Made by a program: the position numbers and the translations under genes
Origin: Pseudeuparius sepicola
Lineage: Eukaryota; Arthropoda; Insecta; Coleoptera; Anthribidae
Direction of reading: 5' to 3'
NCBI GenBank assembly: GCA_963920635.1
Contig: OY987299.1
Location: 122,017,373-122,081,372, forward strand
Length of the DNA stretch: 64,000 bases
Shown here: piece by piece, positions 1 to 64,000 of the stretch
Layout: each line of letters starts with the position of its first letter
Position numbering within the stretch: position 1 is the stretch's first letter
Notes under the pieces: generated by a model
What the model saw: only the letters and a program-made list of their open reading frames with translations
The model's database searches: none
What the model was told of the DNA's origin: nothing

Positions 1-163
1 GCGCTTTTCGTGTGGTTTCAAATGAATAGCTTGCGGTCACAACTTTAATTATTTATTGCAAATTAAATATTGCGCTTTGAGGGCTGATATTTGGTATGTG
101 CTCTTTCTATAGATAGGCAAATATATTAAAGAAATGAAATAAATTGTTCAAGTTCCCCATTTA
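1..163. repeat. Dispersed repeat copy, cut by window start
   Basis: This stretch is repeated in inverted orientation at 19419-19577, inside the hAT element at 19245-21209. The shared blocks include AATAGCTTGCGGTCACAACT and GATATTTGGTATGTGCTCTT. The window begins inside the copy, so its outer end is unknown; it is probably the edge of a second copy of that hAT family, lying downstream of the BTB gene. Confidence 0.7.
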
Positions 164-358
164 AAATTGCAGATTATTCACAGATTATTTGTTTATCTCC
201 TAGTTTGGAGTATTGTGAGGTTGAGAATTATTATTATTATCTGTTTGAAAGTAGGTACCAAATTCGACGCAAATGAGAATCGACTTTAAGAAACTATCAC
301 AAAAACCACGTTTATTAAATTAATATAAAACTTTATAAAATTACAAAAACAATAACTA

Positions 359-3300
359 TCAATTCCTTATAGAGTGCGCGTCGGCCATGTGCTTCTTGTA
401 CCCCTCCCTGTAATCGAAACTCTCGGGACACAGATGACAGCAATACATGTTGGTCAAATCGGAATGCACCAACCTGACGTGGTACTTCAGCGCCGACTGG
501 TTCGAGTACACCTTGCCGCAGTGCGGGCAATTCCCGCACTGGCTGCTGTGGTGCGGCACGTCCATGCTCCTGTGGAAGCTGATCCCGTACTCTTCGGGGT
601 CGATGGTCTCGAACGGCTCGCCCTCGATCTTTATCGATTGCTGGAGGAATTCTGCGGGGCGGTCGAACGTCGAAGGGCTCGACGACGATTCGGAGGAGGT
701 GCGGAGGCTCAGCTTTTCCGGATCCTCTGGCGGCTTCCTGGGGATGAAGACCGCCTTCGAGATTTGCTCGGGGAGGATTTGGAGGAAGGCGGGCTTCTCC
801 GGGGTCGGCGGCATCTGCGATGGCGAACGACCTGCTAAACACAGTTTTTTGACATCCAAGAGGGAGTAACGAAGAATCGTTGACTGACGTATTAATAAAG
901 ACTGCTCACGGCTGTCATGTTTTACACTTTTTTGGCTCACCATGTGCTTTTCAGAGACAAAATACAATGCAAGATACATTATGTTAGTCTTTGGCGCCAT
1001 CTGTTTTCCAGAAGATGAAAACCCATAAGAAGTTTTTATAAATACATCAATCAATGAAATAATACTTAACATAATATGAAATTATGACAAAATTATTAGA
1101 GGGATAGTAATACAATACTATTTACTGTAATTATTTGCTGATTTGAAAAATTCTAGTCAAATTATGCCAGTCAATATTTTCAGAGCACCTTTTAGTTGTC
1201 AGCATTTATAGCAGCTTTCATAACATCAGTTTCCTCACTTTTAATCAAAAGTTGATGGAATATCATATTTACATTGTATTACCAGAGTTTTTTTAAAGAT
1301 ATTCTTGTAAGCACTGTCCAGTTTTACAGACAATATTCCAAGAAACCAAGAAACTCTACCTTGAGCTTAAAATTGTTTTTTTTTTCTATGCCCACATGTA
1401 CTTTTGCCCTTCTCTTTATAATGTATAGAATGCACAAATAGGCAGTTAGGCAGGCAGGTATATGGATTGGTTGACTGATTGATTAATAATTAATAACAAT
1501 ATTTTTTAACAATAAGTAAGGTGCAGGGTGCCCATCAAAACTAAAAAACTGGATTCCCTGATTTTTCAAGGTTTTTCACAACTAAAATTTTAATATTCTC
1601 TAACCCGGGCTGGAACTATTTTACATAAAAGTTTTCCTGGGAAAAAAAGATTTTAATGACTACAAGTCTATTTACCTAGCAAAGCTGCTAAAAATGTAAA
1701 TTGAAAAACAGGACCCAAAGGGTACTTCATGATGTACCTACCATTCCCTCGGTAATTTTCATAGAGTAGACCATACATTTAAGGAGACTCGCCTTTTTGC
1801 TAAATATCTTATAAATACATGAATAATTTGCATTTTATTTTATTTAACGTTAATCTACATAGCGAAGATATTGTATTAGAACCAAATTTAAGCTTAAAAT
1901 ACTGTCTATCTTTCTGTAAATTGAAATGGAGACGCGCTTATTTTTGACACATGTCCGTAAAGAGGCTTCTGTTGCAAAGCTATTTATTCTGTGCTAGTAG
2001 ATATTTCGTTCCCATAGCAGCAATGCTCTATACTGAAAGTTTACACAATTTTACAGCTTGTAACGTGGCTTAGTGAGGGCAAAAAAAAGTTTTGTTATCA
2101 TTGCACAGGAAATTATATTTCAAAACCTATTGCACGATGACTATGTTATACCTATGTATACAGGATGATTTTTTTAGTACTACATCGCGATTTTTTCGTT
2201 TATCTTGCGCCCCACCAAAAAAACGTAAAATCATGGCAATTTTAGACAGTTAGGTGAAAAAAAATCTGCATCCATGGCCAACTTGTCGCAAAAGAAAAAG
2301 GGACAAAAAGCTCAAATTAGGCAAAACTATTAGTAGGTAGACGTAGCAAGTTCATTTTATGAGATGGAAGAAAACTTTTAAATTGAAAATTAATGAAACT
2401 GCACTTTATGCAATCGGGTGCTCAGGTAGTTTCAGAAGATTTCACAGGGTATTCAGCTCCCTTGCGATTACGATTTTTTCTAGATTATTAAAGCGATTTT
2501 CTAGCTTATTTTGCACCCCACAGAGAAAATGTGAAAAAATGAAATTTAATTTTCAACAGTTCACCTTAATGAATGAAAAAATTCGAAGTAACCTAATATG
2601 GGTATAAAATATTAGTGAGCAGGTGATGATTTTTTTTGCTATATGGGCCCATAATAATTTGTGCAGTAACCAAGAAACTCTTTTTTTCTTTTGGAGAAAA
2701 TACAAAAGCGGTAACAAAGTTATTGATTATTATTGATTTTTAACTGAAAACAAAACATTTAGGTACCTATTATTATCTATAACAACACTCTTTAATGATG
2801 AGGAAGTAGATACAGTGTGTCCATGGATTGTTGTAAATGGGGAAAAATTTTTGAATTACAATTTGTCTATTTGGGGTCCAGGCCTGCTCGTCTATAGGAA
2901 ATAATTATCAAAATATTTGTAATTTTGAGAAATCAAGTGTAACAGGAACGATTTATTTATTTTCTGTTTACATTCTGCCTTTATATCACAAAATTTGCTT
3001 AGAATTGAAAATTATGCTTTGATTTTCGTCCATTTTATTTTCTATAGGTACCTAGTTGAACTATCTTTGTTGATTTATTATGCTATAACTTGCTAAGATT
3101 TGACATATAGAAATGTGAATAACTGTGATGCAAAATTTTCATCATCAGACTTATTGGAGCAACTACATCTAAGCAGTAACAAACACTGTAAATTCTCATT
3201 TAATGGTCTATCATATCTTTTGACCCATTACTCTGTAATCTCAACCAACCAGATATATTGGATCGTATCCTATTTGTCTGTCCGATGTATAAAAAAGTAT

Positions 3301-6300
3301 GTGCAATGCCGTTCACAAGTACGGAGGATCTTACCAACTCACTGGAATCGCTGACACTATCATCAGCACGCAACACTGCCATTACCATAATGAGTTACCT
3401 CAAACTTCCTTATTAACGAGTGATAAGAGCTAACAGCTAACTATTTGGAATATACATAGGTATATGCATTATGCCAGAACACTAGGTACTGGCCCACATA
3501 GTTGCCTGTCGGTTTATATTTGGTCAAAGTGGTAGTTGTTTGTTTTTACTTCTTATCTTTTTGTCGCGTTTTTCATACTTTATGTACACCTACACCCTAC
3601 GCGTAGTTGAATGTTTACTTTTTATTGCATTGATAAGTGAAGGGAGATTTGCTAAAATTGCTTTTGTTAGAATTTATATTTTTTAGTATTTTAAGTTTCT
3701 CAACAAATAATGGGCCTTGTTCACTCAATCGAATTTCGATATTTCTTACTACTAGAATGAAATTAATCACATCACTCTTTAATAAAATCCCCCTCAGCAT
3801 CTTTGTCGTAAATACCTAATTTTTTATTAACTACAAAAATATATAAAAATTTTAAACTGCCTTAATTTGGAGCAATGAAATTGCGTTTGCGACGTTGCCG
3901 GTTATACTAATAATTGAAGCCCCAAAAATTCGATCTCCGTTCTAATCTCAGACTTGCACATTGAATCGAAATCGATTCAATATTCATTATTCATAATGGG
4001 CCTTCATTATTCATAATGGGCCTTGTTCACTCAATCGAATTTCGATATTTCTTACTACTAGAATGAAATTAATCACATAACTCTTTAATAAAATTCCCCT
4101 CAGCATCTTTCTCGTCAATACCTAATTTTGTTATTAACTAAAAAATATATACAATTTTTAAACTGCGCGCCTTAATTTGGAGCAATGAAATTGCGTTTGC
4201 GACGTTGCCGGTTATACTAGTAATCAAAGCCCCAAAAATTCGATCTCCGCTCTAATCTCAGATGTGCACATTGAATCGAAATCGATTCTCTAGAGAAAGA
4301 CAGTTTTATAAACGGTTGTCCGGACTCGTACAGACCAATGAATAAAGAACCCTAGGAAGGAGCCAAAGCTCTATGGGCATTATAAAATACGTGAGACGGA
4401 AATCGCCCTGTATGGAGACTGAATTTTGATAAAATATTTTTATATTTGACAGTTGTCACGATGGTTTGTGCTATTAGATATTTGTGTAGTTCTTCGATAA
4501 GTACTTTTTGGAGATCTATTATGGTTAGCTGTGTAGCCTGCGACTATTCCGTGACTATCAGAACAAAATGTTTGGGGGATAACATTCTATCGGTAAGTAC
4601 TTTTGTAAACCGGAAACGGCATGCCGCCATATGCAGAGGCTGGACCGGTCCAACGTAAAGCCCAAATTTGCTCCTTCCTGGGGTTCTTTATTCATAGGTA
4701 CAGACACAGGTAGTTGTTTTGTGGGTCGTGTGTCGTGTCTATAACAATCTGTGGGCTGGTCATATCATTCTGTCAATTTTTAATATAAACCGAGCTAATA
4801 AAACTAAATGTTTGTCTGAAAACCTGCAAAAGTTAAAAGTTAAAGGGTATACCGTATGCTGATTTGAAATCAAATTTAATTGGTCTTGTAATAAGGATGG
4901 TGACAGGCACTTATTTAGCATTATCAGTATTGTTACCTTCCTGAAGAACCGAAAAAGTGATCCCGTAATAATTGAGAGAAAGGAGAAAGGAATATTTTGG
5001 TCATCCGGAAAACCTTTTGATAGCCATTTTAGGGGATGATAGAAAACACATTCGAGAGTGAGTTATCTTTATGAATAATTGCAAAATGAAGAAGATCAAC
5101 GGCAAAAACCAATGATGTCAGAATATTTCGAGTTAATAAATTAAATCTTGATTGTCAAGATTATGTAGGTATATATTAGTTGACTAACAAAATGTTATAA
5201 ACCAGATTTATTTAGGTTTGGACAACTTACAAGTTGGTGATCATTCTGCAAGTAACTTTTAACTCAAAAAAGGGAAAACATTGTGATTGTGGGATATTAT
5301 TAAATTAACTAATATTGAGGTTATTTTTTTATTTATTTTTATGAACTCTGCTCGTTTCGAGCAATCTAGCCACTATGGGGCGACGTACGGTGCCAAAGCG
5401 TGGGGTACCACATAAGACCCACCCACTCGTGCACCACCGTGCTGCCCCCTGATATTGAGGTCATGTGTTATGTCTATTTGGCTTTTGCCACAAAATATAA
5501 GTTAGGTAAATTTTCTTCTTCTTTAGTCCTCACAAATCTCAAATAGAAACATATTGATATTGTCGTAAATCGTGTCAACGTCGCAAAACAGTAGCCAATC
5601 AGCTTTTTGAGCCCGTGACGTCACAGGCCCAAGAAATTTGAATTTCAAAATCGTTTTTAGGGCATTTCCCGGCCGAAAAAAATCGGAAAAAATATTTTCG
5701 TGTTTTATTTACTATTAAGATTCATAATCAAGAATAAAAAAAAAGTGAAACAGGCCCATTGTAATTTCTTATAAACAATAAAACTGAATTGAATCATATC
5801 TGATATCTGTCATCAGTGAAAAACAATTATTAAAAAAAAACAGCACTTTCATAACCTTAGCAGGAGTCAAAGATACCAAGAAAAATTTTGTTTTCTATAT
5901 TTTTGGGTCAAACAATAATTAATTTCACCATTCTGTATTAGTATTTCAGATATATAACAAATACAATAATGTAATATGGAAGTGCATTGACCCTATTTGC
6001 ATCATTCTTTTTATATTTAGGTGTCACAACTTGGTAAAAAAGGTTATAGATTATGGATACAATTTTTATATATGATAATTTTTACACATAATGCGATAAA
6101 CCCTCACTTTTTGCACATTTGCATAAATAACTAATTAATACTTTTTCCCTAATAATTTTCACACGTAATGATATTCAATATTCATTTGCAACATTTCACA
6201 TTGTGTGAATTAAATCAAATTTTTTTTGTTCCATCTTTCGCCTGAATAAATTACAAAACGGCCACGATTTCGAAAGACATCTGCTGACTAACGCGGCTTA

Positions 6301-7128
6301 CCTGATATAGGTTGAGAGGTCAACGACCTCTCCAATATGCTGCTGGGCTTATCCCTGACCTCTAAGGCGGCTTCTAAGATTGACCCCAGAACTGGTGGTT
6401 GGCCGTCGACCTTTTCCTTCACTTTCTCAAGATTTTCATCGGCCTTAGCATTATCACAAGCCTTTCCGAAGCCTTCTAAACTTTCCTGGTCTTCACATTC
6501 CGTCTTGATTTTTTCGACTTCCACGATTTCATATGGTGAAGGACATGAGGATTGTTGCCTTGCATCTTCGGAGACAACTGTTTTAGGTTTCGGGCTAACT
6601 TTAGCCTTCTTCGAAGGACATTCTGGAGATTCTAGAGTAGGTAATTTAGTCTTTTTCTGCAAAGGTTTTTCTTTTCGCTGTGAGTCTCCGTTTATTAAAC
6701 CAGACACTTGTAAAATCGTCGCAGTTTGAAGAAACGAATGCAGCTGCTCCTCATTTATCAAAACTTCACCATGGTACATAAAATTAACTATTGCTATTAA
6801 GTCCACATATGCTACGTCTTTTAGAATAACTATAGGATGAGGACAGGGGTTTTCCTAAAAAAAAAAAAATAATTACGAAACTTTCTAACTGCAACAATAG
6901 CTGTACAATCCAATGTAACTGTTAACATGCCGATATGTAGGTTACCTTAAAGATCGTCCTGAAATAGGGACTGCAAGCCGATAAAATAAACTTGTGGGCC
7001 TTTATGTTGATCCCTTCGCAGGTGAGAGTTACATCAGCCAAGTCTTCCGTGTTCTGCAGGCTTTCGAAGGCACTTAATATGTTTGTCTCGAACTTGGTCC
7101 ACTTGACACAGAAATGCTTCGAAGTCAT
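359..7128 (-). CDS. BTB/POZ and C2H2 zinc-finger protein (lola/tramtrack-type)
   Basis: Three exons on the minus strand join in phase: 7128-6946, 6854-6302 and 831-359 (stop TGA), giving 402 residues. Exon 1 and the start of exon 2 encode a BTB domain (about residues 5-115; motifs HFCVKW, ADVTLTCEG, FILSACSPYFRTIF, NPCPHPIVIL, NFMYHGEV). A charged, probably disordered linker with a KKAK-type basic patch follows. Exon 3 carries two C2H2 fingers (C347-C350-H363-H368 and C377-C380-H393-H398). Family knowledge: such proteins dimerise through BTB and act as nuclear transcription regulators; the exact orthologue is not clear. An AATAAA lies at 316-311, 43 bp past the stop. Intron 2 is 5.5 kb and full of repeats. 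The third exon is GC-rich at third positions, unlike exons 1-2. An open frame runs upstream of 831, but the acceptor GCAG at 835-832 restores the phase exactly, so I use it. Alternative zinc-finger exons are possible but I see none. Confidence 0.9.
832..2156. other. Intron with decayed dispersed repeats
   Basis: No coding sequence is visible. Bases about 1134-1330 resemble repeats at 13950-14130 and 61300-62330 (shared words such as TTTTAGTTGTCAG and ATTATGCCA). Bases about 1780-1900 resemble DERA intron 4 at 8790-8890 (shared GGANACTCG, AAATATCTT and CTACATAGC blocks in the same order). Confidence 0.45.
2157..2590 (+). repeat. Dispersed repeat, copy 1 (ACAGGATGATT family)
   Basis: A second, diverged copy in the same orientation lies at 58063-58560. 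Both start TATACAGGATGATT, then share CGCGATTTT, TTTTGCGCCC and TGGCAATTTT blocks, a TGCAACTGGGT/TGCAATCGGGT block and CACAGGGT near the middle. The CAGG start after TA suggests a Tc1/mariner-like non-autonomous element, but I could not place the far end here. It lies in BTB intron 2. Confidence 0.6.
3712..4290. repeat. Direct duplication of about 270 bp
   Basis: Bases 3712-3984 and 4018-4290 are near-identical direct copies about 305 bp apart; both start at GGGCCTTGTTCACTCAATCG and run through GCGACGTTGCCGGTTATACT to AATCGAAATCGATTC. Between them the 20-bp unit TTCATTATTCATAATGGGCC occurs twice in tandem. There is no coding potential. A segmental duplication or two unit lengths of a satellite are both possible. 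Confidence 0.8.
4336..4697. mobile_element. hAT-type MITE, 362 bp
   Basis: Perfect 8-bp direct repeats GTACAGAC flank the element at 4328-4335 and 4698-4705. The terminal inverted repeats are about 28 bp (left CAATGAATAAAGAACCC, right complement CTATGAATAAAGAACCC) with two mismatches. Eight-bp duplications and CA-starting ends are hAT hallmarks. There is no transposase. A collapsed relative, with the two ends almost abutting, lies at 7547-7573. Confidence 0.85.
5322..5451 (-). mobile_element. Short retroposon (SINE-like or LINE 3' fragment)
   Basis: A 10-bp target duplication ATATTGAGGT brackets it (5312-5321 and 5452-5461). Read on the minus strand it starts CAGGGGGCAGCACGGTGG and ends in an A-rich tail, preceded by a small hairpin (TGCTCG/CGAGCA). 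This is what a retroposed copy looks like. No coding sequence; the parent element is not identified. Confidence 0.7.
5462..6301. other. AT-rich intron, nothing recognised
   Basis: This is the remainder of BTB intron 2. I see no coding sequence, inverted repeat or repeat copy here beyond homopolymer runs. Confidence 0.4.
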
Positions 7129-7805
7129 CGTATGGAATTTGAAAAGTTACATAACGGGGCTTGAAACAAAGTCCGCTGGTCACATAATGAAATCAACAAA
7201 TCAAAATATAATGAAAAATTAAGGAAAAACTAAACCATACTGATCAAAAAATTTCGAACTTCAAATAAAAACGACACTACAAATGTCAAACAAAAAATAA
7301 GACGTCATTTGCTAACTGCGGCTATCGTCAATAGATGGCGGTTAAAATATTACAGAAACCTGTTAAGCGGGATGGTAAAACAAGTTTAGTAAATCTCTCA
7401 GCCTCTAGATAGACACACTGATATTTCTTTAAAACTGGTCAAAAATTGCAGTCAAATTATTATATTCATATTTTGTGATATCTTCTAATCTTCTTTAGAA
7501 AAATAATATAATTTTATGTGAAGTTTGGAGTTTTTAGAATAGAAACAATGAATAAAGAACCCTTATTCATTGAATAGAAAACAGTGTGGCGCCATCTAGG
7601 AGCCAAAAATATTACTAATTATTTTTGTCAATTCACAGTGGTGCTCTCTGTTTTTTTTTGTAAGAAACCAATTATATGGAAGAAACTTAACCTTTATTTT
7701 GCTCAAACTTTTGTTTTTTTGGTTGTTTTGATTGTGTGGAAAAATAGAAAATTTAAATTGTTTGCGTTTTTTACTAGAGATTTGTTTGAAATTTATGTTT
7801 ATAAA
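7129..7805. promoter_or_regulatory. Shared upstream region of BTB gene and DERA
   Basis: This 677-bp interval separates two divergent start codons, so it must hold both promoters. A GATGGCGG motif is at about 7334-7341. At 7547-7573 there is a small palindromic remnant of the 4336-4697 MITE family (CAATGAATAA ... TTATTCATTG). No TATA box can be assigned with confidence. Confidence 0.5.
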
Positions 7806-9172
7806 ATGAGGAAAGAAATCGAAAGAAACCCAGGCTGTGAACTTGGTAAATTCAGGCCATCAATACTCATCGACATGAACAGATAACAAATTTTCAGATC
7901 TGAGTTGGCTGAAAACTGTAAGCATAAACTTAACCTCTGTGAACAACCTTGCCAAAAAATTAGCTACATTCAAGGAACTTAAAGGTGAATACGGCGCAGC
8001 TTGGGCTTTAAAAGCAGTATCGTTAATTGATTTGACTACTCTTGCCGGAGACGATACCAACAGCAATGTATCTCGACTATGTTTCAAGGCGGCTAAACCT
8101 ATTGCCGAGGACCTACTCGAAAAGCTAGGATATATTTACGGGGAGAATTGCCCAATAAGAACAGCGGCCGTTTGTGTTTACCCCTCGAAAGTCAAAGATG
8201 CTGTTGCCGCACTGAGGAAAATTGGTTATTATGACAAAATTCATGTCGCATCAGGTAAAATAATATTATTTTTAATGTTATTAGAGAGTATATTGGTCCC
8301 ATTTTAGTCGCTACTGGGTTCCCGTGTGGCCAAACGCCATTGAAAACCAGGTTAGAAGAAATTCGATACGCTGTCGAACAAGGGGCGACTGAAATTGACA
8401 TTGTTATAGATCGTAGTTTAGTTTTGACAGGGAAATGGGAAGAATTATACCAAGAAATTCAGCAAATGAAAGAAGCATGTGGAAATGCTCATCTGAAATC
8501 TATATTGGCTACCGGGGAGTTGGGCACTTTGGACAATGTAGGTTCTCCTGGTTATTGTTGAGAATAACCGTGTGACATTTTCAGACTTGTGTTTTAGGTT
8601 TACAGGGCGTCATTAGTTGCGATGATGGCAGGCTCAGATTTTATTAAAACATCGACTGGTAAAGAACCTGTAAATGCAACTTTACAATTTGGTATTGTGA
8701 TGGCAAGGGCTATTAGGGAATACTATGAGACAATGGGCTATAAGGTAAGCACTAGAGCTATTGTGGCTTTTTAGTTCAACACATTAATGACGTGTCAAAA
8801 GGACACTCGTTTTTAGACGAAATATCTTCTAAAGAGACAAAACATTGCGCATTTTAATTGATTTTATGTTAACCTACATAGCCAAGAGATAAGGGTATTA
8901 TTCGTGGGATACCTGTAACTTTTAAAAATGTTACGATGTTGACAGATCGCAGATCCTCATTTTAGGTTGGACTGAAACCTGCTGGAGGTGTACGAAACAC
9001 AAAAGATGCATTAGCCTGGCTAGTCTTAGTGAAAGAACTTCTCGGAAATGAATGGCTAAATCCGGAATTGTTCAGATTCGGTGCTTCTGGACTTTTAGGA
9101 GATCTAGAATGTAATATTTACCAATATGTGACCAGAAAATATCCAGCATCTTACGAGTTTTCAATGGGATGA
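7806..9172 (+). CDS. DERA: Deoxyribose-phosphate aldolase
   Basis: Five exons join in phase: 7806-7845, 7898-8254, 8308-8537, 8598-8744 and 8966-9172 (TGA), giving 326 residues, close to the 318 of the human enzyme. The enzyme reversibly splits 2-deoxyribose-5-phosphate into glyceraldehyde-3-phosphate and acetaldehyde in cytosolic deoxynucleoside breakdown. The (beta/alpha)8-barrel motifs are present: SLIDLTTLAGDD, TAAVCVYP, VATGFP, GATEIDIVI, LATGELGTL, the Schiff-base lysine in DFIKTSTGK (K226) and the second active-site lysine in LKPAGGVR (K262). Exon 1 is only 40 bp; its ATG (7806) is the last in-frame Met before the LDLSW-like start of the family, so the exact start is moderately sure. 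Introns of 52, 53 and 60 bp are typical of insects; intron 4 (221 bp) holds a diverged repeat. A weak poly(A) signal ATTAAA is at 9274. Confidence 0.95.
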
Positions 9173-10348
9173 TGATTTTCCTCATAACTATCGTAAAAGT
9201 GCCATAAAAATATATTAATATTGGTATAAATATATTTGTTATTTGCTGTTTGTTTAATTTTGTTTATTGCTAAATTAAAAAATGAAAGAAAACTATTGCC
9301 AACAAATATTTATTTTTCTTTGGTATAGCATATTATTTACATTTTAAAAGTTTCTCTAACATAACTACTACATTTTGCTACCAATATCGTATCTTTTGAC
9401 TGACTTCGTCAAAAATTCACAGTATTTACAATTTGTCACTAATTGTCACAAAAAGTTAGTACAAATGTGGAGGATGTATATGAATGAAATTATACGAAAG
9501 TGGAAATCGAGAAATATCCTACCCCCAGATGAAAAATATAAACAATCATTTTGAACAGGATTGTACTTATTTTTCTTCCGAGGTTTTTGATAGCCTTGAA
9601 CATATTTAACATTCTCACAGCCAAGTTTACTTAATCATGAAAATATTGAAACTACGATGTTGTTAAGCAACATTTTTTTAATATCAAGACATCTAGTTAA
9701 AAAAAAACTGACTGCAATAACCTATTAACACAGTATTAACATTCCCCAGTAGAATAACAACTGTCTGTAAACTCCTTTGATCTCAGCAGTAGAGACTCAT
9801 CTCTTATGCAGATGGATTTTCGGAATCTGTTTTGAAGCTACATATACTACCCTTTTCACAACCTTTAAAATAATAGTAATAACAGTAATTCTCACCCTCA
9901 TAATACTCCAAACTAGGTGTACCAAATACTTGTGCGGGGGAGGAGTGGCAATTACTATTATTTCATCTGTGTTGCCATTTGCGGCTAGGGCCGACTTTTC
10001 CCGATAGAACTAGGATAGCATTCGCTCACGTACTATGGAAAACCCTATAATAATTCCAGAGAGTGTAGGACAAATAGTAAATCACACGGATAAAGCTATA
10101 CTGTGAATCTACATTTTGCCCAGAGATTTTGGCGATCAGCGATGTTTTTCTATAGACATGTGCATGCGGTCTGCCCCAAGCTCGAATCAAACTAAGGTCG
10201 ATCAAAAACGGATAAACATACAGTCCAAATAGTTTGCAACGCTGTGAACATCGCCACTGTGTCCCCCCCCCAAATGTAAATCTAAATCAATAATATCCAT
10301 GTCCCGTTTTCTTTTTTACATGTTTTAACTTTAAAATAAGAACTAATA
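9173..10348. other. Intergenic, no gene recognised
   Basis: DERA 3' flank followed by AT-rich sequence. Short open frames exist but none shows a familiar motif or splice support. It could hold a long 3' UTR of an unseen gene. Confidence 0.35.
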
Positions 10349-11593
10349 GGCCAGGGAAATTACGGTAAAAAATAACAAAACCTAGACAAAATTCATAACC
10401 GCATTTTTATAATGCCATCACAAAATATTGGTAATAAATGAACGTCAGAATTGTTTTTATACAAAATAAACATACGCGTGTGGGCGTTTTTTAGAAAAAT
10501 ACATTTTCTTGTAATAAAGACGGCATAAATATTAACTGCGCATTTTAAGCTGCATTTATTAGTAAGTAAGGTATACAAAGTTGAGATTGATAAATTAAAC
10601 AGATTACGTTTGCGCAAGTATCCGAATGATATAAAAATGACATTTTGCATAATATTTTGTTAGGCAAAAATATTAACTGCGTTTTTATTATTTATAATTA
10701 CCTTAAAAATCAAGTATTAACAGTTTGTTCTGAAATTAAACATATTGTTTCGCCGGAAATCGCATTTTAAAGAAATTTGAAGCTGTCTTTTAGAGCAAAA
10801 TTATTAACTGGCTGATTTTTGTTAAACTTTGTAAGTGGATACTAAGTCTCGTTAAATTTTTTGCAATTAAACAAAAATTGGTAACGGAAGTATTTTGAAA
10901 TGACAAATGACAGTTGACCTACATGCGCCGTAAATAAATATTTAATTTGGCGATATGTGATTTAATATAGTTATATTGTAAAAAGTTAAAAAAAAAACAG
11001 TTAATATTTTTGCTTTTCCTAAAGAAATGACAAGTGACAGTTGACCTATATGTGCCGCAAATAAATGTTTAATTTCGCTACATATGATTCAATATAGTTA
11101 TATTGCAAAAAGTTAAACAAACAAAAAACAGTTAATATTTTTGCCTATTCTATACCAATGGAGAAGTGACAGCTGTCGTACATGCGGCTCAGATAATTGT
11201 TAATTTTGTATAAGTTACATTCTATTTGTAAAAGGGAATGACCATCTACAATAAAAACGTAGTTAATATTTTTGCTTTTGCCGAAATAGAAAATTATCTG
11301 ATTTTTATCTCTCTTTGTCGATCTAAGTTACTTTCATATTCTTAAAATGTTTAATTTCTTAATATATGTTAGCAAGGGAAGTTTTTTACCTAAAGAGTCT
11401 AAAAAAATCCAGTTAACATTTTTGCTCAAAATTTCTAACGAAAAATAGGTGCTTTTTGAGGTAACTCAAGGTTCTCTTTTTTCAAAATGTTTAATTTTTG
11501 GTTTCTATCAACGTATTTACTTATAACTTTGATATGGTAAAACAAAATTGCAGTTAATATTTTTGTCTAGGTCAAATTCTATTTTCCCTGGCC
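10349..11593. mobile_element. Palindromic element built of about 130-bp satellite units
   Basis: The ends are inverted: GGCCAGGGAAA at 10349 and TTTCCCTGGCC ending at 11593, flanked by TA on both sides; a CTAGACAAAA block follows on each arm. The left half repeats ATATTAACTGC-type words, the right half their complement CAGTTAATATTTTTGC (about 10991, 11126, 11257, 11409 and 11550). In the right half three direct units of about 128-134 bp begin near 10900, 11028 and 11159 with GACAAATGACAGTTGACC-like sequence. No transposase is coded. The TA flank suggests Tc1/mariner-type mobilisation, as an inference only. Confidence 0.75.
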
Positions 11594-14141
11594 TATAAAT
11601 AAAATAGATGATATTTGTGTGTTAACGTACAGTTAAATTATTCGAAGATACAAGATTTCCAATATATTCCGCCTTTCTGATGCATTCTTTGCACTCTATT
11701 CTTCATCGATTCGTTCTATCTCTCTATACATTCTCCCTTTAAATATTTAGAGTTCCTTTTTTTAGTATTTCTACACTATTCTATCTGTTTTCGCTTTCGA
11801 TATTTATAATTATTTATATTTATAAATTGTGGAGGGCAGGAAGCAAACCTCGATAATTATCTCAAAACCATGTTTTTGCATATACGGCATTTTCATTAAA
11901 CAAAGCAGAATGTTTTGTTAATTTACTGGGGATTGGTAACGCTGCACTCTTAATGTTAAAACAAGATAGTATTTATTAACAGTAGCTAATATACTATATT
12001 GTTTATATCACCACTAGTAAGCTATGTAAAATAGAAAATATATGGCACTTCATAATAATTAATACATTATATTATAAAAACAATATGCAAACTTGAGATA
12101 TGGATATCCACCCAGTATATACAATGTTTTCACCCTATAGGAACATTCATAATACATAAAATATAAATACCCTGAACCTGAATACACCCCGTTTTCACAG
12201 GGTTCCTGTCTATCTCACTTCAGCCATTTTACATTTGTTTCCACCTTAGATATTTTTACAATTTGCGATAACTTATCAAGAATGTGTAACCCTCAATTTT
12301 AAGCAAAAAATTCAGACTGTGCAAATCGAGGTGATTCTTTAATTTCTAGGGAGATTACTTAAAATAAATATTAATATTAATATCATAGAAATATTTGCAC
12401 AAAATAAATACTTGTTATATTATTTACTTACTGCGAGTCTGTCATCTACTCGATTTGTTTTTTTTTGTAGCTAGCATTTCCCAACACATATCAACTATGT
12501 TGAAAATATAAATTTTTATTTTCCTAGAATTCTCTTCGTCTACGAAGTTTTGAGAGTTTTTCCAATTAATTTATAGAATGAATGTAAAAATTAATATTTT
12601 CCCGAGAATGAACTCTAAGAAAACTAGAAGCTGCCAAGAGATATTTTACACACCTGAAAAAATAAGAACTAAAAATTAAACTAAAATTTTTGTTTTAAGA
12701 ACATATAGCTTGTGTCCGTGAAGCAACATATACATAATTCGCATTCAAATAAAAACAATGTTAAGTAAGCTGTAGAAATGAAAATGTGTGGCGTAGTTTG
12801 ACTCATCTGCCAGTAATGTGACAATGTGAAGGGCAACATTATATTTAAATCTGAACCAAAATATGCTTACCATTTTCATTTACACAGGCTACTTTGGCCC
12901 TGGTCCGAATCACACTGCAAACGCTCACAGCGCTCAGGTCCCTTACGACCAGTGCCATTTGTGTACTGTCTGATGGTGATTCGATTCGGACCGGTCGTAA
13001 GTGCACTTACAAACTTGTGAGGTTGTGTTTTATTGTGTCAACTGTTTGTAATCTGTGGCGTCAAAATTAAAATTTTCATCGGAGATGAACAAAACGTACT
13101 TTTAAGAAGAAAAGTGTGTTTCTTAAAGAAGGAATTTCCCTTTGTGAATGCGATAACAGAGATCCAGAACCGTTTATTGATTCTTCATTGTCTTTGAGTA
13201 GTGATAATGAAGACCAATACTAATTAAATAAATTTAATTTGTAATAATCCATATGGAATACTTCACAAAACATATTATTACATATCTTCTGTTGACCCTC
13301 TTTCTAACTGGCTTGGGAACAAGCATAGAGCAGGTATCGTCTCATCAAGCAACAGTTTTTACATTTTGCGAATACCAAACGTTTCCAAAACCTTATAAAA
13401 TTGAGGTTATATTGTTTACAAGCTCATGCCAAGCCAAGAGCAAAGTTGTGATGTCACAGAGATCAAGATGGTTCAAGTAGCAATTTGTAAGCGCTGTAAA
13501 CATAATTCGGACCACGGCTTTTTACTGCAAGTACCAAATTTTAAAATTATTACCCAGGTATTATATTTCGAGTTGGATCTTGATTTGAAACAAACTAAAC
13601 TGGAGTAACTTCATCAGGAGAGATGGGTTTAATACAGATCTGGTCAATCCAAAAATGTCATCTGGTGTACAATGTGTAAGAATATAGCCATAATAAATCA
13701 ACTAAGACAAAGGATAGACATAAAGGTGATGTTGCCACTATTTGCTACCCAAATGTAAGTGTTTAAACACAAGAGTTTTCCTTCACTCCATCTGTTTATT
13801 TCAATCTTTTAAAATCAAGTCTATCTTCCCAGTTTTAATAACTTTTCATTTGTCTGGATCTGGATAACTTATCTGCATATTTGAAACTTTTGCGAAGCTT
13901 TCATCTCACTCAACAGAAGGGAATTCTGGAAATTCTACTAAAGTTATACTATTTCATATTTTCGGTTCATATTAGGTTTGGTTATGAAAATGATTCAGAA
14001 GTTAGCTCTCATATTATGCCAAAGAAGGAATAAACACCAGTTTTTAGACATGAACATTATTTCAGTCATGTTGATAGCTTCCATATGTTTCCATATTTTT
14101 ATTCAAAATTGAGTGAAACATATCGTCGTCAATATGCCGAA
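11594..14141. other. Intergenic, no gene assigned
   Basis: Short frames occur (for example 13426-13608, with a CKRC pair, ending at a possible donor) but I cannot tie them to a family. At 12905-12990 a pair of inverted words (GGTCCGAATCA and complement; CTTACGACC and complement) makes a hairpin. Bases 13950-14130 resemble the repeat seen at 1134-1330 and 61300-62330. Confidence 0.35.
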
Positions 14142-15285
14142 GTGACGTAACTCGAAAAAATTGAAAATTGAGATAAGTCACAGACATATGTAAAAAAGTA
14201 TGCTCTACAATTTCACGAAATGGCTTATCTCAATTCATTATAATTTATTAAAATAGGACAGCCGTATCTAACCTAGATATCTGATAATTGTCCAAAAAAG
14301 AATATCAGGAAGAGACGTAACTTGAGTTAAGTCATTTTGTTAATTTTTTTTACGAACTTTGTTAAAATTATAGGCGGCGTATCTCATATTAACCTGTCGT
14401 GACTCGAAAAGCCCCGATGTAATAATTAAGTTGAATGTTTTTTTATAATAAAAATAGTGTTTGTGAATAATAGGCAACATGGATGTGCTAGTATTATGGA
14501 AGAATGGATCCAAAAATATTGCAGACATTAAGGAATTGAAAAATGTTAAAAGAAACAATAAAATTAAAGTAGGTAGTGAAGTGAAAATGTTTTTCATTAA
14601 AAAGTGGTTTTACGGGACAGTGTTAGATATTTGTGCTGAATTAAATAACAATATTGACAGCGACAGTTCTGATGATGTACCTCTAGCAAAATTAAGAAAA
14701 CAAGAAAGCCCTCTGGGAAGTGACACTGGTGATTTTCCACTTCCTAAAACTGCCAACAATAGGAACCCGTTTGAAGTTTCTAAAAGTAACACTATACTTA
14801 AAACAATAAATCCCGATTTATTAACGTTGTACATGTTTTTAGAAGTTGTGAAGAAAAATAAAAAAAATTGAACGCATAATATTTGAGTTAGTTCGTTTTT
14901 TATGTTTAAAAAACTTAATAGTTTTAAGATAATATGTTGTGTTTGGTTGAATATGTTTGTTTTTGTAATGGTGAATTTTTTCTAAAATGCTATTTTCAGC
15001 AAAATTTATGGCATTATTATTATCTTGCTTTAGACATAATTAATGGCGTAACTATTTTTGGTATCACCATACAATGATTCTTCAATTTTATATAAACTTT
15101 TTTGTAAACTGGCAGCTTTTTTTTTTTAACAACCGATCAATGAACATGCAGTTTACATATGCATCTCTTATTAAACCAAATATTAGAATTGATACTGCTA
15201 CTGTTATTGACTATGACTCAATTAAACTTTATATAAATCTTTAAAACGCTCTCCTGTAAAGTTGTGGAAATCGAGTTACGTCAGT
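14142..15285. repeat. Interval bounded by inverted TGACGTAACTCGA motifs
   Basis: TGACGTAACTCGA at about 14142-14154 is the exact reverse complement of TCGAGTTACGTCA at about 15273-15285. Between them are a degenerate GACGTAACTTGA near 14314 and inverted TTGAGATAAG/CTTATCTCAA words at about 14167 and 14225. It may be a decayed DNA transposon surrounding the open frame at 14479, or clustered CRE-like sites. I see no target duplication. Confidence 0.4.
14479..14871 (+). CDS. Hypothetical 130-residue protein
   Basis: An intact open frame runs from ATG 14479 to TGA 14871. Residues 1-55 alternate beta-like strands with lysines (VLVLWKNGSKN, KVGSEVKMFF, KKWFYGTVLDI), resembling a small Tudor/SH3-like chromatin module. 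Then comes an acidic serine stretch (DSDSSDDVPLAKLRK), then a hydrophobic C-terminal helix ending in a lysine run. I recall N-terminal segments of this style in BEN-domain and transposon-linked insect proteins, but no BEN domain is present here. Function unknown. It may be the first exon of a longer gene or part of the inverted-motif interval around it. Confidence 0.45.
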   Translation: MDVLVLWKNGSKNIADIKELKNVKRNNKIKVGSEVKMFFIKKWFYGTVLDICAELNNNIDSDSSDDVPLAKLRKQESPLGSDTGDFPLPKTANNRNPFEVSKSNTILKTINPDLLTLYMFLEVVKKNKKN

Positions 15286-15621
15286 TCGTGACATTGACGA
15301 TATCTTTGACATTGTATGGTCAAATTACTAGAAAATTACGTGATTTGATATTTGATGCCTTTTTGTGAGAGAATATTTCCAGAGATTCAAAAATATACTT
15401 CCCTAGAATAAGAATAAATCATTGTTTTACCATAATACGGTGCGAACTTTTTGATGTAGCCTTTATAGATCCAACACGAACACTTTTTCGTCAGGTACAC
15501 CCACAAGTAAATAAGTAACCATTAATCCGTGGACTTTATTAGACAAGTAATCTAGTTTGAAAATATCATTTTGCACGAATTTATCACAGTTACAAGCTCT
15601 CAGTTCAAGACAAATCTAACC

Positions 15622-18600
15622 TCAATCCGACTTGTTGCTGTCAAAACTGTCCCCGTCGGACCCGAACTTTCCCCTCGCCTTAACCGGACTGGCGCCCAGC
15701 GACTTGCTCCTCTCCGGGTAGTACCTGTCGTACATCACGCACGCTATCAGCAACCCCAGCGATATTACAAACTGGATCGCTAGCCAGACGACTATGTTCG
15801 CTGCCCGCGTCTGCTCGAACAGCCCCTTGCCGTGCTTTATCACTATCAGCGCCTCCGTCACCATGATGCACCCGTACACCCAGCACTGGGTGCCGACGCG
15901 CCTGCACGTCGTGTCCGTCACGTAGCTGTAGTACTGCCGGACGGACGGCGCCACGATCACGCCGATCAGGACCAGCCGGCCGACGACGAGCGGGTGCGAC
16001 GACGGCACCTCGAACACGTGCTTCAGGAAGAACGTGTTGAGCTCCGACGTCTGCCAGAAGAGGACGAGCTGGCAGAGGGCGAGGATGCGCATGTACGAGC
16101 ACTTGGGGTCGAGCCAGCGCACCGACGTCCAGCTCTCGGGCGTGAACTGCAGCATGGCGCGCTTGATCTTGCCGGTGGTCGAGTTGATGTCCTTGATGCC
16201 CACCTTGAATGGAGATAATAATAATAATAATAATAAAATGAACTTTATTGTCAAAGATAATAGTCGGGGAGCCAGCGACAAAAAAGTGCAAGAGTTTTGG
16301 AAAGGCTGATACTTTCAGATAAGACCGTATTTTGATCATGGACAGCGACGGTACAGTCAGCAAGCCAGTTAGCGGGACACCTGGCGCTGGCACGCTTGGA
16401 AAGGTGTAATTTTAATTAGTACCTCCAAAGTGTTTTGGAAAAGCTAAAAATTCCTAAATAGACAGTCGATACAATAGAAAACCCGAGACAAATGGTCAGA
16501 CAGCTGTCTAATCGAACGCGTATAGTCAGCATTGCTTGAAACGTGTCGAAAAAATAATGTTCGTGCCTTCCTGCAAATGATTTGGAAAAGCTGAAATTCG
16601 GGTATATATTAATACAGTTAGTCCTATACATGAAACAGATAGTCAGACATCGATTTGATAGAACCCGATCAGTCAGCAGCCAATAGAAGGCAAGAGAACG
16701 ACCGCGTGCGCTTCACGGTAATGCGGGTAATGAGGGGTTCATGGGTGATGACTATTAAACTTTCGCATGTATTTCGTGTAAAAAAACAATGTGTTATTTA
16801 TTTTTAATATTTAAACATTCATTATTAATATCATTATATACAGCGTGTCCCGCTGTGATGTCCGGAAGAGGGAAAAGTTTTTATTCGTGGGTTTACGACA
16901 AAAAGTCACTTTTTATAAAAACTCCTGCTTGTTCCAAAACGCCCAAAACTATTAAAATATTGTTGATCTTTTATACAGTATATTATACAGTATATTAGTA
17001 TTTAGAAAAATTTAGAAAATTTTGTTAGTCGCCAAGAGTAAAGGACCGTTGTTTTTGAAAATATCGAAAAATATTATCAAGGATGTCATTTAGAATCCAC
17101 AGGGAGGTACAAATTTGAGGTTTCAGCAATTTATGTTGATTTTTTTAACAAGGCCTGAAACAAAAAGTTTATGCTGAACCTTGATAATAATGTGGACACT
17201 TTAAAAAACAAAATAAGGGATAGAATTGCAAATATTCGTCTACATGAAATAGAAAATGTGTATAGAGAATTTATTAGAAGAGTTGAAATTTGTGCAGAAG
17301 TTGGAGGCAATAAATTTGAGTGAAATTTATTTTTGTAAATTTTAATAACATTATTGCTTGCTTAAGTAAATTTTTCATATTGTTAGCAATAAATTAACGT
17401 AATAGCATTGAAGGAATTGATTATTGTATAAATTCTGCAAATATCAAATAAAGCGGCACAAACAAATTGCCTGCCCGCCTTGTTTAAATTAACATAAATT
17501 TCTGAAACCTCAAATTTGTAATCCCCTGTGGATTGTAAATGACATCCTTGATAATATTTTTCGATATTGACAAAAACAACGGTCCTTTACTCTTGGCGAC
17601 TAACAAAATTTTTCTAAATTTTTCAAAATACTGAACACCCTGTATAAAAATCAAAAATATTTTAACAGTTTTGGGCGTTTTGGAACAAGCAGGAGTTTTT
17701 ATAAAAAGTGACTTTTTGTCGTAAACCCACGAATAAAAAACTTTTCCCTCTTCCGGACATCACAGCGGGACACGCTGTATATAATGATATTAATAATGAA
17801 TGTTTAAATATTAAAAATAAATAACACATTGTTTTTTTACACGAAATACATGCGAAAGTTTAATAGTCATCACCCATGAACCCCTCATTACCCGCATTAC
17901 CGTGAAGCGTACGTGGTCGTTCTCTTGCCTTCTATTGGCTGCTGACTGATCGGGTTCTATCAAATCGACTATCTGTTTCATGTATAGGACTAACTGTATT
18001 AATATATACCCGAATTTCAGCTTTTCCAAATCATTTGCAGGAACATTATTTTTTCGACATGTTTCGAGCAATGCTGACTACACGCGTTCGATTAGACAGC
18101 TGTCTGACCATTTGTCTCGAGTTTTGTATTGTATCGACTGTCTATTTAGGAATTTTTAGCTTTTCCAAAACACTTTGGAGGTAATAATTAAAATTACACC
18201 TTTCCAAGCGCGCCAGCGCCAGATGTCCCGCTACCTGGCTTGCTGACTGTACCGTCGCTGTCCATGACCAGAATACTGTCTTATCTGAAATCATCAGCCT
18301 TTCCAAAACTCTTGCACTTTTTTGTCGCTGGCTCTTGGACTATAAAATCTTATGGACAAAGTTTTCACAATACATAGAAATTAACAAAAACCGTCATCAT
18401 GCTGAACAGAAGTCATATTACAGTCTCTAGTCAGAACTTAGACTAAACTATCCTGAAAGTATTCATCGAGTACATAATATGCTTTTTCCAAGAGAAGAAG
18501 CTTAACCGTGCTTCTAAACATTGTAATTGAATCAATATTTCTTATATGCAAAGGCAGGTGGTTGAACATCTTTCTGGAAGTGTAGAGCAGTGATTTTTTT

Positions 18601-21600
18601 AAACATGCAGTATAAGGTATAGGAAGATCTATCCTTAGAACCTGCCTCGTGCTGCAGCCAGAGTTCCTAGACGAATTAAGAATATTATTACGATGTTTTT
18701 TAAATATTAAGCAGAGAGTCTCCAGAATAAATATCGATGTGAGGGTCAATACTTTGTGGGCTCTAAAAAGAGGACGACATGAGTCACGCAAACCAGATCC
18801 AGTGATGAATCGCAGTGCTCGCTTCTGAAGGGCAAAGACAGATTTGAGCAGTGTCTGTCCACAGTTTCCCCAGAAACAAATCCCATACCTCAAGTGAGAT
18901 TCAATGAGGGCAAAGTAAGCGTTCCTCGCTATAGCTCTACTGAGCTCACTCGAGCTAACTCTCAACGCAAAACAACCCTTGGCCAGCTTATGCCACAAAT
19001 GTTGAACGTGGTCCTGAAAGGACAATTTACTATCAATGTGCAAGCCAAGAAACTTACAAGAGTTTGACTCTTTCAAAGTTCGACCCCCTTCGATATATGG
19101 GCTGGGCAGCGAGTTTTGGGAAATGCTGTCTCCACATCGGTGTCCGCATTATACAGGGTGAGTAAAAGGCATGGAAAGGCGCTTACATTTCTTGAAATAT
19201 TGGTAACTAGAAAAATGTTTTGGTACAAGTTTTTAGCATATTTTCAAGGTTGGCATGATATATATATCAAAATATATATATCTTGATATATATCTTGATA
19301 TATATCTTGATACATATCAAGATACTTATTCTTTGATATTTATCAAGATATATATCAAGATCTAAAATGCAAGTACTTAGTTATAGCCCTGAATGCTTAC
19401 CATTATCAAGACTGATGTAATGGGGAACTTGAACATTTTTTTTATTTCTTGAATATATTTGCCTATCTCTAGAAAGAGCACATACCAAATATCAGCTCTC
19501 AAATCACAATATTTAATTTGCAATAAATAATTAAAGTTGTGACCGCAAGCTATTCATTTGAAACGACACGAAAAGCGCGGGAATGGTTGTGACGTCATAT
19601 AGCTCGATCGATCAGAAGGCAGTGACAAGAGTGACAGCTACACAGAATTAGGGAAGGAAGAATGGAAATAGAACATTAAAATAAACAGTTCGGCGACCCA
19701 TTTCCAGAGGGATCTGACGTAGGTCAAAAATAAGAACCGCCTAAAAGTTCAAATTTAACAAGCACTTCTTTAACTGAATGGTGAGGCTACAGGCCTACAG
19801 GACTAGTAATTCGTAGGTCTCGGGTTCAATCGCACAAGAAGTTTTTTTTTATTATCTCTGTATTCTACCTCTTATATTTATCACTGATTATCATTTTTAG
19901 TAATAATTGGACAATGGTTATTATGAAGATTATTACACAATCTACTCCATAGTGCATTTAAATTCAAAATACTTACCTACCTAATATGGAATTGTCAGTA
20001 GCAGGAAAAATGTAATACACTGCTCGATGCGTAAGCTCTTTTTGGCCTTGGAGAGAGTTTTAAGACCCGAGGAAACGCGGGCGTTAAACAACCTCCTCGG
20101 CCAAAAAAGTGCGCTTACGCATCTCACAATGTAAATAACTATTTAAGAGGGGGTTGCCGACAGCGAAAGTGACGTCAGATTTCGTATTTTTTTTAAGTTG
20201 TGTAGCATAAAATCTAAGAACATTTTACCTGGCAAAAATTTAGTACAAACATCTCTGTCTTAATTTTAATCATAAGATCTTAAAAGCATATGCACTGGAA
20301 TTATTATTTTTCCCAAGGTTTTCATAACCTATAAAACAAAACCCTGCTTTTAATATCTTATGATTAAAATGAAGACAGAGATGTTTGTACTAAATTTTTG
20401 ACAGGTAAAATGTTATTAGATTTTATGCTATACAACTTAAAAAAAATACGAAATCTAACGTCACTTTCGCTGTCGGCAACCCCCTCTTAATACAGCACAC
20501 TCTTCAAACATTATCAACAATATCAAGACTGAGATCGACTATAACAAGACGGATAGACAAGGATGGGACGTTCTCGTTGATCTTTCTAAACAAAGCTTGC
20601 CTGGTGCTGTAGTTTTTGTACATGTGCCGCCCATATTAGTTTATACATGGTGCCGCCGCCCACCAGAGGCGCCACCACCAACGAGCTACTTGACGTCACA
20701 ACCAAGGAGGGCGCGTTTCAAGAATGATTTGAATTACTGACATTTATTACATAAAAATAAAAAATGAGTTTTTTTTGTGAACTGTGATTCATTTAATGAC
20801 AATAAATTAGGTTTGAAAGTAATATCTTTGAAATGTAATTTTTGTGCAAGTCCCCCATTATAATAATTACCTAATAAGTAGGAATAGCCTATTTTTGATA
20901 CCATTACTTCTTACCGACAATTATTTTATAGGAGTTTTTTTTATATAGGTATACAATCTAACGTTTTGTTTTTTGTTTATGAAGTTTAGTATTTATGTGT
21001 TATTTGAGAATAATTTTTTTTTAGTTTATTTATAGTAAAGTACAAATAAAAAACGCTGGAGTTTTTTTACAATATTTATACCTTAGATATACAAAATTCA
21101 ATTTTTTTTTAAATAAATATCAAGATTTGGATATATATCAGATATTGTATATCGATAAATAACTGATATTTTGATATTTATATAAATATCATGATATTTG
21201 CCAACCTTGCATATTTTTAACCAACCAACTTTATTTTTTTAAATGGCATGATATAATTTTTTTTTTGAATTTTTGGATACGTCAGTATAAAATTTTAATG
21301 AGGTCCAAAGAAAAATTGAGAATAAAATCACTTTTCTAAAAATCACCTCCTTCAGTTGGATTTTATTAATCCACTTCTTATCAAGTTAGCCATGGAATTC
21401 AAATGAAATATAAATATCTAGAATGTAGTTATACCCCGATTACTGTAAGAAGTCCCGATTTTGTCAGATGACATTCTCCACAAAATCCCTAGGAATTTTC
21501 TGTTAACCATGGGTATAACATTGGTATATGCGTCGCAATCAGTTAGTGACGTCACTCATTGATTTATGATGTGAAAAGTAACCAAAGTGATACGAAAAAA

Positions 21601-24600
21601 AAAAGAACATAATAAAATAAATACCCTATTGCAATCACCATTATACCGCTACAAATAAAAATAACTACAACTCATTTTAATAATAATTTCAAACGTCATG
21701 GAAACACTTTCATTTTGGTATTTTGGTATAATCAGCTACTTGCGGCTGCGTCTATGGTGCGTACTCAGGCGAATTTTATTTCGGTGTTGTGAAAGTGACA
21801 GTGAAGGTTTTCCGGATCGTTCAAAAAGGTTTAAACTTTGGGCAGTGAAAATATTCGCGGGTTTTGTACGTTTTGGGAGTTTTACCGTTATCTGTGTTGT
21901 TCTTGTTCGTGTTATTAGTAGTTATTCATTGTGCAAATGGGCTCGTTACTGACCTGAACTTATGACCCGGTTGCATTTTTTTCTGCATTGATGCCAACTT
22001 GGATGGGGAAATTACCAATTGACAGTCCCAGTAAGAACTTCTTAAAATAATTTGACTATACAAAGACAGAAAGATTTTGAAGAACTGACAACTAAAGTTA
22101 CTATAGAGAGGTGAGAAGGATATTGACTTCAAAATTATGCACTGATAATAATGGGTAACATTTTCAAAATTTATAATTTATAGCATTAACAGTTCTTAGT
22201 ATGATCCTTGCCCTGTGATTATTATTTTGATTTGTATTCAAATTTTGTATCCCTTGAACCCTAGACATATTTCAATTGACTTCAATGGCTCACTTTATAA
22301 GAACTGGATTGATGAAGTCAAACCGAAAGAGGTGGTTTTTAGAAAAGTTAATTTTTTCTCAATTTTTTCTTATGGAATTTCATTAAAAAACAAAGTTGGT
22401 TGCCAAAGCAACAAAAATGTTTCCCAAAGAGCTATAGTAAAATTATTTTAAGAAGTCCTCACTGGTAATTTCGCCATCCTAAGTTGGCATCAATGCAGAA
22501 AAAAATGCAACCGGGTCTTAAGGCCAGGTCAGTAACGAGCCCATTTGCACAATGAATAACTACTAATAACACGAACAAGAACAACACAAATAAAGGTAAA
22601 ATTCACGAAACGTACAAAACCCGCGAATTATTATTATTATCTCGACTTAGCCAAAAGGCATTCGCACTCCCTCTACGGGGAACATTCACTCAGATCCCGG
22701 GTATCCCGGATACCAAAAGGATCTGGCTCGGACGAGACCCTTGCCATGTTATCGGGCCTTAGGTGACATTGATGTTGTTGGACGTTCCTGCACTCCCCAT
22801 GAATTTCCTGACGGTTCGGGCTGTCGCAAGTAGTACCGCTTTCTGCATGGACCTGTAAAGACTATCAGTTAGACCCAGCTCCTTGATGTTTCTCAGCAAA
22901 CTTTTTGGTATAACACCAGTTGTTGACATGATGATTGGAATCGTCTGGACGTTCTCCATTTCCCATTGCCTTCTAATTCGTTCTTCTAAATCTCTGTACT
23001 TCACGATCTTCTCGACTTGCTTCACGCGCAGGTTGTTGTTGTTCGAGATGGCCACATCAATCAGAGTTGTCTGCCTAGAAATTTTATCAACTATTATAAG
23101 GTCCGGTCTGTTATTCTGTCAGAACTGTACGATCCCAGTACATCTTGTAGTTGCTGTTCTCAAGAACAGGCTCAGGTGTGTAGTTGTAATATGGGACCCT
23201 CTCTGCCTGCACAAGCAGCAGCTTTTCCGCCAGTTCCTGGTGCAAGATCTTGGCAACCGAATCGTGTCATTCCTTATATTCCGTTGATGCGAACATCTGA
23301 CATCCTCCTGTTATGTGCTGGATTGTTTCTGAAGTTGGGCACCCGTATCTGCATCTGTCATCCACTACCGATGCATCTCCTACAATGAATTTTAGGTAGT
23401 TGCGAGTTGGTATAACCTGATCTTGTATGGCCAGTAGGAAGCCTTCAGTCTCGGGGAACATTCGTCCCGAGGTCAGCCAATAGTTCGACGCTAACTTGTC
23501 GACATGTTCCTGGTTAACCTCATTAGGATGCCTCCCGTGCAGCGGCTTCCCCCCCCACCTCTGTAGTTTATCGTCGGTTCGGTGGTGATTTTGACGCTCG
23601 TGTTCCGTCAGACGTAGCGGTGTTGAGACGTCTGCTCCGCATATAGCCCTATGTAGTGTGGAGCTGTTGGCCTGCCTGTAGAAATAATTACGCAGATTTA
23701 ATATTTGTTGGTCCAATTGCTTGCTGAGATCTGCCAATCCTCTTCCTCCTAGTTGACGTGGCAGAGTTGTTCTTTCTACGGCGCTACGGGGATGATGTTT
23801 ATGAGCTTTTGTCAGTAGTTTCACAACACCGAAATAAAATTTGGCTGAGTACGCCCCATAGACGCAGACGCAAGTAGCAGATTTTACCAAAATACCAAAA
23901 TGAAAGTGTTTCCATGACGTTTGAAATTATTATTAAAATTAGTTGTAGTCCTAGTTATTTTTATTTGTAGCGGTATAATTGTGATTGCAATAGGGTTTTT
24001 ATTTTATTATGTTCTTTTTTCGTATCGCTTGGGTAACTTTTCACATCATAAATCAATGAGTGACGTCATTAACTGGTTGCGACGCATATACCAATGATAT
24101 ACCCATGGTTAACAGAAAATTCCTAGGGATTTTGTGGAGAATGTCATCTGACAAAATCGGGACTTCTTACAGTAATCGGGGCATAGCTGCTTAGACAAGG
24201 AATCATCACGTAAACTTAAATAAACAATTTTTTCACGTTTCCGAATAGGCTGCCAATAACAAGTCTACAATCTCTTGTTATAATAATATTTCTTATTTAA
24301 TCTAACCTATATATTTTGTGATTTAATCTAAAAATGTTACATTTTACACAATTCTACAAAGATCCATCCCTTGAACTAACAATAATAGCGATAATGATAA
24401 TAGTTCTATTTATGAAGAAATTGTAGGATATTTTCATTTTAAAAATTAGAATTCAAAAATTTGCACTACACTTAGTAGGTATTATATTATTATGATATAC
24501 GCATCCTCCATCCCTTATATGAGGAGGGATATATGAGTGCAGGCATTGAATAAGGAATTCCCTTAATCAATGGTGCAGGGTTATGCACATAACATTTTAC

Positions 24601-27600
24601 CCCCCTTAACTCTTTTATTTTTCGTGATAGAAAAAAATGGTATATAGAAAAGTTGTAGGGAATTTTCTTGCGAGTTTAAAGAGCATATCAGATCTGCCGA
24701 TATACAGGGTGTTGTCAAGATACAAACCAAACCTGTTTTTTTTTTAAATAGAACACCCTGTATATTATTGTTTTTTTCAAATCTATTCTTCATTCCGATT
24801 TCAACGATATATATATGTAATATGTTTGGTTCAATGGTTTACTCGGAATTGGCTTTCAAATACTGGATTATCATATATCCAGATTGCCACGAAAAATAAT
24901 AAACTGTCATGATAACAAAACTTTGACATTTGAAAGAACAAACGATATCAACCAATTAAAACAGAAGATAACTGAAGAAATCCGACTCCTCAATGAATCC
25001 GGCGCAGTAGGTAATAAATTTTAAGAGAAGCCTAGTTAAGCGATATAATCTCTGTCTTGCGCAGGATGGAGGCGTCATCGAACATCTTTTATAGTGTAGG
25101 TGCTAACTTCATAGTAGTTTATACATATATAGGTCTAATTCATCAATAAATCTGGTTTGTTTTTATGTTTATTATTTTTTATTTATTTATTGCAAGAAAC
25201 TACAAAACTAAACCTAATGGTTTACTACTGTCAAATGTCAAATTTTTGTTATGACAGCAAATTCCGAGTAAACCATTGAACCAAACATATTACAGTATAT
25301 ATCGTTGGAATCGGAATGAAGAATAGATTTGAAAAAACCAATAATATACCGGGTGTTCTATTTTAAAAAAAACATAGGTTTGGTTTGTAACTTGACAACA
25401 CCCTGTATATAGGCAGATCTGATATGCTCTTTAAACTCACAATAAAATTCCCTACAACTTTTCTATTTACCATTTTTTTTCTATCACGAAAAATAAAAGA
25501 ATTAAGGGGGGTAAAATGTTATGTGCATAACCCTGTACATAGAGCTCCATAAGGCTTAGATTTATCAATGTATTTCGTTGTATTTATAATATGGTTGATC
25601 AATTAGCAAGTGATAATTAAATCATAAAAAAATATTAGTGGTACTTGGTACTTACCATAATATTAACATTAGACTACTACCTATAACTGCAACAATGCAA
25701 ATATGTAACTTCAACCAATGTTTATAATAGTATCCTTGAAGGAATACAATAATTATAACATTGTATTCACATTTCTAGCCTGAAAGAATTTAGGTAGGTA
25801 TCTTGCAGAAGATTTCATTAAATTTCTCAGAGATAGACACAGTTAATATAAATAGCTGTTATGTGAACTCTTGATATTTTGTAAAGCAAAATTGAAAAAA
25901 GTGACTATTTTTATTTTTCCATTAAGAAGGATTCCTACGTGATTATCCTGAATTTAACTTTATTTAATATTAGGTACAATCCTTATTTATACGTCTCTGT
26001 ATAAACAAGGGTACAATCCAAAAGGATATAGGTAGGTAAATATATTTTAACACACGTGCCTATTCAGATTACCTACATTTTTATTATATTTATTTTTTTA
26101 TGTGTGCGTTATATACACAACTTTGAACAGATTACTTTTAATGTTTCAATGGCCACAATTTTAACAGTTGCTTAACTTTTGTCCGTTTTATCTTCAATTC
26201 ATAACTACATTTTTTAACCTGTTGGTTTAGTGTGCCGACCAATTGGTTGGCAGAATACTTATACTATTTACTAAAATGCCAGCCAGAAAATGCTATTGTC
26301 GTTGCAACGCCTAGCTTAAAGAAAGAATCTTGGAATAAGTGAGACAACTATTTAGCAGAAGATGTGAGTCCTGGGATTTAGGCTTCACGAAATGTATTTT
26401 TATGTCTCCATTGGTAGGCAGGCTATATACACTTTGTATTATTTTTTAACTGCTATTTTTAACCGGCTATAGTACTGTTAAACAAGAACTACTTATAGGT
26501 GTTTGAAGTAGATTGATGGTATTTTAATTTAGGAAGTGGCTATTTATACGTCCGACGTATATGAAAGTTGGTATACGTCTTGCGCTCTGATTGGCGAGTC
26601 ACATGACTTCTTTGGACGGACATTTAGCTCCATCACAGAATAGTGGCTCCATACATGTCCGAATCCGAAGTAGAATAATTTAGATATGTCGGAAGTGCAT
26701 TTTTCTCAAGCATCGTTGCAATAACGAGCGTGTATGCCCTCCTTTTTCGGCGATGGGCGCTGCGGTATGAAAAAAGAAGTGATAATTATTTTCAATGATG
26801 TAACCCACCCCCGATTTTCTTGAAATTTTGGCCCTATTTTCGTCCGACATTCGGCACCCGCCAAATGGTTAAGCCCGATTTATAAACTTTGATGTTCGAC
26901 GTTTCCGTTTGACGTTTGAAAGTTGGACATCGAAGATTATTATTTCTTAACTCAAATTCCGTCAGGGATAACAACGGAGCTCCTGGAAGTCCGTTGGGAC
27001 ACAGACACAGAATACTATCAGCATATAAGTTGTTTTATATGCTCTGATACACTGATACTATTCTGCACAGAGAAATTCCTTTGTCTATGCTATTCTGTAA
27101 GTTGGGATAACCAACATATAATTTTTATCTTTTTCCGTTTGTCGTTGCCTGTCCGGCCAATGAAGTGCCTTCTTAAGTCACGTGGGAGGTCACATGGTTT
27201 CCCAGTTTATCAGCTGATCATCTGTACTGATTTTGTGTAAAGTTTATAAATCCGGCTTTTTACAGCGCTGAACGTCGGGCGAAAATAGGGGGTACCTGGC
27301 CAAAATTCAAAAAAACGGTGGTGGGTTACACTATTGGAAATAATTACCACTATACGTGCTCCTTATTGCAACGATGCTTGAAAAAAAAAGCACTTCCGAC
27401 GTATCTAAAATCAGTTTACTTCGGACGTGTATGGAGCTAAATGTACGTCCAAAGAAGTCACGTGACTCAACTCGCCAATCAGAGCACAAGACGTATACCG
27501 ACTTTCATATACGTCGGACGTATAAATAGCCACTTCCTTTAATTTATTATTATTTTGGCATGACTTTTGTACTGGAAAATTTAATGTAAATAAAAACTGA

Positions 27601-28522
27601 GGTGCAAATCTACTTACCCACTTATACTCTCGCATCTCCAACATTTGGCAAATCTTCAGTCCACACCAAATCCCAAAACCGTTGCATACTAAGACGTCTA
27701 AGACTATCGCATCCCACCAACACTCCACGAAATTCGGAAGCAGATGTGCGAACGCCATCTCAGTAATCTCCCACATGCAACTGATCGCCCACAGAATCCC
27801 CATGTGCCTTATCAGTAAGGCCTTAAATAACCACCCAAGATAGTGCCCTATCGCGAAAATATCCATGTGGCTCCACACTCTTTCCAGAGTTATATCCGAG
27901 CAATTCACGCCATATTCTTTCTCATTGTCTATGTGGAAGTTTTGTAATTGCGGGTCGAACCAGTAGAGAATCGATTTAACTGTTTGGTAGTTTTGGAAAA
28001 GCACGAAAAGGCAACCGAGAAGGTATATTACGCTCATGCCAAAAACTACTCTCCATAATGCTGGGTGAGGTCGAGTGAAAGGCCCGTTTGGAAATGCCAA
28101 TACTGAGATTATCAGGAAGAAAAAACAGCCGCACAGCACACCGCTCCATATATTGTTTTCCAAGTTATCTGTATCCCTAAAAAATGAATTAAAAATACAA
28201 TAATGCAAAGCATAATACGTGATACAATGCTAATTCAATCTACAGTGCATAAAAATAAAACAGATTACATAAGGAGACTTTAAACTTTAGCTATTTGACC
28301 TGCCAACTGACCCTTGAGAAATACTTCTTGGACTTACCTAACGAACGCGAAATATATTAGAGCACCAATTGAGATCAATAACAAAGAGATCGTGTGTGGT
28401 CTGTAGAAAAATTGTAAGGAGATATCGTCAACTGGTTTTTCGTTTATGGAACTAAAACTATCCACTCGAATCCTCTGCGAGGGCCCCTTTGAGTTGCGGC
28501 TCATTTTGAGGGCTCGATACAA
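15622..28522 (-). CDS. PTDSS1: Phosphatidylserine synthase
   Basis: Three coding exons join in phase on the minus strand: 28522-28338, 28176-27618 and 16203-15622 (TGA), giving 441 residues (human PTDSS1 has 473). The enzyme is a multi-pass ER/MAM membrane protein that exchanges the headgroup of phosphatidylcholine or -ethanolamine for serine. Family motifs are clear: FFYRPHT before the first membrane segment, [78 protein letters not shown] and [10 protein letters not shown]. Met1 (28522) or Met7 (28504) could start; I use the longer. Intron 2 is 11.4 kb and crowded with transposons. Exon 3 is GC3-rich, the first two exons are not. The open frame runs 26 codons past the exon-3 acceptor into retroelement DNA. 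AATAAA lies at 15540-15535. Assignment to PTDSS1 rather than PTDSS2 rests on overall similarity. Confidence 0.95.
16261..18342. mobile_element. Foldback element A, 2.08 kb
   Basis: Two arms of about 570 bp (16261-16838 and 17780-18342) are inverted copies. The ends read TAGTCGGGGAGCCAGCGAC on the left and, complemented, TAGTCCAAGAGCCAGCGAC on the right. A 3-bp duplication TAA flanks it (16258-16260 and 18343-18345). Within the arms the word TTTGGAAAAGCT and variants recur about every 100-150 bp, alternating with AGTCAGC-type words, so the arms are built of subrepeats. It interrupts the 3' UTR of a non-LTR retrotransposon. The TWA duplication is like PIF/Harbinger, but there is no transposase to confirm this. 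Open frames inside are by-products of the arms. Confidence 0.85.
16841..17777. mobile_element. Nested IS630-like foldback element
   Basis: TA flanks both sides of CAGCGTGTCCCGCTGTGATG (16841) and its complement (ending 17777). Arms of about 310 bp are inverted copies (CCGGAAGAGGG, GTCACTTTTTATAAAA, TGTTCCAAAACGCCC). The spacer, about 17155-17480, holds a plus-strand remnant of a transposase C-terminus with words [15 protein letters not shown] and [15 protein letters not shown], the ending typical of DUF4817-associated Tc1/mariner-like transposases. It sits in the centre of foldback A, so the two palindromes share an axis. Confidence 0.75.
19419..19577. repeat. Dispersed repeat, second copy of 1-163
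   Basis: The reverse complement of this block matches the start of the window over about 160 bp, with a few differences. It lies entirely within the hAT element, so it is probably part of that family. Confidence 0.75.
20147..20486. mobile_element. MITE with long inverted repeats and TTAA flanks
   Basis: GAGGGGGTTGCCGACAGCG at the left end is mirrored by its complement at the right end, with TTAA on both sides (20143-20146 and 20487-20490). The inverted arms are about 130 bp, joined by a short spacer near 20300-20345. TTAA flanks are piggyBac-like, but with no transposase this is tentative. It is nested in the hAT element at 19245-21209. Confidence 0.7.
21431..24184. mobile_element. Two inverted copies of a 640-bp MITE around a 370-bp spacer
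   Basis: Copy 1 (about 21431-22063) and copy 2 (about 22431-24184, read in reverse) share more than 500 bp, including ACCCCGATTACTGTAAGAAG at the outer ends and TTAAAATAATTTGACTATA near the inner ends. Copy 2 is split by a non-LTR retrotransposon at 22629-23818. A standalone third copy (31543-32182) ends exactly at the arm boundaries, so each arm is a unit of its own and the whole looks like a composite. Confidence 0.75.
22629..23818 (-). mobile_element. RLE-type non-LTR retrotransposon 3' fragment (R2/R4-Dong-like)
   Basis: Minus-strand frames 23890-23267 and 23055-22759 are two parts of one broken protein. The first has a CRYGC...HITGGC knuckle and an RLE-element C-terminal region; the sequence between has an [13 protein letters not shown] nuclease word in another frame; the second has [14 protein letters not shown] and LQKAVLL-like text ([20 protein letters not shown]) typical of the C-terminus of restriction-like-endonuclease retroelements. 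At least one frameshift separates them. The 3' end is a (TAA)n tail at 22640-22629. Compared with 31543-32182, about 85 bp of target MITE were lost at insertion. Confidence 0.7.
24576..25535. mobile_element. IS630-like foldback element, 960 bp
   Basis: Inverted arms of about 290 bp (24576-24865 and 25255-25535) start CAGGGTTATGCACATAAC. An internal AACACCCTGTATAT word occurs in both arms. The spacer carries a transposase C-terminal remnant at about 24926-25021 (words [16 protein letters not shown], then a stop). The layout, including the GAACACCCTGTATAT and ATATATATGTAATATGTTT blocks, matches the element at 44892-46578, so both are one family. It lies in PTDSS1 intron 2. The right flank is TA but the left is TG, so the site has decayed. 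Confidence 0.75.
25540..26522. other. AT-rich intron, nothing recognised
   Basis: I find no coding sequence, inverted repeat or repeat copy in this part of PTDSS1 intron 2. Confidence 0.35.
26532..27537. mobile_element. Long-TIR MITE with 9-bp duplication, copy 1
   Basis: TTTAATTTA is duplicated at 26523-26531 and 27538-27546. The ends are GGAAGTGGCTATTTATACG and its complement, and the inverted similarity runs about 350 bp inwards (GACGTATAAATAG, GTGGGTTACA, GAAAATAGGG blocks). A second copy with its own 9-bp duplication is at 54473-55105. Nine-bp duplications fit Mutator-like elements; no transposase is present. It lies only about 70 bp from the PTDSS1 exon-2 donor. Confidence 0.85.
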
Positions 28523-29390
28523 ACTTTAAAACTACGTACTTATTTTTAACCGAACATTCACAAAATAAATTGAAATTGTTATTCCGGTTTGAAATCTTAA
28601 TTATACACGTGAGTTTCTCAGCACACACGGTTTTTCAGTACATTTCTTATGGCATGATGTGGGCACTGGGCATGATGGCATGATGATGATGATGATGCCT
28701 GATGCCACCACAAAATATATAGGATAGGTTTGATGCCTCCACATTCAGATCAGAGAATCTGATCCAGATACAACCTAACCTTTCTATTTTCTATCACCAT
28801 ATAAATTTGAGTACAAAATGGGAGATGCTCTTCTGCTCAGAAAAATAAAAAACTATTTTTCTGAGCTCTTCTGACATTTCCATTTCTTCCTTTTTTTGTA
28901 CTCTACTCTCCACTCTCTGCTCTACTTCACCCTCTACTCTACTCCATTGTAACTAAAAACCACAAAATCTATAGGTTAGGTTAGGTTACTAAAAACGTGG
29001 GAGAAACTAACCCAGAATTGTTTTGTTTTTAGCAACCATATATTCCTATAATCGTTGGTTTTTATTAGAAAAGTAGTGAAGTCAGTAATGCCGGTCAGTT
29101 GTGGTTTGCTCAAAATAGAAAACGAAGAATCTGATTGGAATCCTTAATATAGTGCGGTGTACAATTTTCTTTTTAATATACACTTGTAGTGGTGCCACTG
29201 TGGAAATATTCAATCCATAGATATATATTATTTGATCCTTCGATTTGATCAAATAAAAAATTATTTTGTCACAAATGTCAAAGTCAAAAAGTTGTGTGGT
29301 ATGATCCAAATGTTTATGAAAGAATATTAAAATTAAAATTCAGCAGATTTTTCTATTTTTCAAAGAGCGTATTTCGTCAACTGCATTAAA
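28523..29390. promoter_or_regulatory. Intergenic region between PTDSS1 and EMC4
   Basis: The two genes diverge from this 868-bp interval. It contains a (GAT)n microsatellite at about 28672-28698 and three TTAGG units at 28972-28988. No TATA box or transcription start can be assigned from sequence alone. Confidence 0.5.
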
Positions 29391-29975
29391 ATGTGTGTCA
29401 CTAAACAACAAAGTAAAAGACAAAAGTGGAGCCTGGATAGTGTTAAGTAAGTATTTCCTTGCACAAGCCAAGAAACCAATCAATACATTTGTACATCCAC
29501 TTGTTCTAGGATTAGTAAAATTTCATCGGAATCTCTGGCAGCACCTCCTGCTTATTCACAGTCAAACATTGGTGCGAGCAATGAAGTTTCAAAGAAAACT
29601 GATGTATCTCGCCTCATTACGAAAAAATCTTGGGATGTGGCATTAGCACCATTAAAACAAGTTCCTATGAATCTTTTCATAATGTACATGGCTGGAAACT
29701 CTATTTCTATATTCCCAATAATGATGGTGGGCATGTTGATGATGAGGCCACTGAAAGCGATATGGTCAACAAAAAGCACCTTTAAGATGATGGAAACTTC
29801 AAACGCTTTGCTACAAATGATTGTATACGTTTTCGGGAATTTCGTTAACATCGGCTTGGCTTTGTATAAATGTCACAGTATGGGGTTGTTGCCAACACAC
29901 GCAAGCGATTGGTTGGCTTTTGTGGAACCACCAGTTCGTCAAGAATATTTAGGGGGTGGAGTAGTATTACACTAG
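29391..29975 (+). CDS. EMC4: ER membrane protein complex subunit 4
   Basis: Two exons, 29391-29446 and 29510-29975 (TAG), join in phase to 173 residues (human 183). EMC4 is part of the EMC insertase, which places transmembrane segments into the ER membrane. The family core is unmistakable: [34 protein letters not shown] (first membrane hairpin), TFKMMETSN, then [20 protein letters not shown] and GGGVVLH at the C-terminus. The start at 29391 gives a lysine-rich N-terminus with the KWSL word expected for the family; starting at 29395 would be in another frame. The intron is 63 bp. AATAAA is at 30009-30014, 34 bp past the stop and inside the neighbouring convergent gene's untranslated region. 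Confidence 0.95.
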
Positions 29976-30025
29976 GATAATTTTAATATTTATTGCTAGT
30001 TTTTTTAAAATAAATTCTATACATG

Positions 30026-30323
30026 TTACTCTTTCTTGTGTTTGTTTGCGAAATCCTTGATCTTATCATATAAGGCCTGTGGATCATCTACTCTGGGAAC
30101 CTGTTAAATATAAACCTGGGTATAATGATAATGCAAATTTCTTGATAAATAGATGAAAAATATTCCTGTCTGATAAACGTAATACAAACCTCATAGTTTT
30201 GGCTAAGATAAATTCCTGCATACATTCCAACAAGAAAACTTATCTAAAAAAATTGAAAATGCTGATCATTGATCAAATTTCGAACCAATATTCAAATAAT
30301 TTTCTTACCAGACCCCTGACCAT
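30026..30323 (-). CDS. STMP1: Short transmembrane mitochondrial protein 1
   Basis: Three tiny exons on the minus strand join in phase: 30323-30309, 30243-30190 and 30100-30026 (TAA), 144 bp coding 47 residues, the same length as human STMP1. The protein has one N-terminal membrane helix with glycines (ISFLVGMYAGIYLSQNYE), then VPRVDDPQALYDKIKDF and a lysine-rich tail. Known STMP1 proteins share the QNY motif at the helix end followed by [IV]P and a KLEE/KIKD-type helix; they sit in the inner mitochondrial membrane and affect respiratory complexes. No exon exceeds 75 bp. AATAAA is at 29994-29989, 32 bp past the stop, within the EMC4 3' region. Introns are 65 and 89 bp. Confidence 0.88.
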
Positions 30324-30453
30324 TGTTAATGGAACTTTTAAAATAATTTAACCTTGGAAACGGAAACGATAAAGATTTTTATTGTCGAACGTTGACCGAA
30401 AACATATGACTTCCTCAGAAAAATCGTCGATGGAGGAAGGTATCAATCAACGG

Positions 30454-31264
30454 AAAAATGTCTTGTTTATTTTCAGAGTTTCTCAGGTTAAAAAACGGAC
30501 CTCAAAAAAATGCCTAAAATATGTCCGTTAAATCTTCTTCTTCCTAACTTTTTCTGGCCAGGCCCTTCTGAGCGAATTAGCCACTCGGGGCCTTCGCCTC
30601 CTCTACGTTGGGTCTGGTATCCTGTTTTTTCGAGCTGTGTACATTTATCTTAATGACCTTATTTTTCCTTGATTCTTTGTTTCAGCCTTTCCCTCTTTAA
30701 ATTTGCATATTTTCTTTTCTTAGGGGATCTCCTTAATTTATCTCTTGTGAGATTAAAATGTAGGTATTCTTCCACTTTTCTCTTCGTCGGATCTAAAACG
30801 TCGCTGTATCCGTCCAATCTGGTACCAGCCCGGAGTCCGGGGAGGGAAGGCTCCGGGGCCCGGAGCCTTCCTCCGCCCGCCGACTCAGAGGAAACGGCAA
30901 CGACACGAGGCGTCCCGTGGCAACCTCATTTTATATCCGGATGGACCGGTCACCGACAACCTCACGCCTCGGCGAGCCCGGCAGACTCAACTTGGCAAGT
31001 TTTATTTAAATTTTATTCCTCACTCAACGATTTAACCACGGCTCTCGTAGTTTGTTTCCTGTCAAGTACCTTTTTTTTATTGAAACAGTTTTTGTTTTGG
31101 TCATTATATAATAAATAAAACGTTCCATTTCTAAAAAAATTAAATTTATCCTACAAAAACAAAAAACATGACAAAAACTGTACCAGTAATAATAGGTACC
31201 CATAAAAAAAATTTTACAGTTAAAAATAAATAAACTTAAACTTTAAAAATATAGTAATAAGTTG
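30454..31264. other. Intergenic with retroelement-like end and GC-rich patch
   Basis: Bases about 30540-30615, read on the minus strand, contain CCCCGAGTGGCTAATTCGCTC and a GGCCTGGCC hairpin followed by an A/G-rich end, similar in style to the retroposon tail at 5322-5451. Bases 30800-31000 are GC-rich and openly readable (30669-31118, plus) but low in recognisable motifs; I do not call a gene. Confidence 0.35.
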
Positions 31265-31431
31265 AGGTGCTTTCCATCGGACTGCTCCAAAGTGATCTAC
31301 TGCTCAAGGTCGCTTAATCGACCAATCACAAGCGATTCTAAGTGACCCTAGGTAGGGTTCCTTTAAAACGAACCGTAACCCTAGGTTACACAGGAATCGG
31401 GATGAGTAGATTAGTCCAATGGAAAGCACCT
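31265..31431. mobile_element. Small MITE, 167 bp
   Basis: AGGTGCTTTCCATCGGACT at the left is mirrored at the right by AGTCCAATGGAAAGCACCT (one mismatch). The next words (GATCTACT/AGTAGATTAGT) are also inverted. No clear target duplication was found. Confidence 0.6.
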
Positions 31432-31542
31432 ATAATGTCGGCAGTATTGGGATTTTACTGTTGTAGTAATAGGGTAATAGCAATTGGTAAATTGTAATAG
31501 ATCTAGTACAATTGTAATAGCAAGCACAACGCTGGACCTGGG

Positions 31543-32182
31543 CACTGAACTATAGTCAAATTATTTTAAGAAGTCCTTACTGGGACTGTCAATTGGTAAT
31601 TTCGCCATCCTAAGTTGGCATTAATGCAGCAACCGGGTCATAAGTCCAGGTCAGTAACGAGCTCATTTGCACAATGAATAACTACTAATAACACGAACAA
31701 GAACAACACAGATAACGGAAAAACTCTCAAAACGTACAAAATCCGCGAATATATTCACTGCCCAAAGTTTGAACCCTTTTGAACGATCTGGAAAACCTTC
31801 ACGGTCACTTCACAATACCGAAATAAAATTTGCCTGAGTACGCACATAGACGCAGCCGCGAGTAGCTTATTATACCAAAATACCAAAATGAAAGTGTTTC
31901 CGTGACGTTTGAAATTATTATTAAAATGAGTTGTAGTCATAGTTATTTTTATTTGTAGCGGCATAAACGTGATTGCAATAGGGTTTTTATTTTATTATGT
32001 TCTTTTTTTCGTATCACTTGGGTAACTTTTCACATCATAAATCAATGAGTGACGTCACTAACTGGTTGATACACATATACCAATGCTATACCCATGGTTA
32101 ACAGAAAATTCGTAGGGATTTTGTGGAGAATGTCATCTGACAAAATCGGGACTTCTTACAGTAATCGGGGTATAGTTCAGTG
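31543..32182. mobile_element. Standalone copy of the 640-bp MITE
   Basis: It matches copy 2 of the composite at 21431-24184 throughout. Ends are CACTGAACTATA on both sides as inverted repeats, with AAGAAGTCC about 20 bp further in. The flanking octamers GACCTGGG and GATCTGGG differ at one position and may be an 8-bp duplication, which with a CACTG start suggests hAT. It ends about 310 bp before the TRABD start codon. Confidence 0.7.
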
Positions 32183-32494
32183 GATCTGGGATACTTTTAT
32201 TATTGGCAAGCAGAGACAAAAGACTGTTTGTTGTATCTATTGGCAACAATGGGTGTGTTCAATGTAGACATTAGCAATAAACAACATTCCCCTAGATTCG
32301 GAGTAATATTTAAATCTACATGTTGGCCAACAACAAATATTACTATAGATAAATTCCCTAGGTTTGTTTTTGCCAAATATGTCACGTAGGATGTACTGAT
32401 TTTCTAAAAATTTTATCTTATTTATTTCTCCCTTTGTTAGAGTATTTAGTGCATTGTTTTTAGTTTGTTTATACCTAAGTATAAATCCTCAAAT

Positions 32495-35400
32495 ATGGAT
32501 AGTTCCTTATCAAGTTTTGGTACGTTTCTTTTTTATTTGTTATTAGCAAAAATTTTTGATATATGATATATTATGTTTTTTCAGAGTTAACTGAAAGTAC
32601 TGTGAAAATAGGCCCAGATTCTGAGAATGGATCAGACAAAAGTAGCGATCCCATTGAAATATTAGGATATGGTGATGTTGAATCTTCTTCCAGCAAGAAT
32701 TCCGAGGACGATTTCGATAACAATTTGCCAGACACTGTCACTTTATTGAAACACGAAAAGACTGGAGCTAAAGTTTACCTCATCGGCACCGCACATTTCA
32801 GCAAAGAATCCCAAGAAGATGTGCAGAAGGTACAGGGAATTTCCAGGAGAGACATATGTTTGAATGATTTTATTCTTTAGGTTATAAGACACGTTCTTCC
32901 ACATATTGTCGTTTTGGAACTGTGTAGTTCTAGGACCAATATTTTGTCATTAGATGAAGAAACTGTTTTGGAAGAAGCTAAGAATATTGATATGCAAAAG
33001 ATTATGTCTACAATAAGGACTAGTGGTCTGTATAACGGCCTTATGTATATTTTATTGCTCAACATGAGTGCTCATTTAACGAAAGAGATTGGAATGGCAC
33101 CTGGTGGAGAATTCCGAGTAGCTTATAGGGAGGTTCGTAAGCAATGTTTTCCTTTAAACTTAAAAAAATAATAAAATTGTGTTATTTTAGGCATCTAAAA
33201 TTCCTAACTGTGGCCTCAACTTGGGTGACAGGCCTATAGGAATTACTATGCAAAGGGCACTAGCTAGGTTATCTTGGTTCCAAACTATTAAACTAGCATG
33301 GCATTTGCTGACTTCCAGAGATTCAATTAGGTTCGTAGAATTTAAATGAATGTCCATCTTCCTAAAATTGAAAATATTTACAGTGTTGAAGAAATTGAAA
33401 AGTGTAAAAATCGTGACATGTTAGAACAGTTATTAGCAGAATTGGCAGGTGAATATCCAGCTTTCCGGGAAGTGTTTCTGGACGAGAGGGACATATTCTT
33501 GACCAGTTCCCTTCAGGCAGCTGCCGCGGGCAAGATGAAGTCTCCAATTCAAGAAGGTAAATAAAAAATGCCTATAGTTCATAGTTTCCAGTTCTTTTCT
33601 CAGAAACTAACAACTAAGTATCTTCATAAATTGCCTGAAATAATAAGTACCCGTTAACTGTTTTAATCCCTTGGTATTTTTTTTGTTTTTGTTTTGTACT
33701 AATATTTTGTCATGTGCAGGTACAGACTTTTAATAGTTTAGAGTCACAGTTAGCTAGAAACATTATCGCAGGTAATCAGTGCACAAAATGATGCCCAAAA
33801 GTCATTTTCAATGGTTTTTGTTCTGGGAAAAGAACTAGTCTCATACTCAACAGAATGTAAGTCCAAATTTAAAAAAATCACATTGAATTAAAATAAGTAA
33901 TAAACAATGTTATCCCAAATTGGGCTACAATAAATAGCTGTCAAACTATGACATGAACATATTTCCATTTCCAACCCATTTGTTTTACATAATGGTTGCG
34001 TTCAATGTAGGCCGAATTTTTTTCGCTATCTGTCAACCTTTCACAGCACTGTAATCACTGCCGTGGTACGTTGAACGACCAATTTATGACTTGGTGTTGT
34101 CTGTCATCAGATTTTTTTTTAGGTTATATTTATGTATTTATTTTCGGTATTTTCTATTTTGTTTTTAAAATAACTTGATTTTCTGTGTTTATATTTTTAC
34201 CATTTTGGCTAATTTTTATAATGAAGACCAAGAAATAATAAACAACTGCACACAGTTGGTGATACAAGAAGCAGTTATAACCACTTTTCCACAATTGTCT
34301 CTTACAATTTCCCAACCTTCAGTTTAATATTTATTTATTGCGTGAATAATTATTCTTTTTTGGCAAAATAAATAAAATGGACGATACCCCAACAAGAATT
34401 TCGAGGTTAAGCGTTTCAGAATAACAGAGAGAGCAGGAACGATAAAAAAGGATAGAAACTAGTGGTGGGAAGAATCAAATTAAACAATTCGAATAATTCG
34501 ATAATAGAATTAATCGAATTATTTCGAGTATTAAAATAGTAGCATTCAGTGTACACTGTCGAGATCTTACAAATCAAGAGCGAGACGTTGAGCTGGAATG
34601 TTGAAACTTGAAACGCCAAATTAATATTACTAAAATCGAAGTCGAGGCCGAAAGCTGAACTCGAATTTTCGAACCGACAAAAGAGACGGTGAGAAAGTGA
34701 GAAGCCTATTAAGTGCAACAGAGTTAGATATAAAAAATGCATACCGTTGGCTGTTGTATTTTGTTGCGTGTTGCGAGTATAGTAGGTTCATTCGCCGAAA
34801 ATTAAGAAAATAGTATGAATAAAAATAAATATTCGAAATCGGATGACCGAACACTGAACCGACCGAGACATAAATATAAAAATCGATATATGATTCGATT
34901 AATATCTCGAATTATTATTTCGATTGTGAAACACTCAATGTTACTAATATCTCGATTATGAAAATATCCCGATTATTCCCATCACTAATAGAAACATGAT
35001 AAGTCCGCTACCAAGAAAATCTGGCAAAAATGAAATCGCTGCCGAACCGAGGGTTGTTTCCACACATGGCACCATCTTAGTTTAGTGATCTTTTGATTAT
35101 TTAGAAAGTTGGTAACTTTTATATTAAAAAATGGGGTTTCTTGGTGTCTTGGTGGCGCATTTGAACAATAAAGGCCGTTTTTTCAATATTTATATTTATA
35201 TAAATTTATATTTTCTGTGGCAATAGTGACATTTCAAAAAATCAGTTAGACAATAAAAAAAATTTAGACAAAATGAGGAATATGCAGTGGCATAGAAGTT
35301 TTTGATTAAAAAGAGGTTACCTGGCTTACCCTGCTGCATGCCACTGAAAAGTTCTTCTCAGTTGTAGATGTTGGCAATAATGATACAAAATGGTGTGAAT

Positions 35401-38400
35401 TAAACTACTTAAAAATTGATATTGCCAAATGTAGAGTTATAGTCTAAGAGCCAGCGTACATGTTCCAGTGATGATTTAGTTAAGGTCTATTTTTTGCAAG
35501 GATGTTGGCGGGGCCATAACCAAGTGTCATCCGCTAGGATTAACCCTGACTCCAGTCATAAGGGGGTGGCAGAACGCCCCTTACTGGTAAAAAAAAATAC
35601 ATCTTTTTATTATTTACTTGAGGCTGAAATGTTTTCCAGTGCACCTCTGATGGCCCGAAATTATCGATATAATATTTTTTGCAGAACGATAGGCCAGTCA
35701 TAAGGGGGTGGCAGATCACCCCCAAGATGTCGTGTGAGCAATGAACTTTTTATTATTTAGTTAAGCTTAATTTTTTAATATGTTGTTATGACAACTATTT
35801 CAAGTGTAAATGCCAATTTGCAGAACAAAATGGCGGTATTAACACTCTGGCAGAACAATTCGAATGTTCCCTACGCGTGCCTTCATTGCGTACCATCAGT
35901 CGCAAAATAACTTTGCAATTCTAAGGGGTACGAAAAAGTTTTCTCAATGTTTTTTGTAGTAAATTTAATTCTCTACATAATAGATCTCTTGACATTTTTT
36001 TGAATTTCGCTTGCTTTCTGAGATATAGTGAAGATAAAAAATAATTTGCAAATATTTTTTACATTCAGGCGCGGATATCTTCAGAACTATACAAAATACG
36101 AGCACAGGAGTAAGAACCAATTTTGTAGAGAATTGTATTTCCAATAAAAAAGGTTTTTTGATATCTTAGTGTATCTCGTTTAGTTTCTGAGATATTGCAA
36201 AAAAAATAATTTTCTTTATGAACAGAATGTTCGTAAATGACAGTTAGCAGAAAAAAAAAACACAGCGGGGAGATTTATTAACGGTTGCGCTCCGCCGGCT
36301 CTTTTCCGTAGCGGCTGTGACTGATACGCAGCGTAAGAAACTTTCCGCGTTGGTGTCATTTTTAAACTAAACCATCTACTGCAACTATAATTTCTTCATT
36401 TCAAATCACGGAGAACTCACGCACACAATATGCACAAAATCTAAATAAAATTAAACGCCTGTCTGGCGTTCAGTCAGGAACAATATTCAAGGCTGTACCC
36501 TACGTAATACTTATTTTTTTATATTTAGTATCGTATGTTAATGGAATAAAAATGCAAAGAAATATAAATACATTATATCCTTGTCTATCCTAGACAAGGC
36601 TTGTATTAATTATTATTGCAAATCGCAATTATTTGAAAAATTTCACCATTTACTTGAAATAATAAAAATAATTATGAGTTGGCATTACGATGTTTTTTGA
36701 AATATTCTTATTTATTTCGTGTATGTTAATGATTCAACAAAAATTATTGTATATATTTTTCATTTATTTACATCGTAGAACTTCAATACTTTTGATTTTG
36801 TTTAAAACGTTTTTTGTAACTGTTTTCATGGCAATCGGTTTTCCACTACAATTAAAATATTATATATCATATTTGGGATACTCAATCGACACTAATTATA
36901 TTGTTCTGAAATTAGTGTCCTTGTAAAAATCAGATACCACGAATGCCACAAAAAAAAAAAAAGATATTCGCGCCTGAATGTAAAAAATATTTGCAAATTA
37001 TTTTTTATCTTCACTATATCTCAGAAAATAAGCGAAATTAGAAAAAATTTCAAGAGATCTATTATGTATAGAATTAAATTTCCTACAAAAAACATTTAGA
37101 CCACTTTTTCGTACCCCTTGTAACTGCAAAGTTATTTTGGTACGCAACGAAGGCGCGCGTATGGAACATTCAAATCGTTCTGCCAGAGTGTTAATACCGC
37201 CATTTTGTTCTGCAAATTGGCATTTACACTTGAAATAGTTGTTATAACAACATATTAAAAAATTAAGCTTAACTAAATAATAAAAAGTTCATTGCTCACA
37301 CGACATCTTGGGGGTGATCTGCCACCCCCTTATGACTGGCCAATCGTTCTGCAAATATTATATAGACAATTCCGGGCCATCAGAGGTGCACTGGAAAACA
37401 TTTCAGCCTTAACTAAATAATAAAAAGATGCACTTGTTTTTACCAGTAAGGGGCGTTCTGCCACCCCCTTATGACTGGAGTTAGGGTTAATCTTCTCGGA
37501 TGACACTTGGCTATGGCCCCCCAACATCCTTGCAAAAAATAGGCCTTAACTAAATCATCACTGGAACATGTACGCTGGCTCTCCGACTATTATGCATTTT
37601 CACCGAAGTAGAAGTAGTGCTGCCATAGAGCCTATATATAAAATTGGTGGGGTTCCCTTGCGGTGTGTTGCTTCCTATAATGATTTGGGAGTAACATTTG
37701 ATTGTGATCCGTCATTTTCACTACATATAGAAAATATTGTAGGTACTTAAAGCTCTTCGACTGCTGGGTTTTGTTAAAAGAAACACCAGACTGTTATCAG
37801 ACACAAAAGCTTTGACCTGTTTGTATTGTGGCCTAGTTAGAGGTGTACTGGAGTACTGTCATATTATTTGGAATCCTCGTTACCAGTGCTACATTAAGAG
37901 GGTTGAAAAAATTCAAGAGCGTTTCACTAAATACCTATTGTATAAACTTCACTTCCCGTATCATGGTATAGAATATAGAACCAGGTTACTATTATGTGGA
38001 ATGAAAAGCCTTGAATTTCGTTGTAAAGCTGCCCTGTTTGCTTTTGTGTGATTCTACTGTAGTGTGCTAAATCAATCAATAAATAAATAAATAATGAAAA
38101 TTTAACAGTATAGTCACAAGAGAACTTGTTGAGACACGCGACAAAAAATCTGACAAAAAAGTCAAGGTTGCCATTTTCAAGTTGAACTTATAAAAAAACT
38201 TTGAAAGTCATCAGCAAATTAAAAAAAAATCCACAACGCCCTGTATCTCCTTAATGAGCGGTATTTGTATAAGAAGTTAAGGGTTTAATCGTTATATTTT
38301 GGTCCCTCCTATCTTCGGTTTCAGAATTTCCCATTTCCAATAATTAATCAATCTGTATTATATGACTCATGAAATTAATGGTTTTTAATTAACCTTACCT

Positions 38401-40920
38401 TTATATAAAAAAAACAAATCATGGGCTTAAATTGAACAATTGACAGCTATATCTCAAGTCATTTTACAATATGCCAAGTCGCTTACGACATAAAACGGAA
38501 AACTGAATTTTCAAGTCATCCAGGGTCCCTACTACAAAATCCACATACAAAACCAAAGCACCAGGGACACTTTAAAATAAGGGAACCCAGCATGCCACAG
38601 TCTATCTCACAAAAGTGAAGCCTTGAGGGGAAGTTTGTTTTCTGTAGACTCCAAGGAGACTACAAGGGGGCTGGTACAAGGTTATGTTATGTGTCAGTGT
38701 CCAACTACCATCAGGTTTTATGTGACATGCCAGTGCCATAGATTCTAAAGGAGGCAAAATATTTCCCATCATAATTCACAATTTTTAAGTTTTCTAACTT
38801 CCCGATACTCAGATGTGTCAATTAAAGGTAATGCCGCCTGTAGTACTGTAGTAGTCCCAATAATTGCAACCAAATTTTTCCCGTATCACCTTTAGTAATC
38901 CTACAATTCCCATTACGTGGGCATTACGTATAAGTAGTTTAAAACCAAAATTGTATTTCGTAAATTTTAAATTATTAAGCAGGTAGCTTCAGTCGGGTCT
39001 TTTTTTAAAGAGTTTTTATCTACGACTACAAGTTTATTTTAAGTTTGTGAGGTATGTACCTTGGGAGAGAAAATTACAAATTACAATTACAACTTCTTCT
39101 TGAATATTATAGTCGATGACACCTAGAGTACTAAGCCACTTTCTAAATTTAGTTTCTTCTCTTGAAAACCTAAAAATCAGCAAGAAATCAGAAAATATCG
39201 GTGAGAAAAAAATATTATTTGGCAAAAAATTATACCTATTTACTTGCCTATGGAATGCAATTTCACAATCTGGATGTAAAAGCCTCTTTGCATTTTTGCA
39301 CCAGGTCATGTTTTGATCTCGTAAATATGAGAACGAAAAGCTATCAACCGTACAAAAGAAAAAATCGCGATTAAAAACTAAAAACGCATCTCTCATCAAA
39401 AAAGTATGTCACGATGACTTTTATGATTTTACCGGCGCCTTCAAAAAGTATAATGCAATTTCATTTATACTGTATACAAAAATTTAAACAAGGAATAAGG
39501 TAGCCACCATTCAAACTGTCAAAATAGGGTTAAAAATGGCGGCGAATTCCATCTCTTTTCGTTCCCTGCGCCTTGCCATGCGCAATAGGGCCAAAAGCGG
39601 TATATGCTAATATACAGGTATATGGTTAATTTACGTTATTTTATATTTTTCCTTTAGGTTCACAAATAGTTCTTGCAATTATCTCGACGACATTACAATT
39701 CCTTTCTGAAACACCTGCATGGATTTTTTTGAAATTGGTCTCAGTTCCTGGAACATGGCTACTACTTTGTCCAATACTTCATTCTGGTCATCTATGTTAA
39801 TACCATAAGGCCTTTTCGTAACTACAGCTGCGGAAGGGGTATACGAGAACCGATGCAATATTTTCCTCACTTTCTTGAAATGTATCATGACTTATGGTAG
39901 CCGTTGCTCTTGCATCATCAGTATTTAATTTTTATTAATGTCTCAACAATGTTTTTTTGTTCCTTTTTTTCAAATCTTTTAGCTCTATTTGTTGATAGGT
40001 TGACAATTTGAGAACATGAGGTAGGTAAGTTTAATATTGGAGCAGCTAAAATAACAAAAAAAAAACTATTAACAGGTTTCCAAAGACAACAAAATAACCA
40101 AAATATAACTTTCGTTACCTACCTATACCTATATACTTACCATCTTCTTTTAATTGTTTTGGTAAAATTCCTTTAATGCTGGCTTCTATCCTGTCTTCAT
40201 ACTGATCTATGGAAAAGTGTTTACTACAAATTCTTTTACCAGTTGGATCAAAAGCATCTTTTCGATAGCACAGCCGAACCCACCGTTTTTGTAATTTGGG
40301 ATTTTTGGGAAAAGTAAAAAATCTTAGAGCTTCTCCTATTTTCTTGGCCTTTTCTCTGTTGCTGTCGCAATTTGCTACACTACATATAGTACCTGTCATA
40401 GCTGAAAAATGTTTAAGTAGCTCCTTATTTTTGATATTAAATATTTAAAAAAATTACAGTATAAGGATTCTTTCCAGACATTTGAAGCCTGTTTTACATT
40501 GACAATTTCTTCATGAATTAATTCATGAATAAGTTTATGAATAAATTCATGAATTAATTCACGACAAGTTCTATTTTACACTGATGAAGAAATTGATGAA
40601 TTTTTTTGTCACTTTATGTCAGATTCTAGCGAATACCAACACAAGATAATAAATAACAAAATAATTTTTTTGTGCGGCATTTCCTCTATCAGAACATATT
40701 TTCTAACCATATCCATCTTCATCGAAAGCATCTTTAACTACAGGTTAAGTCTGGCTGAAAGAGTAGTTGAAAATGCATTTGACATTTTAGCCAAACGATT
40801 ATTTAGAGTTTTTTTGACTACAATTAATATGAATGCGGAAAAAGTGCAAACCATAACATTGGCATGTTGCACAACATAATTTCTGAGACCCGAATGTCCT
40901 AGTTCCATCCTAGAAGAGCT

Positions 40921-40955
<35 letters not shown>

Positions 40956-41895
40956 TAAGTGACCATTAGGGATACAAACAGGTGAAATAACCCACTATAG
41001 TATCCGCGTTTATAAAGACTATATATTTCAATTTGGACTTTCTTACCAAACATGCTCACCAAGACATGCTTGCGTTGCTGCCCGAGAGGGGTTTTATGAT
41101 TATTTCGTGAATGAGAGAGCTGTGCCTTGGCAGCGGAATACATGAATAAAACATTGTAACATTTCACACACTTTTTATCTAAGTATAATAATATTATCTT
41201 TAAAATTATGTACTCTCCTCTATTCCTCGTCTAATGCCCCAAACAAAAATTATATCAAAATATAACCTTCCTTGTGTTCAAATTTTCAATGTTAGTACTC
41301 CTGAAGTTCAAGCAAAACTTGACGGAAAATAGAACATGCTCTAATTCGTGAAGTAACTTCATGAAGAGATTCATGAATTAATTCATGAAGAAATTGCCAG
41401 TGTAATACACGATTTTTTATATATAGACAGCACTCTTGTGACGTAGGTGGTGACGTATGCTGAATGTTCTCTCTCTACAACAGTAGGCAACCTTCTTCAT
41501 TTATGGGTCTTGGGGTCCCCTTACTTTAAAGAGTCCCCGAGCACGCCGATAATAACCGCCACCCCCTTGCAGGCGCGCCGGACGGCCAGGCCGAACCGCT
41601 CCGCATCGTCGGCGTCGTGGGCATCGGCCACACGCCGGGCATCATCCGCCTGTGGCCGCACGACCAGCTGCCGCACATCGAGGACATCGTGACGGTACCG
41701 CCGCCGTCGGCCGTCTCCCAGCTGATCAGGTACTCGTTCCGGTTCGCGTTGCTCGCGTTCGGCGGGTACCTGGTGTACAGGATCGCGCCGGTGCCGCGCG
41801 CCTTCCGCGACAGCGTCCACGCCGCGCTGATGAAGGTGGCGGTGCCGCTGACAGAGGCCGGCGCCCGCGGCGGCATCAAGTTCACCTTGCATTGA
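32495..41895 (+). CDS. TRABD: TraB domain-containing protein
   Basis: Six exons join in phase: 32495-32519, 32585-32829, 32881-33132, 33191-33330, 33384-33556 and 41573-41895 (TGA), giving 385 residues (human TRABD 376). The TraB/PrgY fold has its signature GTAHFS at residues 76-81, then VVLELC, APGGEFRVAYREASK, LGDRPIGITMQRA, ERDIFLTSSL, and in the last exon VVGIGHTPGI and DIVTVPPPS before a hydrophobic C-terminal segment. Family members are outer mitochondrial membrane proteins with a presumed metalloprotease-like fold; the function is poorly known. Intron 5 is 8.0 kb and contains a hAT MITE, foldback B within a retroelement, a P-type relic and a Harbinger element. Exon 6 has almost only G or C at third positions, while exons 1-5 are AT-rich there. 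Confidence 0.95.
33557..34459. other. AT-rich intron, nothing recognised
   Basis: Start of TRABD intron 5. I see no coding sequence or repeat with definable ends. Confidence 0.35.
34460..34987. mobile_element. hAT-type MITE, 528 bp
   Basis: The octamer ATAGAAAC is duplicated perfectly at 34452-34459 and 34988-34995. The ends are TAGTGGTGGGAAGAATC and GATTATTCCCATCACTA. The interior is rich in AATCGAATTAT-type words. The same TAGTGATGGG start is seen in the element at 43060-44060. No transposase is coded. Confidence 0.85.
35300..38095 (+). mobile_element. Non-LTR retrotransposon 3' part, interrupted
   Basis: Reverse-transcriptase C-terminal sequence reads CELNYLKIDIAKCRV up to 35439, is broken by foldback B, and resumes in the same frame at 37590 with MHFHRSRSS, then SYNDLGVTFD, LVRGVLEYCHIIWNP and VEKIQERFTKYLL to about 38050. 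Two frameshifts or small losses occur near 37750-37815. The 3' end is an (AATA)n tail at about 38076-38092. This is jockey/CR1-like. The 5' end is not definable. Confidence 0.75.
35440..37589. mobile_element. Foldback element B, 2.15 kb
   Basis: Arms of about 640 bp (35440-36090 and 36966-37589) are inverted copies. The ends read TAGTCTAAGAGCCAGCGTAC and, complemented from the right, TAGTCGGAGAGCCAGCGTAC, matching those of foldback A. A TTA duplication (35437-35439 and 37590-37592) flanks it; removing the element and one TTA restores the host retroelement reading frame. Subrepeats with CATAAGGGGGTGGCAGA occur twice per arm, and further GCAGAAC words follow. The 876-bp spacer has no recognisable gene. 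Confidence 0.88.
38096..39640. other. Intron without a recognised gene
   Basis: Between the retroelement tail and the P-type relic. The plus strand at about 39330-39470 reads SRKYENEKLSTVQKKKSRL, a coiled-coil-like stretch of the kind found in THAP proteins, with stops either side; this could be another THAP relic. No ends can be placed. Confidence 0.3.
39660..40399 (-). pseudogene. P-element-like THAP transposase relic
   Basis: Exon 40399-40141 encodes a THAP zinc module (C6-x4-C11, later CSKHF, with FTFPKNPKLQKRWV between) and splices in phase to 40045-39918, ending at a stop for 128 residues in all. Further on, 39888-39679 encodes a piece of P-type transposase, with PISKKSMQVFQKGIV and, after a stop, LQELF, as in the conserved segment before the C-terminal part of P-element transposases. 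The catalytic core is mostly missing. A short THAP-only protein could still be made from the first two exons. It lies antisense in TRABD intron 5. Confidence 0.65.
40494..41405 (+). mobile_element. PIF/Harbinger element with transposase fragment
   Basis: Terminal inverted repeats TTACATTGACAATTTCTTCA and, complemented from the right, TTACACTGGCAATTTCTTCA run about 35 bp (next word TGAATTAATTCATGAAT). The frame ending at 40879 contains FNYRLSLAERVVENAFDILA and ITLACC, the C-terminal signature of DDE_Tnp_4 (Harbinger) transposases; the N-terminal and first two catalytic residues are gone. A (TTTA)n microsatellite follows at 40920-40957. The MADF partner gene is absent. Confidence 0.8.
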
Positions 41896-42315
41896 TACAT
41901 ATGTTTTTCTGATTTGTCGGTGTCCCGAAAGCAGTTGTGGCTGGAAACTTCTTAATATTATATGCCAAATGGACTCGACAAACAAGCGGCGATCAAAATT
42001 TCGCACCGGGCGCTTATTTTGGGAAATATGAAGAGCATTATATTTCTTAGCTACATTAGCCGATATCTAAAGACGGACCTCAATATCAACGCATTTAGAA
42101 AATAATACGCTTAAAGGTTGGAGTCCATTTCACAGATTTCATTAAGGAACCTTCTGTTCTGGTTTTAGAGTTGGGGTACCTTACAATGTGATCACATGAG
42201 AATTAACCTTCCCCTTGTAACTTGTATTTTTCGAGTTAAATATAATATAAAAGTTGTATGGAACTTTGAATATAAAAAGGACAACGGATTTTTTTAAAAT
42301 AGACCACCATGTCTA
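41896..42315. other. TRABD 3' flank
   Basis: It probably includes the TRABD 3' UTR. I see no canonical AATAAA in the first few hundred bases, so the transcript end is undefined. Confidence 0.35.
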
Positions 42316-43027
42316 CAGAGTGTCTCACTTAAGAGTGAAACAACCCTTTAATTTTTAACCGACCAGAACGAAATTTTTACCAAAGGTAGATGGCATTGTT
42401 GCCTACTTATTTCCAAAAAATTAGTTGCCTACTCCAAAGTCAAAACCACCTGCGATGCCACAAACGAGGCTAAAAATCCGAAAGTCATTAGGCAACAAAA
42501 TTTACTAGAAAAAGTTGTTCAGAATCGATTCAAAACCCTAAATCCAAAATTTTGTCAAAATCAAAAAATATTAAATAAATAAAAAATAAGTAAAAAATTT
42601 AAAATTTAATTTTTTAAAATTTGTTTTGTAGCTTTTATTTTAAAATAATTACTTTATGAAAACAATTTGCCTCAAAACTTCCATCACACACTTTTCTAAA
42701 CACAGAAAATTATTAAATTGCTGTTTTTGGAATTTAATTTTTTTAAATTAATATTTTTTGATTTTGACAAAATTTTGTATTTAGGGTTTTGAATCGATTC
42801 TGAACAACTTTTTCTAGTAAATTTTTTTGAAAAAAAAAGCCTAATATGACTTTCGGATTTTTAGCCTTGTTTGTGGCATCGCAGGTGGCTTTGACTTTGG
42901 AGTAGGCAACTAATTTTTTGGAAATAAGTAGGCAACAATGCCATCTACCTTTGGTAAAAATTTCGTTCTGGTCAGTTAAAAATTAAAGAAGTTATAGGGT
43001 TCTTTCACTCTCAAGTGAGACACTCTC
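42316..43027. mobile_element. Foldback element, 712 bp, TA-flanked
   Basis: The ends CAGAGTGTCTCACTTAAGAG and CTCTCAAGTGAGACACTCTC are inverted, with TA on both sides. The arms are about 290 bp (shared GGTAGATGGCATTGTTGCCT, CTGCGATGCCACAAACGAGG-like words, and GAATCGATTC) and the spacer is short. There is no coding sequence. The CAGNGTGTC start is like the IS630-type elements at 16841 and 44892. Confidence 0.8.
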
Positions 43028-43059
43028 TATATTCAGGTTAATGTTGATTTTATTAAAAG

Positions 43060-44060
43060 TAGTGATGGGCAGAATCAAATATTTTTGAGAATCGGGTACT
43101 TAGTATGCGAGTACTTTTAAGAATCGAATAATTATCGATAAAAGTCCTCAAACTTTTTTAGAAGAAGAGGAAAAATAAAACCTACGATACATGCGTGGAT
43201 GCGTGTATCATGACTCGTGTCCTAACCTAACCTAACGTTTGTGTTTTCTTACTTTTCTTAAGTTTTGTCTTTGTCGTCCACGAGAGTATATTGTACCGAG
43301 AACCCGAGAGTCGAGTACAGGAAGACCAAACACTGGCAAACACCATAAAATAAACCCTAATAACGCTGAACCTCTATGTTTTGTGTTTTCGATACTGTAT
43401 TCGTTGTTCAATAGCAATACTGAGCAGGGTTGCTTTGATTAAAATCAATTGATTTAAATCAACGATTTAAATCGCCATTTTAATCGTTTGATTAAAATAA
43501 AAAAATAATTTGATTTAAATTAAAATTTAAATGTAGTTACATAATGTAAAAAAACACGCCAATGGCTGTGTAACTGAAAAGGAAATGAGCATACATAAGC
43601 AACTGCATACTGCAGTAGCATCTTCAGCAGGAGTAGAGCGTATCATTTCATCTTTTAATTCGGTTCATAGGAAATTAGGAAATAAGCTAGGTACCGAGAA
43701 GTCTGCAAAACTTGTCTTTCTGCTGAAATCCTTAAATAAAAAACATAAGTAAAACGTTTTCATTATCTATTTATACTTAAAAAAATCAAATATAATTTCC
43801 TAATAAAATAATAAAAAGAAAACCACTTTCAACAAGAAATTCTATATATGAATAAAAAAAATCAGATTTTTTTGATTTAAATCCGATTTAAATAAAAAAA
43901 ATCTGATTAATTTGATTTTTTCTAAAAAAATAAAAAAAAAAATCAGCAACCCTGATACTGAGTACTCGTATTCGGTACTCGTACACCAGTACTCGAATGC
44001 TACGAGTACTTTAAAGAATCGAGTACTATCGATACTTTTACTCGATTCTGCCCATCACTA
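43060..44060. mobile_element. hAT-type element, 1.0 kb, carrying a nested hAT
   Basis: The ends are TAGTGATGGGCAGAATC and GATTCTGCCCATCACTA. The flanking octamers ATTAAAAG and ATTAAGAG differ by one base. Subterminal GAGTACTTTT-type words are inverted on both sides. Three CCTAA units occur at 43221-43237. It is interrupted at 43425-43954. Confidence 0.8.
43425..43954 (+). mobile_element. Nested hAT element with transposase C-terminal relic
   Basis: A perfect 8-bp duplication ATACTGAG lies at 43417-43424 and 43955-43962. The ends are CAGGGTTGC and GCAACCCTG, followed by ATTTAAATC-rich repeats. Bases about 43610-43750 encode ASSAGVERIISSF, VHRKLGNKLGTEKSAKLVF, the hAT dimerisation-domain signature, to a stop. 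The rest of the transposase is gone. About 471 bp of the host hAT remain outside it. Confidence 0.85.
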
Positions 44061-44113
44061 ATTAAGAGTGTCAGTTGTCAAAACAAAACATGTAGTTGTC
44101 AGTATAAATGTTG

Positions 44114-44188
44114 CTAGGTCAATCTTGAATAAAATGGAAACTCACATTTTCACAGATCAAGGTTTTCATTTTATTGAAGATTGACTAG
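44114..44188. repeat. Perfect-type hairpin, 75 bp
   Basis: The left arm 44114-44141 (CTAGGTCAATCTTGAATAAA start) and right arm 44162-44188 pair over about 26 bases with few mismatches around a 20-nt loop. It could be a miniature inverted-repeat element or a transcribed stem-loop. Confidence 0.6.
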
Positions 44189-44722
44189 AATTTTCCTTTT
44201 TTTAGAATCATTTATATGAAAAAAAAAAGAAAATAGCCAAAATCTGGTATGATACTCATTTTGAGAATTGGCAGACTATATAATATACACCCCTAATAAC
44301 ATCTTTAGTTTTGAAGGAAAAGTGCCAAAATGGGAGGAGTCACCAATAACAATTTTTTTGCCTTCAAAAGTTAGAGCCTACTTTAAGCTTCTTCACCGAG
44401 CCACTTGACCATTTTTGAAAAGTAGCTTGAAAATAGATTTTGTTGTCATTAGTAAAAATCTCAAATTTTTTTGTTTGTCTTTGAACATACTGAATATTCG
44501 AGGGTCCTCATAATCAAAATTTAAAAAATATTTGATTGTTTTTATAAATAAGGCGAGTCAATTTTCATGTGATGGGGTAGATTTTTCACTAACAAATAAA
44601 CATAATTTTTTTTATAAACATGGTCAATTGCTTTCGGGATACAACCTCATTATACTTGTAAGCTAAGCTCAAATCAATTCGTTATAGTCTGTAAACAAGG
44701 CTTAAGTGATCTTCTGAGATAT
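44189..44722. other. Intergenic, nothing recognised
   Basis: No coding sequence or definable element. Confidence 0.3.
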
Positions 44723-44891
44723 AAGTAGGCTGTATCAAAGAGTCGTCAGCATTGTCATTTTAAAGAGACGGTAGCTTGAATTGGGGAGAATTATTTTTTC
44801 CAGCTGGTTGTGAAACAAAAAAAATCATTGGTAATTTTCTAGTTTATCCACTTTTGGGTTAGAGAAAAACTAAAATTACCTTTGTGTTGTA

Positions 44892-46578
44892 CAGGGTTTT
44901 TCCGTATATTTTTCAACCCACCCTAGAACCTCCATTTTTGATCCTAGAAAAAAACTTTTTATATGAAAGTTATAGGATTTTTTACGAGCCATTTGAATCT
45001 GTTAACAGATGAAACAAACGAACGTCGGAAAATTGAGAAAAATATATAAACTTTGTTTTTTTAAATGGAACACCCTGTATATTTTTGGATTTTTGAAATC
45101 TACTGGTTCTTCTGATTCCAATGATATATGTATATATGTTACATATTTGCTCCACCCGCCTGCTCAGTATTTCACGTTGCATAATTTGACTATATAGTGT
45201 AAGGATCAAGAGACCCATGGAAAAACAAATTTGTATTTATTCATAGATATTTTAATAACTTTATTAGAACTTTATTAACAACAAGAAAAATAAAATAATA
45301 AAGGGTTATAAATATCTCGACGTATCCACCATTAACTTCGTAACATCTTGTGATATTGTTTTTCCATTTATTTAAGGCATTTGTAACGAATTGAGAGTCT
45401 TCCCTATTTAGCTCAAAAATCTCTACTTCTAATTTATTTCGAAGGGTATTGATATTTTCCGGTGTGTCATAATATATTTTATTTTTTAAATATCCTCACA
45501 TATCCAAGGTAGGCTGGTCCGGGCTGTTTGCCAGCCATCTAATTGAACCATGTCTTCCTATCCATGAATTGTATTTGTCATTCAAATAATTTGTTACCGA
45601 TTTACTAAATAAAATAATTTTTACGGACGAAGCTACGTTCACAACAGCCGGAATGTGTAACAGGCAAAATAAAAGATACTGGAACACAGAAAATCCACAT
45701 AAGTACCAAGCTGTTAAAATCCAAGGGCGACAATCACTGAACGTTTGGTGTGGGATATTAGAAAATAGAGTTTTGGGGCCGATTATTTTTGAAGGCAGTT
45801 TAACCGGAGAAAGATACAAAAATTACCTTGAGAACGAAATTGAAGTCTTACTGCAACATCTTCCGAACCGCCAACAATTAATTTGGCAACAAGATGGGGC
45901 ACCCCCACATAACATCAGGTCGGTAACAAATTATTTGAATGACAAATATGATTCATGGATAGGAAAACATGGTTCAATTAGATGGCCGGCAAACAGCCCG
46001 GACCTGCCTTCCTTGGATATATTTCTGTGGGGATATTTAAAAAACAAAATATATTATGACAGACCGGAAAATATCAATACCCTTCGAAATAAATTAGAAG
46101 TAGAGATTTTTTAACTAAATACGGAAGACTCTCAATTCGTTAGAAATGCCTTAAATAAATGGAAAACAATATCACAAGATGTTACGAAGTTAATGGTGGA
46201 TACGTCGAGATATAACCCTTTATTATTTTATTTTTCTTTTTGTTAGTAAAGTTCTAATAAAGTTATTAAAATATCTATGAATAAATACAAATTTGTTTTC
46301 CATGGGTCTCTTGATCCTTACAATATATAGTCAAATTATGCAACGTGAAATACTGAGCAGGCGGGTGGAGCAAATATGTAACATATATATATATCGTTGG
46401 AATCAGAAGAACCAGTAGATTTCAAAAATCCAAAAATATACAGGGTGTTCCATTTAAAAAACAAAAGTTTATATATTTTTCTCAATTTTCCGACGTTCGT
46501 TTGTTTCATCTGTTAACAGATTCAAGGATCAAAAATGGAGGTTCTAGGGTGGGTTGAAAAATATACGGAAAAACCCTG
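44892..46578 (+). mobile_element. IS630-like foldback element with arms reaching into the transposase gene
   Basis: TA flanks CAGGGTTTTTCCGTATATTT and its complement. The left arm 44892-45605 is an inverted copy of 45920-46578, about 700 bp each; the unique spacer is only about 315 bp. The right arm holds the 3' third of the transposase frame, so the left arm contains the same coding text in antisense, and the normal 5' part of the gene is missing. It inserted at a TA in the outer palindrome, whose other arm preserves the empty site. It is a sister of 24576-25535. Confidence 0.85.
45605..46114 (+). pseudogene. Tc1/mariner-like (DUF4817-type) transposase fragment
   Basis: The frame starts without an ATG at about 45605 and ends at TAA 46114. 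It keeps FTDEATF (first catalytic Asp), NVWCGI, WQQDGAPPH (second Asp) and WPANSPDLPSLDIFLWGYL (third Asp); 40 residues lie between the second and third Asp. The N-terminal DNA-binding region is replaced by the inverted arm. After the stop, another frame continues as NNITRCYEVNGGYVEI, the usual family ending, so a frameshift lies near 46114. Not functional on its own. Confidence 0.8.
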
Positions 46579-47770
46579 TACATAATCCCAGAAACACAGA
46601 AACCACTATCATATGTTGCTCCAATGACCGGAAGTGTCCCAAAAAAATTATTGAAATCTAGAGACAATAATACGTATAAAACCAGCGCCATGATGTTTTT
46701 CAGCGGCTATTGCGGGTGCGCTGACTTCGTTACTAGGCAGTGTTGTCAAACGCACGCATTAAAAATGTTTGACCCTTTGGGAGTTGCAACGGAGTTGCGC
46801 CTTTCTATCATTACAATGACCCTGTGGGAGTAAAAACAAGTTTCTTTTTAGGGCAAGGAAAATATCAAATATGATGTCAATTTCGTTTCGAAAATATTCT
46901 CTAGGCTTTTGTAATTAAATAAGGAAATCGCTACACTCAGGGCAAGGAAAATTTTTAAGGAAACATTTTTAATTCGTGCGTTTGACAACATTGTCTTGTA
47001 ACCAAGTCAGCGCACCCGCAATAGCCGCTGAAAAACATCATGGCGCTGGTTTTGTACGTATTATTGTCTCCAGATTTCAATAATTTTTTCGGGACACTTC
47101 CGGTCATTAGCGCAACATATGAAAGTGGTTTCCGTGTTTCTGGGATTATGTACAACACAAAGGTAATTTTAGTTTTTCTCTAACCCAAAAGTGGATAAAC
47201 TAGAAAATGACCAAATCATTTTTTTACCTACCATTATTCCTCAATCAACAGAACTCCTAGTCCCGAGGATAATACATTTTGCCATGAGAGTGCAGTTGTA
47301 ATTTGATACAGCCTACATAATGTACATTTGTTTATTCCGTATTTTTTTTTATTTATTGTTGCTTTGGATATTTGATATTAAAAAACAAGGGCTTTTAAAT
47401 AAATTTATGGATTGCATTTATTTGTATATTTCGTTCGGTTGGAGGTTAGATTTTTACATATAATTAACGTAAAGTAAATAACGTACAATATTATTGTCAC
47501 ACAATGGAAGACTTTGAGGCAGATTTAATGCTTTCAACTTAAGTACCACTTGTTGCCAATATCTAGATAAGTTACCACGTTGAGATTTCTCGTCAGATGA
47601 AATCTTGTAAAATGAGATTTTGTTTAAGATAGACTTTACTTTACAGTCTCTATTCTGAGACTTAAACAAATATAATTATTGAATCGTCTGATGAGAAAAC
47701 CGCGTTTCCTACAAAATATCGGCAATCTTTTACCCTGAAAAAAACAACAACCATGCGGATATTGGCGATG

Positions 47771-50700
47771 TTACTCAACATCCCGGGCGCAACGGAAGCC
47801 CAAGTTCTGAGCCGAGCTGTCTTTGGTGTTGGACGAGCGGGCAGCGCACCTGTAGCGCCAACAGTACGACTTGTGGCAGAGGAACGAGCCACCCCTCTTC
47901 ACTTTAGACTCCTGGGAAAATTATATTTTTGTTACTACCGGTGTATATTAAAATTGTTTCGTTAAAATGTGGTGGCGTTTCATTTCAGAACCTAACGTCC
48001 TGGGACTCAGAGTTAATATTCAAATGGCAAATACTTTAACATTAATGGATTTTTAATTTGTTTTTCTGCTTAAATACACTCAGGTGCAAAAAAACAGGGC
48101 CATCTAATATTTTTTCAAAATCGGTTGTATTTTTTTTTCAGTTTAAGCCTGATTTTTAATTGATATAAAGGACTTCCTATTCTTGTTTTAATAAACAATA
48201 ACATAAATAAAGGAAAATATATTGTTGTTCATTTAAAACGAGGATACGAAAATACACTCACCGGCACGAAAAACGGAGCACTTATAATTTTTATTTAAAA
48301 AATGTAAAATTTTAATACTTTGCAATGGTTTATTATTATAATAAGTTAAAAGCAAACAACAACATGTTTTAAGTAATATCTAACAACAATTAAACGTTTA
48401 TTTGAAAAGCAAGACTAGACTTTTGAATAAAAATTTCCAAAAATTAAAAAGTACACAAGTCTTAGTTGGCCATGACTTTTCTTTTGTTTTTATTGTTTTG
48501 AGTTTAAAGAAGTGAAACAGTTCAAAGCTGTACTGCGTTTATTTAAGGTAAAAATATGGCTGTTAATCCTGAAACAGCGGCTGCTATTGTTGCGTTGCTT
48601 CAAGACGGAAGAACTGAGCGATATGTTGCCCAACAATATGCCGTATCCAATAGCACTGTGCACCGTATTTATACACGTTTTTTGGAAACTAGAGCTTACA
48701 CCAGACGACCTGGAACTGGTCCCCAACGAAAAACTAACGCTCATGATGATCGCTTCATCCTCTTGCAAAGTCTACGAGATCGTCGTGCTACAGCTGTAGA
48801 AATTAGAAATAGACTTCATCATGTTCGGAATACCAATGTAAGCGAACGTACAGTTAGACGAAGACTTGGAGAAGCCAATCTTACCAGTCGTAGACCTGCA
48901 ACAGGTCCAGAGCTTCTTAGGCGTCATCGTGTTGCGCGACTTCGGTTTGCCAGAAATCATGAGCACTGGGGTGAAAATGATTGGGGGCGAATTTTATTTA
49001 CTGATGAGTCCAGGTTTAGCCTGCGATCTCCAGATGGTCGCGAGAGAGTATGGCGAAGACCACAAGAGCGTTTTGCAGAATGTACCTTCAGTCCTAGAGT
49101 AGGATACCAAGGAGGTTCAGTAATGGTGTGGGCTGGAATTTCTCTGGAGGCACACACTGAGTTGTACATCGTTCCAAGAGGCTCCTTAACTGCTGCCAGG
49201 TACATTGATGAAATTCTCCAAGATTTTGTTGTCCCGTATGTTGATTTTATTGGAAATAACTTTCTTCTGATGCATGATAATGCCAGACCTCATACCGCAA
49301 GAATCACTCAACAGTATTTAAATGATGTAAACATTCCTGTTTTGGAGTGGCCAGCGTTAAGTCCAGATGCGAACCCGATTGAACATGTTTGGGACATGCT
49401 TGGGCGAAGAATGCGAAGTCGTGTTCCTGCTCCTTTAACCATAAATCAGTTGAAACAAGCTCTTTTAGAGGAATGGGACCTTATTCCTCAAGAGGACATT
49501 CGCCATTTGATTTTAGGCATGCCACGGAGAATGCATGCAATCATTCGAGCTCGCGGGGGTAATACCCGTTATTAAAAATGCTCCTCATTAGTTTTTGCTC
49601 AAAAATCGTTTAAGTTTTGATTCATTTAAGGACATTTTGCCACAACACCAATGTGGGTTTATCATTCTAATTTTTTAAATTGTAACAAAAGTTTTTATTT
49701 AAAAAAAAAGCGCCCAATTGTTATTAGAAATTACTTAAAACATGTTGTTGTTTGCGTTTAACTTATTATAATAATAAACCATCGCAAAGTATTAAAATTT
49801 CACATTTTTTAAATAGAAATTGTAAGTGCTCCGTTTTTCGTGCTGGTGAGTGTATATTAGGTGGCCCGTTTTTTTTTGCACCTGAGTGTATTTTATTTTC
49901 AGTTGATAAGGCTCTAAAATTTTAATAAATTCAAATTTTCTTTACTTTATCATTTTGCCAATCATCCTGTGTCCATTCCCACACATTCCCGGCCATATTG
50001 TGTAGTCCGAATTTGTTACTAGGAAACTCATTGACTGGAGCAGTAAATACATATCCATCTTCAGCCGTGTTTTCTGTTGGAAAAGTACCTTGCCATATGT
50101 TGATCCTAAAAGTTCGGAAAATATAAAGTGTGTTTTCGCGAGCAAAACCGTACAATTTTTTTTAGGTTTATCCTAAAACCTTTCCTTTTTGCGAGGCGGT
50201 TTTACCAGAGGGGAGGTCTCGTTTTGTTCTTTGTGGATTATTTTGTAGCATTGTTCAAGATTAATATAATAAATACAAGTAAAAACAGCTTTCCAAAAAC
50301 ATCAGTTTTCGCCAAAATTTACTTGGAGGGGAATATATTCATGACGTCAGACTTAAATCAAACAAAACCTGCCTAAACCCTGTTCCTGACCCCCAAAAAA
50401 TTGTTAAATGACTATATGGTTTATGGTTGATGATAAAGGACATGATAGCTCTGTTCGCGTGAAATTTTAAGAACCGCCCCTATCATTGGTCTGAAACAGT
50501 CCCGCGAATTTTTAATTTACCTAACAATTGCAGTAAAACTTTTGGTACGGTTCTTAAAATTGAACGCGAACACAGCATTTATGAATAGGGCGCCACATCT
50601 ATAGGTTCTGAGCTCATTGAATAGGACCAAAAGAAAATTAAACTGAAACAAAATTGAACAATTTTGACACAGCTTAGCTCCTCATCGCAAAGCCTGTTAA

Positions 50701-53237
50701 TTTTTTTTTAACAAAGATTAACTATTGTCGGAAATTTATTTGTGGCGCAAACAGATCCATTTAATTTTTAATTTGGTTTTTCGTCACAGAACCTCAACTA
50801 AACTGGTTAAAAGACAACTTTTTTGAGTTGCCAGCAAAATTCATAAATGCTTAGCAGTAAACGAAAGAAACATTTATTATCTGAAAGCTCATAAAACAAG
50901 TGTTGAAGTAATTTTTTGAGTTATACATTCAAAGTTTCATTCATTTACTGTTAAGCATTTATGAATTTTCTTGGCAACTGAAAAAGTTGTCTTTTAATCA
51001 GTTTAGTTCAGGTCCTGTGGCGAAAAACCCAATTAGAAAATTAAATGTAAATGACAGATTCATTTTTTTTTATTGGACAGTGGACCTATTTTTTCTGTAT
51101 TAGTTTGGACGTTTTATCAGATTTTGTTTAGTTTAAGAAATATTGCTTTCACGAACATTTTTTCTACAAGGTTCTAATAAGTTTTAAGCCATTAAATAAT
51201 TTCAAAAAATATAGTCTAGTTTTTCAAAATTTATTGATAGTGTTTGTTATCCACCTTGGATTCTGTAAAAAAGCAAAACTTTCACTTCTCGCCTCATCAT
51301 GTGGCTTGCAACTGAGAGAGAACTAATTAAATCTGTTCAACAATAAAATAGTCTAAAGCTGGTTATTCTGTTTTTGCCTAACCGCCCTTGTAAACTGAAC
51401 CGCCATTGGGTCCTAGCGCCTCCACCAATTTTTAGCCATCCGGCAGAGGTCGCTGGTGCCCGCCTGGATAGCCGCCATATTGTGTGCATTCTAGGGGTTT
51501 TAGAGTGCATTCCAGGGGAAAAGCAAAATTTGTGGTGGCAACACAAAATGACATTTGACAACGGCCAACCACGACCCATAGTTGGTCATGGTATCAAAAA
51601 ATCAGGCATTTTTAGAGCTTTCCAACAATATAATATTTGTTATGGTTATTCGGAAAACAACGGAAATAACTATGATTTCCATTTAAAAAACACAAGTTTG
51701 TGTCATATCTGGAAAATGGCAATTGTCACAGAAAGTAGGACATGACAACGGCATTGGGGACACAATTCCCTCCAACTTTTGTATTTACACTTTTCATCTA
51801 AAATCAGAAACAACGAAGCAACACTAAAATCGAGCAACTCTTACGCCTGGTGTAAACAAGAGCACGTGCATTGAGATATTCGCCAGTGCCGCACAGAGGC
51901 ACGACCTTTATTTAATTCTAGTTTTACAATTGTTTACATCAAAATATTTCGGAAAAAAATTATTGGCTTCATTAAAATGGCTCAAAACATCGATAAAATT
52001 ATTTGTGGTAGTGTCTAAATAGCTGAAAACAATAAGATAAAACCGCATAACTACACTTTTGCGATCGAGTATGCCCCTGTTGCCGAGTAGGGTGAAATTT
52101 TATCATTGAATTGACTTGTACTTATCAATTCGATGAATTTTATAGTCTACCGACCAATTTCAAAATATCTAGTAAGCTATGACTTTTTCAAAAATCCACA
52201 AGGTGCATTAAATTGGGCCTACAAAACTGCAATTATTTCCCCATTTAACCTTCCTTCTATCTCCACTAGCTTCCGAGATCCCCATACTGATCATCAAAAA
52301 AAAAAACTCACCCTGTATATGTATATTGGTGGGACAAATGATTTTATTGGAAAAGCAGTCCAGTTTATTTTAAGAGGGCCATGTTTTCCCTACGTAAAAT
52401 GTTACTTTTTGTATTGCAAATTTACCAGTGTTCGCCTTTTGGATTCAGTTTGTTCCCCCATGGGTATAGTTTTTGTCTTAGGCCTCCCCTGCAGGCCATT
52501 TCCCATTCTGCTTCGGTCGGCAACCGTTTTCCATAATGTTCGCAAAATTTGACCGCATCGTTCCAAGAAACATGGACCACAGGATGATTCAATTTATCTA
52601 CAAATACAGAAATAGATATTTAAAAAACTATTCACGTTTCCGACTTCACGCGACATTTTTTTGTAGTAGCATCACATCACATTGTTAACCAAAATAATTA
52701 AAAAATGCAGACAAATTTATTTCTCAAGAAAAAACTACCCTTGATGGAACTGTGTGGGCCCTCTGGACGTCCCCACGTGACGCCCTTCATTTTTATCCAC
52801 CACGGCGCCTGCACAGCCCTTACATCCTCGTATTTATTCCTCTCGTCTTGAGGCAAGGACATTTCAAAAACGAAACTATCTCCGAACATCTCCGCTTCGG
52901 TTTTGTACTCTGTTTCTTTGATAAACTCTTGAAATTTTTGATTCGATACTTCATACTTATCTAGATAAAAAGATTCCAGCGTCATATTGCGAACGGGGCC
53001 TTCGTAGTCGTCTTGAAAGACCGGTTTGTCTGTCCCCATTTCGAAAGTGCCGCCTTCGATTAGAACCATATCGATATTGTCGGAGTTTTGGTTTGTGTTG
53101 GCTTCCCTAGAGTATTTTTCGCTGGGTACGGTTTCTTTGCTAACACATTCACCATTTCTGTTTGCGCCGCAGCCGCAATCGGCAAAAGAACATTTTTGAA
53201 GGTATGTAAGTACCAGAAATGAAAAGAATAAGTACAT
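47771..53237 (-). CDS. SUMF1: Formylglycine-generating enzyme (sulfatase-modifying factor 1)
   Basis: Four exons join in phase: 53237-52739, 52597-52426, 50105-49946 and 47911-47771 (TAA), giving 323 residues (human SUMF1 374). In the ER lumen the enzyme oxidises the active-site cysteine of sulfatases to formylglycine. A signal peptide (residues 1-19, [10 protein letters not shown]) precedes the CGCG word (C21, C23) and YSREAN, both conserved. Then come [95 protein letters not shown] and the catalytic pair C294/C299 in KSYCWRYRC. Intron 3 (2.0 kb) is almost all Tc1 DNA; without it about 220 bp would remain. The last exon is GC3-rich. The protein is a little short, mainly in the N-terminal extension. 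Confidence 0.95.
48255..49852 (+). mobile_element. Tc1-like element, 1.6 kb, [16 protein letters not shown]
   Basis: TA duplications (48253-48254 and 49853-49854) flank inverted ends CACTCACCGGCACGAAAAAC and, complemented from the right, CACTCACCAGCACGAAAAAC. The inverted repeats extend about 150 bp (AAGTATTAAAATTT, TAATAATAAACCAT and CAACAACATG words). The size and a single uninterrupted transposase gene fit a recent Tc1 insertion. Confidence 0.88.
48556..49575 (+). CDS. Tc1-family transposase
   Basis: A continuous frame of 339 residues, the usual Tc1 length, from ATG 48556 to TAA. Residues 1-50 form the first helix-turn-helix, then an AT-hook-like RRPGTGPQR, a second helix-turn-helix with ERTVRRRL, and the catalytic core with D150 (FTDESRFS), D241 (MHDNARPHT) and E276 (NPIEHVW), 34 residues between the last two (DD34E). 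It excises and inserts the element at TA sites. No stop or missing catalytic residue is visible, so it may be active. It is encoded antisense to SUMF1 within an intron. Confidence 0.93.
   Translation: MAVNPETAAAIVALLQDGRTERYVAQQYAVSNSTVHRIYTRFLETRAYTRRPGTGPQRKTNAHDDRFILLQSLRDRRATAVEIRNRLHHVRNTNVSERTVRRRLGEANLTSRRPATGPELLRRHRVARLRFARNHEHWGENDWGRILFTDESRFSLRSPDGRERVWRRPQERFAECTFSPRVGYQGGSVMVWAGISLEAHTELYIVPRGSLTAARYIDEILQDFVVPYVDFIGNNFLLMHDNARPHTARITQQYLNDVNIPVLEWPALSPDANPIEHVWDMLGRRMRSRVPAPLTINQLKQALLEEWDLIPQEDIRHLILGMPRRMHAIIRARGGNTRY
50448..50576. repeat. Short inverted-repeat element, 129 bp
   Basis: GCTCTGTTCGCGTGAAATTT at the left is mirrored at the right by AAAATTGAACGCGAACACAGC, and TTAAGAACCG / CGGTTCTTAA pair further in. 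It lies in SUMF1 intron 2. No duplication of flanking bases was found. Confidence 0.6.
50758..51047. mobile_element. Hairpin MITE, 290 bp
   Basis: Inverted arms of about 115 bp share CATTTAATTTT, GGTTTTTCG, CACAG, CTAAACTG, AAAAGACAACTTTTT and AATTCATAAATGCTTA. It lies in SUMF1 intron 2. The flanks show no clear duplication. Confidence 0.7.
51048..52425. other. Rest of SUMF1 intron 2, nothing recognised
   Basis: Open frames at 51374-51745 and 52133-52552 lack motifs, and the latter runs through exon 2 of SUMF1 in antisense. No element ends are visible. Confidence 0.35.
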
Positions 53238-54064
53238 TGTTTTGCACTACGAAGTGGCCAGGATTTTTGATTGAAAAGGACTGAATTTTTTGCAAGCATT
53301 GGATCGTTTTTATGTTCACATGATATTTGTGCCATTCCCAATCAGAAAGTTTTTTCCCACTGAAGATAACCTTGAAAACAAATAACAAATCTATGCAACC
53401 GTTGATTGCGTTGATTGAAGAAGGGGAAGATATCCTCCCTTAGGGTGGCATGCGAATATGATCCTTATGGTCTGTCTGTCACATTCCCACTTGTTACTAA
53501 ATGTTTCTGTCTCGTTCTCTTACATTTCACCGACACGCGTCCGTACGGTGGCGCCAAATTCCGAAACCACCATTCGAGTCGGTCGATGGAGAAAGGAATC
53601 TTCAATCAACGGTTCGGGCAAAAGGTCACTCCATCGACGACGGAAGAGCGCAGAAAACTACGCGGTCAGCGCACCGCCACCTATGGACAAGGCCATACAA
53701 CTACTGTCGTCCGACGCGACGACGTCCAGCTGTTTTTGTTTTTGATCTGTATAAATCTGTTCCTCGTTTTCCTCGTTTACTTATTTTTATTTCCACTTAT
53801 ATTATCGTTACTGGGTAATCTGTGATTGTTATTACGTGTATTTGGTGGATACAGTAGTGTGCAGAGGACCAGTGGTGTTCTAGTCCGATAATTAGTGTGT
53901 GCCTATCAAAAACATTTCATGTTTGAGCCATCAGATAAAGGATACCTAAATACGGAGGTTAGGAAGTGAAAGTGTGTTTTGTTGTATACAGAGACTTGCC
54001 ATCAAGGCAAGTCTCTCATTGTATGTATAATATCAAAATGGGTGTTTTCTTGTGTTTTCTCAGC
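53238..54064. other. SUMF1 upstream region with GTCGATGGA motifs
   Basis: This region must contain the SUMF1 promoter. The motif GTCGATGGAGAAAGGAATC with TCAATCAACGG occurs at 53582-53612, and a reverse partial copy (CAACCGTTGATTG...GATTGAAGAAGG) at 53397-53424. An open frame at 53458-53825 has no recognised motif. Confidence 0.4.
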
Positions 54065-54421
54065 CATGCCCGAGAAGTGTTGTGTCCCAAATTCGTCGAT
54101 GAAGGAACGAATTAATCGACGCCCAAATTGCCTAACCTAACCGAGCCAAAGCCAAAAGTGTCCGTTTTTGCCTTTCCTAAGGATCCGGTTTTGAGCGCAA
54201 AATGGGTGCAGGCCATAAAAAGGGCTGACTTTGTAGTCAAGAAACATTCTAAGGTAAGTTACATGTTACATTTTTATATATTTTTCATAAAGCTTTGGGT
54301 TATTGTAGGTCTGTGAACAACACTTTTAACACAAGACATTGAAAGGGAGACTACGTGTGTTCGTTGATGGTCCTCAATCAACGTGTGTTGTAGAATCGAC
54401 TGGTGAAACTTTACGTGCACC

Positions 54422-55708
54422 CAGGATTGCCACCCGTCCCGTATTTCAAGGGACAGTCCGTATTTAAGTAAAGGAAGTGGCTATTTATACGTCCGACGGA
54501 TACAAACATCAGTATACGTCTTGCGCTCTCATTGGCGGGCTGAGTCACATGACTTCTTTGGACGTGCATTTAACTCCGTACACGTCCGAAGCCGAAGTAA
54601 ACTAATATTTAGATACGTCGGAACTGCTCCTTTTTGGGGGATAGACGCTGCCGTATGAAAAAAGAAGTGGTAATAATTTCCAATGGTGTAACCCACCCCC
54701 GATTTTCTTGAAATTTTGGCTAGGTAGGTACCCCGTATTTTCGCCCGATGCGATGTTCGGCGTTGTAACCCACCCCCGATTTTCTTAAAATTGTGGCTAC
54801 CCCCCCGACATTCGGCGCGGTGCCGAATGTCGGGTGGATTACATCATTGTAAATAATAAAATAACCACTTCATTTTTCATTCCGCAGCGCCCATCGCAGA
54901 AAAAGTAGGGCATACGCAATACAAAATGAGACATGATAAGATCTGAATAATCTCGGACATCATCCAATCGACTTAGTAAACAAGCCGATTCATAATCCAT
55001 CGAACGGTAGAAGTAAGGTTATGTGTCACGTGACTCAATCGACCAATGAGAGCGCAAGACGTATACTGACGTTTGTATGCGTCGGACGTATAAATAGCCA
55101 CTTCCTTAAGTAAAATGTCCCGTGTCCCGGCAAACATTCATACGGGACGCTATAAATCCCGTATTTTCAAAATTTAAGGTGAAAAATTAAAAATGTTACA
55201 TGCGAACGGCATTCACACAATCACCACCATCTAGAGTCCAAGCCGCGACTCACATGTGAACACAAAATTTACTAAATTATAGTCCTTCATGCCTTCATTG
55301 GCGCCACACTACAATTTTCGTAAATGTCAATTTCTTGTGTGTTATGCGATATATCACAAAAAATGTTCTGTGATTTATTTTTATTTTTAAAGGATTTATT
55401 TATTTTTGGTTAGTCGTGATTAGCCAGCCATGATAATTTGTTTTTGGAAGTTTATCCCTTCAAGAAAAAAAAAACAAAAAATGTTCTGGTTTTTTTTTTA
55501 TTTTTAAAGAATCTATTTAGTTTAGTTTCATAATTTGTTTTGTTTTGTTTTTGTGTTATCTTCAAGAAAAAACAAAAACAAAAAATAGTGGTTTTCTTTT
55601 ATTCCTTTTCATTGGCCTTTTTCAGTAAAACATTTTGTAGCCCCCCTCCCCCCCCCCCCGAACGCCCGTCACGTCCCGTATTTTAAAATTGAAAAGGTGG
55701 CAACCCTG
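54422..55708. mobile_element. hAT-type element inside THAP gene
   Basis: The octamer CGTGCACC is duplicated perfectly at 54414-54421 and 55709-55716. The ends are CAGGATTGCCACC and GGTGGCAACCCTG, each followed by GTCCCGTATTT words. About 645 bp belong to this element; the rest is the nested element at 54473-55105. No transposase is coded. Confidence 0.88.
54473..55105. mobile_element. Long-TIR MITE with 9-bp duplication, copy 2
   Basis: TTAAGTAAA is duplicated at 54464-54472 and 55106-55114. Ends GGAAGTGGCTATTTATACG match copy 1 at 26532-27537, and arms share GTCACATGACT, GCGCAAGACG and CTTCGG-type words. The internal word CCGATTTTCTT occurs twice (about 54701 and 54774). It inserted into an existing hAT element. 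Confidence 0.88.
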
Positions 55709-56004
55709 CGTGCACCTTTAAAAATTCCACGTTTAGCTAAAGGTTTTAAATTCTCATGGCTAGTTAATTTCATTATATTTTTACAAAATATACTTACTTT
55801 TTAGGTGCAATACCTTGTAAGTTACCAGGTTGCCCAAGTTATTTGTCCAAATCGAGCACGAGTCGTAGGGAAGGTCCCCAATAAAAAAAAACAAAAAATT
55901 GAACTTGGACAGGTTGAAAAAGCCGTAGCCGAAAGCGTTGTGAGTTGTGAAGCTTAGAAGTCTGCAAAATCGTATTCAAACATTGAAGAAGCGTATTCAA
56001 AAAT

Positions 56005-56381
56005 GGTAATTATGGAGCATAGTGTATGCACCGCCCGATTTTCTTGAAATTTTGGCTACCCCCCTATTTTCGAGGTCCCTGAACACGAATCTGACCTCAG
56101 TGTTTTGAGGTCGGACATAGTTTCCGAGAAAATGAATTTTCAAATTTCCTTTTGACGCCCCACTTTTTCACAGTAAAATTTATCTGGATTATAACCACAA
56201 ATGTCGCCGTGAAAAATGGGGTGTCGGGTGTCAAAAGGAAATTTGAAAATTCATTTTCTCGGAAACTACGTCCGGCCTCAAAAAACTGAGGTTAGATTCT
56301 TGGTCAGGGACCTCGAAAATAGGTGGGTAGCCAAAATTTCAAGAAAATTGGGCGGTGCATATACTACGTTCCATAATTACC
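56005..56381. mobile_element. Hairpin MITE, 377 bp
   Basis: Inverted arms of about 165 bp: GGTAATTATGGAGCATAGTG on the left is mirrored by CTACGTTCCATAATTACC on the right. Each arm has CCGATTTTCTTGAAATTTTG (or complement), CGAGGTCCCTGA, GGAAATTTGAAAATTCATTT. Only about 45 bp separate the arms. The open frame 56216-56413 is a by-product. Confidence 0.75.
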
Positions 56382-58062
56382 TCAAAAATTTGTTATATTG
56401 CCTAGTGGGATAGTCGCTGGTTGAAGGCGAAAGGAAGCGAAGGAAGGGTCACATGTAGAGTAGTCACTGAAATGTTTATTCTCGTAATAATTTTTTTGTT
56501 GTGATATTTTTATTGTTGAATTGTCATTTATTAAATAACTTAAATTATTGCTCTATTAAAATATTTTTGTGTTCCACAAATTAGTTGCTAAGTTATGTTT
56601 GAAATTGTAGTAGTATTTTACCTGGACACAAAAAAACGACAAACTTTGCAGAAGTTTCAGTTATTATGTGTTTTTAAGATGCTAGTTGAACGTAAATAAA
56701 AATCGTTGGTATCGTACTGTCATGCTTGAAGATGTGCCTCAAAATGCATAGCTAATATTAATATTATCTATTATACAGTGAATAAAAAATGCGAAAGTGT
56801 GATTTTTCTTCTTCTTTTGGATAGGTGGCTGTGAATTCATATTTGACATTTTCTTGGGATTCCAAACAACTTTTCTTAGTGCTATACTGCTGTAGTTCTA
56901 AAAATAAGACTCTTGAGGAATTTTCATATTTTTCAACCTTCCCTGTATACGAATAGAAATTTTAAAATTTTTACAGGTCGATTTTGAGTTTAAGCACAAG
57001 CACTAACTTTTATCAAGAATAATTTGTTTTGAGAAACTTCAAATAAAGAAAATTCCCATTTGTGTCCAACTTTCTGTCATTATTATTATTATCTCGAAAA
57101 CAGGGCGGTATTGGAAAGTTATACCGTAAAATAGTCTTAAGACACTGTATACAGGGTGTAACTGAACTGATGGTCAAAAATGAAACCACGTATTCTTGGA
57201 ATCAAAATAAGGGCACTTCTTCATATATTTTTTTGTTCTACGGGCCTTAGTTTTTTTTATACAGAGCATAGAAGCTTCTGAGGCTCACAGTTGCGGAGAT
57301 ACAGGGTGTTATTAGAATTTATTACTTCAGAAAAATGTTTAACAAAAAGTATCTCTTAGTATTTTTTCATATTCGCAGCCGATGGAGGAAGGGAACAATG
57401 ACGTATCTGTTCTCCAAAGTTCTACATCAACGCTTTGATACCTTTAATCCTTGTTTATAATAGGTATATAATCAAAGTTTATATCGTCGGTTCTCAAACA
57501 ACGGAATATACTTATAATATTATCTTCATGTTTTGTTATTCGATTATCGTCGATCGATATCGTTTATTATACACAATATTTCATAAGCATAAGTATTAAC
57601 ACTGACATACCTAAGTATAAAAAATATTATGTCTAGCTAAATTTATATAGTTGTCATTCATACAGAAAATTTTGTTTAGACGTCGATGGAAGATTCAATC
57701 AACGGTTTACAGCATAAATAATATAACAAAACTTTAACGAAAAAATTAAAACCGACTTCAAAAATTTGCCCGTATGCACATTTCAACTAAAATTTTAGAA
57801 ATATTTTTCTCTTTCTAAATTGAGTTACCTTTGGATTTGGTGACAGTCAAGGCAAAGAATTTACATCTATTTAGATATGAATACATCATATCCTACATAC
57901 ATCATAACCAGGGCCCCCATGGGAGACCCCTCCGGCAGGGCGCCAAACGTTGGTCCACCCTGTACTTAAAACTTATAGTTTTTTTAAAATGTTTGTTTCA
58001 TACTTTACTTTTTGTAATATTTTTTATAAATTTTATATAACTGATCAACTTATTTTTTATAT
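56382..58062. other. Intergenic with small repeat fragments
   Basis: TACAGGGTGT words at about 57152 and 57299 in inverted/direct fragments are ends typical of IS630-like elements, but no full element can be bounded. The GTCGATGG motif occurs at 57681-57705 and a variant at 57378-57392. No gene is recognised. Confidence 0.4.
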
Positions 58063-58560
58063 ACAGGATGATTATTTTAGAACTATACCACCGCGATTTT
58101 CTCACTTATTTTGCGCCCTACAATAAAAAATCGTGAAGAAACAAAAATGTGGCAATTTTGGACAGCTAAGTGGTGCTGCAAAACAAATCGGCAGCCATAG
58201 CCAACTTGACGCGCAATATAAAAAATACCTCAAATTGAGCAAAACAATTTAATAGCCCTAGCATATTTATTTTAAGAGATAGAGGAAAACTATCATATTG
58301 AAAATTGATGGCACTAAGAAGCTTTATGCAACTGGGTACTCAGATAGTTTCAGAAAATTACACAGGGTGTTCGGCTCTCTTGAGGCTATGCATTTTTTGT
58401 TTATTTCTTATTAAGCGATTTTCTCGGTTATTTTAGGCCGCACAGAAAATAGATAAGAAAATAAAATATGGCAATTGTGGCCAGCCAGGTGACGTTAAAA
58501 AAGAAATGGGCCTCCATGCCCAATTTTTCGCGCTGTGCTGAAAAAACTTCAAATTGACAA
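58063..58560 (+). repeat. Dispersed repeat, copy 2 of 2157-2590
   Basis: It is in the same orientation as the copy in the BTB intron: TATACAGGATGAT, CGCGATTTTCTCACTTATTT, TGGCAATTTTGGACAG, TGCAACTGGGTACTCAGATA and CACAGGGT occur in the same order. The sequence after it runs to CACCCTGTATA near 59090, which could be the right end of a TA-flanked element of about 1 kb. Confidence 0.6.
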
Positions 58561-59324
58561 AAATGTTCATGCCCTCAAGAGAGCCGAAGACCCTATGTAA
58601 TTTGTTAAAACCCAATTAAAAGTTACCACCTGGTACCAAATTTTGGAAAGATGGGCTAGAAGTGGCTTCTAAATACAAGGTATCGAAAAATTTTATGAGA
58701 AAAAGTTGTTTAGAATTAAAACTTATTGCCGTGTACCAAATTTTGAGACAATCAGCCTACTTAATTTTTTCATTTTTTCTTTAGCGCCTTAGAAAAAAAA
58801 GTGGGAAAACAAAGTAGGCCGATCTTTCCAAAATTTGGTACCCTGGAGTAATTTTAATTGGGAACAACTTTTCTTAATGAATTTTTTGGTTATCTTTAAA
58901 GGAAAAGGCACTTCACCTACAATGAAAATAAATAAATGGTCGCTGTCGACGCCATCTTGATTTTTCAAAAACGAAAATATGCTAAAAATTAGTTTCCAGT
59001 CATAAGTCAAGCAAATCAGAACCACAAACAATCAAATTTAAACGCGAATTTTTTTTTCTTTTACACATATTGGCTCACTTATCCTGGGCCACCCTGTATA
59101 TTGTAAACAGCCAGTATTTGTTTTTTTTTTTAATTTATGTACCTGTGGCTTTGAGTTAAATTTTATTTTTGTTATATTACTTGATCACAATTTTTTTTTT
59201 GTTTCCCTTGGGTGGTATTTATTGGTTAATAGCATGAACTAGATCAATAATTCTAACAAAATCATAAGTTGATTAAACTACAAAACTTGACAGTTGCATA
59301 TTATAGGTAAAAAATAGCTAGGTA
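58561..59324. other. Intergenic, likely repeat body
   Basis: It contains several near-repeated phrases (CCAAATTTTG and complement at about 58640, 58735 and 58838) and ends with CCACCCTGTATA. No gene. Confidence 0.35.
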
Positions 59325-60197
59325 CAGGGGCGGATGGACTTTACCTAACCAGCCCGGGCATTTGTCTCCCAAGCGGCCCCTAAACATCTCATTTGGCTTT
59401 AGATTTTTCTTTTCTTAATTATTATCATAATAACAATTAAAAAAACAAACAATGTAGATAATGTATTTTTTTAATAAAACAAAATATACATGTTTTATGA
59501 AAACATAAATAAAATCATAACTCTCGTAAAACAAATAAAACTTTTTTCTCTAAATATAAAGATATAAAAATAACAAAACATTCAGAAGGACCACACCGTT
59601 ATTTTATTTTTATTGAATTCGAAATTCCGACTTTTAAAGTCGAAGGCCAACTTTGAAGTCAAAATTCCGACTTTATAAAGTCGAAATTCCCACTTTTAAC
59701 TCGAAATTTCGACTTTGAAATTCGAAATCCGACTTTGAACTCGAAATTCCGACATTGAACTCGAAGTTTTGACTTTATGAACTTCCAACTTTCAAAGCCG
59801 AAGTTCAAAGTCAAAATTTTGTGTTCAAAATCGGCATTTCGACTTCAAAGTCGGACTGCGACTTTAAAAGTCGAAATTTCGAGTTCAATAAAAATAAAAT
59901 AATGGTGTGCCCCTTCTACATTGCCGTAAAACACGTAAAGAAATAATAGAACAAAAATAACAAAACAAAAATAATTAATTATGGCCAGTTGCACCGTCCT
60001 ATCTTAAATTAACTACCTACTTACAACAATTATTGTAACAATGATTGCCTTTTGTTTTGTCAAGTAGTTAAGACTGTCTTAAAATTTAAGATGCGATGGC
60101 CGATGAGCCTTCGAGCCTGCGGCGGCCCTCCGGGGCCCTTCGAATGACCGGCCCACCGGACATTTGCCCAGTGTCCCGGTGGTCCCATCCGCCCCTG
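59325..60197. mobile_element. hAT-type element, 873 bp
   Basis: The octamer GCTAGGTA is duplicated perfectly at 59317-59324 and 60198-60205. Ends are CAGGGGCGGATGGAC and GTCCCATCCGCCCCTG. No transposase. It holds a palindromic minisatellite at 59584-59917. The right subterminal part is GC-rich. Confidence 0.88.
59584..59917. repeat. Palindromic minisatellite of GACTTTGAACTCGAAATT units
   Basis: About a dozen imperfect units of roughly 20 bp (GACTTTGAACTCGAAATTCC and variants) fill 59615-59880, in one orientation on the left and the other on the right. The block is flanked by inverted CACACCGTTATTTTATTTTT / AAAAATAAAATAATGGTGTG, so it looks like a small foldback element inside the hAT element. 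Confidence 0.75.
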
Positions 60198-60270
60198 GCT
60201 AGGTACCTAACTACTGTCCCGGTTTTCGTCAGCCAGGAGTTGGTCACCTTGTTGTATATAAATATTATAC

Positions 60271-60821
60271 CCGTCGATGGAGGAAGGAATCAATCAACGT
60301 TATAACCACAGAAAATATAGCGTACATTTTCTGTGGTTATAACTCCATTATAAAGAGATTATTTTAAAAAGACTCGAGAAATTTGTTATTAACAATTAAT
60401 AACGTTACTCGCTACTTTAAAAAAACCGCCTCCATAGGCAAAGAGGGGGGCGGGGCCGCGGCCGGGCGACTCGAATCGAACGCTGGAATACAAAATCTAA
60501 AATATATCTTTCAGCCGTCGATCGATGGCGATGACTCATTCGTACCAGCACAAAAAACGCAAACAACCAAGGTCAAATCAACAGATTTGGCAAGCCGCGA
60601 AGCGCGCCATCTGCCGAACAAAAGTTCGTCTTGGGAAGCCGCATTACAAGTGCGCCATCTACCGGACAGAAGCCTCTCTTCACAACCGTGTCGGACTGGG
60701 AAGCCTCGTTTCCCCCACCGCGCCGAGAAGTATTCGACGGTGGCTCCATCTTCTTCCGAAGAGTATTGAGTCAGTCGGTATTTCGCATTAGGAAACTAAT
60801 CTTTACCTTCCTCCATCGACG
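60271..60821. mobile_element. Candidate inverted-repeat element with GTCGATGGAGGAAGG ends
   Basis: CGTCGATGGAGGAAGG at the left (60272-60287) is exactly mirrored at the right (60806-60821). A perfect 18-bp stem with a 9-nt loop lies near the left end (60299-60343). The middle is GC-rich with repeated GCGCCATCT words (about 60604 and 60650). No target duplication is clear, so the boundaries are provisional. Confidence 0.5.
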
Positions 60822-60913
60822 ATGCAACCCACACTTCCTACTTGGGTAAGGTTTGTTTATAGGTCTGGTTGAACACAAATAAAACATTTATTTCTAATAT
60901 AAATAACTTTTAT

Positions 60914-63903
60914 TCAAGTCTCCATAGAAATATTGTACGCACAACTAACAACGAGCTCTTCGTACGTCCACTTTGGATACACTCTTTTATACAAATTCAA
61001 AAGTACCGTGTCTTGGGATTTCAGCTGACCATCGAACACACATTTCATATGTCCGTGAGTTCCCAAAGGTTCCTTGATATGTCCGGTTCTTCCCATTTTC
61101 GTCCTAAGTTTGACCTTTTTGAAGTAGGCGATATCGTCCCGATTGAAAAACATGAATCGTATCACTGCCGATCTTTTGTAGATCTTCAGTGGATGACCTG
61201 TGAAAATTTTAAATATGCATTTTTCAAGCTTTAAAAGCTGGAAGGCAGAATCAGAAAAAGGCAATAGGTTTTATAAATAGAAAGTGCACTGAAAACAGCT
61301 ACTATTTTAAGTAAGTGCATTTGAACTACTTTTCATCCTCTTGTTTACTATAGCTAGACACGAGTAATGCAGTCACTAGTGCCATTATTTGCAAATTTTG
61401 AAAAATTAAAAAATATTACTATGTATTCAGGACAACGCTGCCAAGAATGATTTGAATATAGAATTCAAGTTACATTATGCCATATGATATTTTCAGGGTA
61501 GTTTTTAGTTGTCAGGTTCTGTCAAGAAAAAGTAACAATTAGTTGTCATGTTATCATGTTATGCCAAACAAGGCTTTAAAGCTCATCATACTGTGACATG
61601 AAAATATTAAGTTTATAGCTTCTATCACACTAGTTTCTAAACTGAGTGAAATATCACTTTACTTGATTTTTTTAAATAAAGGATCTCTAGTCTTTGGAAT
61701 TTAGAATACAAGTTATGTTAATTTGGCTATTTGGTTTATTTGAACTACCTGTCTTCCAGTTTCTTATTAAGGCTGAACAAACCTTAATGTACTTGGACAA
61801 TGCTGTCATTAGTATATTGCCATTATTTGCAAATTTTTGCGCAGATCCAAGTAACAGATAAACCATTTAGCCATTAATGAATTTTTTTATGTAACCAAGA
61901 CAACCTTGTGAAGTTACATTATGCCCTATGATATAATATGTATGCCAAGAAACTTATTCAAAGGTAAGAATTATTACTTGTCTGTTATCATAAAGGCTTT
62001 AAACATATTTTAATCTCGTTTATAGTTTCCATCATTTCAGTTCAATATAGAAACTTCTTTCTAGTATACTAGGAGCCCACTTTTCATACATTCATTCAAA
62101 ATTGAGATGTATTGGCCGATTTTTCTTAATGAACAGTCTCTAGTTTTTTACAATAAGAAACAAAGAGTTGTCAAAAATTAAAGTTAATCTTCATTTGACC
62201 ATTTGGTCCATTTGAACTACTTTAATGTACTGGTTTTCTACAATTACTCAATATATTAGAACAAGTACATTTGAACTACTTTTCACCGTCATCATTACTA
62301 TAGTTGTCCAGGGTGAAACTTGGACCGACACTATATTAAAGACCCGAGCATGACATCATATTTCATTGTTGTTTATGGGCAGGGGTGGCGCCACTCGACA
62401 AAAAAAAAAAATTGCGGCTTATTATAGGTTATAGGGGGGTATTCTGTGGTTATTGGTATGTCAGTTACTGACGTTCAAAATGTCCCAAATTTTAAATATC
62501 CAGCTTCATTATGATTTGCCTTCTTTTTATGGTAACGAATTTGTCTTTGCATCCAGTATTTAGCAGTTTTATCCTATTAACACATCTTTTATAGGTAGAT
62601 TTATTTGTGATAACATGGAATTTCCATGCACATGAAGAAAATGGTATACACACTGCATAGACCATTAGATGAATTACAGAAGAATAAACACTATTTTGGA
62701 ATTATGGGATGATCTGATCAACTAGCTGAAGAAACGAAAATTCTAGATATTATTCTCGAAGAGTATTTTGTAACGTATGCAAGAATGAAAATAGAAAATT
62801 TTGTTTATAGCTCCAAAGCGAACCAATAGTCCTCCATATAAAGAAGAAACTGAAAAATCTAATGCGTTTTATGCTTACTTACACTACAAACTAGCCATGG
62901 ACTTAATTTCAAACCAAAAGGTACCAAATACTCTTGCTTGCTTTTTAGACTCGCTTTTCTTAAGAAAATGTATTGAAAGATGCCATGTAAACTTGTCAAA
63001 TTAGAGGGACATAACAAACAAATATTTTATTTTATTTTGGATATTAAATTTGTTGTAACAGATACATTTGCATGTTTTTATTTTATAAAAGATTCTGCAA
63101 CAATGGTGTTTTAACATTAAACCATCGTGTAAATTTGTTTCGTCGTGTGGCGCCAGTGGCGATCGCTTGAAACAGCGCTATGCACAGCTCTTTAATATAG
63201 TGTTGGTCCAGGTGAAACTTACCAGACAGAACAAGTCGTTTTATAACCAATCTGTCAGGGTTACACGACAGCAAATTTCCAGTTGCTGCCAGAATTAACT
63301 TTCCATTTACCTCCTTGTAGCACAAGATCGGAGCTGGAGGAAATTGGATTGGAGCGAAAAACGTGGCTACAGCCGTTGAGTCCGGTTGGAAAAACCTCTC
63401 AAACTAAAAATAAGGCGATACCCTCTCCAAAGATGTGACTGTTGATAGTCGGCCTTACCTTATGTTTTTTGCCGTTCGTATGTTGACTAAACACAGGATT
63501 TACAACGAATCTCCTGTAGCCACACTGGAAAATCAGCCTTTCCTTGGATTTGATAGGAAATCCATAGTATGGAGTTCGTTTAAGCACCGCGTTTAACACC
63601 GACATTTTGTGTTCAAACGGGAACAATCCAATTAGGACTACAGGCGATTTTGTCTGTTCGAAAGAAGACCACGTCAGCTGCGAGACGTTTTTTACGTGTA
63701 CAGTTATGTACCATCCAGGCTAAAATAGGAAAATTAAATTTTTGTCCAAGACGAATATAGTTTGAGATTTTTTTATTACCTCAGCACCAGACTTATCCTC
63801 TTGTTCTTTTAATACCCTTTTCTTGGTTCTGTCAAAGTCTTTAAACTGGAAGATTCTTGCATAGTCACTGGGAAGGTTTTCTTTCGGATCCCATGGAGAC
63901 ATT
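60914..63903 (-). CDS. TSR1: Pre-rRNA-processing protein TSR1, C-terminal part
   Basis: Four exons on the minus strand join in phase: 63903-63780, 63719-63459, 63403-63223 and 61197-60914 (TGA). The 5' exons lie beyond the window. TSR1 is a GTPase-like factor of 40S subunit maturation in nucleolus and cytoplasm. Family text is clear: SPWDPKENLPSDYARIFQF, PGWYITVHV, HKMSVLNAVLKR, LIFQCGYRRF, NPVFSQHT, FFAPIQFPPAP, DRLVIKRLVLSGHPLKI, RFMFFNRDDI, GHIKEPLGTHGHMKC and DTVLLNLYKRVYPKWTYEEL. The AATAAA at 60914-60909 overlaps the stop codon, and a second is at 60892-60887, so the 3' UTR is very short. The last intron (2.0 kb) contains repeats. Confidence 0.95.
61270..62340. repeat. Diverged tandem repeat in TSR1 intron
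   Basis: Words recur with a spacing of roughly 430 to 500 bp: TGCCATTATTTGCAAATTTT (61380 and 61810), AAGTTACATTATGCC (61466 and 61907), CATTTGAACTACTTTTCA (61318 and 62269). Related sequence is at 1134-1330 and 13950-14130. No coding sequence. Confidence 0.5.
62801..63004 (+). other. Open frame behind a possible splice acceptor
   Basis: TTTTGTTTATAG precedes a frame that reads APKRTNSPPYKEETEKSNAF, then a helical stretch, to TAG at 63004. It may be a terminal exon of a decayed gene or transposon antisense in the TSR1 intron. I do not recognise the family and found no convincing partner exon. Confidence 0.2.
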
Positions 63904-64000
63904 CTGAAAAAATATATTTGCAAATGATGTGCGATTTACAGTGGTGTCCCGTATTTTAATTCTGAAGACATTTTGGACATATCATCTCAGTTATTTTGTA

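Follow-up and report, generated by a model that had tools for sequence, protein, structure and literature searches.

How does a Tc1/mariner-like transposon come to hold the end of its own transposase gene twice, once in each orientation? The question is raised by a foldback element in the window, i.e. the whole stretch of DNA that was analysed (64,000 nucleotides from the beetle Pseudeuparius sepicola, contig OY987299.1, positions 122,017,373 to 122,081,372 of the forward strand). This snap-back element with an inverted partial transposase copy is real and well preserved. It is approached here through its arms, its TA insertion nested in a palindrome, its coding content and the neutral-looking decay of both arms. 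The answer proposed, held at a probability of about 0.7, is that the element lost its 5′ half, and that its 3′ end, copied a second time in inverted orientation, took the vacant place, via pairing with the wrong terminal inverted repeat (TIR) and inward copying. Coordinates are collected in Table 1.

TA is present on each flank of the element (44890-44891 and 46579-46580), and the borders can be written TA/CAGGG...CCCTG/TA, with CAGGGTTTTTCCGTATATTTTTCAACCC read inward from either end. The arms are identical at 634 of 653 aligned bases, with 19 mismatches (2.9%) and six indel events totalling 62 bases, which supplies the measure of divergence that the sequence-only reading had called for. The longest of these indels is a block of 48 bp that only the left arm contains. 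Homology spans TIR, UTR and coding sequence, interrupted by indels only, and the pairing is not due to chance since self-BLAST of the window recovers the arms at E = 0.0. The left arm is defined by this alignment together with tblastn of the window, with the 120 listed relatives (out of 161) as queries: 120 HSPs fall on the + strand in the right half of the element (45488-46213) and 119 on the − strand (45301-45705), mainly inside the left arm. Among the five clusters obtained in the window, a single one is on the minus strand, the one in the left arm, and only in the foldback element is coding sequence doubled. In the right arm, the stop codon (46213-46215) comes just after GGYVEI.

The extent of what is missing and what is doubled was judged on seven full-length relatives (352-372 residues, some with apparent retained introns). 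On this scale, the junction corresponds to residue 144-164 and the start of the inverted coding block to residue 253-273; in other words, the N-terminal ~40-44% of the transposase (first ~144-164 codons) is absent and the last ~98 codons (~27-29% of the protein) are present twice, once inverted. It had been claimed that the left ~700 bp is an inverted copy of the 3′ UTR plus the last third of the frame, replacing the N-terminal half of the gene. The inverted copy is confirmed by the arms and by minus-strand tblastn, and the loss is borne out, but both extents have to be adjusted to the values just given. Because the N-terminal part is missing, no working transposase is expected from the element.

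Table 1. Coordinates (in the window) of the foldback element, its parts and the neighbouring features
Feature	Position	Strand	Description
Whole foldback element	44892..46578	+	1,687 bp; delimited by end sequences and empty site
Left arm	44892..45600	−	709 bp; inverted 3′ end, 3′ UTR and last ~98 transposase codons
TIR-homologous part of left arm	44892..45172	+	aligns locally with either TIR of the relative at 24575-25537
Junction	45600..45601	.	inverted C-terminal coding sequence meets ...LLNKIIFTDEATF
Spacer	45601..45919	+	319 bp; single-copy transposase core, open frame; first (FTDEA) and second (QQDGAPPH) catalytic D
Right arm	45920..46578	+	659 bp; last ~98 codons, stop, 3′ UTR, 3′ TIR
Transposase-fragment ORF	45590-46111	+	174 codons; DDE_3-like
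Outer palindrome	44817..47225	.	interrupted by the foldback; empty site retained in the uninterrupted arm (46961-47225)
Relative, probably internally deleted	24575..25537	+	~285-bp TIRs; transposase C-terminal remnant confined to spacer
Other tblastn clusters	17159-17320; 25017-25091; 48562-49572; right half of foldback		first two, C-terminal remnants; third, separate Tc1-type transposase
Split formylglycine-generating-enzyme (SUMF1-like) gene	47771-53072	−	matches within 53072-52422, 50113-49949 and 47917-47780

Insertion at a TA with target-site duplication is proven, since the empty site survives in that arm of the outer palindrome which was not interrupted, and reads GTTGTACATAATCCC with a single TA. 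This empty site had been pointed out in the sequence-only reading, where it was said to date and prove the insertion; the proof stands, while the dating reduces to a relative order. Once the insert is removed, the two arms of the outer palindrome share 244 of 257 aligned bases and have four gap bases, and this identity, compared with that of the foldback arms (634/653), fits an order of palindrome first and insertion second, without an absolute age.

What the right half of the element encodes is a Tc1/mariner-like transposase from its catalytic core to its C-terminus. The ORF of this fragment matches Pfam DDE_3 (E 3e-6) at 27.6 bits, one bit under the curated cut-off of 28.6, and matches the Sleeping Beauty transposase in the PDB (7.8e-6). 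A protein database search yielded 161 proteins at E ≤ 1e-3, with a top identity of 75% among the 120 matches listed; among the few listed relatives that carry a source name, one belongs to the beetle Aromia moschata and another to a bacterial MAG record, the latter a partial protein that is perhaps contamination. Residues D13, D102 and D143 (fragment numbering) form a catalytic DDD triad, in which 40 residues separate the last two. This spacing, scored by pattern match, is found in 80 of the 120 listed relatives (41 residues in 32, 42 in two, another value in three and no motif in three). By its D spacing and TA duplication, the foldback is classified as a defective DD40D Tc1/mariner-like transposon.

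Elements of this type are known in other insects. The aphid LTIR DD40D/DD41D elements Apismar5.1 and 5.2 are reported to have TIRs of ~460 bp and a TA target duplication (PMC5490172). A gall aphid is described as having DD40D/Visitor elements (PMC9783078), and in bumblebees the Visitor (VS) elements are reported to have passed from DD41D to DD40D (PMC8472432). We infer that LTIR DD40D/DD41D and DD40D/Visitor elements form one clade. The foldback resembles them in its 40-residue D–D spacing and TA target duplication, and its parent may have had long TIRs like theirs, to judge from one relative. It differs from Apismar5, which has longer TIRs and other termini, by TIRs of ~285 bp (in one relative) starting with CAGGG, and from LTIR/Visitor elements as a whole in having no 5′ half and a 3′ end duplicated in inverted orientation.

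How much of each arm is ancestral can be gauged from one relative (24575-25537), the basis for the natural TIR length. Its transposase remnant (25017-25091, two HSPs) shows one orientation only, which supports an inverted duplication in the foldback. By comparison with this relative, the outermost ~280 bp of the arms probably represent the ancestral TIR and the inner ~430 bp the added part. Because of the DD40D type and the TIRs of this relative, a long-TIR group with ~285-bp near-identical TIRs is the probable source of the parent. The idea that the foldback arose from an ordinary Tc1/mariner-like element thus survives as regards the inverted partial duplication of the transposase gene, but not as regards the parent, which was probably long-TIR on the evidence of this one relative. 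Since the 48-bp block of the left arm aligns within both TIRs of the relative, it was most likely lost from the right arm.

The relative has CAGGGTTATGC ends and, inside its TIRs, inner CAGGGTGTT-like motifs, possibly extra transposase binding sites; one of them is inverted with respect to the end and is common to the foldback element. Transposons of the IR/DR type have a direct internal repeat. Such a repeat was considered as the cause of the long arms and rejected, the inner CAGGGTGTTCC being inverted with respect to the end and shared with the relative. Ordinary internally deleted MITEs are like the foldback in being non-autonomous, keeping both ends and having TA flanks, but simple deletion makes no inverted coding block, as exemplified by the relative at 24575-25537. 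Foldback-like Galileo derivatives (P superfamily, Drosophila) also have long TIRs; they belong to another superfamily, and it is in the present element that the arms extend into transposase coding sequence.

The differences between the arms look neutral, as judged from only thirteen substitutions in their coding parts. Three of these are scored as synonymous (23%), one of them in codon 175, where two bases differ and are jointly nonsynonymous; two remain when this double change is joined. Random expectation is 20-24% (binomial p 0.74 with three synonymous changes and 1.0 with two). Odd residues were called by comparing the arms with 60 of the 120 listed relatives. Damage to the left arm comprises P133L, L139Q, W147 changed to a stop and a 6-bp deletion removing a conserved F, and this arm probably also holds the odd residue at 158 (T for R). 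The right arm has an in-frame stop at 175 (where the left arm codes for E), a 1-bp frameshift and the 48-bp deletion, and the evidence leans towards a change in this arm at position 126. The comparison singles out neither arm at 121, 178 and 185. At residue 141, where 50 of the 60 relatives have P, one arm has S and the other T, and the parent may already have differed from the usual P. Since the differences look neutral and both arms are damaged, the arms were probably alike and open-framed at birth and then decayed separately. Divergence under selection of two functional copies before their joining was rejected, no synonymous excess being seen in these small numbers. One observation counts against a single-event origin, because such an event does not predict it: the coding parts of the arms diverge more than TIR plus UTR (13/288 versus 6/365, Fisher p = 0.035, with a split chosen afterwards). 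This gap could be due to chance or to later TIR conversion.

That sequencing artefacts are known to come from palindromes is what an assembly or fold-back read artefact would have in its favour as an explanation of the inverted arm. Yet a read artefact would be expected to give near-identical arms, not 19 substitutions and six indels, one of 48 bp, and the empty site is retained in a separate palindrome arm. Because both arms appear to have decayed separately from an open frame, we regard this explanation as extremely unlikely.

The preferred and simplest route, replacement of the 5′ half by an inverted copy of the 3′ end, is suggested by the length and identity of the TIRs. A parent with ~285-bp near-identical TIRs would suffer a gap (by excision or breakage) or undergo replication, and its left end would pair with the wrong (right) TIR during gap repair or replication. 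Copying would then run inward through the 3′ UTR and the C-terminal coding region (~98 codons), and 45600/45601 would mark where the copied strand was attached to the catalytic region. TIR homology would conceal the first switch, and the second would appear as the one visible junction. We infer this repair/template-switch route; PMC4168063 and PMC8277862 count aborted gap repair and template switching among the origins of defective or chimeric transposons. With both ends retained, the foldback might move by transposase supplied in trans.

Two other courses of events bear on this origin. In the first, a single TA would have received two identical copies in head-to-head orientation, and both 5′ halves would have been deleted later. 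The resulting structure, TA flanks included, would be the one observed, and copies that were recent would have supplied arms without initial differences. This course needs one TA to be hit twice and a deletion besides, and tblastn reveals no intact two-copy arrangement in the window (one window being a small sample); we consider it improbable. The second, also rather doubtful though less so, is that the chimera was made elsewhere, by recombination or template switching between dispersed copies, and transposed in as a finished foldback. That transposition brought in the unit or its parent is evident from the intact ends and the clean TA duplication. However, self-comparison of the window gives no second copy with the 45600/45601 junction, and the junction-spanning minus-strand ORF finds no relative in the protein database (0 of 4 candidates scored), both being weak tests. 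As this explanation concerns the place of origin, it overlaps with the preferred one, and the odds of the different explanations do not sum to 1.

The window contains further repeats. Two large inverted-repeat elements (16260-18343 and 35439-37590, with arms of ~890 and ~640 bp, ~92% identical) have common ends, GTCNNRGAGCCAGCG adjoining TA, and the spacer of the former has a C-terminal match to DD40/41D-type transposases. Many other long inverted repeats are scattered in the window, e.g. at 20143-20490, 42314-43029, 50758-51047, 56005-56381 and 59584-59917. A Tc1-type transposon (48235-49872) with SPDANPIE, 34 residues between D and E, ~170-bp TIRs and an open 342-codon frame (48547-49575), possibly recently active, lies between two SUMF1-like exon matches on the strand opposite to the gene. 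A THAP-domain match occurs at 40384-40202.

An architectural parallel comes from a plant. Mu killer, a maize MuDR derivative, is described in PMC3440606 as having two TIRs from one end, an inverted partial transposase and a gene nearby. The foldback likewise has both ends from the same transposon end, an inverted partial transposase and a nearby gene; it differs in superfamily and host, being DDE_3/Tc1-mariner-like and not MuDR/Mutator. Among the papers listed by the literature searches, none was seen to describe an animal Tc1/mariner derivative of the Mu killer type, which is not proof of absence in print. Searches for related loci in collections not meant for insect genomes confirmed none among 11 pattern matches by protein and 53 matches by alignment in viral contigs, nor among 26 matches in prokaryote genome contigs; the exact 23-base TIR pattern had no match in viral and genome contigs, and distant blastn in phages gave none. 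Given the scope of these collections, such negatives carry little weight.

This parallel raises the question of whether the element owes its retention to a transcript that would fold into a ~640-pair double strand and give rise to small RNAs against the parent transposon, silencing it in the way suggested for Mu killer. The predicted RNA fold reaches −1091 kcal/mol for the + strand, with 638 arm–arm pairs (−1081 for the − strand; −337 to −361 for five mononucleotide shuffles of the + strand), the architecture resembles that of Mu killer (PMC3440606), and the foldback lies downstream of the SUMF1-like gene, with 1,193 bp between its end and the stop of that gene (47773-47771). However, such folding is expected of any long inverted repeat, and the neutral-looking arm differences give no sign of maintained pairing. 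Moreover, four AATAAA motifs (47422, 47357, 47353 and 47336) lie between the gene and the element, which is beyond all of them, and PMC3440606 associates read-through transcripts of Mu killer with failure to silence. Retention for silencing is thus very unlikely, and silencing of the parent by the foldback would be only a possibility, and an unlikely one. Equally speculative is the wider idea that long identical TIRs predispose this transposon group to backward copying of the 3′ end, with the resulting hairpins acting as Mu killer-like silencers of the parent in animals.

Most likely, then, the element is no working device but the product of an ordinary accident of repair. It offers a snapshot of the passage from a long-TIR transposon to a foldback, with the empty site kept adjacent. 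Taken alone, it is a well-preserved repair accident; if sibling copies exist, they would suggest that long-TIR elements repeatedly yield hairpin derivatives able to feed RNA silencing.
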